54,081 nt of DNA, from contig CACDEU010000002.1 in the NCBI GenBank assembly GCA_902551895.1, forward strand, positions 1 through 54,081, given 5' to 3'. The notes beneath the pieces were generated by a model. It saw only the letters and a list, made by a program, of their open reading frames with translations, ran no database searches and had not been told where the DNA came from. The DNA is from an uncultured Pelagibacteraceae bacterium. GTDB lineage: Bacteria > Pseudomonadota > Alphaproteobacteria > Pelagibacterales > Pelagibacteraceae. Each line of letters opens with the position of its first letter. Positions within the stretch are counted from its first letter, which is position 1. Position numbers and translations under genes: made by a program. Below, piece by piece: positions 1 to 54,081 of this stretch.

Positions 1-1113
1 TTTCTGTTTAAATTTATCTCTGTTGAGCAAAAAATTTTTTCTTTCATTTAAATAGTTATTGGTCCATTTTTTTATATCAAGAGCAATATTTTGTTTTTTA
101 ATTTCTTTATATAATTGGTCAGCTATTGTGGCAGCGTCCCCATAAATTCCTACTGCTACAGGAAAGTATCTTCCTATCATTCTTTTTTCTAATTCAACTT
201 GTATGATCTTTGCTCTTTTATTTATATTTTCGTAAGAATAAAAAGTTGAATTAAATCCAAGTCTTGTTCCAAGAGCAATTATAACGCTTGCTTCTTTAAC
301 TAGTTTAGATGCAACTGGATTACCTCTTGGACCCATTTGTCCAGCATTTAGTTTGTGATTAAATGGTATAGTATCTCCATGACCAGCCGCAGTTACTATT
401 GGGACACTTAACAATTCTGCCAATTTAACTACATTTTTATATCTTGATGTATATTTAATTCCACCACCAGCAATAATAACAGTTTTGTTTGAATTACTGA
501 TAATCTTTACAGCTTTTTTTATATAATTAGATTTTGCTTTAGTTGAGTTTTGATTATCAAAAGATTGATTTTTGTCATTGATTTTAAAATTTCCTTTATC
601 TGCCAATATATTTCTTGGTAGATTAATACAAACTGGTCCCCTCCTCGGAGACATTGCTAATTTAAAAGCATCACTAAAAGTTTTTGGAATTTTTTTAGCA
701 TTTTTTACAGTCCAAGTTTTTTTTGTTACTGGTTTAAATAAAGATTGTTGATCAAGACCTTGAAAAGCATCTTCCATTTTATCTTTTGTAGAATATGAAC
801 CAGCAATTGAAATAACTGGAGAAAAAGCTGCTTTTGCTTGAGCAAGTCCGGTAACTAGATTTGTTGCACCAGGACCATTTTGTCCAGCAAGTATTATACC
901 TGGTTGATTAGATGCTCTTGCATATCCATCGGCCATATGCGTTCCAGTTCTCTCATCTCGGACACCAATAAATTTTATATTTTTTTCATGATAAAGAGCA
1001 TCAAACATTTCCATTGTAGCAGAACCTATTAAGCCAAAAACATGTTTAACTTTTTCTTTTTTTAATGATTTAATTGCGGCTTGACCACCAGTCAGGTTCT
1101 TAGATTTGATCAC
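1..1113 (-). CDS. Thiamine-diphosphate-dependent enzyme (acetolactate synthase/oxalyl-CoA decarboxylase-like), C-terminus beyond window
   Basis: About 371 N-terminal residues are present; the rest lies beyond position 1. The start is taken as GTG at 1113, which overlaps the TGA of the upstream flavoenzyme gene (GTGA overlap) and implies translational coupling. The N-terminal Pyr domain has the catalytic glutamate in a VRDERTGTHMADGYAR motif (Glu54), followed by the GQNGPGATN and SPRRGPVCINLPR segments typical of acetolactate synthase-like ThDP enzymes; the central domain has IIAGGG and IIALGTRLGF. The diphosphate-binding GDG motif would be in the missing part. The reaction cannot be assigned: decarboxylation or ligation of a 2-oxoacid or a CoA ester are family possibilities. 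Family assignment is firm, substrate unknown. Confidence 0.85.
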   Translation of the reverse strand, partial: MIKSKNLTGGQAAIKSLKKEKVKHVFGLIGSATMEMFDALYHEKNIKFIGVRDERTGTHMADGYARASNQPGIILAGQNGPGATNLVTGLAQAKAAFSPVISIAGSYSTKDKMEDAFQGLDQQSLFKPVTKKTWTVKNAKKIPKTFSDAFKLAMSPRRGPVCINLPRNILADKGNFKINDKNQSFDNQNSTKAKSNYIKKAVKIISNSNKTVIIAGGGIKYTSRYKNVVKLAELLSVPIVTAAGHGDTIPFNHKLNAGQMGPRGNPVASKLVKEASVIIALGTRLGFNSTFYSYENINKRAKIIQVELEKRMIGRYFPVAVGIYGDAATIADQLYKEIKKQNIALDIKKWTNNYLNERKNFLLNRDKFKQK

Positions 1114-2279
1114 GAAACTTTTTTAACTTCAGTATCTAAATCATCTTTGAAGTGAGGCATTACTTTTTCAGTAAACATTTTGATACTCTTCATGCAGTCC
1201 TCGTGTTTAATACCAGGAAAATTAGACCATACTTGTAAATTTTGAAGATTTAATTCAGATTTAAGTTCATGAATTTTATCTATTACATACTCGGGCGTCC
1301 CGAATAGCATGTTACGTTTATGAAGAAAGTCGTAGCTTAATAAATCTAGTTTACCTTTAGTAACAGGTAGTTCTTCGCCAGGGTCCATGTGGTTTCCAAG
1401 ACCTCTCCAATGACAGACCCATCTCATATAATTAACCATGTGTTCGCCAGCTTTTTCTTTTGCTTCTTCCATTGTATCTGCAACAAACATGTCTCTTACC
1501 AATGAAATACCTTCACCCATTGGTACATTTCTTTTTTCTGCCTCTGATTTTGCATTTTTAAATGCCTCAAACTTAATTTTTAAAGCCTTAACTGTAGGTA
1601 TCCACATTATAATATTTAAACCTTGTGTTGCAGCCCATTCAATAGATCTAATTCCATCAACTACTTGGTGTATAGCAGGATAAGGCTTTTGATAGGGTTT
1701 TGGAAGAACACTTATATTTTCCATAACACTTGTCTCAAGATTAACCAAATCTTTGTTTGGTGGACTCATATCATGTTGCCAAACATAATTGGGAGCAGGA
1801 TAAGTATAAAACTCACCTTTATGATTAAAAAATTTTTCTTTCCACGCTTTTTTTAAAATTGTTAGAGTTTCTTCAAAAAGTCTAAAATTTTTTGCTTGGT
1901 CTTTCATGTCTGCTTCTTTATTTAAGTTTATTGCTTCTCTTCCATAAATTCCTCTCCCTATTCCAACTTCAACTCTACCTTTTGATAATTGATCAAGAAG
2001 AGCAATATCTTCAGCCATTCTAATTGGATTATGAAAAGTAATTACATTACACGCTTGACCTATTCTAATATTTTTTGTTCTAGCCGCAGCATCAACACCC
2101 ATCATTAATGGATTAGTTAAAGACTCCATTCCTTCATGATTAAAGTGATGTTCTGTATACCAAATTGAATTCCATTTATTCTGATCACAATATTCTGTAA
2201 TTTCTCTAGTTTCGTCTAAAAGTTTATCGTAAGGTTTGTGTGTCCAGTTAGTAGTGTTACAGAAGTAACCAAATTTCAT
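1110..2279 (-). CDS. LLM-class (bacterial luciferase-like) flavin-dependent monooxygenase
   Basis: 389 residues, the usual length for the luciferase-like TIM-barrel family that uses FMNH2 or F420. Visible family features are the N-terminal beta strand MKFGYFCN, the WYTEHHF segment, the GQACNVITFHNPIRMAEDIA barrel region and SKGRVEVGIGRG. A strong ribosome binding site (AAAGGAGG) lies 6-8 bases upstream of the ATG. The 133 bases separating it from the MetX-like gene contain a GC-richer leader (see 2287-2360), so it may have its own control. Its 3' end overlaps the ThDP enzyme. Monooxygenases of this family attack alkanes, sulfonates, amines or polyamino acids; the substrate here is not evident. 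Confidence 0.88.
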   Translation of the reverse strand: MKFGYFCNTTNWTHKPYDKLLDETREITEYCDQNKWNSIWYTEHHFNHEGMESLTNPLMMGVDAAARTKNIRIGQACNVITFHNPIRMAEDIALLDQLSKGRVEVGIGRGIYGREAINLNKEADMKDQAKNFRLFEETLTILKKAWKEKFFNHKGEFYTYPAPNYVWQHDMSPPNKDLVNLETSVMENISVLPKPYQKPYPAIHQVVDGIRSIEWAATQGLNIIMWIPTVKALKIKFEAFKNAKSEAEKRNVPMGEGISLVRDMFVADTMEEAKEKAGEHMVNYMRWVCHWRGLGNHMDPGEELPVTKGKLDLLSYDFLHKRNMLFGTPEYVIDKIHELKSELNLQNLQVWSNFPGIKHEDCMKSIKMFTEKVMPHFKDDLDTEVKKVS

Positions 2280-2286
2280 TAAAGCC

Positions 2287-2360
2287 TCCTTTAAAAATTA
2301 ATTTAAAGACGACCGATCCCACTTTCGTACTTTAGAAATTACGACGAGTTATGTATCGCT
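2287..2360 (-). ncRNA. Candidate structured 5' leader RNA of the luciferase-like gene
   Basis: This stretch is clearly richer in G and C than the other intergenic DNA. Read on the minus strand it can form CGAU/AUCG around an inner UCGUA/UACGA hairpin with a ten-base loop. A further CUUUAAA/UUUAAAG stem ends just at the AAAGGAGG ribosome binding site. In an AT-rich genome such islands often mark structured RNAs. I recall that a structured RNA motif named SAR11_0636 was reported from Pelagibacter, but cannot verify whether this is it. It could be a cis-regulatory element; no known riboswitch was recognised. Confidence 0.35.
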
Positions 2361-2412
2361 TTATGAAATGATACTATCTTCTTCTATTAAATTTTCAACG
2401 TTTTTTAAGATA

Positions 2413-3423
2413 TTAATTTAGCAACTCTTTAATGTTTTTATCTAGTTGCTTTTCAAAATTTTTGTCATTTCCAGGATTAGCAGCGCAATGACCATATGGT
2501 GAGTCTACAGGTCTTAAAAATGAACGAGATATAAATCTTTTTTCAAATTTATTATCCTCAGTTCTAAAGTATAAATCCTGATTACATGGCATAAGAATTG
2601 TTTTTGCTCTTATTGATTTAAGAGCTTTTATATAATTATTTTTATAAATAGGACCTTTGCTAATATCATTTAACTGCCAGGTTTTAAGTTTAGACAAAAG
2701 ATTATTAGCATCCCAGTTTTTAGCATGATCATTTGCCCAGTCTTTAAGTAATTCTTCAGCATTTTTAAAACCAAATTTTTTGTAAAGTTTTTCTCTGTAA
2801 AAATCTTGGGAGAAAGCCCACCCTGCGTAAACTCTTCCAAATGCTTTTAATCCTTCGACAGGTTGTTTTTTATAATTTCCTTTATTAAATTTTTTATCAG
2901 CGGTAAGCGCTGCTTTAACACCTTCTAAGAAAACATGATTGTGTATTGAAGTTTTTGATGATGCACAAAAAGGAAGAATTGCTTTAACCATACCAGGATA
3001 CTGAGCTGCCCATTGATAAGATTGACAACCCGCCATAGACCAACCAGTAACTAGAGCAATTTTTTTAATTTTCAGTTTTTCAGTAATAAGTTTGTGTTGA
3101 CAATAAATATTATCCCACAGTGTTATTGTTGGAAATTTTGAACCAGATTGAGATTTAACAGCTTTAGTTGGTGAAGAAGATAAACCATTTCCAAACATAT
3201 TAATGGATACAATAAAATATTTATTTGGATTAATTGCTCTATTTTTACCTATAAAGCCTTCATTTCTAATATGGCTACCGGTATAAAATGTAGGAAGAAT
3301 TATTACATTTGAACGACTTTTATTTAATTTGCCGTATGTTTTGAAAACTAATTGTGCTGATTTTAAAATTTTTCCAGATAAAAGTTTAATATTTCCTAAA
3401 TTAAACTTTTCATATTTTTTCAT
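2413..3423 (-). CDS. MetX-like alpha/beta-hydrolase-fold acyltransferase or hydrolase
   Basis: 336 residues with the homoserine O-acetyltransferase (MetX) layout: the NVIILPTFYTGSH strand, the FGNGLSSSP loop, a nucleophile elbow GWSMAG with Ser129, a catalytic Asp in PCNQD (Asp283) and a C-terminal His in SPYGHC (His312). Standard MetX has GGSMGG at the elbow and a conserved arginine there; both differ here, so homoserine acetylation is doubtful. It follows the glutamine-synthetase-like gene by only 3 bases and belongs to the run of genes starting with the Rieske oxygenase at 6815. A role in hydrolysing or acylating an intermediate of that pathway is inference only. Confidence 0.75.
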   Translation of the reverse strand: MKKYEKFNLGNIKLLSGKILKSAQLVFKTYGKLNKSRSNVIILPTFYTGSHIRNEGFIGKNRAINPNKYFIVSINMFGNGLSSSPTKAVKSQSGSKFPTITLWDNIYCQHKLITEKLKIKKIALVTGWSMAGCQSYQWAAQYPGMVKAILPFCASSKTSIHNHVFLEGVKAALTADKKFNKGNYKKQPVEGLKAFGRVYAGWAFSQDFYREKLYKKFGFKNAEELLKDWANDHAKNWDANNLLSKLKTWQLNDISKGPIYKNNYIKALKSIRAKTILMPCNQDLYFRTEDNKFEKRFISRSFLRPVDSPYGHCAANPGNDKNFEKQLDKNIKELLN

Positions 3424-3426
3424 TAA

Positions 3427-4848
3427 TTAGTAAAGTCTTAGATACTCTTTTACTTCCCAATCAGTAACCGCTTGGTGATAACGCTCCCACTCATCATTTT
3501 TATAAGATAAAAAAGATTTTTTCATTACAGATCCCATAACTTCATCAGATAATTTATTTACCCTCAAAGCTTCTATGGCTTGCATTAAATTTTTAGGAAG
3601 TCTTTTAATCCCTAATTTTTTAAACTCTGCATCAGTCATTTGATATAAATCTTGATCAGTTGGTTTGCCAGGGTCAATTTTATTTTTAATACCATCCATT
3701 GCTGAAGAAATTGTCATAGCTAAAGCCAAATAAACATTCATTGTCATATCTGCTGCTCTATTTTCAATACAATATCTGTTTTGTGGTAAACGAAACTGCG
3801 CAGATCTATTATTGTGACCATATGTAATATTAGTTGGTGCCCAAGTTACTGTTCCTCCCTCAAAACCTCCAACTCTAGGAACTAAACCATTATATGAATT
3901 AACTGTTGAACATGTAATTGCTGTTAGTGCTTCAGAGTTTTTCATAAGCCCACCTACTGCATGCTTTGATTGTTTTGACCAACCTTTTCCATCGGTAAAA
4001 ATATTTTTTCCAGGTTTATTTACATCTTCCATTGAAAAATTAATGTGTGCTCCAGATCTCCAGTCTCCTATTGTAGGTTTCGGCATAAAAGTAATGAACA
4101 TATTATTTTTTTTAGCAATTTCTTTTAAAAGAATTCTTAAGAAAACCAATCTATCTGCCATTTCTAATAAATTTGTATAATGAAAATCTAATTCAAATTG
4201 TGAATAAGCACCTTCAGCAACTACATCATGTAAATTCCATCCCAGTTCTTCAAGAATATCAATCAATTCTTTTAAAAAATGCATAGAGTCCAATGAATAT
4301 TCAACATCATATCCAAATGCTTGTCGTCTTGGTCTTATTCCATTTATTGGATCGCTATCAATAGCTTTAACTGGTTTTCCATCTTCTCCATATTTCATTG
4401 CAATAAATTCAGGTTCAATACCACACATTCCTTTGTAGCCTGTGTCTTGTGCTTTTTGCATTGCGCGTTTCAGAGCTTGTCTTGGACAAACATTATAAGG
4501 TTTATCTTCCCAATAAAGATCTGCAAAAATTATAGCCATTGTTTTGTCCCAAGGACAAATATAAACGCTATCTAAATCTGGCAACATTATTTGGTCAGAG
4601 TCAGCAGGAGTTAATTCAGGTACAAAAGATATTGAGTGTACTGCAAACTGAGGTCCTTTACCCAAACATAATTGTTCAAAATCACTCATCGGTACAGGTT
4701 TAGTTTTTGGAATACCATGTAAATCTATCCAGCTTGACATTACATATTGTACGCCAGCAGCTTTAAGTTTTTTGTGAACTGCAGGAATTTTTTTCCTATT
4801 TCTCTCAATAGCGTCTTTAAAATTTTCGTAATATATTTTATTTTTCAT
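3427..4848 (-). CDS. Glutamine synthetase-family ligase (GlnT / gamma-glutamyl-amide synthetase type)
   Basis: 473 residues carrying the glutamine synthetase fold: beta-grasp N-terminus with SSWIDLHGIPKTK, the GIEPEF and EGAYSQFELDF metal-binding glutamates, SGAHINFS for the ATP/metal histidine, and an arginine-rich NRSAQFRLPQ glutamate-binding segment ending in IENRAAD. Sequences of this shape (GlnT, gamma-glutamylmethylamide synthetase, gamma-glutamylpolyamine synthetase) ligate glutamate to ammonia or an amine using ATP. The setting, downstream of a quaternary-amine-type Rieske oxygenase, makes ligation of a released small amine attractive, but the amine is unknown. It lies 8 bases after the cupin gene. 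Confidence 0.85.
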   Translation of the reverse strand: MKNKIYYENFKDAIERNRKKIPAVHKKLKAAGVQYVMSSWIDLHGIPKTKPVPMSDFEQLCLGKGPQFAVHSISFVPELTPADSDQIMLPDLDSVYICPWDKTMAIIFADLYWEDKPYNVCPRQALKRAMQKAQDTGYKGMCGIEPEFIAMKYGEDGKPVKAIDSDPINGIRPRRQAFGYDVEYSLDSMHFLKELIDILEELGWNLHDVVAEGAYSQFELDFHYTNLLEMADRLVFLRILLKEIAKKNNMFITFMPKPTIGDWRSGAHINFSMEDVNKPGKNIFTDGKGWSKQSKHAVGGLMKNSEALTAITCSTVNSYNGLVPRVGGFEGGTVTWAPTNITYGHNNRSAQFRLPQNRYCIENRAADMTMNVYLALAMTISSAMDGIKNKIDPGKPTDQDLYQMTDAEFKKLGIKRLPKNLMQAIEALRVNKLSDEVMGSVMKKSFLSYKNDEWERYHQAVTDWEVKEYLRLY

Positions 4849-4856
4849 TAGGTAAA

Positions 4857-5252
4857 TTATTTTGGCATATCTTCTGGGTCAATTCCAGGAACAAATGTTA
4901 TACCAGCTTTTTGCTTCCAATCATGAGGATAAGCAGCATAAAATATTACACATTTTTCATCACATTCGTAGGCTATATGATTATCCTTTGGAATATAAAG
5001 TACATCTCCAGGGTTACAAACGTAAGATTTACCATCGCAAGTTAGTCTGAAAGTTCCTTCCATGCAGTAAATAATTTCATCACAAGTTAAATCCCAGGGA
5101 ACAGAAACTTTGTTTAAAAAATTTAATCCTCCACACATAGTGTTACTTACTTTGCTTGTAACAAATGGTTTTATGTAAGACTTTCCTGGTTCTAATGTAT
5201 GAAGTCTATTTTCAATATCTTTAAATTTATAGAGCTGCGGTTCTTTAGACAT
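4857..5252 (-). CDS. Small single-domain cupin protein
   Basis: 131 residues forming one cupin barrel. The second half shows DEIIYCMEGTFRLTCDG, then NPGDVLYIPKDNHIAYECDE, the two signature cupin motifs. The classic metal-binding His-His-Glu triad of the first motif is degenerate (only the glutamate in CMEGTF is clear), while a His follows in the second motif; this resembles EutQ-like cupins rather than a dioxygenase. It sits between glyoxalase (17 bases upstream) and the glutamine-synthetase-like gene (8 bases downstream), evidently in the same transcript. A specific function cannot be stated. Confidence 0.8.
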   Translation of the reverse strand: MSKEPQLYKFKDIENRLHTLEPGKSYIKPFVTSKVSNTMCGGLNFLNKVSVPWDLTCDEIIYCMEGTFRLTCDGKSYVCNPGDVLYIPKDNHIAYECDEKCVIFYAAYPHDWKQKAGITFVPGIDPEDMPK

Positions 5253-5269
5253 TAATATTCCTTTCGATT

Positions 5270-5686
5270 TTATATTTTAATTGGTTCGTTTAATTCAACT
5301 TTGTAACCATCTGGATCTTCGCAAAAAGCAATTACTCTTGTTCCATGTTTCATTGGACCTGGCTTACGAGTAATGTTAACACCAAGCTTTGTAAGATCTT
5401 CACAAGCTTTATATACATCAGGAGTTTCTATACAAATATGACCCCATCCATTTCCTTTGTCGTAATCTTCTTTTTGATCCCAATTATGAGTTAATTCAAG
5501 ACACGGGGATTCATTTTCAAGTCCATAACCAATGAATGCATTAGTAAATTTTCCATCAGGATAATCAGTTTTTCTTAAAACTTTCATTCCCAGAGTTTTG
5601 CAATAAAAGTTAAAAGAAGTTTCTAAATCTTTTACTCTTATCATTGTATGAGCCAACCTATATCCTTCATTTACATTTTTAGACAT
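5270..5686 (-). CDS. Glyoxalase I-like protein (VOC superfamily)
   Basis: 138 residues, the length of bacterial GloA. The four metal ligands of the Ni/Co-type enzyme can be traced: His in AHTMIRV, Glu in CLELTHN, His in GWGHICIE and Glu in YKVELNE, with the FCEDPDGYKVEL signature intact. Glyoxalase I isomerises the hemithioacetal of methylglyoxal and glutathione, or of another 2-oxoaldehyde. The gene overlaps the end of the Rieske oxygenase gene by 8 bases, so the two are translationally coupled. An oxoaldehyde may therefore arise in the same pathway; alternatively it may be a VOC enzyme acting on another substrate. Confidence 0.85.
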   Translation of the reverse strand: MSKNVNEGYRLAHTMIRVKDLETSFNFYCKTLGMKVLRKTDYPDGKFTNAFIGYGLENESPCLELTHNWDQKEDYDKGNGWGHICIETPDVYKACEDLTKLGVNITRKPGPMKHGTRVIAFCEDPDGYKVELNEPIKI

Positions 5687-6815
5687 TTTTTTTACCTTTC
5701 ATTATTTTTTTTGATTTCATAGTTGCTTGAATTATTAATTTTTGAAATTTTTGAACTCCTTTTTCCCAGTGTGGAGATAGCAGTCCACCATCATTCGAAG
5801 CTGGTGATGATCTTCCTTCTTGTAATCTTTCGCACATTTCATGATCTTCCTTATGTACACTCCACCATATCTTCTTTGTAATATCAATCTCTTCTTTAGA
5901 CATAGATTTTCCCTCAGTTGAATATATTATTCTTTTTTGGCTTGTAATACCTGGTCCAATAGGAATATTTAAATATACACCTATTTGATTAGGATAATAA
6001 GTTCCAATTATAAAGTTTGGAAACAAAGAAAGATACTTAGAAGATACGGATAAAGCATTACTATTTTTATTATCTTCTTTATCAACGTTAACTCCACTTC
6101 CATAACAAATCCCATCCACAATTGTATAATGATCTTTCAGTGGTTGATTAGTTGTTGTTTTGTGAACAAATTGAACGTGATATGGTTCAATAAAATTTTC
6201 AATAAGGAACTTCCAATTTGTATTAATTTTTCCAAAATCTAAAGTTGCCGCATACTTTATTTTATTTAAGTCTAAATCTTTAAATTTTGAAATTAAAGGC
6301 TTTGCGTATTCTTTAAATTTTTTTGCTTTTCCATTAATATTTACAAAAATCCAGTCATGCCAAATATGAATTCTTATTGGCTTTAAACCATGATTTTTAA
6401 AGTTAAATCCTTTGGGTTTATGTACATTTGTTCCTCCAATGTGTGGAGCGGCTTTTAAATTTCCTTGAAGATCATATGTCCAAGAATGATACGGACATCG
6501 AATTAATTTACCTATATTTTTTTTTTCATCTACTAATTTTAAACATCGGTGACTACAAACATTATGAAAGGCCGTAATTTTATCGTCTTCATTTTTAATT
6601 AGTAGGATAGGTTTTCCAGCAATATAAACCGGAACAACATCTCCTACTTTTTTAAATTCGTGAGCAAAAGCTATAAATAGCCAACCATCAGCTAATGCAG
6701 TTTCACATTCTTTATCCCAAAATTCGTTATCGGTATATGATTTTGCCGGAAGCCCAAAAATTGTATTTGTATTTTTAGGGCTTTTAATTTTAACTGAAGT
6801 TTTACTTTCAGACAT
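5679..6815 (-). CDS. Rieske non-heme iron oxygenase alpha subunit (betaine/carnitine monooxygenase-like)
   Basis: 378 residues. The Rieske centre is complete: Cys87-x-His89 in NVCSHRC and Cys107-x2-His110 in RCPYHSW. The catalytic domain has the mononuclear iron site in NFIEPYHVQFVH (His213 and His218). Length and layout match GbcA, CntA and choline monooxygenase homologues, which hydroxylate quaternary ammonium compounds and cause N-demethylation or C-N cleavage. No reductase or ferredoxin partner gene is found in the window, so electrons must come from elsewhere. It heads the minus-strand run down to the MetX-like gene and is divergent from a second Rieske gene 97 bases away. Confidence 0.88.
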   Translation of the reverse strand: MSESKTSVKIKSPKNTNTIFGLPAKSYTDNEFWDKECETALADGWLFIAFAHEFKKVGDVVPVYIAGKPILLIKNEDDKITAFHNVCSHRCLKLVDEKKNIGKLIRCPYHSWTYDLQGNLKAAPHIGGTNVHKPKGFNFKNHGLKPIRIHIWHDWIFVNINGKAKKFKEYAKPLISKFKDLDLNKIKYAATLDFGKINTNWKFLIENFIEPYHVQFVHKTTTNQPLKDHYTIVDGICYGSGVNVDKEDNKNSNALSVSSKYLSLFPNFIIGTYYPNQIGVYLNIPIGPGITSQKRIIYSTEGKSMSKEEIDITKKIWWSVHKEDHEMCERLQEGRSSPASNDGGLLSPHWEKGVQKFQKLIIQATMKSKKIMKGKKNV

Positions 6816-6864
6816 TTATAGGTTCCTTCTTAATAAATGAAATCTATTTGTGATTTGCTAATAT

Positions 6865-6896
6865 TACAATAAAATATATCATAGTTAATTATTGTA
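6865..6896. promoter_or_regulatory. Inverted repeat in the divergent Rieske promoter region
   Basis: TACAATAA at 6865-6872 is mirrored by TTATTGTA at 6889-6896 across a 16-base spacer. It lies between two divergent Rieske oxygenase genes, where a shared operator would be expected. Given the AT-richness, an 8-base arm could arise by chance; no regulator gene adjoins it. Confidence 0.25.
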
Positions 6897-6911
6897 TTTT
6901 AAGGAGGTCAA

Positions 6912-8255
6912 TTGGTTAATTCGAACAGCAATATCTATAAAGGCTATAATCAAGCAAAACCAGTTGGTTATGATAAAGAAATTTCTCACACAAATTTTGG
7001 GACTCCTGGCGGAGAGTATCTTAGAAGATACTGGCATCCTGTTGCCTTAACTTCTGAAGTAAGCACAACTCCTTTACAAATAAAAATTCTTGGGGAAGAT
7101 TTGGTTATTTTTAAAACAACAAAAAATAAAATAGGATTAGTCCATAAAAACTGTCCTCACAGAAGAGCATCATTAGTTTATGGAAAATGTGAAACAAACG
7201 GTATTAGATGTTGTTATCATGGTTGGTTATTTTCTCCAGACGGAGAGATTTTAGAAACTCCTGGTGAAGATCCAGATTCAAAACAAGCAGAACAAGTAAG
7301 AAAAAAATTTAAATTAGGAGCTTATCCAATTAAAGAATTTAACGGAATTGTGTTCTCTTATATGGGCCCCCCAGAAAAAATTCCTCCATTTCCTCATTAT
7401 GACGCGTATGACATTTCAGATATTGTAAGAAGACCGTATAAAATTAATTATAATTGTAATTGGATACAAGTTCTTGATGCAATTATGGATCCAGTTCATA
7501 CATCGTTTTTACACGGTCAAAGTTCAGGAATACAATTTTCTGAAGGTTTCGCTGAACTTGGAGAAATAGAATTTTTCGAAAGAGGAATGCAATATCTTGG
7601 AGTAAACACAAGAAGAGTTGATGACAATATTTGGGTTAGAGTAAATGAGTTAATACTTCCTAACTTTACACAGGCTGGATCAGCTTTTGCTGCAGATGGT
7701 ACCAAAACTCGATATTTTGGCAGAAGTTCTTTTACTAGATGGGTAGTACCTGTAGACGATGAACATTGTGTAGCTATAGCTTGGGGTAATTTTGGAGATA
7801 GAGCAGATCCAATTGAATATAACAATAAAGAAGGTTGTGAAAGAATTGAAGCAGGTGAAATTATAGATCGAACATGGGAAGAAAAACAAAAGAGCCCAGG
7901 AGATGCTGAAGCGGTTGAAGGAATGGGATTTATAAGTCAACATAAAGGTGAGCATTTAGTGCCAACCGATCATGGAATAATGTCCTACAGAAGACATATC
8001 AGAAAATCAATAAAAGCATTGCAAGAAGGAACAGAGCCTAAACAGTTTAAAAATAATGGAGATGCAATCAAAACATATGGTCAAGATACAGTTTTAAGAG
8101 TTCCAAAAAGAAATGTAGATGACCGAAAATTTATAAAATCGGTTGGTGCTGCAGTATTGAAATTACAATTTGACTCAGAAAAAATGCCAAATAAGGACCG
8201 TGACTCTTTTATAATAAAAGAATTATCTAATATGGAAAAGAATGGAGCATTTTGA
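6912..8255 (+). CDS. Rieske non-heme iron oxygenase, aromatic-ring/phthalate-type alpha subunit
   Basis: 447 residues from a TTG start. That start is chosen because a perfect AAGGAGGT ribosome binding site ends 3 bases upstream and no in-frame ATG precedes the Rieske domain. The Rieske cluster ligands are Cys81-x-His83 (NCPHRR) and Cys100-x2-His103 (RCCYHGW); the catalytic iron site is DPVHTSFLH (Asp193, His196, His201). This spacing and the longer C-terminal domain resemble phthalate/vanillate demethylase-type oxygenases more than the betaine type at 5679-6815. The stop codon overlaps the TTG of the next gene, coupling it to a 2-hydroxyacid dehydrogenase. Substrate unknown; no dedicated reductase is nearby. 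Confidence 0.85.
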   Translation: MVNSNSNIYKGYNQAKPVGYDKEISHTNFGTPGGEYLRRYWHPVALTSEVSTTPLQIKILGEDLVIFKTTKNKIGLVHKNCPHRRASLVYGKCETNGIRCCYHGWLFSPDGEILETPGEDPDSKQAEQVRKKFKLGAYPIKEFNGIVFSYMGPPEKIPPFPHYDAYDISDIVRRPYKINYNCNWIQVLDAIMDPVHTSFLHGQSSGIQFSEGFAELGEIEFFERGMQYLGVNTRRVDDNIWVRVNELILPNFTQAGSAFAADGTKTRYFGRSSFTRWVVPVDDEHCVAIAWGNFGDRADPIEYNNKEGCERIEAGEIIDRTWEEKQKSPGDAEAVEGMGFISQHKGEHLVPTDHGIMSYRRHIRKSIKALQEGTEPKQFKNNGDAIKTYGQDTVLRVPKRNVDDRKFIKSVGAAVLKLQFDSEKMPNKDRDSFIIKELSNMEKNGAF

Positions 8256-9277
8256 CAAATAAAAAAATTAAAATTCATGTAAAAAACAATCATTGGGCAC
8301 CAGGTTCTTTTCCTACTGATGCTGAAGGAGAAAAAAATTTTACAATAACCAAAGAGCGTTTTGATAATGTTCTTAATAAATTTCCAGAAATTAAAGAAAA
8401 AATAGAAGTTTTTTTTGACTGGGACGAAGAAAATTTTAAAAAATCAATTTCAAATTCTGATATTTTACTAGCTTGGAACTTTCCAACAAAAAACCTTAAA
8501 GAACAAGCTCCAAATCTTAAATGGATACATGTTATTTCAGCGGGAGTAGAGCATTTGCTTCCTTTAGATTGGATGAACGATGATTTAGTTTTAACTAATA
8601 GCAGTGGAGCTCATGCTAAAAAAGCAGGTGAGTTTGGTTTAATGAGTATTTTAATGTTGCAGAATCATATGACAAGATTAATTACTCACCAAAAAAATAA
8701 AGAATTTGTTTCATTATTTAGCAATCCAGTTCATGGAAAAACAGTAGTTGTAGTTGGAACAGGGTCACTTGGAGGATCGATGGCAAAACATGTATCAAAA
8801 TTAGGTGCAAACATTATCGGAGTTAATAAAAGAGGAAATAAAGCTGAAGGTTGTTCAAAAACTATCACAATAGATAAAATTGATAGTGTTTTACCTGAAG
8901 CTGATTTTTTATATTTAGCACTTCCTGAAACATCTGAAACTAAAAATCTAATTAATAAAAAAAGACTCGATATGCTAAAAACTACATGTGGAATTGTAAA
9001 TATAGGAAGAGAATCAGCAATGGATTATGATGCATTAAGTGAGAAACTTAAAAAAAATGAAATAGCAGGAGCAATACTTGATGTATTTTCTCATGAACCA
9101 TTAGATAAAAGCTCAAAACTTTGGGATACTCCTAATTTAGTTATTACACCACATGTATCATCAGACGATGACGGTAATTATGTCGAATTAACTCTTGGTA
9201 TATTCTTTAGTAATTTAAAACTTTTTATTGAGAATAAAGAATTATCAAATCAAGTTGATAAAAAACTTGGTTATTAA
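8252..9277 (+). CDS. D-isomer-specific 2-hydroxyacid dehydrogenase
   Basis: 341 residues, starting at TTG within a TTGA overlap with the Rieske gene. The NAD(P)-binding core shows VVGTGSLGGSMAKH. The catalytic residues of the family can be traced as Arg in VNIGRESAMDYD, Glu in VFSHEPLD and His in ITPHVSSD. The enzyme should interconvert a 2-oxoacid and a D-2-hydroxyacid, and coupling to the Rieske oxygenase suggests it handles the oxygenation product. It could equally be a glyoxylate/hydroxypyruvate reductase-like member. There is no obvious truncation. Confidence 0.87.
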   Translation: MTNKKIKIHVKNNHWAPGSFPTDAEGEKNFTITKERFDNVLNKFPEIKEKIEVFFDWDEENFKKSISNSDILLAWNFPTKNLKEQAPNLKWIHVISAGVEHLLPLDWMNDDLVLTNSSGAHAKKAGEFGLMSILMLQNHMTRLITHQKNKEFVSLFSNPVHGKTVVVVGTGSLGGSMAKHVSKLGANIIGVNKRGNKAEGCSKTITIDKIDSVLPEADFLYLALPETSETKNLINKKRLDMLKTTCGIVNIGRESAMDYDALSEKLKKNEIAGAILDVFSHEPLDKSSKLWDTPNLVITPHVSSDDDGNYVELTLGIFFSNLKLFIENKELSNQVDKKLGY

Positions 9278-9280
9278 AAA

Positions 9281-9592
9281 CTATATTGAATCTATCGAAT
9301 TTAAAACTTTTACCTCTCTAGGCTTTTCCAGCAAATCTTCTATTTTAGATCTATAATCTTTATAATGTGCTGTTTCTCTATGAAAATCTAAAGCGGCAGA
9401 ATTTTTATAAATTTCAAATAGGTGAAAAGATACAATTTTATCATCTTTATTTTTTTCTTCATAAAAATTATAAAGTTCATTACCTTCCTCTGATCTTGTA
9501 GGTTTTATCATAGACAATATAATTTCCTTAACTTCGTTAACCTTATCTTTTTTTGGATGAAAACTTGCCAGAACTATTATTTTAGACATCAC
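9281..9592 (-). CDS. ABM/YgiN-like dimeric alpha-beta barrel protein (putative quinol monooxygenase)
   Basis: 103 residues with the antibiotic biosynthesis monooxygenase fold: an N-terminal strand KIIVLASFHPKKD, the RSEEGNELYNFYE segment, SFHLFEIYKNSAALDFHR and the conserved His in ETAHYKDY. Such cofactor-free small proteins oxidise quinols or remove reactive aldehydes, and many have no known substrate. It faces the end of the 2-hydroxyacid dehydrogenase gene tail-to-tail and is divergent from the aminotransferase. Fold assignment is likely; function is open. Confidence 0.75.
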   Translation of the reverse strand: MMSKIIVLASFHPKKDKVNEVKEIILSMIKPTRSEEGNELYNFYEEKNKDDKIVSFHLFEIYKNSAALDFHRETAHYKDYRSKIEDLLEKPREVKVLNSIDSI

Positions 9593-9670
9593 TAATTTCC
9601 TTTAATTCTAAGAATAATTTATTTTAAATGTACTCTTATATTTCTATTTAGTATCATAATTATATAAAAA

Positions 9671-10894
9671 ATGATCAAAGATATTATTAAAAATTTAAAA
9701 CCTTCGTCTACACTTCTTATTAATGAGAAATCAAATAAATTAGAAAGGGAGGGCAAAAAAATATTTAAATTTGGCTTTGGCCAATCCCCATTCAAAGTGC
9801 CCCAAGATATTGTTAATGAACTTAAAGATAATGCACATCAAAATAAATATCTTCCAATGCAAGGACTTGAGGATTTAAGAGTTTCTATTGCAAGCTACAT
9901 TTCAAAAAAAAAAGATTATAAATATGCAAGCTCTAATATAATTATTGGTCCAGGATCAAAAGAGTTAATGTTTTTATTGCAAATTTTATTTGATGGAGAA
10001 ATAATTCTTCCAGCTCCAAGCTGGGTGTCCTATGCCCCACAAGCAATAATTGGAAGAAATAAAATTAAATGGATTCAAACTAAAAGTGAAAATAATTGGT
10101 TTCCAACAGCCAATGAAATAGAGGACGTAATTAAAAAAGATAAACAAAAAAAATATTTAATATTTCTCAATTCACCAAATAATCCATCTGGACAAGTATG
10201 CACAAATTTAAGTGAAATTTCACAATTAACAAAAAAATATAATTTATATTTTCTGTCTGATGAAATTTATTCGGAGTTAACTTTTGAAGATAATTATAAA
10301 TCTATATCAAATTTTTCTCCAGAAAATACAATTATAAGCACCGGTTTAAGTAAATGGTGTGGAGCAGGAGGCTGGAGATTGGGATACTTTATATTACCAG
10401 AAAATCTATCTGAAATTACAAATCAGCTTAAGGTTTTAGCTAGCGAAACATTTTCATCAGTAAGTTCACCAATTCAATATGCAGCAATTGCGGCACATAA
10501 AAATGATCATACAAATTATATTAATCATTCAAAAAATATTTTAAAATCTGTTGGTAATTATGTTTATGAAAATTTAAAATCAAACAATGTATTGATTAAT
10601 AAACCGCAAGGTGGATTTTATTTATTACCCGAATTTATTAATAAAAAATTTTCAACATCTACAGAATTGTGCGATAATATTTTAAAAGAAACAGGTGTAG
10701 CATTATTGCCAGGTTCAGACTTTGGTTTTTCTGAAAAAAAAATGTTAGCCAGGTTAAGTTACACCGATTTTGATGGAGAAAATTTTATGAATAACACTGT
10801 TCATAATGAGGAAATTAATTATGAGAAAATTAAAAAGCATGCTCCAAAAATAATTGAGGGTATAAATAGACTTAAAGATTGGTCAAATAACTAA
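9671..10894 (+). CDS. Class I/II PLP-dependent aminotransferase
   Basis: 407 residues with aspartate-aminotransferase-type motifs: NSPNNPSGQVC for phosphate and carboxylate contacts, SDEIYSELTF for the pyridine-binding aspartate, and the Schiff-base lysine Lys228 in TGLSKWCGAGGWRLGYF. The C-terminal PQGGFYLLPEF and LLPGSDFGF segments fit the substrate arginine region. It should transfer an amino group between an amino acid and 2-oxoglutarate or pyruvate; the amino acid is not predictable. It lies 91 bases upstream of the TAXI binding protein and could be co-expressed with that transporter. Confidence 0.85.
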   Translation: MIKDIIKNLKPSSTLLINEKSNKLEREGKKIFKFGFGQSPFKVPQDIVNELKDNAHQNKYLPMQGLEDLRVSIASYISKKKDYKYASSNIIIGPGSKELMFLLQILFDGEIILPAPSWVSYAPQAIIGRNKIKWIQTKSENNWFPTANEIEDVIKKDKQKKYLIFLNSPNNPSGQVCTNLSEISQLTKKYNLYFLSDEIYSELTFEDNYKSISNFSPENTIISTGLSKWCGAGGWRLGYFILPENLSEITNQLKVLASETFSSVSSPIQYAAIAAHKNDHTNYINHSKNILKSVGNYVYENLKSNNVLINKPQGGFYLLPEFINKKFSTSTELCDNILKETGVALLPGSDFGFSEKKMLARLSYTDFDGENFMNNTVHNEEINYEKIKKHAPKIIEGINRLKDWSNN

Positions 10895-10985
10895 AATACA
10901 ACCTAAGATATTATAATAATTCTAAACTAGACATCATCCACTTAAGCAGGTACATTTTTATATTAAATAATACATGGGGGAAAAC

Positions 10986-11990
10986 ATGAAAAAAATGATA
11001 ACTACTTTTTCTGCTGTTTTAGCTCTTGTTGTTTCTACGTTTACATTTTCAACTGTAGCAAAATCTGCTGAGTTCTTTACAATAGGAACTGGTGGACCTA
11101 CTGGAGTTTATTTCCAAACAGGAAATGCTATTTGTAAAATGTTGCACAAATCAGCAATAGCAAAAGAACACGGAAGAAAAAAAGGAATAGATAAAGCATA
11201 CAGATGTACAGCTCCATCAACTGGTGGATCAAATTACAACATTGGTCAAATCAAAGAAGGTGAATTTCAATTTGGTGTAGCTCAATCTGACTGGCAATTT
11301 CACGCCGTTAATGGTTCAAGTAAATGGGAAGGAAAACAGTTTAAAGGATTAAGAGCTGTTTTTTCAGTTCACAACGAACCTTTCCAAATTTGGGCTAGAA
11401 AAAAAGCAAAAGTAAAAGACTTTAAAGGTTTAAAAGGTAAAGTTGTTAATATAGGTAACCCTGGTTCTGGTCAAAGAGGAACAATGGAAGAGCTTATGAA
11501 AGCAATGGGAGTAGATAATAGTTACTTTAAATCAGTAACTGAGCTTACTTCATCTGAACAAGTTAAAGCACTTTGCGATGGTAAAATAGATGCGTTTGGT
11601 TATTCAGTAGGATTTCCAAATGGTGCTATGGAACAAGCAGCTACTTGCGGAGCTAAAGCATTACCAATTAATTTAACAGGTGGACCTGTTCAAGGTTTAA
11701 TTGATGGTGCAGATTATTATGCTTCAGCAACGATACCAGCTGGTACTTACACTGGACAAAAAAAAGATGTAACTACTTTTGGTGTTAAAGCTACTGTTGT
11801 TACTAGCAATGCAGTTGAAGCAGATCTAGTTTATTTAGTAGTAAAAGCAGTTTTTGAAAATTTCGACGATTTTAGAAAACAACATCCTGCTTTTGCACCT
11901 TTAAAAAAGGAAGATATGATAGCTGATGGTTTGTCAGCACCTTTACATGAAGGCGCTATTAGATACTATAAAGAAGCTGGATTGATGTAA
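10986..11990 (+). CDS. TAXI-family TRAP transporter solute-binding protein
   Basis: 334 residues from ATG at 10986. An ATG exists 12 bases earlier, but the GGGGGA ribosome binding site lies between the two, so the later start is preferred. A signal peptide (MKKMITTFSAVLALVV..., cleavage after AKSA) precedes the mature start EFFTIGTGGPTGVYFQTG, the TAXI-family hallmark. Further motifs are GGSNYNIGQI, FGVAQSDW and NIGNPGSGQRGTME. The protein binds a substrate in the periplasm for the fused permease downstream; known TAXI ligands include glutamate-like organic acids. A terminator-like hairpin between the two genes should make binding protein outnumber permease. Confidence 0.92.
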   Translation: MKKMITTFSAVLALVVSTFTFSTVAKSAEFFTIGTGGPTGVYFQTGNAICKMLHKSAIAKEHGRKKGIDKAYRCTAPSTGGSNYNIGQIKEGEFQFGVAQSDWQFHAVNGSSKWEGKQFKGLRAVFSVHNEPFQIWARKKAKVKDFKGLKGKVVNIGNPGSGQRGTMEELMKAMGVDNSYFKSVTELTSSEQVKALCDGKIDAFGYSVGFPNGAMEQAATCGAKALPINLTGGPVQGLIDGADYYASATIPAGTYTGQKKDVTTFGVKATVVTSNAVEADLVYLVVKAVFENFDDFRKQHPAFAPLKKEDMIADGLSAPLHEGAIRYYKEAGLM

Positions 11991-12006
11991 TCTAGTTAAT
12001 AAAAAT

Positions 12007-12042
12007 TAAAAGGCCCGATATTTATATTGGGCCTTTTTTTTT
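12007..12042 (+). terminator. Intra-operon rho-independent terminator/attenuator after TAXI binding protein
   Basis: The stem AAAGGCCCGATA / TATTGGGCCTTT with a TTTA loop is followed at once by a T-run, a textbook intrinsic terminator. It sits between the TAXI binding protein and the permease, with the permease ATG only 20 bases further on. Partial readthrough would set the transporter stoichiometry. Confidence 0.85.
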
Positions 12043-12061
12043 GTTAGTATATGATTTCAAT

Positions 12062-14413
12062 ATGAATCAACCAGTCAATACTAATATACAGGCAAAAATT
12101 GATGAGGATCTCTCACCTACAAAAAGACTTACTGGGTTTCATCTAAAAATTGTTTCTGCAATAGCAATTATTTGGTCATTTTTTCAACTTTGGTACGCAT
12201 CTCCCTTTCCATTCATGTTTGATTTTGGAATGTTCAAAGGCTTACCAGCAAGAGCAATTCATTTAGGATTTGCTCTTTTATTAGCGTTTTTAGTTTTTCC
12301 AACTTTTAAACGAGGAAAAGTTAACTTCATTGACATTATGATTGGAATTATTGGAATATCATGTTGTCTTTATATCTATTTTTTTTATGATGATTTAATT
12401 GATAGAGGTGGCGTTCTACACATATTAAAATATAACAACCACAGTATTCCGATTGAATTAATAATTGGTTCAACTGGTATTTTAATTTTATTAGAGGCCA
12501 CAAGAAGAGTAATTGGAATACCATTAGTAATTATTGCAGTCTGTTTTTTATTATTTTCTTATTATGGACAGTACGCTCCTGAAATTATATCTCACGGAGG
12601 ATTATCTTTAAAAAGACTTGTTGGATTTCAGTGGTTTGATCAAGAAGCTATTTTTGGAATTCCAATTGGAGTTTCTGTAGATTTTATATTTCTATTTGTT
12701 TTATTTGGTGCTTTTTTAGAAACAGCAGGTGGAGGTAAGTATTTTTTAGATTTGGCATTTGCAATGGTGGGTAAAACAAGAGGAGGACCAGCAAAAGCTG
12801 CAATTCTTGGATCTGGCATGACTGGAATGATTTCCGGTTCTTCTGTTGCCAATACTGTTACTACTGGAACATTTACAATTCCAATTATGAAGCAAACAGG
12901 ATTTTCAAAAGAAAAAGCTGGTGCAATAGAAGTTGCTTCATCTGTTAATGGACAAATTATGCCACCCGTTATGGGTGCTGCCGCATTTGTAATGGCAAGC
13001 TTTATAGGAGTTACTTATTTTGAAATAGTAAAACATGCATTTTTACCAGCAATAATTTCATACATAGCCCTTTTTTATATATCACATCTTGAAGCATTAA
13101 AACTTGGGCTAAAAGGAATTGAAAAAGATAAATTACCCAAACTAAAAGAAACTTTTTTATCTGGCTTGCATTTTTTAATTCCAATATTTGTTTTGATATA
13201 TTTATTGGTTTATATGAGACTTACTGCGTCTTACTCAATTTTCTATGCAACCATATCACTGGTTTCAGTAAACTTTTTGTATAAGGTAATCACATCAAGA
13301 AAAAATAATAATTTAAAAGAAAACCTATCTCTTTGGTGGAATGAAACAGTGGTAGGTCTACAAAAAGGCGCAATCAACATGATTGCTGTTGGAGTTGCAA
13401 TAGCTACAGCAGGAGTAATTGTTGGAGCAGTTGGATCTACAGGTTTAAGTACAAACTTGATAATTGTAATTGAATCTATTGCAAAAGATAATGTAATAAT
13501 TTTACTCTTATTAACAATAATTTTATGCTTATTACTTGGAATGGGATTGCCCACAACCGCAAACTATGTCGTTGTTGCATCATTAATGTCTATGGTGTTG
13601 GTAGATGTTGGTAATGCATCAGGATATATTTTTCCTATAATTGCAGTACATTTATTCGTTTTTTATTTTGGTTTAATGGCAGATGTAACCCCACCAGTTG
13701 GTTTAGCGTCTTATGCTGCTGCAGGAATATCTGGAGGAGATCCGTTAAAAACAGGTGTTCAAGCATTATGGTACAGTTTAAGAACAGGAGTTTTACCTAT
13801 TGTATTTTTATTTAATCACGAACTATTATTAATTGGTATTGAAAATATTTGGCATGCAATATTGGTAATTATAACATCATTAATAGGAATATTAGTTTTT
13901 TCAGCAGCAACACAAGGGTGGTTTATAAACAAATTAAGATGGTTTGAAATAATAATCTTTTTTGTAATCTCTATATCATTTTTATCGCCAGAATTTGCTT
14001 TAAATAAGTTTTACCCAAAATTTAATTACGTTAACTTAAATGATGCAAACATAGTTACTTTTCAACCTGAAAAAGATGTTCATATAAAAATTACAAGACC
14101 GAGTCCATATGGAGAGAGATATAAATTGTTTGAAATTAAAAAAGGAACATTTGATGAAGAATTTAATTTAGAAAATTATGGCATGAGCCTAGTTAAAAAA
14201 GATAATAAAATTATTGTTGATACACTTGATTGGAAAGGTGAGGCTAAAAAAAGTGGTTTAGAGATGGATGATATTATCACCGAGTTAAAAACAGAAAATT
14301 TTGATCGACCAAATAAAGATGTAGTTTATGTATTTTCATTTATTTTATTATTAATATTTGGCTATTTTAATTATACAAACTATAGGATAAGAAAAAACCA
14401 AAACTATCTTTGA
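12062..14413 (+). CDS. Fused TRAP transporter permease (DctQ-DctM fusion) of TAXI type with C-terminal DUF3394-like domain
   Basis: 783 residues from ATG 12062; an upstream in-frame TTG at 12041 lies in the terminator T-run and is unlikely. Small-subunit-like helices come first, then the large DctM domain with GAFLETAGGGKYFLDLA, GSGMTGMISGSSVANTVTTG and the second repeat GLGLPTTANY-like GMGLPTTANYVV plus ADVTPPVGLASYAAAGISG. The last ~150 residues contain a soluble PDZ-like segment (GEAKKSGLEMDDIITELK) flanked by membrane helices, typical of the DUF3394 tail of TAXI permeases. It imports the TAXI ligand using an ion gradient. Its 3' end overlaps the convergent oxygenase gene by 10 bases. Confidence 0.92.
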   Translation: MNQPVNTNIQAKIDEDLSPTKRLTGFHLKIVSAIAIIWSFFQLWYASPFPFMFDFGMFKGLPARAIHLGFALLLAFLVFPTFKRGKVNFIDIMIGIIGISCCLYIYFFYDDLIDRGGVLHILKYNNHSIPIELIIGSTGILILLEATRRVIGIPLVIIAVCFLLFSYYGQYAPEIISHGGLSLKRLVGFQWFDQEAIFGIPIGVSVDFIFLFVLFGAFLETAGGGKYFLDLAFAMVGKTRGGPAKAAILGSGMTGMISGSSVANTVTTGTFTIPIMKQTGFSKEKAGAIEVASSVNGQIMPPVMGAAAFVMASFIGVTYFEIVKHAFLPAIISYIALFYISHLEALKLGLKGIEKDKLPKLKETFLSGLHFLIPIFVLIYLLVYMRLTASYSIFYATISLVSVNFLYKVITSRKNNNLKENLSLWWNETVVGLQKGAINMIAVGVAIATAGVIVGAVGSTGLSTNLIIVIESIAKDNVIILLLLTIILCLLLGMGLPTTANYVVVASLMSMVLVDVGNASGYIFPIIAVHLFVFYFGLMADVTPPVGLASYAAAGISGGDPLKTGVQALWYSLRTGVLPIVFLFNHELLLIGIENIWHAILVIITSLIGILVFSAATQGWFINKLRWFEIIIFFVISISFLSPEFALNKFYPKFNYVNLNDANIVTFQPEKDVHIKITRPSPYGERYKLFEIKKGTFDEEFNLENYGMSLVKKDNKIIVDTLDWKGEAKKSGLEMDDIITELKTENFDRPNKDVVYVFSFILLLIFGYFNYTNYRIRKNQNYL

Positions 14414-15372
14414 TATTCAATAAATTTTTTAAGAGAAAGGTTTAAAAATTTTTCATAAATCAAACCTTTATTATTTGATTTTGAACCATTTAAATAAGAT
14501 TTATTCATTTTAAAATCATAAGACGGTTCAAAAAAGAAAGGTATAGACATTCTCTTTTTTTTATTCCAAAGCACACGGTGGTTTGTTGCTTTAAATTTTC
14601 CTTTACTTAAGAATTCTAACGCTCTTCCAGTATTTACTACTAAGGCATTTTTATTAAATGGAACATCATACCATTTTTGATTTTTTCTATTCTGTACTTG
14701 TAGACCACCTTTTTTATCCTGATAAAGAACTGTAAATATACCACTATCTACATGAGTTTCGCATCCAAGAGCGACACCGTCTTGTTTTGATATCTCAATA
14801 GGTTTTGATTGATTAGGATAGTAGTTAAATCTTAAAGTACTTAAAGTTTTATACCTTGAAAATGCATTTTTTGAAATTTTAATATCTTTATTGTAAAGTT
14901 TGATTATTCCTTGAAATAAAATTTCACACAAATCATAAATATCGTCAAAATAATTTGATAATATTTTAATTGAATTTTTGTCTATAGATTTGTTTAGATC
15001 AATATATTCAATATATTGATTTTTAATATTATTGGCATACTTTTTTGTAACTTTTAGATCACCAATATCTAAGCCTTCTTTTCCATTCACGTCATTTGGA
15101 AAATATCCTCTGTAAATATTTTTATTTTTAGAATTCCATTTTTTTGGTGAAAGTTTTTTTTTGTTTTTATCAGATGAATTGAAAAATTTATTCCCTACAT
15201 TACAAATATTTTTTATTTTTTTTTGACTTATGCCGTGGCCAGTTACCTGAAAAAAACCTATATCAATACAAGCTTTTTTAATTTTATTTATTATTTTAAT
15301 TGAACTTTGGCTTTCATAACCATTTTTTACTATTGAAGAAATATTTATTGTAGGGATTATATTTTTTGTCAT
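14404..15372 (-). CDS. Isopenicillin N synthase-family 2-oxoglutarate/Fe(II) oxygenase
   Basis: 322 residues. The iron triad is His207 and Asp209 (CETHVDSG) with His265 (ATNHRV); the 2-oxoglutarate contacts are Arg274-x-Ser276 (KRMSIPFF). The N-terminal DIN-like region GFFQVTGHGIS is also typical. Members hydroxylate or desaturate amino acids and small molecules, and one branch (ethylene-forming enzyme, homoarginine hydroxylases) acts on guanidino amino acids. It is the last gene of a unit after an amidinotransferase and an exporter, directly abutting the exporter stop. Oxidation of a guanidino compound is therefore attractive but unproven. Confidence 0.85.
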   Translation of the reverse strand: MTKNIIPTINISSIVKNGYESQSSIKIINKIKKACIDIGFFQVTGHGISQKKIKNICNVGNKFFNSSDKNKKKLSPKKWNSKNKNIYRGYFPNDVNGKEGLDIGDLKVTKKYANNIKNQYIEYIDLNKSIDKNSIKILSNYFDDIYDLCEILFQGIIKLYNKDIKISKNAFSRYKTLSTLRFNYYPNQSKPIEISKQDGVALGCETHVDSGIFTVLYQDKKGGLQVQNRKNQKWYDVPFNKNALVVNTGRALEFLSKGKFKATNHRVLWNKKKRMSIPFFFEPSYDFKMNKSYLNGSKSNNKGLIYEKFLNLSLKKFIEYQR

Positions 15373-16323
15373 TTATCTTAGTGGTTTTTCAGTAGCAATT
15401 AATTGTTCTTGGGCTTTTTCACGCATAAAAATATAAATACCACTAGAGACAATTATTAGTATTCCAATGACTGTATTTAAGCTTGGTATCTCATTAAAAT
15501 ATATCCAACCTATTAACGGTGACCATAACAATATTGAATATTCGAAAGGAGAAACTACTGCAGGAGATGCTATGCTGTAAGCGGTAAATAAAAGAAGAAA
15601 AGCTACAGTAGCTGTCAATCCAGTTGTAGCCATAAATAATATACTAGATTCTAAGTCTACAAACCATTCTCTAAAGATAAATTGGGAAGCTGGATGATCT
15701 GAAGTATTATATTGCCCATCTCCAATTAAAAAATAGAAAATAGTACTAAAAATTATTGCTCCAAAATAAAAAGTAAATGTTTGAGTGTAAACACTATCTT
15801 TCTCAGAGGTTTTTTTTATAATTATCATTGATAACGAATAACAAAACGCGCACAAAATTGGTAACAAACTTAGATAATTAAAATTATTAAAATCAGGATT
15901 TAATGTTATGTATACACCAATAAAGCCGACAACCACTGCAGACCATCTTCTTATTCCTATCTCTTCTTTTAAAAAGAAATGTGCAAATATTGTAATTAAA
16001 AAAGGGGTAACGAAAAACAAGGCTGTTGCAAATCCTAAAGGCAAAACAGTTAATGAGATATAAAAAGAGCTAAATCCAAAAAAGAAAAGAACCACACGAC
16101 AAAAAGTTAAGAGAGGATATTGAGTTTTAAATACTATTTTTTCCTTTTTTAATTTTAAAAATATTAAAATAAGCCCGAAGCTAACTAAAGTTCTAATTAA
16201 ATAAACTTCGTAAAGCGAAACAAAATTAAAAATATGTTTCATAATCCCGTCTTGCACTGAAAAGACCATCATTGCTATCAGTATTAGAATTATTCCTCTG
16301 GGATTATTATTTTTTTTGGACAT
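15373..16323 (-). CDS. EamA/DMT-superfamily exporter
   Basis: 316 residues from ATG 16323; a GTG 15 bases earlier is possible but less likely. About ten hydrophobic helices form two EamA repeats (the first with IILILIAMMVFSVQDGIMK, the second ending with PFEYSILLWSPLIGWIYFNEIP), the RhaT/YdcZ-like topology. DMT proteins export or import metabolites. Position between an amidinotransferase (39 bases upstream) and a 2OG oxygenase (adjacent downstream) suggests it moves a substrate or product of these enzymes. Substrate unknown. Confidence 0.87.
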   Translation of the reverse strand: MSKKNNNPRGIILILIAMMVFSVQDGIMKHIFNFVSLYEVYLIRTLVSFGLILIFLKLKKEKIVFKTQYPLLTFCRVVLFFFGFSSFYISLTVLPLGFATALFFVTPFLITIFAHFFLKEEIGIRRWSAVVVGFIGVYITLNPDFNNFNYLSLLPILCAFCYSLSMIIIKKTSEKDSVYTQTFTFYFGAIIFSTIFYFLIGDGQYNTSDHPASQFIFREWFVDLESSILFMATTGLTATVAFLLLFTAYSIASPAVVSPFEYSILLWSPLIGWIYFNEIPSLNTVIGILIIVSSGIYIFMREKAQEQLIATEKPLR

Positions 16324-16362
16324 TAGCCCATATATCACAGAATTATTAAGATTAAGATAAAA

Positions 16363-17475
16363 TTATTTTTGTTTAGGAAAATAATCTTGCAAGTCACCTT
16401 CTCTATAAACATCGGTTGTACTGCAATGCAAACTTCCACCAAACCCATAAGCTTCCCTAAAATCTACAGGTAAAACTTCCATACCTAGTTTATCAAGTTG
16501 CTCAGCTTGATATACTTCACTTTTTTCTACACATACTGTTTTTGGATCTAAAACTAAAATATTCATTGATAACCATATTGAATAATAAGTAAGAGGAGGT
16601 GGAGAATTATGTGCTGGTTGTGCTGCTTCAATAATTTCCCAATCGTTATCTTCAAAAAGTTTTCTTTGCTCTTTAGGAAGTTTTCTTACAGGGTTATTTA
16701 ATATTAGACCAGGTCTGATCGGAGTAAAAGTTGCATCTATATGAATAGGGTAAGGATCTCCTGGAAAATTTACAGTATGAACACGATGGTCAGGAAAATG
16801 TCTTTTTAACCAATCTATACCTTTTAAATTTGTAGTAAAACCATGTTGAACAATTAAGTCTTTGCCAAACCTTAAAATATCTGCAGCATCAAAAAGAGGT
16901 TCCTCTTCAGTTGTCACAAAATATTTTTTTTCAGCCCACTCCAATCGTTGTTCAATACTTACTTCATCTGACAAATAATTTTTATGGTAATCTTTATCTG
17001 TCAACCTAGGTTTAGGAGCAGATTCATGTTTCATATTTGGATCTTCCATGAAGTATTTTTGTATCAATGGTCTATAAGCTAAATATTCAAACCATCTACA
17101 TCGAAAACTCATAGTTGCTTCTAACATTTCTTTTCCAACAGTAATAATCACATCTCTCGATGGCATACATCCAAACATATGTTCAGCTTTCCAGTCAGGT
17201 GTAGCAATTTTTTCATCAAATTTTAAAGGAGTTGGTCTATCAACTCTTATTCCTCTACTTTCTAATGTTTTTACAAATTTATCTAAAAGTTCATTTGATC
17301 TATCTATTGAGTCTTGTGTTCTCCTACCATGTTTCCCTTTCATAACCGAGTCAGGGGGAATTTTTACATCTACAGCAGGCTCTGGCGCTGGAATACAACA
17401 ATTATCTGCTTTACCAACAATTACATGTTTTAAGGGATCCCATTCATTCCAGCTACTAACAATAGTTTTTTTCAT
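16363..17475 (-). CDS. Glycine amidinotransferase-like enzyme
   Basis: 370 residues with the AGAT family pattern: N-terminal SSWNEWDPLKHVIVGKADN, MPSRDVIITVG, the catalytic Asp in PLFDAADILRFG, His in PIHIDATF and the nucleophilic Cys351 in GGSLHCSTTDV. The family transfers the amidino group of arginine to an amine acceptor (glycine to guanidinoacetate in animals; lysine to homoarginine as a side activity). It leads a unit with a DMT exporter and a 2OG oxygenase, so it may make a guanidino compound for oxidation or export. The acceptor is not readable from the sequence. Confidence 0.9.
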   Translation of the reverse strand: MKKTIVSSWNEWDPLKHVIVGKADNCCIPAPEPAVDVKIPPDSVMKGKHGRRTQDSIDRSNELLDKFVKTLESRGIRVDRPTPLKFDEKIATPDWKAEHMFGCMPSRDVIITVGKEMLEATMSFRCRWFEYLAYRPLIQKYFMEDPNMKHESAPKPRLTDKDYHKNYLSDEVSIEQRLEWAEKKYFVTTEEEPLFDAADILRFGKDLIVQHGFTTNLKGIDWLKRHFPDHRVHTVNFPGDPYPIHIDATFTPIRPGLILNNPVRKLPKEQRKLFEDNDWEIIEAAQPAHNSPPPLTYYSIWLSMNILVLDPKTVCVEKSEVYQAEQLDKLGMEVLPVDFREAYGFGGSLHCSTTDVYREGDLQDYFPKQK

Positions 17476-17601
17476 ATAATTTTAATATATGTCTTATAAA
17501 CATTAATTTAAATAAAAAGAAACAAACCAATCAACTTATTGCATACCTGTATTTACCGAATAGCATTTTAAGTGAATTAGTTAACAAATATTGTTCATGA
17601 A

Positions 17602-18156
17602 ATGGAAAAAAACAAAATAAAAACAAAGCTTAAAGCGACGATCAGAAAAAATAGAGATATTATTAATAAACAATTAAGCGATTTATTTGATTGGGTTAAG
17701 GGCGCTGAGCTTGTTAGCTTAAAGGAATGTGATACAGCCGATGATCCTGTCAGACCAGAATTGGATAACGAATTTAGGACTAGTTATGGAAGAAAAATTT
17801 ATGGAGTAAAATATAAAAATGAAATTCATGCAATAATGTGTTTTGCATTTACTAATAAAATTCCTAAAACAGTTAAAGAATTAGACAACTTAAGCAGAGA
17901 TGCTTTTTTACAAAGTGCACTTAGAGATCAAAAAGTTGGACAAATAGCTATCGCATATACTGTTTGGTCTAAAAAAAAAGGTGGAGGAAAATTAATTGTA
18001 AAAGAAGTATTTAAAATGATTAAAAAATCAAATCATTTAAACAGATTGGTAACCTTATCACCCTTAACAGAAATGGCTACGAAGTTTCATTTAAGAAATA
18101 AAGCAAAACTTATAAGCGTTAATGAAGAAACTCAAAATTTTGAATATTCAAAATAA
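17602..18156 (+). CDS. Hypothetical protein, weakly GNAT-like
   Basis: 184 residues, not recognised as a named family. The middle contains IAIAYTVWSKKKGGGKLIVKE followed by a helix and LNRLVTLSPLTEMATKFHLRN, an arrangement reminiscent of motif A (a glycine-containing pyrophosphate loop) and motif B of GNAT acetyltransferases. The N-terminal 50 residues are charged and helical. It stands alone: 126 bases after the divergent amidinotransferase start and ending 3 bases before the convergent GMC oxidoreductase stop. An acetyl- or acyltransferase role is only a suggestion. Confidence 0.6.
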   Translation: MEKNKIKTKLKATIRKNRDIINKQLSDLFDWVKGAELVSLKECDTADDPVRPELDNEFRTSYGRKIYGVKYKNEIHAIMCFAFTNKIPKTVKELDNLSRDAFLQSALRDQKVGQIAIAYTVWSKKKGGGKLIVKEVFKMIKKSNHLNRLVTLSPLTEMATKFHLRNKAKLISVNEETQNFEYSK

Positions 18157-18158
18157 AT

Positions 18159-19745
18159 TTAAATAGAATTTAATATAAGATCAGAAGCTTTTTCGGCAAT
18201 CATTAGGGTAGGGGCATTTAGGTTTGCACTAGGAATTTCTGGCATAACAGACGCATCTACAACTCTTAAATTTTGTATTCCTTTAACTTTTAAATTTTCA
18301 TCAACTACCGCCATTTCATCAATACCCATTTTGCAAGTACCACATGGATGATAAGCAGTTTCCGCCTTTGATCTAATATATTCATCCAATTCATCATCGC
18401 TTTGCTTATCAGAACCTGGCCCAACTTCTTTTCCAGAATGTTTTGCTAAAGAAGGTTGAGATAAGATTTTTCTTGCAACATGAATGCATTCTCTAGTTTG
18501 TTTTAAATCGTCTTCATCTTCTAAATAATTAAATAATATTTTTGGATAATCATAAGGGTTCGAAGAATTCAGAGTTATTAATCCCCTGCTTTTTGGATGA
18601 TTTGGACTTGCATGAAGTTGATATCCATGTGAGCTCGGATTAACTAAACCATGATCAATAACAAATGATGGAAAAAAATGAAATTGTATGTTTGCTATTT
18701 CTCTTTCAGGAGAAGACTTTGCAAAACCTCCAGCTTCTAAAAAAGATTTAGAACAAGGACCTGATTTAGATAAAAACCATTGAATACCAGCTAAAACTTT
18801 TGGAATTAGTTTTGTATAAGTATAAAGAGTGTCAGGTGTTTTACATTCTTGCATAATATATGTTTCCAAATGGTCTTGAAGGTTTTTGCCAACACCTTTG
18901 ACATCGTTAACAACATTAATTCCTTTTTCCTTCAAATGATCTGAATTGCCAACTCCTGAAAGCATTAATAATTGTGGAGAGTTAATTGAGCCACCACTTA
19001 GTATTATTTCTTTTTCAGCATAAACTTTTTCAACTTTGTTTTTTATTTTTACTTCTATACCTATTGCTTTTTTTCCATCAAAAATAATTTTTTCAACAAA
19101 AGAATTGGAAAAAATATTTAAATTCTTTCTTTTTTTTGCAGGGTTCAAATAATATTTCGTTGCACTAGCTCTTTGACCTTCATGAATTGTTGTATCAAAC
19201 ATACCAAATCCTTCTTGCTCTTCTCCATTCATGTCAGGATTAACTGTATGTCCAGCTTCTGAGGCTGAGTTTATAAAGGCTTTAAACAAAGGGTTATCAT
19301 TTTTAGACTGATTAACAGGAAGTGGTCCCAGTGAACCTCTATATTGGTTTTCTCCACCAGACCATGTTTCAATTTTTTTAAAATAAGGTAAAACTTTTTC
19401 ATAAGACCAAGACTTTAATCCAAAGTTTTCCCATCTTTCATAATCATTTCGGTTTCCTCTTACAAAAACCATTCCGTTATGAGCTGAACAACCTCCAATC
19501 ATTTTGCCTCTCGGACAAAATAATCTTCTATTGTTTAAATGTGGCTCTGGTTCAGAATAGTATTTCCAATTATATTTTGGATCGTGCATTGTATATAATA
19601 ATGCTAGAGGCATTTTTACTTTCCAAATATCACTCGATCCACCAGCTTCGAATACAGCAACTTTGTTATTTTGATTTTCTGACAATCTATTAGAAAGAAC
19701 ACAGCCAGCTGAACCAGCGCCAATAATTATATAATCAAATTTCAT
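18159..19745 (-). CDS. GMC-family FAD oxidoreductase (choline dehydrogenase-like)
   Basis: 528 residues. The ADP-binding loop is IIIGAGSAGCVLSNRLSE; the GMC signatures appear as GKMIGGCSAHNGMVFVRGNRNDY and LSGGSINSPQLLMLSGVG; the C-terminal active-site region has AYHPCGTCKMG with catalytic His and NLNAPTLMIAEKASDLI. Choline dehydrogenase, alcohol dehydrogenases and pyranose oxidases share this fold; the length and FAD region resemble BetA-like enzymes. It overlaps the HD-oxygenase gene by 4 bases and is last of the ParA-thioesterase-TauD-HD-GMC unit. It likely oxidises an alcohol intermediate, possibly of a choline or phosphonate type, to an aldehyde or acid. Confidence 0.88.
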   Translation of the reverse strand: MKFDYIIIGAGSAGCVLSNRLSENQNNKVAVFEAGGSSDIWKVKMPLALLYTMHDPKYNWKYYSEPEPHLNNRRLFCPRGKMIGGCSAHNGMVFVRGNRNDYERWENFGLKSWSYEKVLPYFKKIETWSGGENQYRGSLGPLPVNQSKNDNPLFKAFINSASEAGHTVNPDMNGEEQEGFGMFDTTIHEGQRASATKYYLNPAKKRKNLNIFSNSFVEKIIFDGKKAIGIEVKIKNKVEKVYAEKEIILSGGSINSPQLLMLSGVGNSDHLKEKGINVVNDVKGVGKNLQDHLETYIMQECKTPDTLYTYTKLIPKVLAGIQWFLSKSGPCSKSFLEAGGFAKSSPEREIANIQFHFFPSFVIDHGLVNPSSHGYQLHASPNHPKSRGLITLNSSNPYDYPKILFNYLEDEDDLKQTRECIHVARKILSQPSLAKHSGKEVGPGSDKQSDDELDEYIRSKAETAYHPCGTCKMGIDEMAVVDENLKVKGIQNLRVVDASVMPEIPSANLNAPTLMIAEKASDLILNSI

Positions 19746-20278
19746 AAAAGCTGAGAATTTAGTAATTTTTTATATTCATCAATATTTTTTATTTTTATAT
19801 TATCTTTTTTTGCTAATTCATCGAATTTTCTTAGTTTTATTGCATTTTTAAAATAAGGCATTTTTTCAAATTCATCACTTTGTTTCTTATTTAATACACC
19901 ACCTTGTAATTTTAAACTTACCTTTGATGCATTTGAAAGATGATTATAGTACCTTTTGTTTCTAGCCAAGTATCTTTTTGCCAATACGTGATATTTTATC
20001 GGTTCAACTACTTCTTTTTTAAAAAAATTTTTAAGATATTCATAACCTATACTTTCATGGTTACCATCTTTATTGTTTTTTACTAACTCATCAGGATCTT
20101 CAATAATAAAATGTCCATAATCATGAAGCAAGCAAGAGCAAACTAAAAGATCTTTAGATTTAGCTTTTTCTGCCAACATAGCAGATTGAATCATGTGCTC
20201 TGAAATTGTAATTTTTTCACCGATGTAGAGGGATTTGTTATTTTTAAAATTAGAAATAATTTTATCTAATATATGCAT
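19742..20278 (-). CDS. HD-domain mixed-valent diiron oxygenase of the PhnZ/TmpB type
   Basis: 178 residues. The putative metal and substrate residues reproduce the PhnZ spacing as I recall it: Tyr18 and Glu21 (LYIGE), His28 (SEHMIQ), His52-Asp53 and His56 (LLHDYGHF), His74 (NHESIG), His97 and Lys101 in YHVLAKRYL, and Asp153 (KFDELAK). YHVLAKRYL and the later LSNASKVSLKLQGG are hallmarks of PhnZ/TmpB rather than of phosphohydrolases. Known members cleave the C-P bond of a 1-hydroxyphosphonate with O2: PhnZ yields glycine and phosphate, TmpB yields glycine betaine and phosphate. It is coupled to a TauD-like dioxygenase (3-base gap), the expected partner that makes the 1-hydroxy compound. Other HD oxygenases use inositol, so substrate is inferred. 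Confidence 0.85.
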   Translation of the reverse strand: MHILDKIISNFKNNKSLYIGEKITISEHMIQSAMLAEKAKSKDLLVCSCLLHDYGHFIIEDPDELVKNNKDGNHESIGYEYLKNFFKKEVVEPIKYHVLAKRYLARNKRYYNHLSNASKVSLKLQGGVLNKKQSDEFEKMPYFKNAIKLRKFDELAKKDNIKIKNIDEYKKLLNSQLL

Positions 20279-20281
20279 TTC

Positions 20282-21115
20282 TTATTGAGGATTGTCTCCT
20301 TCAATAGCAATTCTATCCATTACTCTTTCATAGCCAAGACCTTTTCCCGGATAAAAATCTGCTATTGCATAATGAATAACACTTCTATTATCCCAAATAC
20401 AAACTGTATTTTCTGTCCAGTTAAATCTACAAGTTAAATCAAGTCTTGCCTGATGTTCAAAAATTTGTTTTAAAATTTCATCACTTTCTTCTTTACCCAT
20501 ACCAATTATTTTTTTGGTATATGTCCAATTAACATACAAAATTTTTTTCCCGGTTTCTGGATGAGTTCTTACAATTGGATGTTCGTTAGAATATTCATCA
20601 TAATTTTTTTTCTTATTACCTTCCATTTTCTTATAATTTTTTATAAAAAATTCGGCACCCAGTGAACTATGAATTGCTTTTTTATCTTTAATTTTATCTT
20701 TTATTTTTTCATCCAAAGTTTCCCATGCAAGCTCCATATTAGAGAAACAAGTGTCCCCACCAACTGGAGGAATTTTAATAGATTTAAGTATTACCGCTTT
20801 AGTTGGCTTAAAATTATAACTTACATCGCTATGCCAATTCTCACCCCACTGATTTTTTTCATCTTCAGCTTTTATAATTCTTACGATTTCTGGATAGTCT
20901 TTTATACCTTTAACATAGGCATGCGTTTCTAATGGTCCAAATTTTTCAGCAAGTGCAATATGTTGATCAGTTGTTAAAGGTTGGTCCCTAAAAAAAATAA
21001 CTTTATGTTCTAATAATAAATTATTTATTTTGTTAAAATTTTTGTCGGAAGTATCTGTAAGGTCTATACCTTTAATTTCTGCTCCTAAAGCACCTGATAA
21101 TAATTTTACTTCCAT
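20282..21115 (-). CDS. TauD/TfdA-family 2-oxoglutarate-dependent dioxygenase
   Basis: 277 residues, normal for TauD. Iron ligands are His95 and Asp97 (NWHSDVSY) and His248 (SVIHYAIADF); Arg264 (YERVMDR) should bind 2-oxoglutarate. The N-terminal GALGAEIKGIDL and FFRDQPLTTDQHIALAEKFG are diagnostic. TauD-family enzymes hydroxylate next to a sulfonate, phosphonate or carboxylate. With the PhnZ/TmpB-type HD oxygenase directly downstream it could provide the first step of oxidative phosphonate breakdown, as PhnY and TmpA do, although PhnY is of the PhyH type and TmpA of the butyrobetaine type. Taurine or another sulfonate remains possible. Confidence 0.88.
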   Translation of the reverse strand: MEVKLLSGALGAEIKGIDLTDTSDKNFNKINNLLLEHKVIFFRDQPLTTDQHIALAEKFGPLETHAYVKGIKDYPEIVRIIKAEDEKNQWGENWHSDVSYNFKPTKAVILKSIKIPPVGGDTCFSNMELAWETLDEKIKDKIKDKKAIHSSLGAEFFIKNYKKMEGNKKKNYDEYSNEHPIVRTHPETGKKILYVNWTYTKKIIGMGKEESDEILKQIFEHQARLDLTCRFNWTENTVCIWDNRSVIHYAIADFYPGKGLGYERVMDRIAIEGDNPQ

Positions 21116-21131
21116 GTCTATTTTGTTTTAA

Positions 21132-21599
21132 TTATTTTTTAAGTTTATTTGAAAATTGTAAGTTATCAATTTTAAATTTTGATTTATTTTCTTTGATAAA
21201 TTGGTCCATTATCATTAGTTTTTCTTCTTCAAATTCAGCAACTTTTCTATGATTTAGATCAATATACAAAGACAGAACTTCAGTTGTAGCAGACAAAATA
21301 TTTTTACTTTTTTCATACATTTCTAATTTGTAATGCAGTCTTTTTTTATCGTGATCAAAACTAGAAATAAAAACATCTACTTCTTCACCTTCTTTAACTT
21401 CATTGTTATATGTAGTATGAGTTTCTACAACCATTGTACTTTTTTTTTCTGTTTTTGCAGCATGCTCGCCCATTTTAAATTTTGATAAAATTACTTCCGC
21501 TCCTTTATCAAACACCAAAATATAATAAGATAAATTCATGTGACCGTTATAATCAGTCCAATCATTAATTATTTTTGTAGTTTTCAGAAGAAGAGACAT
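21132..21599 (-). CDS. 4HBT-fold acyl-CoA thioesterase (betainyl-CoA thioesterase-like)
   Basis: 155 residues with a hot-dog fold. The catalytic region WTDYNGHMNLSYYILVFDKG has the Asp and the GHMN pattern of 4-hydroxybenzoyl-CoA-type thioesterases. The pattern and length recall the betainyl-CoA thioesterase (CdhB) of bacterial carnitine degradation, but that comparison is from memory. It lies 2 bases after the ParA-like gene and 16 before the TauD-like gene. A beta-keto acid cleavage enzyme at 48069-48953 could produce a matching CoA ester. Thioesterase assignment is firm, substrate is inference. Confidence 0.8.
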   Translation of the reverse strand: MSLLLKTTKIINDWTDYNGHMNLSYYILVFDKGAEVILSKFKMGEHAAKTEKKSTMVVETHTTYNNEVKEGEEVDVFISSFDHDKKRLHYKLEMYEKSKNILSATTEVLSLYIDLNHRKVAEFEEEKLMIMDQFIKENKSKFKIDNLQFSNKLKK

Positions 21600-21601
21600 T
21601 A

Positions 21602-22240
21602 TTAATTTAATTCAGATAGAATTTGGTCTGAAAGTTTTTTGATTTCATCTACAGCACTACCTTTTCTTTGTTTTTCAATTGCTGTTTTTCCTTCTCCCAT
21701 CGATGATGCATAAATTTGTCTGTTTCCAATAATTGTATCTACCGATGGAACATTAAGACTCTTTATGTAATCATTTGTTTTAATAATAAGTTTTGATCTT
21801 TGGTTAGCTCTATTTATTTGTATCATTATTTTTTTATTTGCTTTTTTTGCAATATCAATAATTGCTTCAGTAGCCCAAAAATCAACATGAGATGGACTCA
21901 TAGGAATTAATACTAAGTCAGAAGCTTCTATAGAAGGACGAGCATCAGATTCAATTTTTGGTGGCGTATCAATAATAACTACGTCGTGGTCTTTTTTTAA
22001 TGTTTTAGATTCATATTGTGCACCCCACAAACTTGCAGTTTTAAAAGTTAAGTTATCGTTTGCTATTTTGTTTTCTGATCTTATCATAAACCATTTTCCA
22101 AGGCTTCCTTGTGGATCAGTATCAACAACAGCTACTTTAAAATTGTGATATTTTATAAAGCCCATAGCTAAGTGAACAGCCAAAGTAGTTTTACCTGTCC
22201 CACCTTTTTGTTGTGAAATAGTTATAACTTTTGAGAGCAT
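21602..22240 (-). CDS. ParA/MinD-family ATPase
   Basis: 212 residues. The deviant Walker A motif QQKGGTGKTTLAVHLA sits at the N-terminus, Walker A' as VVDTDPQGSLGKW, and Walker B as VVIIDTPPK. No N-terminal helix-turn-helix and no ParB-like neighbour are present, so it is a short orphan ParA as used for positioning of protein complexes or plasmid partition. It is the first gene of a tight unit with a thioesterase, TauD-like dioxygenase, HD oxygenase and GMC enzyme, and is divergent from the rhodopsin gene. The grouping with metabolic genes may be incidental co-transcription. Confidence 0.88.
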   Translation of the reverse strand: MLSKVITISQQKGGTGKTTLAVHLAMGFIKYHNFKVAVVDTDPQGSLGKWFMIRSENKIANDNLTFKTASLWGAQYESKTLKKDHDVVIIDTPPKIESDARPSIEASDLVLIPMSPSHVDFWATEAIIDIAKKANKKIMIQINRANQRSKLIIKTNDYIKSLNVPSVDTIIGNRQIYASSMGEGKTAIEKQRKGSAVDEIKKLSDQILSELN

Positions 22241-22415
22241 TCTTTATAATATAATTATTAAATGTTTCTCGAAATAAAATTATTATTCTATTTTAAGATT
22301 AAAAAAAATTTCTACTGAAGATTGTATTTTAAAGTTTAATTTTTTTTTTTCGTTGAAAATAATAGTTTATAAACCTTCTAAAAAATATAACTAAAAAAAA
22401 TATGATATTTTTAAT

Positions 22416-22445
22416 TTGATTTATGAGAAACTCTCTATTTAATTA
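22416..22445 (+). promoter_or_regulatory. Candidate promoter of the rhodopsin-flotillin unit
   Basis: TTGATT at 22416-22421 and TAATTA at 22440-22445 are separated by 18 bases, close to a sigma-70 spacing. The GGGAG ribosome binding site at 22461-22465 precedes the rhodopsin ATG at 22478. A six-base match is weak evidence in AT-rich DNA. The rest of the 237-base divergent gap shows no other clear structure. Confidence 0.3.
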
Positions 22446-22477
22446 GGTTATTTTTATAAAGGGAGAAATGCGGAATT

Positions 22478-23176
22478 ATGAATAAGCTATTATTACCACA
22501 GGATATAGTCGGAGGATCTTTTTGGCTTATTTCTGTTGCAATGATAGGTGCAGCAATATTCTTCTTTTTAGAGAGAGGGCGATTATCTAATCGATGGGCC
22601 ACAGTGATGAACCTTGTTGGAGTGATCGCTTTGATGTCATCCATCCATTATTTCTACGCAAAAAATTTATGGGTATTAAATGGACAAGCGCCAATAGCCC
22701 TTAGATACATTGATTGGCTTCTTACTTTTCCATTAACAATTTTAACTTTTTATGTAATGCTAAATTCAGTTACCGACATCAAAAGAGGAATGTTTTGGCG
22801 TTTGTTAGTTGGAACTTTAGTTTGGGTTATTGCTCAACTTCTAGGAGCTTACGGTTACATGAGTGTAACTTTAGGATTTTTGGTTGGTATAGTTGGATGG
22901 TTATACATAATTGGTGAACTTTATATGGGTGACACAGGAAGAAAAAATGCTTCTTGTGGTAACGAAAGTGTTCAAATGGCTTTTTTTGCAAATAGACTAA
23001 TTATAACAATAGGTTTTTCAATTTATCATATTGGATATTTTATTGAGCACCTGGCAGGAGGAGCAAACATAAATAGTTTAAATGTAATTTATAACCTTGC
23101 TGATTTTTTGAACAAAATAATATTCGGAATGATAATTTATAGTGCAGCAATACAAGACACAAAGAAAGGAACTTAG
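22478..23176 (+). CDS. Proteorhodopsin-like microbial rhodopsin with atypical DTT motif
   Basis: 232 residues, seven helices, no obvious signal peptide. Aligned by eye to green proteorhodopsin, the retinal lysine is Lys213 (LADFLNKIIFG), counterion Asp79 with Thr83 (RYIDWLLTFPL), Asp209 and His57 are kept. The proton-donor position (Glu108 in proteorhodopsin) is Thr90 and the tuning position 105 is Thr87; the pocket Trp197 is Phe180 and Pro201 is His184. Loss of the carboxylic donor predicts a slow or non-pumping photocycle, so a sensory or regulatory role is possible. A flotillin gene follows after 21 bases, and no carotenoid or retinal gene is nearby. Family certain, function uncertain. Confidence 0.93.
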   Translation: MNKLLLPQDIVGGSFWLISVAMIGAAIFFFLERGRLSNRWATVMNLVGVIALMSSIHYFYAKNLWVLNGQAPIALRYIDWLLTFPLTILTFYVMLNSVTDIKRGMFWRLLVGTLVWVIAQLLGAYGYMSVTLGFLVGIVGWLYIIGELYMGDTGRKNASCGNESVQMAFFANRLIITIGFSIYHIGYFIEHLAGGANINSLNVIYNLADFLNKIIFGMIIYSAAIQDTKKGT

Positions 23177-23197
23177 ATTTAATAAGGAGGAATAATT

Positions 23198-25186
23198 ATG
23201 ACTAGAGGAGCAGATATAATAGCAGCGATAATTTTATTAGCACTTGCAATAGCGATTATAGTTTATTTATTGCATTGGCTATACAGAAGATCTTCAAAAG
23301 AAGTGTCTTTTGTTAGAACTGGAATGCTTGGAGAGAAAGTTGTTATATCCGGTGGCGCATTTGTTTTACCAATTATTCATAATATTACTCAAGTAGGTAT
23401 GCGAACACTAAGCATAACTATAAAAAGAGGTGGAGATAAATCTTTGATAACAAAAGATAGAATGAGAGCTGAGCTTGTTACAGAATTTTTTACAAAAGTT
23501 CCACCTGATCCGAGAGCTGTTTCAACTGCCGCACAAACTTTAGGTAACAGAACACTTGATCCTGAACATTTAAGAGAAGTAGTTCAAGGACGTTTTGCAG
23601 ATGCATTAGGAGAGGTTGCTGCAAAAATGACTCTAGATGAAATACAAGAGAATAGAGGACAGTTTGTAAAAGAAGTTACAAAAATTGCAGACGGATCAAT
23701 TGGCCACACAGGTTTAGCATTAGAAACGGTTTCAATAATTTCTTTGGACCAAACTCCAATCGAACAATTTAATCCAGCAAATACTTTCGACTCACAAGGT
23801 TTAACACAACTAACTGAACAAATCGAAACTAGAAAAAAGAAAAGAAACGATATTACTCAAGATACAAAAATTTCTATTGAAAATAAAAATTTAGAAACAA
23901 TTCAAAAGGAATTAGAAATTAAAAAAAATGAAGAGTTTTCAAAATTTAAACAAGAAAGAGAAGTTTCTATTCAAAAGGCAAATGAAAAAACTGAATCAAT
24001 AAAGCAAAGAGCAGAAAAAGAAAGAGAAGCTGAGGAAGCAGAAATAAAAAGTCAAGAGGCAATTGAAGTTGCAAAAATTTCTCAAAATCAAGTTATCGAG
24101 GTTGAAAGAAAACTTACTGAAACAAGATTGATTGAGGAAATTGAAAAGAGAAGGAAGGAACAAAATGAATTGGAAAAAAATGCAGCTCTCGATATAAGAC
24201 AAAAAGATCTTGAAACTGAAGTTAAGATTTTAAATTTAGATAAAGAAAGTGAATATGCACGTTTAGAAAAGCAAAGATTAGTTGACATTAAACGAGCTCA
24301 AGAAAAAACATCAATAATAAAAGAGCAATCAGAAAGACAAAAAGAAGCTGAGGAAGCACAAATAATTTCCGAACAAGAAATCAAAAATGCTAAAATTGCT
24401 CAGCAAAGAAATGTAGATTCACATAGAATTGAGTCAGAAAAAGAAGTTAGAACTTTAGATATTGAAAAGGCTAAGAGGTTGCAAATTGAAGAGCACCAGA
24501 AAGAGTTAGAGATAATTGAAAAATCTAAAGAAGTTCTTGCATCAAAAGCTGAGGAACAAAATACACGGGCTAAAGCTGTAGAAGCTGAAGAGAAAGCAAA
24601 TTCAACTAGATACATTGAAAAAGCTGAAGGAATAAAGCAAGTAGATGTAATCGAGGCATCTGCAAAAGCTGAACAAGATAAACATGCAACTATGGCTGCT
24701 AAATTAAGATATGAAATAGATGCTGCAGGTAAAGAAGCTTTAAATCTTGCTGAGAATGTTAGAAGCGATGCAAATAGAAGAAGTGCATTAAGAATAAAAC
24801 TTGCTGAAAAAATTGAATCAATTATTAGAGAAAGCGTTAAACCTATGGCAAACATTGGTGACATTAAAATTGTTGATGTCAGCGGTCTTCCTGGATTTAG
24901 CGGGACAAGTGTTTCACCTTCAGGAGGTGGCGGATCAGGTACTTCTAGTGGGTCTAAAAGTGGAGGAGGAAACTTAGCAGACAATGTAGTTAGTTCAGCT
25001 TTAAGATATAGAGCTCATCAACCGTTTTTAGATAGTCTTCTTAAAGAAATTGGAATGAATCCTGGAGAAATTAGTAACATCAGAAATATCCTTGGTGATT
25101 ATGGAAATCCAAAAAAAGATTATCATATGAACTTTGGTGAAGATGCAAAAAATTTAAAAGGAGCCAATAATCCAAAAAACAAATAA
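23198..25186 (+). CDS. Flotillin/YqiK-type SPFH-domain membrane scaffold protein
   Basis: 662 residues. One transmembrane helix (about 6-28) is followed by a Band7/SPFH domain (about 33-200), a long charged coiled coil (205-490), the flotillin C-terminal region (about 495-560) and a Gly/Ser-rich linker near 565-590 before a helical tail. The coiled coil contains a tandem duplication of about 106 residues (from 225 and from 331; both copies contain AEEA near the end). Flotillins organise membrane microdomains and oligomerise at the inner membrane. A clear AAGGAGG ribosome binding site precedes the ATG, and the rhodopsin gene ends 21 bases upstream, indicating one transcript. A structural link to the rhodopsin is inferred from position only. 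Confidence 0.88.
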   Translation: MTRGADIIAAIILLALAIAIIVYLLHWLYRRSSKEVSFVRTGMLGEKVVISGGAFVLPIIHNITQVGMRTLSITIKRGGDKSLITKDRMRAELVTEFFTKVPPDPRAVSTAAQTLGNRTLDPEHLREVVQGRFADALGEVAAKMTLDEIQENRGQFVKEVTKIADGSIGHTGLALETVSIISLDQTPIEQFNPANTFDSQGLTQLTEQIETRKKKRNDITQDTKISIENKNLETIQKELEIKKNEEFSKFKQEREVSIQKANEKTESIKQRAEKEREAEEAEIKSQEAIEVAKISQNQVIEVERKLTETRLIEEIEKRRKEQNELEKNAALDIRQKDLETEVKILNLDKESEYARLEKQRLVDIKRAQEKTSIIKEQSERQKEAEEAQIISEQEIKNAKIAQQRNVDSHRIESEKEVRTLDIEKAKRLQIEEHQKELEIIEKSKEVLASKAEEQNTRAKAVEAEEKANSTRYIEKAEGIKQVDVIEASAKAEQDKHATMAAKLRYEIDAAGKEALNLAENVRSDANRRSALRIKLAEKIESIIRESVKPMANIGDIKIVDVSGLPGFSGTSVSPSGGGGSGTSSGSKSGGGNLADNVVSSALRYRAHQPFLDSLLKEIGMNPGEISNIRNILGDYGNPKKDYHMNFGEDAKNLKGANNPKNK

Positions 25187-25203
25187 TTTAAATTAAATAT
25201 TTT

Positions 25204-25593
25204 ATGAGCACAGAAATAGAAAATTGGGCAAAAAAATATGAAGATCTTACAAATGGCGATGATACCATCAAAGCCATGGCAAAATATTATACATGCTCTT
25301 TTATGTTTGATATGGAAAAAGCAAAAGTGATAATTGAAATGCATGATGGTAAAGTAAAAAACATTAATACAAGTCCATCTCCATTAGATCCATATGATTT
25401 TGCTTTAAGAGCTTCAGCACAAACATGGAGAGAATTTGGACAACCTATGCCGAAGCCTATGTACCACGGAATATGGTCTGCAAGCTTTTTAAAAGATCTA
25501 AAAATTGAAGGCAATCATTTAATTTTAATGAAAAATTTAAGAAATTTTACAGTTCAATTTGAACTATTAAGAAAAACAGGAGTTCCAGTTTAA
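25204..25593 (+). CDS. SCP2-like hypothetical protein
   Basis: 129 residues, no signal peptide or membrane helix. The order FMFDMEKAKVIIEMHDGK, a DPYDFALRASAQTWREF segment and a closing ILMKNLRNFTVQFELLR resembles sterol-carrier-protein-2-like domains that appear as stand-alone proteins next to hydrolases, but the match is by eye. It lies 17 bases after the flotillin and 31 bases before the alpha/beta hydrolase, whose products may be related. Binding of a lipid or hydrophobic molecule would be the family guess. Confidence 0.6.
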   Translation: MSTEIENWAKKYEDLTNGDDTIKAMAKYYTCSFMFDMEKAKVIIEMHDGKVKNINTSPSPLDPYDFALRASAQTWREFGQPMPKPMYHGIWSASFLKDLKIEGNHLILMKNLRNFTVQFELLRKTGVPV

Positions 25594-25624
25594 TGAGATA
25601 TTTTAATTTAAAGGGAGAAATTAA

Positions 25625-26479
25625 ATGGCAAAGCACCACGATGTTGTAGGACGTTATGTAACTATAGAGGTAGATGACTGTGAATACAAAGTTTTCTATT
25701 TACAAAACGGAAAAGGAATTCCTTTAGTTTGTCAGCACACAGCTGGATGTCATAACCATCAGTGGCGAGGACTTTTAGAAGATGAAGAAATAACAAAAAA
25801 TTATAATGTAATAGCGTATGATTTACCTAGGCATGGTAAATCTGATCCACCACACAATAAAGAATGGTGGAAAGAAGAGTATAAATTAACTGCAGAACAT
25901 TATTGTAATTTTATTGTGAAATTATGTGAAGCTTTAAATTTAAAAGATCCAATATTTATGGGATCTTCATTTGGGGGCAATGTAGCTCTGCAACTTGCTT
26001 TAAGACATCCAAATAAATTTAGAGCAGTTATACCAGTTGAGGCTGCTGATTATGCTCCAGGATTTTATTTGGACTGGTGGAGACATCCACACGCTAATGC
26101 GGCACAGGTTTGCGCAAGTGGAACTTGGGATCTAATGGCACCACAATCACCAGATAAAGATAGGTGGTTGACTTGGCATTACTACACTCAAGGGTCAGAG
26201 GCATTTAAAGGAGATTTATATTTTTATTCAGTTGATCATGATTTGAGAAATGAATTAAAAAATATTGATGGACATAAATGTCCAGTAATAATGTTAACGG
26301 GTACTTATGATTATTTAACTCCACCAGAAGCAACAGAAAATACAGCAAGGCAAATTAAAGGAGGAGTTTATATAGAAATGACGGATATTGGTCATTTTCC
26401 AATGAGTGAAAATCATGAGGTGTTCAGGGTTTATTTGATTGAAGCTTTAAAAATAATTCAAGAAAGGACTAATAAGTAA
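25625..26479 (+). CDS. Alpha/beta hydrolase
   Basis: 284 residues. The nucleophile elbow is MGSSFGGNVA, the oxyanion region is QHTAGCHNHQWRG, the acid is likely in LTGTYDYLTPPEA and the catalytic histidine in MTDIGHFPMSEN, giving a complete Ser-Asp-His triad. A good ribosome binding site (AAAGGGAG) is present. It is upstream of the dimethylformamidase-like genes by 9 bases, so hydrolysis of an ester, lactone or amide in the same pathway is probable. The exact substrate is unknown. Confidence 0.85.
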   Translation: MAKHHDVVGRYVTIEVDDCEYKVFYLQNGKGIPLVCQHTAGCHNHQWRGLLEDEEITKNYNVIAYDLPRHGKSDPPHNKEWWKEEYKLTAEHYCNFIVKLCEALNLKDPIFMGSSFGGNVALQLALRHPNKFRAVIPVEAADYAPGFYLDWWRHPHANAAQVCASGTWDLMAPQSPDKDRWLTWHYYTQGSEAFKGDLYFYSVDHDLRNELKNIDGHKCPVIMLTGTYDYLTPPEATENTARQIKGGVYIEMTDIGHFPMSENHEVFRVYLIEALKIIQERTNK

Positions 26480-26488
26480 ATATTTTAT

Positions 26489-26908
26489 ATGAAAAAAGAT
26501 AAAACAGGTGTTCAGCTAGATCTAGGTCATACAAGCACTGATGATTTTATAACTGAAAAATATGTTTTACCTCTACTTAGAGACGAGAAAATGAGAAATA
26601 AATTAATAGAGGAGCATAGAGCAACACCAGTAGGAAGAGCTCCACAACCTCACAAAGGTCAGCCAATGGTTGAACATAGTAAAGAATTACAAATAGTATT
26701 AGACAAGCTTAGACGCCAGCCTATGCACATTAAAAAGTATGTAACCATTTGTAAAAAAGATTTTGAAGATTATAGAATTGGAATCGTAACAGGTGTAAGA
26801 GGTGAACCAGTTGAGATATTAGAAGAGTCTTTTTCATCAGAAGAAGCATGTGAGCATGCAATATTTTTAAAAAGAATTGTAGATTTACTTGAGAGGCATG
26901 GTGGATGA
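26489..26908 (+). CDS. N,N-dimethylformamidase small (alpha) subunit-like protein
   Basis: 139 residues, close to the size of the small subunit of dimethylformamidase, and directly upstream (22 bases) of the large subunit gene. Identification depends mainly on this position: the sequence is charged, helical, with VGRAPQPHKGQP in the middle and a beta segment YVTICKKDFEDYRIGIVTG near the end. In the known enzyme the small subunit packs on the catalytic subunit. If the large subunit is misassigned this becomes a hypothetical protein. Confidence 0.65.
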   Translation: MKKDKTGVQLDLGHTSTDDFITEKYVLPLLRDEKMRNKLIEEHRATPVGRAPQPHKGQPMVEHSKELQIVLDKLRRQPMHIKKYVTICKKDFEDYRIGIVTGVRGEPVEILEESFSSEEACEHAIFLKRIVDLLERHGG

Positions 26909-26930
26909 TTAATTTATTGAGGTTCATTCA

Positions 26931-29288
26931 ATGTTAAGAATTACTGGCTATAGTGATAGGTACCAAGCTTTTCCTGGAGAGGAAATTAAGTTTTATGTAA
27001 ATGCGGAAAAAAACGAAAACTATGATGTACAAATTATAAGACTTATTCATGGAGACACCAATCCCGAAGGCCCTGGTTACAAGGATGAAGAAATTGGAGC
27101 TGAGTGTAATAAAACATTTCAAGGAAGAAATCAGAGAATTCACGGTGGTTCATATGTAGTAATACCTCAAGATGATAGATTAAATACAACTAGCTTTACC
27201 CTACAAGCATATATTTTTCCTACAACTCCAGAAAAAGGCAAACAAGGAATTTTAACTAAATGGAATGATAAAACTAAAAGTGGCTTTGGTCTTTTTATAG
27301 ATGAGAACAAATGTTTATCAGTCATGATTGGAGATGGAGGGGGCCAGGTTACGACTCTTTCGAGTGAAAAGGAATTAATGAGAAAAGTTTGGTATTTAGT
27401 TGCAGCTACTTACGATGCTGAGACAGGAAAATTAAAACTTTATCAAGAACCTTGTGTAACACCTACAAATGGTGGCTTAGGAATGTCTTTACTTCATCCT
27501 GCAGATGAGACAACTTCTTATGTTGAGTCGGTAAATAATTTAAAACCTAGAGCTAATGATGCTCCTTTTTTAATGGCAGCATGTACTCTTAATGATAGAT
27601 CAGGAAGACATATTCTTGGTGGACATTATAAAGAAGCATTAAGTCCAATTGAATTACCAGAACAAACATTAACTTATAATGGTAAAATAGATAGACCAAG
27701 ACTTAGTAAAAAAGCTTTATCGAAATCTGAAATAGAATCTTTAGCAAGAGGATACAGCGGTTGTACATCTGAACTTAGATCAGAGGTAGTAGGAGCGTGG
27801 GACTTTCATGCAAACATTACTAAAAACATAGCTTCCACATATATAATTGATACTACATCTAATCACCTAAATGGATTTATTATTAATTTACCTTGTAGAG
27901 GTATGACAGGTTATAATTGGACTGCAGATGAAATGGTTTTTCATCACAAACCAGAAGAATATGGCGCAATTCATTTTCATGATGATGATATAGATGATGC
28001 AAGATGGGACGTAGACTTTACATTTAAAATTCCTGATATAATTCGAAGTGGAGTTTACGCTGCAAGATTGAGAATTAATGGTGAAGAATCTGCAGAAACA
28101 GAGGATTTTATTCCGTTTGTAATTAAACCACCAAAAGGAAAAGCAACATCTAAACTTTGTTTTGTATTGCCAACGAATAGCTATATAGCATATTCAAACG
28201 ACAATCTGGGAACTAATTCAGTTGTAGCACAATTGCTAGCAGGAAAAGTTCCTGTTTTAGCTGCATCAGATTTATATCTAAATGAACATAGAGAGTATGG
28301 TTTATCAACATACTCTAAACATTCTGACGGTAGTGGTGTAGCTATCTCTTCTAGATTAAGACCAATTTTAAATATGAGACCTAAATATAGGCACTGGCTA
28401 TCACCTTCGCTTTGGCAATTAAATGCAGATTTGCATTTAACTGACTGGTTGGAAGAGAAAAAAATTGATTTTGATGTAGTAACAGATGAAGATTTACATT
28501 TAGAAGGAGTAGAACTATTAAATCGATACAAATGTGTTTTAACGGGTTCGCACCCTGAGTATAGCTCAGAAAAAATGTTAGCAGCTTATGAGCAGTATCA
28601 ATTAAATGGTGGAAGATGGATTTATTTAGGTTCTGATGGATTTTATTGGATAAGCGAATACCACCCTGATAATCCAAATATAATTGAAGTAAGAAAAGGT
28701 GAGGCAGGAACAAGAGCATGGACTGCTAACCCAGGAGAATACAATAATGCTTTTGATGGAAAATATGGAGGAATGTGGAGAGCAAGAGGAAGAATACCAT
28801 CAAAGGTTTGTGGATTAACTTTTACTGCTTATGGTTTTGATGTCAGTTCATATTATAAAAGATGCCCTGATAGTAAAAGACCAGAGTGCTCATGGATTTT
28901 TGATGGAGTTGGTGAAGATGAAGTTATCGGAGATTTTGGTTTAGTAGGGGGAGGGGCTGCAGGCTTAGAGCTTGATAGATATGATTTAGAGTTTGGAACT
29001 CCTCATAATGCATATTTGTTAGCTAGATCTGAAAATCACACAAACTTAATGATGCAAGTTAATGAGGAAATTCATTTTACAGTAAGAGGTTTCTACGGTG
29101 GAGGTACTGAAAACCCAATGGTTAGAGCCGACATGATTTATTACAAAACTCCAAATGATGGAGCTTTGTTTGCACCAGGTTCATTATCTTGGTGCGGAAG
29201 TTTATCTTATAACAATTATAATAATAATGTTTCAAAAATTTTAGAGAATGCAATCAAAGGATTTTTAAAAGAAGGGCCATTACCATAA
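26931..29288 (+). CDS. N,N-dimethylformamidase large (beta) subunit-like amidohydrolase
   Basis: 785 residues. Residues about 85-270 form a LamG/concanavalin-like lectin domain; the C-terminal half matches the DMFase catalytic domain, with SYIAYSNDN, LSTYSKHSDGSG and GSHPEYSSE. Tyr421, Tyr461 and Glu543 lie at nearly the spacing I recall for the unusual two-tyrosine-one-glutamate iron site of the Paracoccus enzyme. DMFase hydrolyses dimethylformamide to dimethylamine and formate. It is coupled to the small subunit and to a 122-residue protein (1-base overlap) and precedes a sodium:solute symporter. Other N-alkyl amides could be the natural substrate. Confidence 0.82.
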   Translation: MLRITGYSDRYQAFPGEEIKFYVNAEKNENYDVQIIRLIHGDTNPEGPGYKDEEIGAECNKTFQGRNQRIHGGSYVVIPQDDRLNTTSFTLQAYIFPTTPEKGKQGILTKWNDKTKSGFGLFIDENKCLSVMIGDGGGQVTTLSSEKELMRKVWYLVAATYDAETGKLKLYQEPCVTPTNGGLGMSLLHPADETTSYVESVNNLKPRANDAPFLMAACTLNDRSGRHILGGHYKEALSPIELPEQTLTYNGKIDRPRLSKKALSKSEIESLARGYSGCTSELRSEVVGAWDFHANITKNIASTYIIDTTSNHLNGFIINLPCRGMTGYNWTADEMVFHHKPEEYGAIHFHDDDIDDARWDVDFTFKIPDIIRSGVYAARLRINGEESAETEDFIPFVIKPPKGKATSKLCFVLPTNSYIAYSNDNLGTNSVVAQLLAGKVPVLAASDLYLNEHREYGLSTYSKHSDGSGVAISSRLRPILNMRPKYRHWLSPSLWQLNADLHLTDWLEEKKIDFDVVTDEDLHLEGVELLNRYKCVLTGSHPEYSSEKMLAAYEQYQLNGGRWIYLGSDGFYWISEYHPDNPNIIEVRKGEAGTRAWTANPGEYNNAFDGKYGGMWRARGRIPSKVCGLTFTAYGFDVSSYYKRCPDSKRPECSWIFDGVGEDEVIGDFGLVGGGAAGLELDRYDLEFGTPHNAYLLARSENHTNLMMQVNEEIHFTVRGFYGGGTENPMVRADMIYYKTPNDGALFAPGSLSWCGSLSYNNYNNNVSKILENAIKGFLKEGPLP

Positions 29289-29656
29289 TGAACAAACCTC
29301 AATTTACAAGACCAGAAGGAACTGGTGGTAAAAGTGTACTAGGATCTGACAATGTTACACCATTGAATGAATTAGAAAAGAATGCCTTAGGAAATTTAGA
29401 TGAAGATAAATTAACTGAACTTGCTAAGTGTCTTTTTACATTAAACAATAGACGTTATGGACCTATACCAGGAGCATATATGGTAATGTGTACAAAACCT
29501 GACAAAGAATGGTGTGTGGCGCAACTTAATGCCGATAGAGCAAAGCCTTTTATTTTGTTTGAAGATAAAGTTTTTAGTTCAATTGAAAAAGCACAGGAAG
29601 AAGCAGAAAGAATTAAAAAAGAACGTGGCGAGTCAGCGCCAATGCGTTGTACCTAA
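29288..29656 (+). CDS. Hypothetical cytosolic protein of the DMFase-like operon
   Basis: 122 residues, unrecognised. It begins with a Gly/Pro-rich tail (FTRPEGTGGKSVLGSDN), then an acidic helix (LNELEKNALGNLDEDKLTELAK) and a mixed segment with Cys and Trp (VMCTKPDKEWCVAQL), ending in a charged helix and a terminal MRCT. It overlaps the large subunit stop by 1 base and precedes the symporter by 14, so tight co-expression is clear. It may be an accessory or third subunit; nothing in the sequence proves this. Confidence 0.65.
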   Translation: MNKPQFTRPEGTGGKSVLGSDNVTPLNELEKNALGNLDEDKLTELAKCLFTLNNRRYGPIPGAYMVMCTKPDKEWCVAQLNADRAKPFILFEDKVFSSIEKAQEEAERIKKERGESAPMRCT

Positions 29657-29670
29657 AGTGAAAGGATTAA

Positions 29671-31737
29671 ATGTCCGAAAAATCTCTTTGGTTATTAATA
29701 TTTATATTAGTTTATGCTGCATTTTGTTTTTTTTGGGGTGTAAGAGGATCTAATTATAATTCTGATAGTCCAGAAAAATTTTATTTAGCAAATAGAAATG
29801 TTTCTTCTTGGGTTTTTTTCTTTGCCGCAACAGCAGCCACTTTTTCAGGTTTAACAGTAATATCCCAAACAAATTTAATTTTTAATGATGGTTTTCAATA
29901 TGTAGGAACAGCTTTTATTGCAATAACAGTACCGCTTGGAAGTATATTTTTTTTTAAGCGTCAGTGGATGTTAAGTAGAAAATTTGGATATATTACACCG
30001 GGTGAAATGTATTATGATTACTATAAAAGTGACACTATTCGAGTTTTATCTGTTTTAGTAACTTTTTTTATAGCAATTCCACTTATAGCAGTTTTTTTTG
30101 GAGCAACTGGTTATTTGATAAATATTTTAAGCGAAGGTTATGTCTCTAGAGAAATGGGAATGTGGGTAGTTTCTACAATTGTACTTTTTTATGTTACAAG
30201 AGGGGGATTTAAATCAACTGTTAGCGTTGGTGTTGTTCAGTCATGGTTATATTTTATAACTGTAATTCTTTTAGGCATTATTATTTATTCTTTTATTGGT
30301 GATTTAGATTCATTTGGTAAATCATTAGCAAATATTGCAAGTACCTCAATTAGTTCATGGGGAAATACAAATGGTTACGGTGGTGGAGACTATAACGGAT
30401 ATTTTGCATTACCAGGAGTTATTCAATGGGTTGCAGGTTTAGGTAAAAACGAAGCAGTTGGTGGTCCATGGACTGCAATGATGATATTTACTTTTACAGT
30501 AACATTTATGGGAATTATTCTTTCACCTTCTTTTTCTATGTGGAGTTACTCTGCAAAACATCCAAAAGTATTTTCATATTACCAAATATGGGGCTCTGCA
30601 GTAGTAGTAGGTTTATTATTATTTATTTTTACAACCTTCCAAGGTATTGGTGCAAGCTTGTTAGGAGCTAATTCAGAAGTAAACAGTAATGGCTTAGCAA
30701 TTAGCAATTTACTCCCAGAGATACCAAACAATGATCACTCATTAATAATTTATCATATTATAAATTTAATGGACGAATATGCTCTTTGGGTAACAGGCTT
30801 ATTAGCAGTTGGAATAATTGCAGCCCTTCAATCAACAGCTTCAGCATTATTAATGACTTCGGGTAGTATTATTACTAGAGACTTATACAAGGCTTATGTA
30901 AATAAAAATATACCTTGGGAAAAAGAACTCGCTGTTGCTAGAATTATTATGTTGCTAATTTTTTTAGCTTCGCTTTATTTAGCTACGTTTGCTAAACCCG
31001 CGATGGTAATTTTTAGTGGAATTTCGATAGCAATAGCTTTTCAGTTTATTATTGTTTTATTAGGATTGTTATGGTTCCCTTGGATTACCAAAGGAGCAGC
31101 AATGTCAGGCTTAATTATTGGAATCATTATTGTTATTTTAACTGAAACGATTGGACAGCAAATTACTGGAAACAGATTGCCTTGGGGGAGATGGCCTTTA
31201 ACGATTCACTCAGGAGTATGGGGTTTAATATTTAATGTATTTATTTGTTTTTCTATTTCTGGTTTTTCAAATATTACCAAGATTGATATGTACAGATCTC
31301 ATAGACAAAAATTTCATGATTTTTTAAATGATCATATGGGCCTACATCCTAGTAGAACGAAATTAAGATCGTTTGCTTATGTAATAGCTTTAATTTGGTT
31401 GTTTTTTGGTGTTGGACCCGGACAAGTTTTAGGTAATAATTTTTTTGGAGAACCTGGAGCAGGGTATGAAGCGTGGATTTTAAAGATACCATCTATTTGG
31501 GGATATCAACTAATATGGTGGTTTTTTGGAATAGGCTTAATATGGTTTTTATCTAACAAAATGGATTTATCAACTCTGCCAAACAAACCAATTCAAGCTA
31601 ATGATTTGTATCAACCCCCAGATGAGGTCCAAGGAGAAGTAAATTATATTGATAAAGTTGGCACGGGATATGGGTGGATTTTAATTCTTATAGGAATAGC
31701 AATATTTTCAATAGTGTTTTATGTTTACTTTGTATAA
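29671..31737 (+). CDS. Sodium:solute symporter (SSS family), long form
   Basis: 688 residues with about 14 hydrophobic helices, longer than the usual 500-550 residue SSS proteins because of an extended C-terminal region with extra helices. The SSS core is visible in FYLANRNVSSWVFFFAATAATFSG, GYITPGEMYYDYY, and AALQSTASALLMTSGSIITRDLY. It likely imports the amide, amine or organic acid handled by the neighbours. It begins 14 bases after the 122-residue gene and ends 6 bases before the alcohol dehydrogenase. Substrate is inferred from context only. Confidence 0.87.
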   Translation: MSEKSLWLLIFILVYAAFCFFWGVRGSNYNSDSPEKFYLANRNVSSWVFFFAATAATFSGLTVISQTNLIFNDGFQYVGTAFIAITVPLGSIFFFKRQWMLSRKFGYITPGEMYYDYYKSDTIRVLSVLVTFFIAIPLIAVFFGATGYLINILSEGYVSREMGMWVVSTIVLFYVTRGGFKSTVSVGVVQSWLYFITVILLGIIIYSFIGDLDSFGKSLANIASTSISSWGNTNGYGGGDYNGYFALPGVIQWVAGLGKNEAVGGPWTAMMIFTFTVTFMGIILSPSFSMWSYSAKHPKVFSYYQIWGSAVVVGLLLFIFTTFQGIGASLLGANSEVNSNGLAISNLLPEIPNNDHSLIIYHIINLMDEYALWVTGLLAVGIIAALQSTASALLMTSGSIITRDLYKAYVNKNIPWEKELAVARIIMLLIFLASLYLATFAKPAMVIFSGISIAIAFQFIIVLLGLLWFPWITKGAAMSGLIIGIIIVILTETIGQQITGNRLPWGRWPLTIHSGVWGLIFNVFICFSISGFSNITKIDMYRSHRQKFHDFLNDHMGLHPSRTKLRSFAYVIALIWLFFGVGPGQVLGNNFFGEPGAGYEAWILKIPSIWGYQLIWWFFGIGLIWFLSNKMDLSTLPNKPIQANDLYQPPDEVQGEVNYIDKVGTGYGWILILIGIAIFSIVFYVYFV

Positions 31738-31743
31738 TAATTT

Positions 31744-32913
31744 ATGACTTTAAATTCTTTTCAATTTAATACAACACCTGGCCTTCGTTATGGAAGCGGT
31801 CAATCAAAAGATTGTTGTAAAGAAATTTCCAATAAACTAGGTCAAAGTATTCTTTTTATTACCGATAAAGGTCTAATGTCATTGGGCTTAACAGAGCAAA
31901 CTTTAAAAGAATTAAAAAAAACTAGTTCTGTTGAAATTTTTGATGATGTTGAAGCAGATCCTTCCAAAAAAACTCTCCTTAAAGCAATTGAAGTTGGAAA
32001 AAAAATTAAAGCAACAGGCGTTATTGGTTTTGGAGGAGGCTCTTCCATGGACGTAGCTAAACTTGCAGCTTTAATACTTGGCTCTGGTGAAAATTTAGAA
32101 GAAGCATGGGGAGTTGCAAATGCAAAAGGACCGCGTTTACCCCTTGTTTTAATTCCAACTACTGCAGGTACAGGATCAGAAGTTACACCTGTATCAATTA
32201 TAACTGTTGGTGAGGAAGAAAAAAAAGGAGTTTCTTCATCACTAATATTACCTGATTTAGCAATCTTAGATCCCGATTTAACTTTAGGTCTTCCAGCAGG
32301 TACTACAGCAGCAACAGGAATTGATGCTATGGTCCACGCAATTGAAGCATACGCATCATCAAGTAAAAATAATAATCCTATTTCAAAAATGTTATCAATA
32401 GAAGCTTTAAAATTACTTGGTGGATCTATAGAGAAGGCAGTATTTGAAGGTTCAAATGTTGAAGCAAGAGGAAATATGTTAATAGGAGCAATGTTAGCTG
32501 GTAAAGCGTTTGCTAATTCTCCAGTTGCAGCAGTCCATGCTCTTGCATATCCGATTGGTGGAACTTTTCATGTTTCTCACGGACTTTCAAATTCTCTGGT
32601 ATTACCATATGTCCTAAGGTTCAATAGTGTAGATTCAAAAGCTTCAAAAGATTATGCCGAACTAGCTCCATATGTTTTTCCAGAAATAGATACTAATAGA
32701 GGAGCTCAGTCTGTATGCGCAGAATTTATAGATAAATTAGAAAGTTTATCAAAAAAATTAGGATTACCACAAAAGTTAAGAGAAGTGGATATTCCTAAAA
32801 ATGCGTGTGAAAAAATGGCAAAAGATGCAATGAAACAAACAAGATTGTTAGTTAACAATCCAAGAGAAGTGACAGAAAAAGACGCACTTAACATTTATCA
32901 TTCAGCTTGGTAG
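31744..32913 (+). CDS. Iron-containing alcohol dehydrogenase
   Basis: 389 residues. The NAD-binding part has GFGGGSSMDVAKLAALI and IPTTAGTGSEVTPVSII; the metal site is Asp and His in TGIDAMVHAIEAY, His in AAVHALAYPIGG and His in FHVSHGLSN, a complete Fe-ADH set. It should oxidise an alcohol or hydroxyacid or reduce an aldehyde. It is 6 bases after the symporter and 12 before the metallo-beta-lactamase-fold gene, so it is part of the same plus-strand unit. The role could be lactaldehyde, 4-hydroxybutyrate or formaldehyde-like handling; no residue decides it. Confidence 0.9.
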   Translation: MTLNSFQFNTTPGLRYGSGQSKDCCKEISNKLGQSILFITDKGLMSLGLTEQTLKELKKTSSVEIFDDVEADPSKKTLLKAIEVGKKIKATGVIGFGGGSSMDVAKLAALILGSGENLEEAWGVANAKGPRLPLVLIPTTAGTGSEVTPVSIITVGEEEKKGVSSSLILPDLAILDPDLTLGLPAGTTAATGIDAMVHAIEAYASSSKNNNPISKMLSIEALKLLGGSIEKAVFEGSNVEARGNMLIGAMLAGKAFANSPVAAVHALAYPIGGTFHVSHGLSNSLVLPYVLRFNSVDSKASKDYAELAPYVFPEIDTNRGAQSVCAEFIDKLESLSKKLGLPQKLREVDIPKNACEKMAKDAMKQTRLLVNNPREVTEKDALNIYHSAW

Positions 32914-32925
32914 AATAAAATATAT

Positions 32926-33762
32926 ATGAAAGAAAAAGATAAAGATATTTTTGAACAAACAACAAAGTTCAATACTGGTATTAAATTATACATGTTCCAA
33001 ACAGGTGTAATAAAAACAAAATTAAAATTTATAAAAATGAATCAAGGTGAAGAACCTTATGAAATTCCTGTGCCATGGTTTTTAATCAAACACCCAGAAG
33101 GAGACGTAATTATTGATGGAGGAATGCCAATAGAGGCAGCGCTTGATAAACACAAACACTGGGGCCATGTTGTTGAGGCTTACGACCCAGTTATGAAAGC
33201 TTCAGAATGGTGTAAAGACATGGTAAAAAGCGTTAATACGAATCCTGAAGATGTTAAATATGTTATACAAACACATCTTCATCTTGATCATTCAGGTGCT
33301 ATAGGGCATTTTCCAAATGCAACACACATCACTCAAAAGGTAGAATATGATTATGCTTATAATCCAGATTGGTTTTCGCAACCGGCTTATATAAAAGCAG
33401 ACTTTGATAAACCAAATATACGTTGGAAGTTTTTACAGGGAAGAAAAACAGATTTTTATGATGTTTATGGAGATGGGGTTATAAAATTAATATTTACACC
33501 TGGACATACACCAGGTCATCAATCTGTATTAGTTAATCTACCTAAAACTGGTTATATGTTATTTACTGGTGATGCATGTTATACAGGAGACCATTGGTGT
33601 GATAAATGCTTACCAGGTTTAGTAGCATCTTCATCTGATGCTGCAGATTCAGTTAAAAAATTAAGACAAGTTGCAAAAGAATATAATGCAAAAGTTGTTT
33701 GGGGTCATGATCCAGTTACTTGGTTAGATTGGAAAAAAGCTCCAATGTTTTATTACGATTAG
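32926..33762 (+). CDS. Metallo-beta-lactamase-fold hydrolase (AttM/lactonase-like)
   Basis: 278 residues with the dinuclear zinc motif QTHLHLDHSGAIGHF, His in FTPGHTPGHQSV, Asp in LFTGDACYTGDHW and the C-terminal WGHDPVTW. The layout corresponds to the N-acyl-homoserine lactonase family (AttM/AiiA), which opens lactones such as gamma-butyrolactone. In a catabolic operon, hydrolysis of a lactone made by the alcohol dehydrogenase would be logical; quorum quenching is another known activity. It is the last gene of the plus-strand unit and ends 2 bases before the convergent glutathione transferase stop. Confidence 0.85.
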   Translation: MKEKDKDIFEQTTKFNTGIKLYMFQTGVIKTKLKFIKMNQGEEPYEIPVPWFLIKHPEGDVIIDGGMPIEAALDKHKHWGHVVEAYDPVMKASEWCKDMVKSVNTNPEDVKYVIQTHLHLDHSGAIGHFPNATHITQKVEYDYAYNPDWFSQPAYIKADFDKPNIRWKFLQGRKTDFYDVYGDGVIKLIFTPGHTPGHQSVLVNLPKTGYMLFTGDACYTGDHWCDKCLPGLVASSSDAADSVKKLRQVAKEYNAKVVWGHDPVTWLDWKKAPMFYYD

Positions 33763-33764
33763 TT

Positions 33765-34358
33765 TTAAACTGGAACTGTTGATTTCATAAATTGATTTTT
33801 TATAAATTTTTCAAACCAGGCGGTTAGATCTTTATTATTTGTTTTCCACTCATCATTGTATCGAAAGATTGTATAATCTAGTGCGCATCCTATTGTTATT
33901 TGATCCATAGTTAAATTATTTTCATCATAATTGTTCCAATTATTTTCTAGCCATTCAATGGTTCTTTTAATCCTAACTTCTTGTTTACTAATAAAATTTT
34001 TACTCTTTTCATTTTCTGGTCTTATAGTTTCCATTCTTCTTTCTAGCACTGCTTCCATTAAACCATTAGCGATAGAAGTTACATTCATTATTTGCCAATA
34101 ATTTTTTTTTGGAAACAAAGTATTTTTTTTTGAAATCGAATCTAGGTATAAACATATATTATCACTATCTGTAATTGATTCCTGTCCAACTAGAAGCGTT
34201 GGAATTTTTCTCAATGGATTATGTTTATCTAAAAAATCAGATTCATATACATTTATAATTTTTTCTTCTAAATTAATTTCTTGTACTAAAGCTGTAATTT
34301 TAGTCTTTCTTCCAAAGGGAGAATTTGGACCATTGTATAATATCATTTGGTCTTGCAT
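33765..34358 (-). CDS. Glutathione S-transferase-like protein
   Basis: 197 residues: thioredoxin-like N-terminal domain beginning LYNGPNSPFGRKTKITALV with the cis-proline loop RKIPTLLVGQ and ITDSDNICLYL for glutathione gamma-glutamyl contacts, then an alpha-helical C-terminal domain (LMEAVLERRME...). The catalytic position has Ser (SPFG) as in beta/theta/zeta-like classes. It is last of the long minus-strand transport and carboxylase locus, 5 bases after a 66-residue gene, but may be an unrelated passenger. Substrate unknown. Confidence 0.83.
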   Translation of the reverse strand: MQDQMILYNGPNSPFGRKTKITALVQEINLEEKIINVYESDFLDKHNPLRKIPTLLVGQESITDSDNICLYLDSISKKNTLFPKKNYWQIMNVTSIANGLMEAVLERRMETIRPENEKSKNFISKQEVRIKRTIEWLENNWNNYDENNLTMDQITIGCALDYTIFRYNDEWKTNNKDLTAWFEKFIKNQFMKSTVPV

Positions 34359-34363
34359 AAGAT

Positions 34364-34564
34364 TTATAATTTACAAATTAAAGAAAATATATTGATTACT
34401 AGAAAAGTTGTAATTTCATCTTTTAGTTCATCGTAATTTACATATCTTCGGTCTGTAGAAGATAACGCAATATCAACCAAACTTTTTGTTTCTTCTTCAG
34501 ATATACCTATGTCATCTGAAAGATTTTTGATTAATTTTAAGTATTCAACTTTCTTATTTGTCAT
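34364..34564 (-). CDS. Small hypothetical protein of the carboxylase locus
   Basis: 66 residues, overlapping the biotin-carrier gene by 4 bases (ATGA type), which supports that it is real. The first two thirds are helical and acidic (LKLIKNLSDDIGISEEETKSLVDIAL), and the last 15 residues are hydrophobic (FLVINIFSLICKL). It resembles no family I can name. Translational coupling suggests it works with the biotin carrier or the carboxylase. Confidence 0.55.
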   Translation of the reverse strand: MTNKKVEYLKLIKNLSDDIGISEEETKSLVDIALSSTDRRYVNYDELKDEITTFLVINIFSLICKL

Positions 34565-34779
34565 TCAATTATTACCGCAACTGTATCTGGGTCAATGCCT
34601 TCCTGATCATTCACAACATTAACTTTTGTTACTGTTCCATCAACTGGTGAGTCATGATGTACTTCTGTTTTCATTACTTCCATAATAAATAATGTATCTC
34701 CTTTTTTAACTGCATCACCTTCTTTAACTAAAACTTTCCACATATTTCCAGGCACAGTTGTTTTAACTTCTGTTGTCAT
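34561..34779 (-). CDS. Minimal biotinyl/lipoyl carrier protein
   Basis: 72 residues, just one biotinyl domain. The modified lysine is in MEVMKTEV, corresponding to the canonical EAMKM motif with a changed flank, and DGTVTKVNVVNDQEGIDPDTVAVIIE closes the barrel. It would carry carboxyl groups made by the biotin carboxylase at 35932-38385. It sits 17 bases after the PxpC-like gene, as in split urea-carboxylase-like loci. No alanine/proline-rich extension of AccB is present. Lipoylation is less likely. Confidence 0.85.
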   Translation of the reverse strand: MTTEVKTTVPGNMWKVLVKEGDAVKKGDTLFIMEVMKTEVHHDSPVDGTVTKVNVVNDQEGIDPDTVAVIIE

Positions 34780-34796
34780 AAATATCTTTAATCTAT

Positions 34797-35924
34797 CTAA
34801 TCAAAATATCTAATTTTAATTGATTTCATTCCTCTTCTTTCCATTAATTTAGTTCTTATTTTTTCATTCATTCTTTCTTTGTCAAAATCAACAATCTTTA
34901 TATGATCAATTTTAATTTTTTTCTTTTTGTCATTTAAATCAGTACCTTTTTTTGACGATATCACACTAATTTCACTACAAATTTGAGTTTGTTCTGATCG
35001 TAATTCTTGAGCTTTATCAACAGATATTTTAACAAAATTAAAACTATCACCTGGTTTTGCTTGGCCAAGTTTCCAAAAAGATGCAGAAGGAACAGTGTAA
35101 GGAACAATAAATCCACCCATACTAGGACCATCATTGACTAATATAATTGGAGTTTGTCCAGCCAAGTTTATAGCTCCCGCAGGATATCCTTGATCAATAA
35201 TGTTCGAAGGAAAAGTTCCATGCTCTAATCCTTTATTAGTTGCTTTTTCAGCAAAAGACCATTTTGGCCCATCTAACCTATAACCTGTTCTGTCACTTTT
35301 AGACTGAAGTTTCCAGTCAGCATTTAAAAACATTTTATGACCTTTGTCATCTACCCAATCATCATTTGGTCCTTTAACAACTTCTATTGACCATTTTTTA
35401 TTTGTAGACATTACTGGGATAGAATCTTTTTTAATTTTTCTTCCAGGATATGACTTAGATTTATTTAAAGGAATAATTTGACCATCTTGTATTGCTTTAC
35501 CATCTATTCCACCAACCCCTGCTTTGTGAAAAGTAGATCTTGAGCCAAGCCAAGGCGTGGTATTTATCCCACCAGAAAAGGCAATGTAAGCTCTTGCACC
35601 TATTGTTGCATAAGACATTTCTAAAATTTGATCCTTTTTGACTGCTAAACTTTCCCACAATGGAACAATCTTTCCATCTATCTTTGGATTCATGTTAGCC
35701 CCAGTTATTGCAATAATTCTATCACTATCAAATTTAAGTGTTGGACCCATAAACTGACACTCTAATGCAGCTGCTCCAGATTCATTTTCCACTAAAATAT
35801 TTGCAAGCCTAAAAGACCAACTATCCATTGGACCTGAGGAAGGAAAACCTTGATTTAAAGTTCCAATTCTTCCAGGATAATCCTGAACGGACGTTTCTAA
35901 ACCTTTTTTAATTACTTGAACCAT
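34797..35924 (-). CDS. pxpC: PxpC/KipA-type carboxyltransferase domain protein with unusual C-terminal tail
   Basis: 375 residues from ATG 35924, chosen because family members begin with a hydrophobic VIKxGLxTSVQD segment exactly there, whereas the upstream in-frame start would overlap the preceding gene. The core has GRIGTLNQGFPSSGPMDSWS, ECQFMGPTLKF and GYPAGAINLAGQTPIIL, typical of 5-oxoprolinase subunit C and the AHS2 part of urea carboxylase. The last ~50 residues extend past the usual end and contain HIKIVDFDKE and finally SIKIRYFD. A closely related tail occurs in the ATPase at 43362-45107 and the 170-residue protein at 42850-43362. With PxpB and PxpA it would form an ATP-dependent 5-oxoprolinase or lactamase; coupling to biotin carboxylase leaves the substrate open. 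Confidence 0.87.
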   Translation of the reverse strand: MVQVIKKGLETSVQDYPGRIGTLNQGFPSSGPMDSWSFRLANILVENESGAAALECQFMGPTLKFDSDRIIAITGANMNPKIDGKIVPLWESLAVKKDQILEMSYATIGARAYIAFSGGINTTPWLGSRSTFHKAGVGGIDGKAIQDGQIIPLNKSKSYPGRKIKKDSIPVMSTNKKWSIEVVKGPNDDWVDDKGHKMFLNADWKLQSKSDRTGYRLDGPKWSFAEKATNKGLEHGTFPSNIIDQGYPAGAINLAGQTPIILVNDGPSMGGFIVPYTVPSASFWKLGQAKPGDSFNFVKISVDKAQELRSEQTQICSEISVISSKKGTDLNDKKKKIKIDHIKIVDFDKERMNEKIRTKLMERRGMKSIKIRYFD

Positions 35925-35931
35925 ATTCTTT

Positions 35932-38385
35932 TTAAAACCTCTTTGAATGGTCAATCGTTTTTAACCAACTTTTATAATTTTTTACTGAAAATTTTTGATA
36001 TTCAACAATGTTATAATTATATGTTCCGTCTTTTATTTTGTTTGATACATGGTCAAACTCTTCATAAGTAGTAGGTACAAATTTTACTCTGTCACCAGGT
36101 TGAAAAAGACATATATTATTTTCAAATACTGGAAAACTTTTTTTGGTGTCCCATATAGGAACAGGGATAATTCCAAAAATTTGATAACCACCTGGTAGAC
36201 GATCTGGATAAATACAAGTTGAAGCACCACCCATTCCAACAGTTCCTTTTGGAGTCCAAGTTCTTGGAGGGTTATATTTTGGAACAGTCAGCTTACATCT
36301 TGGATCAAGGGCCATCATAAACGGAAGACCTGGCCAAAAACCTATTGCTGCCACCCAATATTCTGTACTTGAATGAACTCTTACAAATTGATCAATATTT
36401 TCAAGATTATTTAATTCTGTTATAAGTTCAGGATCAGGTTTCTTTTTAGCTATTTTATTTGAATAATCTTCAATACATTCCTTTGTCCATTTATCTAAAT
36501 AAACAGTTGGAAAAGAAAAGATTCTACTATTTATTTCTATTTCATCTGAAGGTCCTAGTGAGTTGATTAAGGATATAAGTTCATTTTTTAATTCATTAAA
36601 TTTTATTTCTTCAGGTTCATAATGAACTATCATAGAAGCAAAACAGGGAGATGTTTCGTAAACGCCTTTAACTTTGTGGTCTTTTATTGCCTTTGCTAGA
36701 TTTTGAGCGGTAAAATTTAGCTCTAAATTCATTACGTTTCCAAACTCAATAAGCATATATTTATCACCAGCAGGTAAGAACTTAGGAGTATCGTAAATTT
36801 TGCCTGGAACGTTATTTACTTCAGTTTTCTCATCTGTTTTCTTCTTATTATTTTTTGATGAAACTATATTTTCAAATTCTTTTAAATCTTTATCTGTATA
36901 ATCTTGACCATTTTTAATTTTTGGAGTTTTTGAAATAATTTTTTCAAATGCTTTTACATCTTTGTCGCTATATTTTTGTTCATTATTTTTATTTTGCTGC
37001 TTGTCTTTTAGTTTAATTTCTTTTTTTTCTTTAAATAAAGTTAAATTATTTTCAATAAATTTTGTATTAAAGTCTGCATCCTCAAAAGTTTTATTTTGAA
37101 GAACAGATATCAAAAAAGATTTATTTGTTTTAATACCTTCAATTTCTAAATCTTTTAAAAAATTTATCATGTTGTTAATACTTTCAGTTCTATTTGCACC
37201 TTTAGAAATTATCTTTGCTATCATTGGGTCATAATAAAAAGATATTTCATCTCCCTCATCAACACCAATATCTAATCTAATATTTGTTAAGCCTACATTT
37301 GGAATTTTTAGTTTTGTAATTTTTCCTGGAGATGGGAGAAAGTTTTTTGAAGGATCTTCTGCATACAATCTACATTCAACTGCATGACCGTTTCTATTAA
37401 TTTTATTTTGTTCTGTTAAATCAAAATCAATACCTAATGCAAACTTAATTTGCATCTCTACTAGATCTGAATTAGTTATACTTTCTGTTACAGGATGTTC
37501 TACTTGAATTCTTGTATTCATTTCTAAAAAGTAGAATTTTTTTTCGTCCACATCGTAGATGAATTCTATCGTTCCAGCACCTTCATAATTTTGATTACTT
37601 GCAAAGTTTACTGCACTTTGTGCCATTTCATTTAAGATTTTTTCATCTATCTTTGGTGCAGGACTTTCTTCTATAATTTTTTGAAATCTTCTTTGAATTG
37701 AACAGTCTCTTTCAAAAAAATGTACAGCTTTCTTTTCACCAAAACCAAATATTTGTATTTCTATGTGCCTTGCATTTTTTATAAACTTTTCTAAAAAAAC
37801 ATCACTGTTACCAAAAGCTTTCTTAGCTAAATTTTTTGTTTTTTCTACAGATTTAATTAATTCTCCATAGTCATTAACAATTTGCATTCCTATTCCACCT
37901 CCACCTGCGCTAGCTTTTACTAGAATAGGAAAACCAATTTCATTACATTTTTTTTCTAAATCTTCTTTTTCTAAATCCTTATTATTTAAGCCTGGACAAA
38001 TAGGTAAATTACTTTTTACAGCTAAATCTCTTGCTACATCTTTGTTACCCATTGATACAATTGTATTTGGTTTGGGTCCTATCCAAGTAATTCCAGAATC
38101 AATTACTTTTTGGGCAAATTTTTCGTTTTCTGCTAAAAAGCCATAACCGGGGTGAATAGCGTCAGCTTTTAATTTTTTAGCTGCTTCAATTATTTTATCT
38201 GCATTTAAATAACTTTCTTGAGCTTTCGATGCACCGATGTGAATTGACTCATCGGCTTTTCTTACATGTTTACTGTTTTTATCTATATCAGAATAAACTG
38301 CTATTGAGTGAAACTTAAGTTTTTTACAACTATCGATAATTCTACAGGCAATTTCCCCACGGTTTGCAATCAGAATTTTTTTCAT
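35932..38385 (-). CDS. Biotin carboxylase fused to PxpB/KipI (AHS1) domain through a repeat-bearing linker
   Basis: 817 residues. 1-445 is a full biotin carboxylase: KILIANRGEIACRII, the ATP-grasp glycine-rich loop KASAGGGGIGM and FLEMNTRIQVEHPVTE. About 530-817 is a PxpB/KipI domain (YMLIEFGN..., PGLPFMMALDPRCKL, PRTWTPKGTVGMGG). They are joined by a lysine-rich linker (450-528) with two copies of a 14-residue repeat, YSDKDVKAFEKIIS at 472 and YTDKDLKEFENIVS at 496, also found four times in the protein at 42850-43362. Biotin carboxylase plus AHS1 resembles urea carboxylase with its parts rearranged. It works with PxpC, the small biotin carrier and PxpA. The repeat may be an interaction tag. 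Confidence 0.88.
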   Translation of the reverse strand: MKKILIANRGEIACRIIDSCKKLKFHSIAVYSDIDKNSKHVRKADESIHIGASKAQESYLNADKIIEAAKKLKADAIHPGYGFLAENEKFAQKVIDSGITWIGPKPNTIVSMGNKDVARDLAVKSNLPICPGLNNKDLEKEDLEKKCNEIGFPILVKASAGGGGIGMQIVNDYGELIKSVEKTKNLAKKAFGNSDVFLEKFIKNARHIEIQIFGFGEKKAVHFFERDCSIQRRFQKIIEESPAPKIDEKILNEMAQSAVNFASNQNYEGAGTIEFIYDVDEKKFYFLEMNTRIQVEHPVTESITNSDLVEMQIKFALGIDFDLTEQNKINRNGHAVECRLYAEDPSKNFLPSPGKITKLKIPNVGLTNIRLDIGVDEGDEISFYYDPMIAKIISKGANRTESINNMINFLKDLEIEGIKTNKSFLISVLQNKTFEDADFNTKFIENNLTLFKEKKEIKLKDKQQNKNNEQKYSDKDVKAFEKIISKTPKIKNGQDYTDKDLKEFENIVSSKNNKKKTDEKTEVNNVPGKIYDTPKFLPAGDKYMLIEFGNVMNLELNFTAQNLAKAIKDHKVKGVYETSPCFASMIVHYEPEEIKFNELKNELISLINSLGPSDEIEINSRIFSFPTVYLDKWTKECIEDYSNKIAKKKPDPELITELNNLENIDQFVRVHSSTEYWVAAIGFWPGLPFMMALDPRCKLTVPKYNPPRTWTPKGTVGMGGASTCIYPDRLPGGYQIFGIIPVPIWDTKKSFPVFENNICLFQPGDRVKFVPTTYEEFDHVSNKIKDGTYNYNIVEYQKFSVKNYKSWLKTIDHSKRF

Positions 38386-38390
38386 ACTTT

Positions 38391-39110
38391 TTATTTTTTA
38401 AGTGCTTTTTTTAAACTTTTGATGATTTCAACAGCATTAGGTGTATCTGAATGAACGCAAATAATATCACATCCAACATCTGTATCTGTACCACTTGTAT
38501 TTTTAACTTTTTTTTCTTTTATAGCTCTTAAACAACGTTTTACTGCTAAGTTACTGCTATATTTTGCATTTTTCCCTTTAGCTATTACAAGTTTTCCATC
38601 TTTGTCATAATCTAAATCAGCATAAAATTCCGCGATAAAGTCTAACTTTCTTTCTTTTTTGTAAATTTTTTCATGAACTGTATTTGCCATACCATAAATA
38701 CTGACATTAAAAGTTTCGACCGCATCTGCAATAGCTCTTGCAATCTCTTCATCTTTTGAAGCCATAACATATAAAGATCCATGAGGCTTTATATGGTTTA
38801 AAGGCATATTATACTCATCTAAAAAAGCTTTAAGAGCACCGACTTGATACATTATCATATTTTTTAAATCTAATTTTGGCATCTTCATTTCTCTTCTTCC
38901 AAAGCCTTGTAGATCAGGAAAAGAAGGATGAGCTCCTACTTTTACTTTATTTTTTTTTGCTAGCTCTACTGTTTTCCTCATATGATTAGGATCTGATGCA
39001 TGAAAACCGCATGCAACATTAGCGACATCTATCAAAGGCATTATTTGCTCATCATTTCCTGCATTATAAATTCCAAAACTTTCTCCCATATCACAATTTA
39101 TTTTTGTCAT
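38391..39110 (-). CDS. pxpA: LamB/YcsF-family 5-oxoprolinase subunit A
   Basis: 239 residues, normal for PxpA. The family signature is complete: INCDMGESFGIYNAGNDEQ at the start, ANVACGFHASDPNHM, KVGAHPSFPDLQGFGRREM and LNHIKPHGSLY. In 5-oxoprolinase PxpA with PxpB and PxpC hydrolyses 5-oxoproline to glutamate using ATP. It lies 5 bases before the biotin carboxylase-PxpB fusion and 8 bases after the second permease, so the enzyme and transporter are transcribed together. It may act on another lactam or cyclic ureide. Confidence 0.9.
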   Translation of the reverse strand: MTKINCDMGESFGIYNAGNDEQIMPLIDVANVACGFHASDPNHMRKTVELAKKNKVKVGAHPSFPDLQGFGRREMKMPKLDLKNMIMYQVGALKAFLDEYNMPLNHIKPHGSLYVMASKDEEIARAIADAVETFNVSIYGMANTVHEKIYKKERKLDFIAEFYADLDYDKDGKLVIAKGKNAKYSSNLAVKRCLRAIKEKKVKNTSGTDTDVGCDIICVHSDTPNAVEIIKSLKKALKK

Positions 39111-39118
39111 TTTTTCTC

Positions 39119-40523
39119 CTATATTTGCGACCTTATATGTGGCGACCTAGCATAAAGAGCTACCATTGGTATAATCAATAATCCTAGAATAAATTGTTGA
39201 GCTTCCCAACTCAACCCCCATCCAATCAATACAGTTGTTACTATTTGTAAAATTAAAACACCAATTACACTTAATCCATATCCTCCATAACCACCCAATA
39301 ATGATGTACCTCCAATTACTACTGCGGCTATTGTTGTAAATAAATATATATCTCCCGCTCCAACAAATCCTCCACCACTCCAACCTAGAAGAAGTGCTCC
39401 AGTTAAAGCTGCAAAAAATCCACTTATAACATAAGCTCCAATCCAATAACCTCTTTCAGAAATTGATAGTCTTGAAGAAGACAATCTACTACCTCCTAAA
39501 GCATACAAATGTCTTCCCCATTTTGTTAATCGTAGACCAACAATGATTATTATGCTTGCAACTATCCAAATAATTACAACAGGAGGTATTGGAAGACCGA
39601 TAGTTTTACCATTCATGGATGCTAAATTAGTCATCCACGGAGGAACTACACCAAAAACTGTACCAGCTGAAAAAGTCCCCATTGCCACAAGTATTTGAAC
39701 TCCACCTTTAACAAAAAAAACCAACACCCAATGTTAAAATTAAAGCTTGTCCTTGCAATCTAAAACTTAAAATTCCATTTACCAATCCTATTAAAGCACC
39801 AATTAACAAAATAGCTATGCAGGCCAACCATGGTGGAACTCCCTTAGAAATTAATGACATTAGTGCTACGTTCATAGAGCCAATAACAAAAGGGATAGAT
39901 AAATCTAAACCACCTAACATCGCAACAAAAGTTTGTCCTACAGTTGCCAAACCAAGAAATGCAGCAAAAACTAACATCGATTTCATATTCATTAATGTTA
40001 AAAAACCAGGGATTGTTAATGATCCAATTATAAACAATCCAATTAAAACAGATATTCCAACAAAAACACTTTTGGTTCCCTTAATAAACCTGCTTATGAC
40101 CCCCATAAAAATTACAAAGGCAAGGAAAATTAAAAAAGATACTAAAGTTCTTCCAGAAAAGAAATTTTCTGCAATAAAAGACACAAATATAAATATTAAA
40201 ATTACACCAAGGAAAGCAATAGTTTTCCATTTATGCTCTCTAATATTCTTAAAAAAGAAGTTTTCCTCGTCCTCACTGTCTTGCCCTTTTTCTTCTTCTT
40301 TGGGCATTTTAGTAAATATATTTTGTTTTAATTCTTCGTTAATCCATCTTACTGAAAAATGGTACCATCCCCAAAGTATTAACCCCGTTACTGCTAAAGA
40401 GTACGCAACAATATTCATCCAATCGGCTCCATCAAACCAACCAAGAACAGCAGTACCAATACCGCACAAGACTGCAAATAATAAACCTAGTCCTTTAAAG
40501 AAAAGAAAAGCAGATCTTTTCAT
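39119..40523 (-). pseudogene. Second sugar-type ABC permease, interrupted by a homopolymer frameshift
   Basis: Two reading frames together encode one RbsC-like permease: 40523-39708 (271 residues) and 39727-39119 (202 residues). They overlap at a run of eight A on the plus strand (39713-39720). With seven, the sequence reads continuously through ...LTLGVGFFVKGGVQILVA..., as expected for the family. The transmembrane core has GGLDLSIPFVIGSMN in the first part and ALGGSRLSSSRLSIS and IAAVVIGGTSLLGGYG in the second. About 150 residues before the core are additional, with an acidic loop (KEEEKGQDSEDEEN). It may be a real inactivation, a sequencing error in a homopolymer, or polymerase slippage. 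It starts 1 base after the first permease stop. Confidence 0.85.
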
Positions 40524-40524
40524 A

Positions 40525-42846
40525 TTATTTTACCTCTTCCCATTGGCTTAATTTATTGTCTCTAGCTATTTTCTCTCTGTATATTGTCATGAATTGCCAT
40601 ACTAAAGGAGTAAGTGGTATCCCAATTATAAATACGGCTATAATTTTGTAAAACGAGTAGCCTACAGAATAAAATATTCCTGACCATAATAGACTTGCGA
40701 AGATAACAATGTACATATATGGAGCAAATCTTTTGTAACTAGCTTTTTGTCCCATGTTTAAAAATAAAAAATATTGTACTAAAAAAACTGCCAAAATACT
40801 AAACGCTACTTGTGAATAGCCTGAATTTACTGTCTCATAGAAAAATCTTTTTGTAGCTTCGTATTTAATTTGAGATAAATCACCAATATTTAACTCACTT
40901 ATAATTCTTGGTTGATAAATTGTTGTATCACTTGGGATAAAAGTATTTCCTCCTATAAAATATGTAGAAATTATTGCTAGTACACCAAAACCAAATATAT
41001 AAACATTAGTTAGATTTTTTATTCTTGAATGAGCAAATGGAGCTGTAATAACAAACAAGAGTAGAACTACTAATATTACACCATATCCTTGAATACCAAA
41101 AAAGCTACTATCTGAACTTTCTACTAAATTGTTATAAGATACCCCTTTCAATACAATTAAAGATAATGCTGCTAGGAAAAAAAGCATTGCAGTAGATTTT
41201 GTCTTGGCATTAAATTGGGGCAGCATTGTAATGACCAAAAGTGAAGCAAGCAATACCACTCCAGCTAAATAAACTATACTGTATGTAGTTCCAGAAATAA
41301 GAACACCATCCGAAATATTAGTTAAATAATTTATTTTTTCTAAACTAAAATATTGAGGTGCAGAAGTTTCAATACTACTTGACTGATTAGATTGTAAAGT
41401 TATTAATTCTGTTTCTTTTAATAAGTCTTTTTCTTTATCTTCTGGATCAAAAATTAAACCTGCAACTATTATAACAACAACAACTGCAAAAGTGATTGTT
41501 GAAGGACTCCTATGAACAGCTAATAAATAAAGTAACAAAGCAACACCAGCTATTCCTAGAATTACATAAAAAACAATTGTCCCTGGTGTTTCTGTAAATT
41601 GAACTACACCATGTCCCGCAAGAGATCCACCTTTTGCTGTACCTGTGCCGGTCGTTGTTCCTTCTTCTCCTTCTTCAACAATTATATTTCCTGTTGCATC
41701 AACTTTTCTTATTTTTTTTCCTCTTCTGTCTTCATCCTTTTGTTCCTCAACTACTTTTTCAACAACTATTGGTTGGTCATAAACCTGATGAATTACAACG
41801 AATAATCCAGCAAATGCCATAAGAATAAAAAAGACCATTACAGACAAGCCCCTTGTTACCCTTGTAACGTAAGGAAGAATTAAACTAACTAACAAAGCAA
41901 TAACTAAAACTGCTCCATAAGATAAATCAGATACAAAGCTTTGAAGTCTTTCAAATTTAAAAGTAACCAAGATATAATTTATAAGATATAAATTTAAGGC
42001 ACCTAAAATTGCACCAAAGGCACCTCCACGACCTCCAGCTAGACTTGCTCCTCCTAAAACTAGAGCCGTTATACCTAACAATGTATATTTGGTTCCTTGC
42101 AAAGGATCTCCAGAACCAACAAGAGCAGTAAAACATATTGCAGATAAAGCTGCAAAAATTCCCGCTATCATATGAGCAACTATTCTTACTAGATTAATTT
42201 TAACTCCACTTGTAAAAGCAGCTCTCTCATCTGCACCCATTAATTTTAGATGACCCCAGAATGCAGTATGAGTAATTATGTAAAACAATATTGTTGCTAA
42301 AATCATTAGAAGGAATATTTCATTAAAAATTGTAAAACCTTCTCCCCAAGGAATAAGCCAATCAGGCGCTATTCCTCCTGGTCTTGGCAAAATTACAATA
42401 TTTATTCCAGCAAAAGCTAAATATCCTGCTAGCGAAACAATAATTGGAGATACTCTTACAAAACAAACAATCAAAGCATAAAACAGTTGCCAAATTAAAC
42501 CCATTGCAATCGCATAAACAAACCATCCAATAGGTGTCTGTAAAAAACCTGCGGCATACAATTGAATACTACTTACATTTATAAAACCCATAAACGGACC
42601 AATGGATAAATCAACCCCACCTCTTCCTGCCATTGCTATAAATGTTAATGCATAAGTTGTTAAAATTAATGGAGCTGTAAGCATTATTGCACTTCCTATT
42701 CCAGATTGAGAAATAATTATTGGACTTCTAATTAATGCAAAAATTAATAAAGAAAAAAAGATGAATATTGGAACCATTAGATACTTGTTTGAAGAAGTAT
42801 CAACGCTTGATCTGTAAGTTTTTTTTATTTTATCTACTATTTCCAT
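40525..42846 (-). CDS. Oversized sugar-type ABC permease with additional C-terminal membrane domain
   Basis: 773 residues against about 330 for a standard RbsC. Residues 25-350 are the permease core: AGRGGVDLSIGPFMGF, ILPRPGGIAPDW, and LGGASLAGGRGGAFGAILGAL. A charged and Gly/Thr-rich linker (about 354-420, including VVEKVVEEQKDEDRRG and EEGEEGTTTG) follows, and then about 350 residues containing several more hydrophobic helices unlike the core. The same ABC ATPase and binding protein lie upstream. The additional domain could interact with the neighbouring enzymes, but no known domain was recognised. It starts 3 bases after the 170-residue repeat protein. Confidence 0.88.
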   Translation of the reverse strand: MEIVDKIKKTYRSSVDTSSNKYLMVPIFIFFSLLIFALIRSPIIISQSGIGSAIMLTAPLILTTYALTFIAMAGRGGVDLSIGPFMGFINVSSIQLYAAGFLQTPIGWFVYAIAMGLIWQLFYALIVCFVRVSPIIVSLAGYLAFAGINIVILPRPGGIAPDWLIPWGEGFTIFNEIFLLMILATILFYIITHTAFWGHLKLMGADERAAFTSGVKINLVRIVAHMIAGIFAALSAICFTALVGSGDPLQGTKYTLLGITALVLGGASLAGGRGGAFGAILGALNLYLINYILVTFKFERLQSFVSDLSYGAVLVIALLVSLILPYVTRVTRGLSVMVFFILMAFAGLFVVIHQVYDQPIVVEKVVEEQKDEDRRGKKIRKVDATGNIIVEEGEEGTTTGTGTAKGGSLAGHGVVQFTETPGTIVFYVILGIAGVALLLYLLAVHRSPSTITFAVVVVIIVAGLIFDPEDKEKDLLKETELITLQSNQSSSIETSAPQYFSLEKINYLTNISDGVLISGTTYSIVYLAGVVLLASLLVITMLPQFNAKTKSTAMLFFLAALSLIVLKGVSYNNLVESSDSSFFGIQGYGVILVVLLLFVITAPFAHSRIKNLTNVYIFGFGVLAIISTYFIGGNTFIPSDTTIYQPRIISELNIGDLSQIKYEATKRFFYETVNSGYSQVAFSILAVFLVQYFLFLNMGQKASYKRFAPYMYIVIFASLLWSGIFYSVGYSFYKIIAVFIIGIPLTPLVWQFMTIYREKIARDNKLSQWEEVK

Positions 42847-42849
42847 ATA

Positions 42850-43362
42850 CTAATCAAAATAAACAATTTTTATTTTTTCAATTCCAATTTTATTTTTAAG
42901 TTTTTTTCCAACATCTTTTAATTTGCTGTAATCAATAACTTTAATTTTTTTGTTTTGTTCTTTTATTTTTTCGTCATTATTTTTTGTTTGGATTATCTTA
43001 TTAAATTCACCATAGTCACTTGATTTATAAGTTACTTTAGAACTTATATTTTCTTTATCTTCATGTACTTTATTATCATTGTACTCAGGGAAACTATTTA
43101 GTTGATCAAATTTTTTAAAGTCAGAAGAATTATAATATTTTACTTCTTCATTAACATCTTTTTGGTTTAGCATAGATATATTTTCATTAGTTTTTAGAAT
43201 ATTATTAAAATTATTTTTATCAGAGTTAGAGTAGCTAGTACTATAATTTTTGATTTGAAAATTTTTTACATTATCAGACTTAAATTTTTTAAAATTATTT
43301 AATTTTTCAAAATTAATTTTATCTTCATCATTATAATAATTATTTTTATTTTCTTTTTTCAT
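42850..43362 (-). CDS. Repeat protein of unknown function with shared C-terminal peptide module
   Basis: 170 residues, very rich in Asn, Lys and Asp, with no membrane helix and probably little fold. A 14-residue repeat Y-x-[DNS]-x-D-x3-F-x2-[IL] occurs at 10 (YNDEDKINFEKLNN), 44 (YSNSDKNNFNNILK), 77 (YNSSDFKKFDQLNS) and 112 (YKSSDYGEFNKIIQ), about every 34 residues. Two more copies are in the linker of the biotin carboxylase-PxpB fusion. The end, KKIKVIDYSK ... IEKIKIVYFD, resembles the tails of the PxpC protein and of the ATPase upstream. It overlaps the ATPase stop by 1 base and precedes the permease by 3. A scaffold or adaptor joining transporter and enzymes is the simplest guess. Nothing like it is known to me. 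Confidence 0.75.
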   Translation of the reverse strand: MKKENKNNYYNDEDKINFEKLNNFKKFKSDNVKNFQIKNYSTSYSNSDKNNFNNILKTNENISMLNQKDVNEEVKYYNSSDFKKFDQLNSFPEYNDNKVHEDKENISSKVTYKSSDYGEFNKIIQTKNNDEKIKEQNKKIKVIDYSKLKDVGKKLKNKIGIEKIKIVYFD

Positions 43363-45107
43363 TAAAATGTTTTTATTTTTATTTTTGTTTTATTTTCATT
43401 ATTATTTTCCTTATCGAAATCTACCACTTTTAATATTTTCTTTTCTGGAACTTTATTATCAATTTTTCTATTAGGTGATGGCATCAAAGGCGTATTTGAT
43501 TTACTTGAAATAGTTGTTTCACCAATACCAGCTGTTTGACCAAACATTCCCTCCAACAAAGTGTCTGCATTAACTTTTTCATTTTCAAATATATCGAATA
43601 CTGTTCCATTTCTAAAAACCATTACTTTTGGACAAAGTCCGATAAATTCTTCTAATTCACTGGATAAAAAAACAACTGTATTACCTTCTTCAACATAATT
43701 TCTTAAATGGGTATATAAATCTCTTTTTGTGCTTACATCTATACCTCTTGCAGGATCATTTAAAATTAAAACCTTAGGATGTTGAGCAAACGATCTTGCT
43801 ATCATAACTTTTTGTTGGTTACCTCCACTAAGAGAACCTATTAAATTATCTCTAGGGCCCGTTTTAATACTCAGTCTATCTACTTCCCATTCAAAAATTC
43901 CATTTAACTCTAGCCAATCCACAAATCCTAAAAAACCTCCTCTGCTAGTTTTTTTATAAAGAGGAACTACTAAATTTTCATAAATACTTAAGTTAGGAAG
44001 TATTCCTTCTTTTTTTCTATCTCCGGAAACAAAAGATATCCCATTATTTTTCGCATTATCTAAAGAATTATATTTTACAAAATTTTCATTATTGTCCAAA
44101 ATTTCGGTAAAGCCTCCATGAGCTTCCTGAACACCTGCTAAAATTTTAACAAAGTCATCTTGTCCATTCCCGTCTAACCCTGTTACACCTACTATTTCTC
44201 CTTTTTTTACTTCAAAATTTACAGGCTTGCTGTCAGGCCAAACGACTAAATTTTCAGCTCTCATTACAACTTTATCAGTTTTAGTTTGTATAGATGCAGA
44301 TTTACTTTTTTCTGCTGTTTCTGCTCTTCCTGTCATTAGACCTATTAAATTTTTTTCATTAAGATCTTTTTTTTCTAATACACCGACATCTTTACCGTCC
44401 CTCATAACTGTTGCTTTATCACTTATTCTAACTAGCTCCGCAATTCTGTGAGTAACAATAAATACAGCAATACCTTTATCTCTTAATTCTCTCATTTTTT
44501 TAAACAATCTTTCAGTTGAATCAAAATCTAAAGCTGCAGAAGATTCATCCAGAATTAAAACCTTAGTATTTTCACGCAAGAATGCTCTTGCAATTGTAAT
44601 CCATGCTTTTATTGGTAATGATAGATTAAAAGCCTGAGTATAAGGATCAATATATTCGCCAACAAGATCTTCCATAATTTCTTGTGCTTTTAATACCTTT
44701 TCTCTTTGAGTTAAATTTTTGTACCAAAAATCATCTGAGCCAACAAAAAGGTTGTCAACAACCGATGCTTCTTCTGCAATCATAACTTCCTGAAACACTG
44801 TTGCTATACCCATATTTCTTGCCATAACTGGTGATGTTGGGGTGTGACCTAATACAGAAACTTTGCCTTTATCAATTGGCAAAACTCCTGACATTACTTT
44901 TGCAAGTGTACTTTTTCCACATCCGTTACCTCCAACTATTGCATGGATCTCACCAAAGTTTGCATTAAAATTTACTCCATTTAATGCTTTAGTTACTCCA
45001 AAATATTTATGAACATCTTGGACGTAAATGTCACCTGTAATTTTATCTGATTTATTAGACAACACCTCTTTAGAGGTGTTGTCTTTCATATTTTTTTCTG
45101 CACTCAT
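43362..45107 (-). CDS. Sugar-type ABC transporter ATPase with two nucleotide-binding domains and an unusual tail
   Basis: 581 residues from ATG 45107; an upstream frame opening overlaps the binding protein and is not credible, and a start at 45088 or later is possible. Domain 1: GGNGCGKSTLAKVMSG, signature reduced to FNLSLPIKAWI, VLILDESSAALD. Domain 2: TGLDGNGQDDFVKILAG (Walker A changed: GQDD in place of GKST), LSGGNQQKVMIARSF, VLILNDPARGID. The degenerate second Walker A and first signature suggest one functional ATP site, as in RbsA/Mgl types. The last ~26 residues, KKILKVVDFDKE ... KIKIKTF, are extra and match tails in the PxpC-like and 170-residue proteins. Confidence 0.88.
   Translation of the reverse strand: MSAEKNMKDNTSKEVLSNKSDKITGDIYVQDVHKYFGVTKALNGVNFNANFGEIHAIVGGNGCGKSTLAKVMSGVLPIDKGKVSVLGHTPTSPVMARNMGIATVFQEVMIAEEASVVDNLFVGSDDFWYKNLTQREKVLKAQEIMEDLVGEYIDPYTQAFNLSLPIKAWITIARAFLRENTKVLILDESSAALDFDSTERLFKKMRELRDKGIAVFIVTHRIAELVRISDKATVMRDGKDVGVLEKKDLNEKNLIGLMTGRAETAEKSKSASIQTKTDKVVMRAENLVVWPDSKPVNFEVKKGEIVGVTGLDGNGQDDFVKILAGVQEAHGGFTEILDNNENFVKYNSLDNAKNNGISFVSGDRKKEGILPNLSIYENLVVPLYKKTSRGGFLGFVDWLELNGIFEWEVDRLSIKTGPRDNLIGSLSGGNQQKVMIARSFAQHPKVLILNDPARGIDVSTKRDLYTHLRNYVEEGNTVVFLSSELEEFIGLCPKVMVFRNGTVFDIFENEKVNADTLLEGMFGQTAGIGETTISSKSNTPLMPSPNRKIDNKVPEKKILKVVDFDKENNNENKTKIKIKTF
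45057..45084 (-). other. Strong stem-loop at the 5' end of the ATPase gene
   Basis: A perfect 12-base-pair inverted repeat with a TTTA loop (AGACAACACCTC / GAGGTGTTGTCT) lies about 40 bases after the binding-protein stop. It is not followed by a T-run on the minus strand, so it is not a classic terminator. It lies inside the predicted N-terminus of the ATPase and may protect the binding-protein mRNA or reduce downstream expression. Confidence 0.6.
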
Positions 45108-45123
45108 ACTTTTACTTTTAGTA

Positions 45124-46326
45124 TTAGTGAGATTTAGGATCGTATTTCTCCGGATCAGATGGATTATCAAAGAACGCTTCCACGTAAGATCTTGGAGCCC
45201 ATTTTTCCATTCCTGGGTTATCCCAACCAGTAGAATTTCTATCACAATCTTCATTTAAGATTTGTTTAATTTCATCAAAATTCTTAGTAGCAGGACCAAC
45301 CAATATAGATTGGATTCTAGGACCTTGACCTTGAAGTGTTCTAATCATTACTTCCATACCTAACTCGATTTCATCTCCTGGAGGCCAAGCATATATCGCT
45401 TCATCGATATAGTCTGGGTTATTTCTCCAATAACAAAGAGCTCCCAATTCTCCACCTAATGCAATTGGTGGAATTGGATCAAGTCCTGACTGAAGCAGAG
45501 CTTGTAAAGTTCCTGTTTCTCCTGAAGACTGAACCGCAATACCATCAACTTTTTTTGTATTCGTTGATAGCCATTGTGAAAGTTCCTTCTGAGCAATTTG
45601 AGAAGTCCAGTTATGTGCTAATTGTCCAACAACATTAACATTTGGATATTCATCAAGTGCAGCTAATACACCTTTGTTCTGTTGGTCAGATGCTGAATAG
45701 CCAGGAATTCCTTCCATAACTATCACATTACCTTTTTCACCAATTAACTCAGCCATCCATGCACCAACGTAATAACCAACTAATCTGTAGTTAACAGATG
45801 TATTGATTGAGTACGGAGATGTTGTAAAGCCAGTAAAAGATAGAGTTGGGATACCTTTTTCCCAACCATATTTAATAGTAGTGTTTAAAGCTGTAATGTT
45901 AGAACAACAAATAATAATAGCATCAACTTTTCCGCCATCTATCATCTGTCTCATTTGTTGAATCTGTAAAGAGTCATCCAAATTTGACTGTGTAATAACA
46001 ATTTCATCAACCATTCCTAAAGCTTTCCACTTAGGATAAACAACTTCCATTAAACGCTCCATTGCTCCTTTTCTCCAAGTGTTTCCAGCGTAAGTACTAG
46101 CATAGCCTATTGTCCAAGGTGGTTTTCTAGGACTTTTCCACTTTCTCATTACCGCTTCACCTAGTGGCTGATCACTGTCCATAAAGTCCATGTTGTAAAC
46201 ATAATCTCTCATGTCTTGAGGAACTTTACTTAAACACTCTTTACATAGTTCACCTGCCGAAGCAGAAGAAAAAATTCCAAAAAACCAAGAGAAAAGAACA
46301 ACATATAACATTTTCTTTATTTTCAT
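45124..46326 (-). CDS. Sugar-type (Peripla_BP_4) ABC transporter substrate-binding protein
   Basis: 400 residues. A signal peptide (MKIKKMLYVVLFSWFFGIFSSASA) is followed by a Cys-rich start (GELCKECLSK). The periplasmic fold shows GYASTYAGNTWRKGAMERL, ITQSNLDDSLQIQQMRQM and GGKVDAIIICCSN, similar to RbsB-like type 1 binding proteins but longer by about 80 residues. The rest shows many aromatic residues (YAWPPGD). It presents a substrate to the two oversized permeases. Because the locus continues into PxpABC and biotin carboxylase, the ligand could be a lactam, ureide or amino-acid derivative rather than a sugar. A stem-loop follows the stop codon. Confidence 0.9.
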   Translation of the reverse strand: MKIKKMLYVVLFSWFFGIFSSASAGELCKECLSKVPQDMRDYVYNMDFMDSDQPLGEAVMRKWKSPRKPPWTIGYASTYAGNTWRKGAMERLMEVVYPKWKALGMVDEIVITQSNLDDSLQIQQMRQMIDGGKVDAIIICCSNITALNTTIKYGWEKGIPTLSFTGFTTSPYSINTSVNYRLVGYYVGAWMAELIGEKGNVIVMEGIPGYSASDQQNKGVLAALDEYPNVNVVGQLAHNWTSQIAQKELSQWLSTNTKKVDGIAVQSSGETGTLQALLQSGLDPIPPIALGGELGALCYWRNNPDYIDEAIYAWPPGDEIELGMEVMIRTLQGQGPRIQSILVGPATKNFDEIKQILNEDCDRNSTGWDNPGMEKWAPRSYVEAFFDNPSDPEKYDPKSH

Positions 46327-46535
46327 AATGTTCCCCTTTCCTTAATTAATTTAAGTATCTCATTAATAAATGAATATATCCATAATTATGAATTTCTGTT
46401 TTTTATATATATTTATTAGACCTAAAATTTTTGTTTGTTTTTAGTGCAAAAAATATACTAAGTTGAGCTGAGAAATAATTAATATTATATTCTAACTATA
46501 GTTGTATAAATTAATATTTTTAATTAATTTTTGTT

Positions 46536-46835
46536 ATGAAAAAATTTTTTTTAGTTTTAACTTTTTTTTTGTTTTCAACAACAAGTCTCTTTGCAGAGTA
46601 TAGACTTGAGCCTGTGAATTGTACTTTAAAAAAAAAAGATAACTGTGGAGCTTACTTATATAACACAAAAACTGGCTCAACTTATTTTTGCAATTCCACT
46701 GAATGTAAAGAAATATTAGAAGCGATAGAAGAAGTTGCTAGTGAAGAGGGTTCAACTGATACAAAAAAATCTAAGATACCTAAGAAAAAGAAAAAAAAGA
46801 AATCTAAAATTCCAAAATTTAAAAAAACAAATTAA
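46536..46835 (+). CDS. Small secreted protein with lysine-rich C-terminus
   Basis: 99 residues. A clear signal peptide (MKKFFLVLTFFLFSTTSLFA) precedes a short Cys-containing domain (YRLEPVNCTLKKKDNCGAYLY, YFCNSTECKE) with four cysteines, probably two disulfides. The last 25 residues are highly basic with KSKIPK twice around a run of lysines. Upstream is a 209-base AT-rich gap shared with the divergent transport locus. It is not a family I recognise; the tail might bind nucleic acid, phosphate surfaces or the acidic cell envelope. Confidence 0.7.
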   Translation: MKKFFLVLTFFLFSTTSLFAEYRLEPVNCTLKKKDNCGAYLYNTKTGSTYFCNSTECKEILEAIEEVASEEGSTDTKKSKIPKKKKKKKSKIPKFKKTN

Positions 46836-46836
46836 C

Positions 46837-47298
46837 TTATTCTGTTTTTTTTGAGTGCGAAATTGATACTTCTATTGCACCTCTAATTTCATTACAAAAA
46901 TTTAAATCATCACCTAAAAATGTTCCTTTAAAAAAACTTTTATTAACGGCACCATTTTCTTTCATAAAATTTACGTAATCATCTGTTAGATTGCTTACAC
47001 CAAAAAAATACTCTTTTTCTGCTTCTTGATGGTTTATATTTTTTATCTTTTTTAAAACTAAAATACCAAAAGGATAAAGATAATTAGCTGTTTCAAAAAA
47101 TTCTTTTGCTAGATCTGGATGTTCCTCTTTAATAATTTCAGTTACCGCTGAATTCATAGATACACATCCTTTAAGTATTTTATAAGTTAATTTATCATCT
47201 CCAAGTATTTCTTGAATATTGTAGAAACCAAGTCTTTCTATTTTTTCTGCATGCAAAGAGGTAGTAATAAATAATAAAATAATTATTAATTTTTTCAT
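46837..47298 (-). CDS. Secreted hypothetical protein
   Basis: 153 residues with an N-terminal signal peptide (MKKLIIILLFITTSLHA) and a mature part of mixed helix and strand with two cysteines (LKGCVSMNSAVT and LNFCNEIRGA) that may pair. No membrane helix after the signal. It ends 1 base after the convergent secreted protein and is 7 bases downstream of the aldolase gene on the same strand. No function can be assigned. Confidence 0.65.
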   Translation of the reverse strand: MKKLIIILLFITTSLHAEKIERLGFYNIQEILGDDKLTYKILKGCVSMNSAVTEIIKEEHPDLAKEFFETANYLYPFGILVLKKIKNINHQEAEKEYFFGVSNLTDDYVNFMKENGAVNKSFFKGTFLGDDLNFCNEIRGAIEVSISHSKKTE

Positions 47299-47305
47299 TT
47301 ATTTT

Positions 47306-48034
47306 TTATTGTTTGTAACTAGGATCTTCAGAATCTAATATTGATCTAACTGCTTTCAAATGCAGTTCACCCATGTCAGTAGAATAATTTTCCCAATCTT
47401 GAGCAGTTTTTTCAGCAACCTCAGGGCTTACTATATTTAATTCTTTACCAGTTGATAGTGCAGTTATGTATGTTTCACATGCTTTTTCAAAATAATATAA
47501 ATCATCAAAAGCTTGGGCAATTGTAGGAGCTGCCGTTAAAATTCCATGGTTAGCTAATAAAAGTATATTATAATTTCCAATACTGTTTGCCATTTTTTCT
47601 GACTCTTCTTCAAAGCCAAGTCCACCAAATTCTTTGTAAACTGCTACACGATTATAAAAGCGCATAGTGTTTTGATCGATGGGAGGAAGAGTAGGATCTT
47701 TTAGGCATGATAAAGCTAAGGCATATTTTGAGTGAACATGAAGTATACACTTTGCATTCGGAACTTTTTTATGAATCGTTCCATGAATATTAATTGCTGT
47801 TGGATCAACTATTTCTGGTTTATTTTTCATTTCTTCAAATTTTTTATCTTCAATAAGGATTAAATCGCTTGCTTTGATTTTGCTAAAATGCATTCCAGTT
47901 CCATTAACATAGAAACCACCTCCCGCCTCTGGTGAACATACGCTTAGGTGGTTCGCAATACCCTCGTGCATATTCAATTTTGCTGTCCATCTAAAAACGG
48001 CAGCTAAATCATTTAATAATTCTGAGCTTTTCAT
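47306..48034 (-). CDS. Class II aldolase/adducin-domain protein
   Basis: 242 residues. The zinc-site histidines are in HVHSKYAL and LLANHGIL, with the N-terminal GIANHLSVCSPEAGGGFYVNG and a helical end. The size is that of fuculose/ribulose-phosphate aldolase relatives, many of which act as decarboxylases, epimerases or uncharacterised enzymes. It is divergent from the beta-keto acid cleavage enzyme by 34 bases. A role in the carnitine-type pathway is not obvious. Confidence 0.85.
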   Translation of the reverse strand: MKSSELLNDLAAVFRWTAKLNMHEGIANHLSVCSPEAGGGFYVNGTGMHFSKIKASDLILIEDKKFEEMKNKPEIVDPTAINIHGTIHKKVPNAKCILHVHSKYALALSCLKDPTLPPIDQNTMRFYNRVAVYKEFGGLGFEEESEKMANSIGNYNILLLANHGILTAAPTIAQAFDDLYYFEKACETYITALSTGKELNIVSPEVAEKTAQDWENYSTDMGELHLKAVRSILDSEDPSYKQ

Positions 48035-48068
48035 ATTTAATATGATAATATACTTTATTTAAAAATAA

Positions 48069-48953
48069 ATGAGCAAAGTTTTTATATCATGTGCTGTAAC
48101 TGGATCTGGTGATACTGCTGGAAAACATCCGGATTTACCAAAAACACCAGAACAAATAGCTACGGCTGCTATTGAAGCGGCTAAAGCTGGAGCAGCAATT
48201 GCTCATATTCATGTTAGAGAAGAAGATGGAACACCAAGTAGAAGGTTAGAATTATATAAAGAGGTCGTAGATAGAGTTAGATCTAGTGATACAGATGTTG
48301 TTCTTAATTTAACTACAGGAATGGGTGGAGACCTAGACATAGGACAAGGAAAAAACCCCCTCGATTTTGGTCCAATGACTGATATGGCAAATGTAATGGA
48401 GAGAATTGCAAATGCAGAACAATTTTTACCAGAAATATGTACACTAGATTGTGGAACTTTAAATTTTGGGGATAGTTCAGTAATAACTGTAAATACACCA
48501 AATGATTTAAGAAAAGCTGCTAAAAGATTACAAGAGATAAATGTTAAACCTGAAATCGAAGCTTTTGATTTAGGTAACATGTGGTTTGGTGCTCAATTAT
48601 ACAAAGAAGGATTATTAAGTGATCCACCAATGTTTCAAATGTGTTTAGGTATACCTTGGGGCGCACCCGCGACTCCTTTAGCAATGCAAGCCATGAAAGA
48701 CATTATGCCAAAAGAAGGAATTTGGTCAGGATTTGCAATTTCAAAAAATGAAATGCCTTTTGTCGCTCAAACTGTAATTATGGGAGGCAATCCAAGAGTA
48801 GGGCTAGAAGACAATTTATATTTAGAAAAAGGAAAATTAGCAACTAACGCTCAATTAGTAGAAAAAGCAATTAGAATTGTTACTGATCTTGGTGTATCGA
48901 TAATGACACCTGCCGAAACTAGAGAAAAATTAAAATTAAAAAACTATAAATAA
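48069..48953 (+). CDS. Beta-keto acid cleavage enzyme (DUF849), dehydrocarnitine-type
   Basis: 294 residues, a complete BKACE TIM barrel. The metal-binding histidines appear as HIHVRE; other hallmarks are NLTTGMGGDLDIG, CTLDCGTLNFGD, LCLGIPWGAPA-like CLGIPWGAPATPL and GGNPRVGLEDNLYL. BKACE enzymes cleave a beta-keto acid using acetyl-CoA, giving acetoacetate and a new CoA ester. The pattern resembles what I remember of CdhC, which turns 3-dehydrocarnitine into betainyl-CoA. The nearby betaine-type transporter, butyrobetaine-dioxygenase-like gene and SDR support that choice. Other beta-keto acids remain possible. Confidence 0.88.
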   Translation: MSKVFISCAVTGSGDTAGKHPDLPKTPEQIATAAIEAAKAGAAIAHIHVREEDGTPSRRLELYKEVVDRVRSSDTDVVLNLTTGMGGDLDIGQGKNPLDFGPMTDMANVMERIANAEQFLPEICTLDCGTLNFGDSSVITVNTPNDLRKAAKRLQEINVKPEIEAFDLGNMWFGAQLYKEGLLSDPPMFQMCLGIPWGAPATPLAMQAMKDIMPKEGIWSGFAISKNEMPFVAQTVIMGGNPRVGLEDNLYLEKGKLATNAQLVEKAIRIVTDLGVSIMTPAETREKLKLKNYK

Positions 48954-48964
48954 ATCAAGAATAT

Positions 48965-49750
48965 TTAGTCTACTCTTATAGTATTGCCATCCACAGGAAA
49001 GACTTGACCAGATATTTTTTCACTATCTTTTGAAATTAAAAATGAGCACATGTTTCCTATATCTTCTTGAGAAATCCAAGAATTAATTGAAGCCATAGAT
49101 AAAAAATCTTTTTCGATAGTTTTTTTTGATACTTTAAGAAATTTTGCTTTATCTCTTATTACTCTGTCCATTCTATCTCCTTTAATCGTTCCAGGACAAA
49201 TAGCATTTACTCTTATTTTAAATTTACCTAATTCTATAGCTAAAGTTTTTGTTACTCCTATGATTGCCCACTTACTAGCTGCATATGGAGATCTTAATGC
49301 AAAACCCATTATTCCCGCAGTTGAAGAAATATTTATTATAGAACCGCCTTTGTTATTTTTAAGCATTGGTATTGCAAGCTTTGTAAAGTAAAAATGACTT
49401 ATAACATTTGTTTTTAATGTTTGTTCCCAGTCATCAGAGCTTAACTTTTCTAAATTTCCAGTTGGACCCGCAATTCCTACATTATTTATTAAAGCATCAA
49501 TTTTTTTGGTTTTTTTTTTAATTTTGATGAAAAAATTTGAAACCTCATACTCATCAGAAGCATCACATTCATATGTAAATAATTTTTTTTTATTTAGCGG
49601 ATGTTTTTGTGCTTTTTTTAAAGATTTGCTATCGATATCACAAATATAAACAATAGCACCTCTTGAAAGACAAATCTTTGCAGTCGACCATCCAATTCCT
49701 GAAGATCCACCTGAAATAATGATTTTTTTGTTAATTAGACTTAGCGGCAT
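48965..49750 (-). CDS. Short-chain dehydrogenase/reductase
   Basis: 261 residues. The classic SDR elements are GGSSGIGWST for the cofactor, NNVGIAGP, the catalytic Ser in INISSTAGIMG, and Tyr-x3-Lys in SPYAASKWAI; the acid after strand 2 (ICDID) favours NAD. It overlaps the end of the transporter ATPase gene by 20 bases, so expression is coupled to the ABC transporter. It may oxidise a hydroxy-group substrate brought in by that transporter; with the BKACE opposite, oxidation of L-carnitine to 3-dehydrocarnitine is a reasonable hypothesis, although the known enzyme CdhA belongs to a different family. Confidence 0.88.
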   Translation of the reverse strand: MPLSLINKKIIISGGSSGIGWSTAKICLSRGAIVYICDIDSKSLKKAQKHPLNKKKLFTYECDASDEYEVSNFFIKIKKKTKKIDALINNVGIAGPTGNLEKLSSDDWEQTLKTNVISHFYFTKLAIPMLKNNKGGSIINISSTAGIMGFALRSPYAASKWAIIGVTKTLAIELGKFKIRVNAICPGTIKGDRMDRVIRDKAKFLKVSKKTIEKDFLSMASINSWISQEDIGNMCSFLISKDSEKISGQVFPVDGNTIRVD

Positions 49751-50783
49751 CAGCCATATGTTCTTTTGTTAAGGCTTTTGAAAGTTCTTTTTGAGTTAAG
49801 TATCCTTTTACATTGCCACTCTTATCAACAACTTCACAATTTGAATTTGAGCAGACAACTTTTGGTAAAAACTCATCTAAAAATTGGTCTTCATGAACTT
49901 TTATAAGATTTGATTTATCAATATCCTTAGATGAATTTGCAGGTGTCATAATAATCTTAGCTTTTATTACTTTTGCTCTATTTACATCTTTAACGAAAGC
50001 CTCAACATAATCATCAGCAGGGTTCATAATAATATCTATTGGAGTTCCTACTTGTACTAATCTTCCTCCATTTAATATACCTATATGATCTCCTAACCTT
50101 AATGATTCATCTAAATCATGAGTTATAAATACTATTGTTTTTTTTAATTCACTTTGTAAATCTATTAACTGTTTTTGCATATCACTTCTAATTAAAGGAT
50201 CTAAAGCAGAAAACGCTTCATCCATTAACATTATATCTGTATTGGTTGCAAGCGCTCTTGCTAAACCTACTCTTTGTTGCATACCACCAGATAACTGATT
50301 AGGGTATTGATGCTCAAAACCAGTTAAACCCACAGCTTCAATTTTTTCCATTGCAGTTTTGTTTCTTTCCTCTGGTTTCTGTCCTTGTACCTCAAGTCCA
50401 TATCCAACATTTTCCAATACTGTTTTATGTGGGAATAAACCAAATCTTTGGAACACCATACTCATTTTATGTCTTCTAAATTCAATCAATCCTTTTGGAT
50501 CTAAATCCATAACATTTGTACCTTCAACAGAAACTACTCCTGAAGTTGGGTCTATTAATCTATTAATATGTCTAATCAGAGTAGATTTACCTGAACCAGA
50601 TAAACCCATACATACAAAAGTTTCACCTTCTTCAATACTTAAAGAAACATTATCCAAGCCAACCGTATGACCAGTTTTTTCTAATATTTCTTCTTTTGTA
50701 GCTCCGTCTTGAACCATAGGAAGAACTTTGGAAGGTTGGTCTCCAAAAATTTTGTAAACATTTTTAATTTCAATTTTGCTCAT
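49731..50783 (-). CDS. Quaternary-amine-type (ProV/OpuAA-like) ABC transporter ATPase
   Basis: 350 residues. Walker A GLSGSGKST, signature LSGGMQQRVG, Walker B IMLMDEAFSALD and His-switch FITHDL form a full ATPase. The N-terminus has the long insert (GATKEEILEKTGHTVGLDNVS) typical of ProV-like proteins, and the C-terminal part resembles a single CBS-like region (NCEVVDKSGNVKGYLTQKEL) rather than the usual pair, which senses ionic strength in osmoregulated systems. It follows the permease by 4 bases. Glycine betaine, choline, carnitine or butyrobetaine are likely substrates. Confidence 0.92.
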   Translation of the reverse strand: MSKIEIKNVYKIFGDQPSKVLPMVQDGATKEEILEKTGHTVGLDNVSLSIEEGETFVCMGLSGSGKSTLIRHINRLIDPTSGVVSVEGTNVMDLDPKGLIEFRRHKMSMVFQRFGLFPHKTVLENVGYGLEVQGQKPEERNKTAMEKIEAVGLTGFEHQYPNQLSGGMQQRVGLARALATNTDIMLMDEAFSALDPLIRSDMQKQLIDLQSELKKTIVFITHDLDESLRLGDHIGILNGGRLVQVGTPIDIIMNPADDYVEAFVKDVNRAKVIKAKIIMTPANSSKDIDKSNLIKVHEDQFLDEFLPKVVCSNSNCEVVDKSGNVKGYLTQKELSKALTKEHMADAAKSN

Positions 50784-50787
50784 ATTT

Positions 50788-51804
50788 TTATAACTTTATT
50801 TTTTTTGTTTTTGTTCTTTCTTGAATTTTTTCTCCGTAAGATTGTGTAATTCGATCGAATATAATAGCCAGTAAAACAATTGCAATACCTGCTTCAGTAG
50901 CCATACCTACATTTAATTGTTGTAGTCCTAATAATACTTCATCTCCAATTCCTCTAGTTCCTATCATAGAAGCAATAACTACCATTGCTAACGCCATCAT
51001 TGTGCATTGGTTAATTCCTTGCATTATATTTGGAAGGGCTAAAGGCAATTGTACTCCCCATAGTTTTTGTTTTTTACTTGCCCCAAAAGCCTCCGCTGCT
51101 TCTACAACCTCTGTATCAACCAATCTAATTCCAAGATCAGTTAACCTTATTAAAGGAGGAACAGCATATACAAATATTGCAAAAATAGCTGGAACCGCTC
51201 CTAAACCAAACAATAAAATTCCTGGAATTAAATAGCAAAAACTAGGAATAGTTTGCATTAAATCAAGTATTGGCAATATGGCATTTCTTACTTTTTTATT
51301 TCTTGCCATCATTATTCCAACAGGAATACCAATAACCAAACAAAGCAACATTCCAATAACAACTATACAAGTCGTCATAATACATTTATCCCAATACCTA
51401 GGACTTAAGAAGCCTAGAAAGAAAACACAGAAAGCAACCATTATTGTAGTCCCCATATTTCTTCCACTGGCAAAATATGCAAGAGCAATTACTGAAATCA
51501 TTAGTAATGGCCACGGCAACCCAACCATAAAATTTTTCATATCTGTATAAAGACCTAGTAAGAAATTATTAATTCCTTCAAAAAACATTCCATATTCTCT
51601 AATAAGTTTATCAAAACCTTCGTTTAAATAAGGCATCAATGGAAGATCTAGCCACTTAGGCCAGTTACCCAACCAAGACAGATCTGTAAATAAAATTGAA
51701 ACACTTTCGGGTCTATATTTTGAGCTTGTATATGCAATATAAACCATTGCAAAAAAAGCCACTAAATACAACGAATATAAAATATGTTTTTTATATTTTC
51801 CCAT
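50788..51804 (-). CDS. Quaternary-amine-type (ProW/OpuAB-like) ABC permease
   Basis: 338 residues with about seven membrane helices; the core includes GIPVGIMMARNKKVRNAILPILDLMQTIP and the ATPase-contact EAAEAFGASKKQKLWGVQLPLALPNIMQGINQ. A ProW-like hydrophilic N-terminal part precedes the core. It comes 62 bases after the binding-protein gene, separated from it by a strong terminator-like hairpin that should lower its expression. Confidence 0.92.
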   Translation of the reverse strand: MGKYKKHILYSLYLVAFFAMVYIAYTSSKYRPESVSILFTDLSWLGNWPKWLDLPLMPYLNEGFDKLIREYGMFFEGINNFLLGLYTDMKNFMVGLPWPLLMISVIALAYFASGRNMGTTIMVAFCVFFLGFLSPRYWDKCIMTTCIVVIGMLLCLVIGIPVGIMMARNKKVRNAILPILDLMQTIPSFCYLIPGILLFGLGAVPAIFAIFVYAVPPLIRLTDLGIRLVDTEVVEAAEAFGASKKQKLWGVQLPLALPNIMQGINQCTMMALAMVVIASMIGTRGIGDEVLLGLQQLNVGMATEAGIAIVLLAIIFDRITQSYGEKIQERTKTKKIKL

Positions 51805-51822
51805 TTATTCCTTTTTTAAAAA

Positions 51823-51846
51823 CTAAGAGCCCTTTCGGGCTCTTAG
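51823..51846 (-). terminator. Intra-operon terminator/attenuator after betaine-type binding protein
   Basis: On the minus strand CTAAGAGCCC-GAAA-GGGCTCTTAG, a perfect 10-base-pair stem with a GNRA tetraloop, is followed by TTTTT. It lies between the binding-protein stop and the permease start. This should give more binding protein than permease. Confidence 0.85.
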
Positions 51847-51866
51847 AATTAATATTTATTTTAAAA

Positions 51867-52892
51867 TTAAAGAGTATCTTTAACTTTTGCCGCAACATCA
51901 GCTGGTACCCATTTTGTCCACATACCAGTGTTTGACAAGAAGTGTTTAGCTGTTGCTTCCATGTCTCCACCTGATTCATCCATATAGAAAGCAAGTGATC
52001 TATTTACATCTGGTGTTGGTACAGAATAAGCTCTAATAAAATCTATAATTTTTTTATTAGATTTTTTATTTGCAAATGTTGTTGACGCAGATTTTGTTAA
52101 AGCCATGTTAACGTAAGCGCTTGCACATGTATCTGTATATGCGTCAGGTCCATCAGCTTTAATTTTTTCTACAACTGCCATCATTTTAGTCCAGCAAGCA
52201 TTATCATAAGCAGGCTCTTCAAGTTGCACTAAGTCAACTTTTCCCATTAAGCCAGTCGGTGTCCAGTAGTAAGAAAATACTGGTTTACCTTTTTTAAATG
52301 CTCCAGCAATTGCAGCATCTAAAGCTCCACCTGAACCTGGGTCAAAGTTTGTATAGTATTCATCCAAACCATAAACTTTGTGTTTAACCATGTTAATAGT
52401 ATAACAAGTCCATCCTGAGATACAGCTTGTCATTCTACCTTTTCCTGGTGCTTCAGGGTCAGCAAATAATTTTGCAATTTCTGGATTCTTCATATCCTCA
52501 ACAGATTTCAAACCATACTTATCTGCAGTTGGTTTATCTACATAGAAACCTTGAGTAGAAGAAGGAGTATTAATCCCTAACTCAATAATTTTACCTGCTG
52601 CTACAGCTTCTTCATGCATCTGAACTATATTATCTCTCCAAACTTCAGTGATAATATCAAGTTGTTGATCATAATGTGCTGCCATTATCGGACTAGTACT
52701 ACCTTTAGTCACTTCAACATCGCATCCATATCCGTTTTCAAGAATATAGCCTACGATAGCTGTGTGAACGTTAGCACTATCCCAGTCAAAATCTCCCAAA
52801 TGCACTTTGCATTTAGCATTTGCACTTGTAGTAGCAAGTGATGTTACAGCAATAAATGCAATCGAAAGAAATATTTTTTTAAGAAATTTCAT
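51867..52892 (-). CDS. Betaine/choline/carnitine-type (OpuAC/ProX-like) ABC substrate-binding protein
   Basis: 341 residues with a signal peptide (MKFLKKIFLSIAFIAVTSLA, cleavage near ANA). Conserved aromatic residues that may form the cation cage occur in GDFDWDSANVH, TEVWRDNI and YYWTPTG. Cysteines in SCISGWTCY suggest a disulfide. A good GGAGGG ribosome binding site is present. The gene is first in a unit with permease, ATPase and SDR and is divergent from the butyrobetaine-dioxygenase-like gene. Ligand type is sure (quaternary amine), exact ligand inferred. Confidence 0.92.
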   Translation of the reverse strand: MKFLKKIFLSIAFIAVTSLATTSANAKCKVHLGDFDWDSANVHTAIVGYILENGYGCDVEVTKGSTSPIMAAHYDQQLDIITEVWRDNIVQMHEEAVAAGKIIELGINTPSSTQGFYVDKPTADKYGLKSVEDMKNPEIAKLFADPEAPGKGRMTSCISGWTCYTINMVKHKVYGLDEYYTNFDPGSGGALDAAIAGAFKKGKPVFSYYWTPTGLMGKVDLVQLEEPAYDNACWTKMMAVVEKIKADGPDAYTDTCASAYVNMALTKSASTTFANKKSNKKIIDFIRAYSVPTPDVNRSLAFYMDESGGDMEATAKHFLSNTGMWTKWVPADVAAKVKDTL

Positions 52893-53014
52893 GAATTCCC
52901 TCCATATTATTAGTTTAAACTGGCTGTATTAAAACTTGATACGCAATAAAATACAACCTTTAATGAGGTTAGCAGATGTTAATAAAGTGAGAAAAAAAGA
53001 TCATATAATGAATA

Positions 53015-53035
53015 AATTCAATTATAAATTGAATT
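53015..53035. promoter_or_regulatory. Palindrome in the divergent transporter/dioxygenase promoter region
   Basis: AATTCAAT and ATTGAATT flank TATAA, a perfect 8-base-arm inverted repeat located 34 bases before the dioxygenase ATG. The position suits an operator for the divergent pair. No regulator is encoded next to it, and base composition makes chance matches plausible. Confidence 0.3.
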
Positions 53036-53068
53036 GAAAACAAATTTAAATAAAATAACAATTAATTT

Positions 53069-54081
53069 ATGGCAATAGAAATTTCTAAAGTTTCAAAAAA
53101 TGGCTCAGCATTAAATGTAGAGTGGAGTGATGGAGAGAAAAGCAATTTTCACTTTATGTGGTTAAGAGACAACTGCCCAACAGCTCATGATAAAGATTCA
53201 CGACACAGAATGTTTAATATACTTGAAGTTTCAACAAACATAGAGCCAAAAACATGTAAAATTAATAATGAAGGCAAGCTAGAAATTGAGTGGAGTGAAG
53301 GAAATCACGTAAGTTATTATGATCAAGAATGGTTAAGAAAAAATTGTTATACAATAAATAATAATAAAAAATATAAATCTCCTTATAAATTATGGGACTG
53401 TTCTTTACAAAAAAATTTTGAGACTATCAAAATAGATCATGATGAAATTATTAATTCTAAAGAAGGTTTAATAAAATGGTTAGAACTTTTACATTACAAG
53501 GGAATTGCAATTGTTAAAAATGCTCCAACAGAGAAAGAATCTGCTTTTAAAGTTTTAAACAGAATAAGTCATACAAGAGAAACTTTTTTTAAAACTCCTT
53601 TTGAAGTTGTAAATATTCCAAAACCGAATAACTCAGCTTACACAGCTCACGCTTTAAGGAATCATATGGATTTACCTTGGTTTGAAAATCCTCCGGGTTA
53701 TCAATTTCTTCATTGTTTAATTAATTCTGCAAAAGGAGGAGATTCTTCAGCAATAGATGCTTTTGCGGTAGCAGATTATTTAAGAAATAATGAAAAAGAA
53801 ATATTTGAAACATTGGTGAATATACCTCTTAAATTTAAAGATAAAGATTACACACAAGAAGCCCATAGAAGTTTTTATGCTCCAGCAATTTCTTTAACTA
53901 AAGATGGTGATTATAACGATATAAGATTTAGTGTAGCAACTATGGATGCCTTAGATTGTCATCCAGATGTTATGGATAAAGTTTACAAAGCTCACCATAG
54001 ATTTGGAAATCTTTTACACGATGATAAGTTTCAAATAAATTTTAGGCTGGAGCCTGGCGATATTTTTTCATTTAATAATAG
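53069..54081 (+). CDS. Gamma-butyrobetaine dioxygenase-like 2OG/Fe(II) oxygenase, 3' end beyond window
   Basis: 337 codons from ATG 53069 to the window end; about 40 residues of a typical 370-390-residue protein are lacking. Residues 1-90 form the DUF971-like N-terminal domain (LNVEWSDGEKSNFHFMWLRDNC with the zinc-ligand pattern), and the catalytic jelly roll starts near 130. Iron ligands His199 and Asp201 (NHMDLPW) are present; the distal His lies just after the cut (LEPGDIFSFNN). Gamma-butyrobetaine dioxygenase makes L-carnitine; TmpA, which oxidises a trimethylaminoethylphosphonate, has the same architecture and is an alternative given the HD oxygenase at 19742-20278. It is divergent from the betaine-type transporter. 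Confidence 0.88.
   Translation, partial: MAIEISKVSKNGSALNVEWSDGEKSNFHFMWLRDNCPTAHDKDSRHRMFNILEVSTNIEPKTCKINNEGKLEIEWSEGNHVSYYDQEWLRKNCYTINNNKKYKSPYKLWDCSLQKNFETIKIDHDEIINSKEGLIKWLELLHYKGIAIVKNAPTEKESAFKVLNRISHTRETFFKTPFEVVNIPKPNNSAYTAHALRNHMDLPWFENPPGYQFLHCLINSAKGGDSSAIDAFAVADYLRNNEKEIFETLVNIPLKFKDKDYTQEAHRSFYAPAISLTKDGDYNDIRFSVATMDALDCHPDVMDKVYKAHHRFGNLLHDDKFQINFRLEPGDIFSFNN

Follow-up and report, generated by a model that had tools for sequence, protein, structure and literature searches.

Strand-like C-terminal peptides on transporter, putative adaptor and enzyme proteins of the FArhodopsin-flotillin gene cluster

Three non-homologous proteins encoded in one SAR11 locus, the ATPase of an ABC transporter, a 170-residue protein designated p170 and the enzyme subunit PxpC, each terminate in two copies of a strand-like peptide that we designate motif B (approximately IK[IV]V[DE]F[DE]). 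The copies are under purifying selection and the spacers between them drift. The C-terminal sequences DHIKIVDFDKERMNEKIRTKLMERRGMKSIKIRYFD (PxpC), KKIKVIDYSKLKDVGKKLKNKIGIEKIKIVYFD (p170) and EKKILKVVDFDKENNNENKTKIKIKTF (ATPase), each of which runs to the stop codon, are as given in a preliminary description of this DNA. We tentatively favor a model in which the tails serve as docking peptides and bring proteins of the cluster together in one membrane-bound assembly, with a flotillin cage as the most likely receptor.

Organization of the locus

The window, a 54,081-nucleotide stretch from an uncultured Pelagibacteraceae bacterium, contains the published FArhodopsin-flotillin (FAR) gene cluster, which is described from Pelagibacterales, HIMB59 and Pseudothioglobus (PMC10308929). 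Common to the window and the published cluster are FArhodopsin, flotillin, an N,N-dimethylformamidase-like gene, a sodium symporter, an alcohol dehydrogenase, genes for a biotin-dependent carboxylase and PxpA (PMC10308929). Figure 2 of that paper annotates the genome AG-390-L03, which is one of the loci that we compared (L118). In the window, the carboxylase, PxpA and dimethylformamidase genes were identified by Pfam, the iron-type alcohol dehydrogenase was assigned by homology to annotated plasmid genes, and the symporter frame was named by eye. The present analysis adds to the cluster of PMC10308929 the tails, p170, a second motif (motif A) and versions from Rhizobiales plasmids and the genus g78; in the main text of that paper, supplements aside, the terms "C-termin", "tail", "disordered" and "hypothetical protein" are all absent. 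In the open-licence literature, we found no paper joining SAR11, 5-oxoprolinase and an ABC transporter.

The rhodopsin gene (22478–23176, forward strand; Pfam Bac_rhodopsin) lies directly 5' of the flotillin gene (23198–25186, forward strand; Pfam Band_7 and Flot). Read by eye, the FArhodopsin triad in RYIDWLLTFPLTILT is D-T-T and that of g43 loci is D-N-I; the published triads are DTT in Pelagibacterales and DNI in HIMB59 (PMC10308929). The genes of the enzyme and the transporter lie on the reverse strand and encode a biotin carrier protein (34561–34779), the CT_A_B carboxyltransferase PxpC (34797–35954), a biotin carboxylase-PxpB fusion (BC-PxpB; 35932–38385), PxpA of the LamB/YcsF family (38391–39110), permease 2 (39119–40523; two open frames in the present assembly), permease 1 (40525–42846; BPD_transp_2 with an unusual membrane extension), p170 (42850–43362), an RbsA/XylG-like ATPase (43362–45254 as the open frame is listed; its orthologs begin with the methionine of MSAEK, near 45110) and the periplasmic binding protein of the transporter (45124–46326).

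Motif B tails and motif A helices

All motif positions in the enzyme, adaptor and transporter proteins refer to the reverse strand. The ATPase carries LKVVDFD (43413–43433) and the terminal KIKIKTF (43365–43385), p170 carries IKVIDYS (42925–42945) and the terminal IKIVYFD (42853–42873), and PxpC carries IKIVDFD (34881–34901) and the terminal IKIRYFD (34800–34820). The terminal copy is retained in 40/40 ATPases, 39/39 p170 proteins and 31/32 PxpC proteins among complete SAR11-type orthologs, counts that leave out the cut ends of L009 (p170) and L107 (PxpC) as well as the p170 of G364, which ends at a likely chimeric junction. In four ATPases, the first copy falls outside the motif pattern and is recognizable by eye (TLKVVDF in two of them, IVKVVNF and NIKVVNF in the others). 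Values of pN/pS are 0.165–0.195 for motif B, compared with 0.43–0.77 in spacers and linkers. The expectation of the preliminary description that the tails would be kept in homologous SAR11 loci while the spacers drift is borne out. Its view that the tails extend beyond the usual family ends also holds: the CT_A_B domain of PxpC ends at residue 308 of 385, and 19 of 20 distant PxpC homologs with intact frames are 316–335 amino acids long (the remaining one has 256).

The tails are also not generic sequence of the genome. A profile of ten tails run against six genomes returned 13 matches at E≤10, 11 of which are tails of the present locus; the other two are 18 positions inside a frame that we take to be GyrA (E 0.0018) and a match at E 1.3. 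When the last 40 residues of 33 window proteins were scored with a matrix made only from repeats of the g78 genus, PxpC, p170 and the ATPase ranked first to third, and their scores were reached by 3, 4 and 27, respectively, of 20,000 shuffles. In an AF2 model of the ATPase, pLDDT of the tail is mostly below 50, with short low-confidence strands at both copies of motif B; on this basis, we rejected docking of the tail on its own ATPase.

Motif A is helical (Y-x3-D-x3-F-x2-[IL]) and occurs four times in p170, as YNDEDKINFEKL (43300–43335), YSNSDKNNFNNI (43198–43233), YNSSDFKKFDQL (43099–43134) and YKSSDYGEFNKI (42994–43029), and twice in the linker of BC-PxpB, as YSDKDVKAFEKI (36937–36972; its four key residues do not vary among 34 sequences) and YTDKDLKEFENI (36865–36900). 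Both linker copies are present in 33/33 loci. At the key residues of motif A, pN/pS is 0.015 in p170 and 0.0 in BC-PxpB; outside its motifs, p170 has a value of 0.67. AF2 returned a mean pLDDT of 58 and a pTM of 0.18 for p170, with helices at the motif A sites and no predicted fold, so we rejected the idea that p170 is a folded protein. Several conserved copies of short motifs set in a predicted-disordered chain with drifting spacers are a feature of multivalent linkers such as EPYC1 and CsoS2, and the motifs of p170 recur on its putative clients, motif A on BC-PxpB and motif B on PxpC and the ATPase. Because motif A is common to p170 and the BC-PxpB fusion, four proteins are tied together. 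The preliminary description was right about the tails as a shared module; it missed motif A, the BC-PxpB fusion and a tail on the biotin carboxylase of another lineage.

Distribution of the tails and possible resemblance to flotillin

Motif B extends beyond SAR11. In the g78 genus (63–66% GC), a five-repeat protein of 110–117 amino acids occupies the position of p170 directly after the ATPase gene; motif B of this genus reads IKIVET[DE]...VKVVYFDD and, in repeats, IKI[VIM]EFD, and pN/pS in the five-repeat protein is 0.084 in the motifs versus 0.58 in the spacers. The ATPases of Hoeflea, Martelella and Pararhizobium (57–62% GC) carry IKIVEFD, IRIIEFD and IRVVEFD, a single copy each, and no other frame of these loci has two or more. 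In HIMB59-type genomes, motif B is found on the biotin carboxylase. The SAR11 genomes of the present comparison are single cells and MAGs only. A scan of 385 alphaproteobacterial genomes with the motif B pattern gave matches in 89; among the matches listed, several within one small stretch occurred in three genomes, all of g78. One of the four g78 genomes drawn (G487) has neither the pattern nor an ortholog of the ATPase, and 42 kb around the tailed ATPase of another contain no pxp genes. The absence of pxp genes near g78 transporters, in the stretches read, indicates that the link to the enzyme is lineage-specific.

The tail of the ATPase appears to track the flotillin-rhodopsin pair. By our own grouping into lineages that are few and not independent, and with absence of flotillin judged within the stretches read, seven lineages have both the tail and flotillin-rhodopsin, one has flotillin without the tail, none has the tail without flotillin, and three or four have neither (L215, which has no adjacent ATPase ortholog, was set aside). 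Fisher's p ranges from 0.010 to 0.024 with the grouping; the latter value applies when G1036 and S. fredii are merged, and p becomes 0.048 when the plasmid lineages are merged too. The lineage with flotillin alone is represented by Shinella PSBB067, which has flotillin and rhodopsin and an ATPase without a clear motif. Flotillin-less orthologs of the ATPase stop 18–26 residues from a conserved MFG and lack the tail. The preliminary description had counted homologous loci without tails as evidence against its proposal; such loci occur only outside the SAR11 group, and in our view the missing tail of distant, flotillin-less transporters points to the partner and does not refute the proposal. Six plasmid flotillin loci that lack the transporter revealed no convincing motif B protein when all frames of at least 60 amino acids were scored; a single frame exceeded 13 bits, and it partly overlaps an annotated gene. 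Chosen annotated genes from five of these loci, scored singly, have no tail.

Flotillin itself contains a segment resembling motif B, IKIVDVS (24863–24883, forward strand), between a cap-helix-like part and a C-terminal helical part. We noticed this resemblance by eye before scoring it with a motif B matrix that was built without flotillin and whose ATPase rows are three g78 sequences only, the SAR11 ATPase tails having been filtered out. Among 21,474 positions scanned in the window, the segment ranked second of those outside the module, and in 9 of 10 flotillin homologs from four lineages no other position of the protein scored higher. The segment is not the best position in the L197 flotillin, and in that of g78 it scores only 4.35, with the next best position at 4.07. 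It shares one to five of seven positions with motif B. A similar segment is found in flotillins encoded away from the transporter, and it may thus be a generic flotillin strand.

Human flotillin forms a 44-strand barrel after its cap helix (PMC11260169). A search of solved structures with the window flotillin sequence gave no match at E 0.001, and a flotillin profile matched only human FLOT1; profile alignment places the segment on ANKITLVS of FLOT1, a placement that rests on a 2.8-bit domain. The FAR flotillin is comparable to the human flotillin-1/2 cage in its Band_7 and Flot domains and in the strand-like segment that follows a cap-helix-like region; no client peptide of the human cage is described in the portion of PMC11260169 considered here.

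Models for the function of the tails

The apparent resemblance of motif B to a flotillin segment whose presumed counterpart in human flotillin forms the parallel β-barrel at the narrow end of the cage makes the flotillin cage the likeliest candidate receptor. In the model that we tentatively favor, motif B would act as a short strand-forming peptide tethered by a disordered chain. It is carried by the transporter ATPase in most examined lineages that keep flotillin and rhodopsin beside the transporter, by a putative multivalent adaptor whose gene immediately follows that of the ATPase (p170 in SAR11, the five-repeat protein in g78), and by an enzyme, PxpC in SAR11 and the biotin carboxylase in HIMB59-type genomes. 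Motif A, a short helical peptide, would link p170 with the BC-PxpB fusion. The tails could extend or cap the barrel of the cage; a point against the model is that no edge is free in a complete barrel. We infer all three elements of this model: binding by the tails, flotillin as the receptor, and the bringing together of uptake and enzyme. The best reading is still the one proposed in the preliminary description, a docking partner in common or an assembly tag; the flotillin-rhodopsin pair, which the ATPase tail appears to track, had been overlooked. Recognition of a free C-terminus as the only mode, as by a PDZ-like domain, was rejected, since internal copies of motif B occur in p170, the five-repeat protein and the tails of Hoeflea, Martelella and Pararhizobium.

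Motif B might instead be a homotypic sticker. The tail strands of ATPase, enzyme and adaptor would then pair with one another in small cross-β or hairpin assemblies; p170 or the five-repeat protein would be the multivalent linker, as in condensates, and flotillin a neighbor, not the receptor. The paired copies of each SAR11 tail, the five copies of the g78 protein, the drifting spacers, the likeness of p170 to disordered multivalent proteins and the low-confidence strands of the ATPase model fit such pairing. We nevertheless consider it unlikely, given that the tail appears to track flotillin-rhodopsin and that the ATPases of Hoeflea, Martelella and Pararhizobium have a single copy, with few partners besides neighboring transporters. 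That the ATPase tail docks on subunits of its own transporter, for autoregulation or clustering, with the tails of p170 and the enzyme using the same site, seems less likely still. The proteins of the transporter are likewise always present in tailed lineages, and the adaptor gene is directly 3' of the ATPase gene; however, orthologous transporters have no tail where the stretches read contain no flotillin, and the tail is mostly unstructured in the AF2 model, in which the permeases were not included.

It appears very improbable that the Lys/Ile-rich tails have no protein partner and act as signals for the membrane surface or for turnover: from sequence, they are amphipathic charged tails on proteins working at or near the membrane, but the acidic and aromatic pattern is kept across extremes of GC, the motifs are internal as well as terminal, and p170 has a second motif in common with an enzyme linker. 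Finally, the Lys/Asn-rich spacers and the 31% GC of the window might suggest low complexity or compositional coincidence in neutral AT-rich sequence, an origin that we find scarcely credible, as it is contradicted by the selection tests, by the specificity of the genome scans and by the distant high-GC copies, which include motif B on the orthologous ATPase of high-GC alphaproteobacteria.

Short peptides that direct co-assembly occur elsewhere on enzymes and repeat scaffolds, such as the encapsulation peptides of bacterial microcompartments and the repeats of carboxysomal CsoS2. The FAR locus differs from microcompartments in that a Pfam scan of 18 window proteins revealed no shell protein family, and from encapsulation peptides in that the FAR peptide is carried by a transporter subunit. 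In the Chlamydomonas pyrenoid, a Rubisco-binding motif is common to the multivalent linker EPYC1 and unrelated clients (PMC10473226), so the statement in the preliminary description that no equivalent had been described was too strong. In both systems, one short motif is found on a multivalent linker and on non-homologous clients, with a proposed link between matrix and membrane; they differ in sequences, kingdom and receptor, and binding was measured in the pyrenoid system (PMC10473226), whereas the FAR motifs are known from sequence.

It is tempting, if speculative, to regard motif B as a client code of bacterial flotillin platforms, in which peptides that mimic the barrel strand would bring an ABC importer, the enzyme that goes with it and a multivalent adaptor to a flotillin cage associated with rhodopsin. 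The motif B peptide would predict clients and name the residues to change, and Hoeflea, Martelella and similar genera would allow these predictions to be tested. A conserved peptide that appears to track flotillin-rhodopsin from SAR11 to Rhizobiales plasmids would offer a handle on the choice of clients in flotillin microdomains and on the role of FArhodopsin. If the model is correct, membrane microdomains, possibly linked to light, would be physically joined to uptake and metabolism in abundant marine bacteria.

C-terminal tails and helical motifs of the SAR11 locus

The locus is the FArhodopsin-flotillin (FAR) gene cluster of SAR11, a region of ~26 kb described in PMC10308929; AG-390-L03, the genome annotated in figure 2 of that paper, corresponds to our locus L118. 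Rhodopsin and flotillin are encoded at 22478–25186 of the window. A word search of the main text of PMC10308929 returned none of the terms "C-termin", "tail", "disordered" and "hypothetical protein". The preliminary description reported related C-terminal tails on three proteins of the locus, all of which are found in the window as it gave them. PxpC (34797–35954, minus strand) ends in IKIVDFD...IKIRYFD, the predicted-disordered 170-amino-acid protein p170 (42850–43362, minus strand) in IKVIDYS...IKIVYFD, and the RbsA/XylG-like ATPase of the ABC importer (43362–45254, minus strand) in LKVVDFD...KIKIKTF. The tails fall beyond the family domains, and each contains two copies of a strand-like peptide (~IK[IV]V[DE]F[DE]) that we designate motif B. 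Distant PxpC homologs of the same genus with intact frames (n = 20) comprise 316–335 amino acids in 19 cases and 256 in one, compared with 385 for PxpC of the window. The ATPase frame as listed begins within the upstream binding-protein gene; the start of its orthologs, MSAEK, lies near 45110.

The locus is present in a minority of the genus. With the window's own genome counted both times, p170 is encoded by 4 of 61 near relatives; of 397 genomes taken from the order, 11 encode it, every one a member of this genus. A permease query retrieved 47 loci in named records, 46 of which are titled SAR11, Pelagibacter or alphaproteobacterial. The remaining one, L116 (PAKE01000017.1), is a contig with a SAR11-like copy in a MAG titled Flavobacteriales; this contig and L170, which carries a similar copy in a genome of another family (G576), are probably misbinned. 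Among complete ends in these 47 loci and L009, the terminal copy of motif B is present in the ATPase (40/40), p170 (39/39) and PxpC (31/32; the sole exception, L128, ends early). The first copy is found in every p170 (39/39) and PxpC (32/32), and in 36 of 40 ATPases by pattern and the other four by eye. One p170 from an earlier set of 13 loci (G364, L075, 4398–5482) lacks the terminal copy; because the next gene, permease 1, lies on the opposite strand at the contig end, this terminus is probably a chimeric assembly junction.

A second, helical peptide (motif A; Y-x3-D-x3-F-x2-[IL]) occurs four times in p170 and twice more in the linker of the biotin carboxylase-PxpB (BC-PxpB) fusion. These counts were matched by none of 20,000 shuffles of either sequence, and motif A was absent from the 31 other proteins of the window (9,696 residues). 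Its key positions are almost invariant in p170 (n = 39 sequences) and invariant in the fusion (n = 34). The AF2 model of p170 shows no fold (pLDDT 58, pTM 0.18), with helices at residues 12–32, 46–55, 79–88 and 114–123 that coincide with the motif A sites and an additional short helix at 150–153. For most of the ATPase tail the model has a pLDDT under 50, and both copies of motif B are modeled as short strands of low confidence.

Pooled pairwise counts, uncorrected for relatedness, gave pN/pS values for the ATPase of 0.097 in the core, 0.19 in motif B and 0.77 in the remaining tail. The corresponding values for PxpC are 0.18 (core), 0.165 (motif B), 0.70 (linker) and 0.43 (spacer); for p170, 0.015 (motif A key residues), 0.195 (motif B) and 0.67 (outside motifs); and for BC-PxpB, 0.16 (core), 0.18 (motif A; 0.0 at key residues) and 0.735 (remaining linker).

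Two other features of the locus were observed. Permease 2 of the window (39119–40523) is divided into two overlapping open frames; since eight of nine orthologs have a single frame of 466–469 amino acids (L077 is also split), the break probably stems from a frameshift or from misassembly. A 66-amino-acid protein between the biotin carrier and GST-like genes (34364–34564) has no Pfam match and is kept in eight SAR11 loci with 45–98% identity.

Motif B in distant relatives and its specificity

A binding-protein search of 385 genomes of the class identified six other genomes, and an ATPase-profile search of 398 genomes of the phylum identified three. Two HIMB59-type genomes (g43; G756 and G679) encode a rhodopsin with the triad D-N-I, which is that given for HIMB59 rhodopsin (PMC10308929). 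Their biotin carboxylase is a separate protein that ends in IKIVETD...IKVVYFD. PxpC of G756 lacks a tail, and PxpB of this genome is extended at its N terminus by a segment carrying one copy and one variant of motif A. The ATPase terminates in VKVVDFT...KIKVKYF in G756 and is truncated by the contig end in G679.

The stretches read from a high-GC alphaproteobacterial genus (g78) have 63–66% GC, and the ATPase there ends in IKIVET[DE]...VK[AV]V[FY]FD[DE]. Between the ATPase and permease 1, the place occupied by p170 in SAR11, lies a frame of 110–117 amino acids that contains five repeats, among them IKIVEFD, MKIIEFD, IKIRDFG and IKIMEFD. This frame is present in all six ATPase-bearing genomes among 11 of that order examined, has purine-rich sites upstream, and shows a pN/pS of 0.084 in repeats versus 0.58 in spacers. 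A loop in g78 permease 1 (L090, 8530–10920; L091, 7024–9471; L092, 12000–14450) contains approximately five GIQSLGSG-like repeats, where SAR11 has a IRKVDATGNIIVEE-like loop.

Motif B as a by-product of AT-rich sequence is ruled out by the g78 tails and repeats, which occur at 63–66% GC. Nor are the tails generic sequence, a possibility raised in the preliminary description: a profile of ten tails searched against six genomes recovered the 11 tails belonging to the locus, plus two weak additional hits. Matches to a DNA pattern encoding [IVM]K[IVM]x[DE][FY][DE] were present in 89 of 385 alphaproteobacterial genomes; among the matches listed, several in one small stretch occur in three genomes only, all g78. 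A fourth g78 genome (G487) had neither a pattern nor an ATPase match. The window's own genome has two pattern matches, one in PxpC and one at an internal site of an unrelated 272-amino-acid frame.

Co-occurrence of the ATPase tail with rhodopsin and flotillin

A tailed transporter accompanies rhodopsin and flotillin in the window, G165, G263 and G074, as well as in g43 and three g78 genomes; in G024, the stretch holds only the flotillin end. Rhodopsin and flotillin are also present in G976, where the ATPase ends in SIRIVEFGAHG..., and on plasmids of Hoeflea sp. IMCC20628 (IKIVEFD tail), Martelella sp. AD-3 and M. lutilitoris (IRIIEFD), and Pararhizobium gei (IRVVEFD). The ATPase is tailless and flotillin is absent from the stretches read in G667, G1036, Rhizobium tropici CIAT 899, Agrobacterium salinitolerans, Rhizobium sp. 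C104 and Sinorhizobium fredii NXT3. G842, which lies outside the loci examined for flotillin, likewise has a tailless ATPase. Shinella sp. PSBB067 (L210) has rhodopsin and flotillin and no clear motif B on the ATPase. Its ATPase frame (13174–15471) reads through without a stop into a further ~200 residues resembling a separate domain, which may be PEBP-like.

By our own grouping of lineages, seven have both tail and flotillin, one has flotillin only, none has the tail only and four have neither (Fisher p = 0.010). Merging G1036 and S. fredii, whose ATPase ends look similar, reduces the last group to three (p = 0.024), and merging the three plasmid genera as well gives p = 0.048. Ten of 60 binding-protein plasmid records were examined, and L215, which has no adjacent ATPase ortholog, was excluded. 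Other flotillins, in Variovorax paradoxus (L217) and Yoonia sp. (L218), adjoin branched-chain-type ABC transporters, a permease-annotated protein of 720–750 amino acids and SRPBCC proteins; no motif B was found at these two loci.

Flotillin and a proposed docking code

In human flotillin, the strand that follows the cap helix builds a 44-strand parallel barrel (PMC11260169). At the corresponding place, assigned through a weak domain alignment (2.8 bits) and Pfam Flot, FAR flotillins have GDIKIVDVSG, DSIKVVDVNG, GDIKILQVDG or EGIKILHVEG. The likeness to motif B was seen by eye and scored afterwards with a matrix made without flotillin. Among 21,474 window positions scanned, IKIVDVS ranks second outside the module, behind IKLRKFD in an unrelated frame. 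The segment ranks first within flotillin in nine of ten homologs from four lineages, with a narrow lead in g78 (4.35 versus 4.07), and second in L197. It shares one to five of seven residues with motif B, and similar segments occur in other flotillins. These comparisons offer a lead, in which the segment is a candidate receptor strand.

The best reading is that these peptides form a docking code for the FAR cluster, in which binding, receptor and coupling are all inferred. The arrangement resembles that of the pyrenoid, in which one Rubisco-binding motif sits on both EPYC1 and unrelated clients (PMC10473226). Flotillin is the most likely hub of the assembly, given that across the lineages read the ATPase tail mostly occurs or is missing together with flotillin and that it resembles the predicted flotillin barrel strand. 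According to this docking code, motif B would recruit the transporter ATPase into a common assembly and bring PxpC (in SAR11) or biotin carboxylase (in HIMB59-type genomes) to the same place. The multivalent adaptor encoded after the ATPase, either p170 or the five-repeat protein, would multiply the contacts, and motif A would tie in the BC-PxpB fusion.
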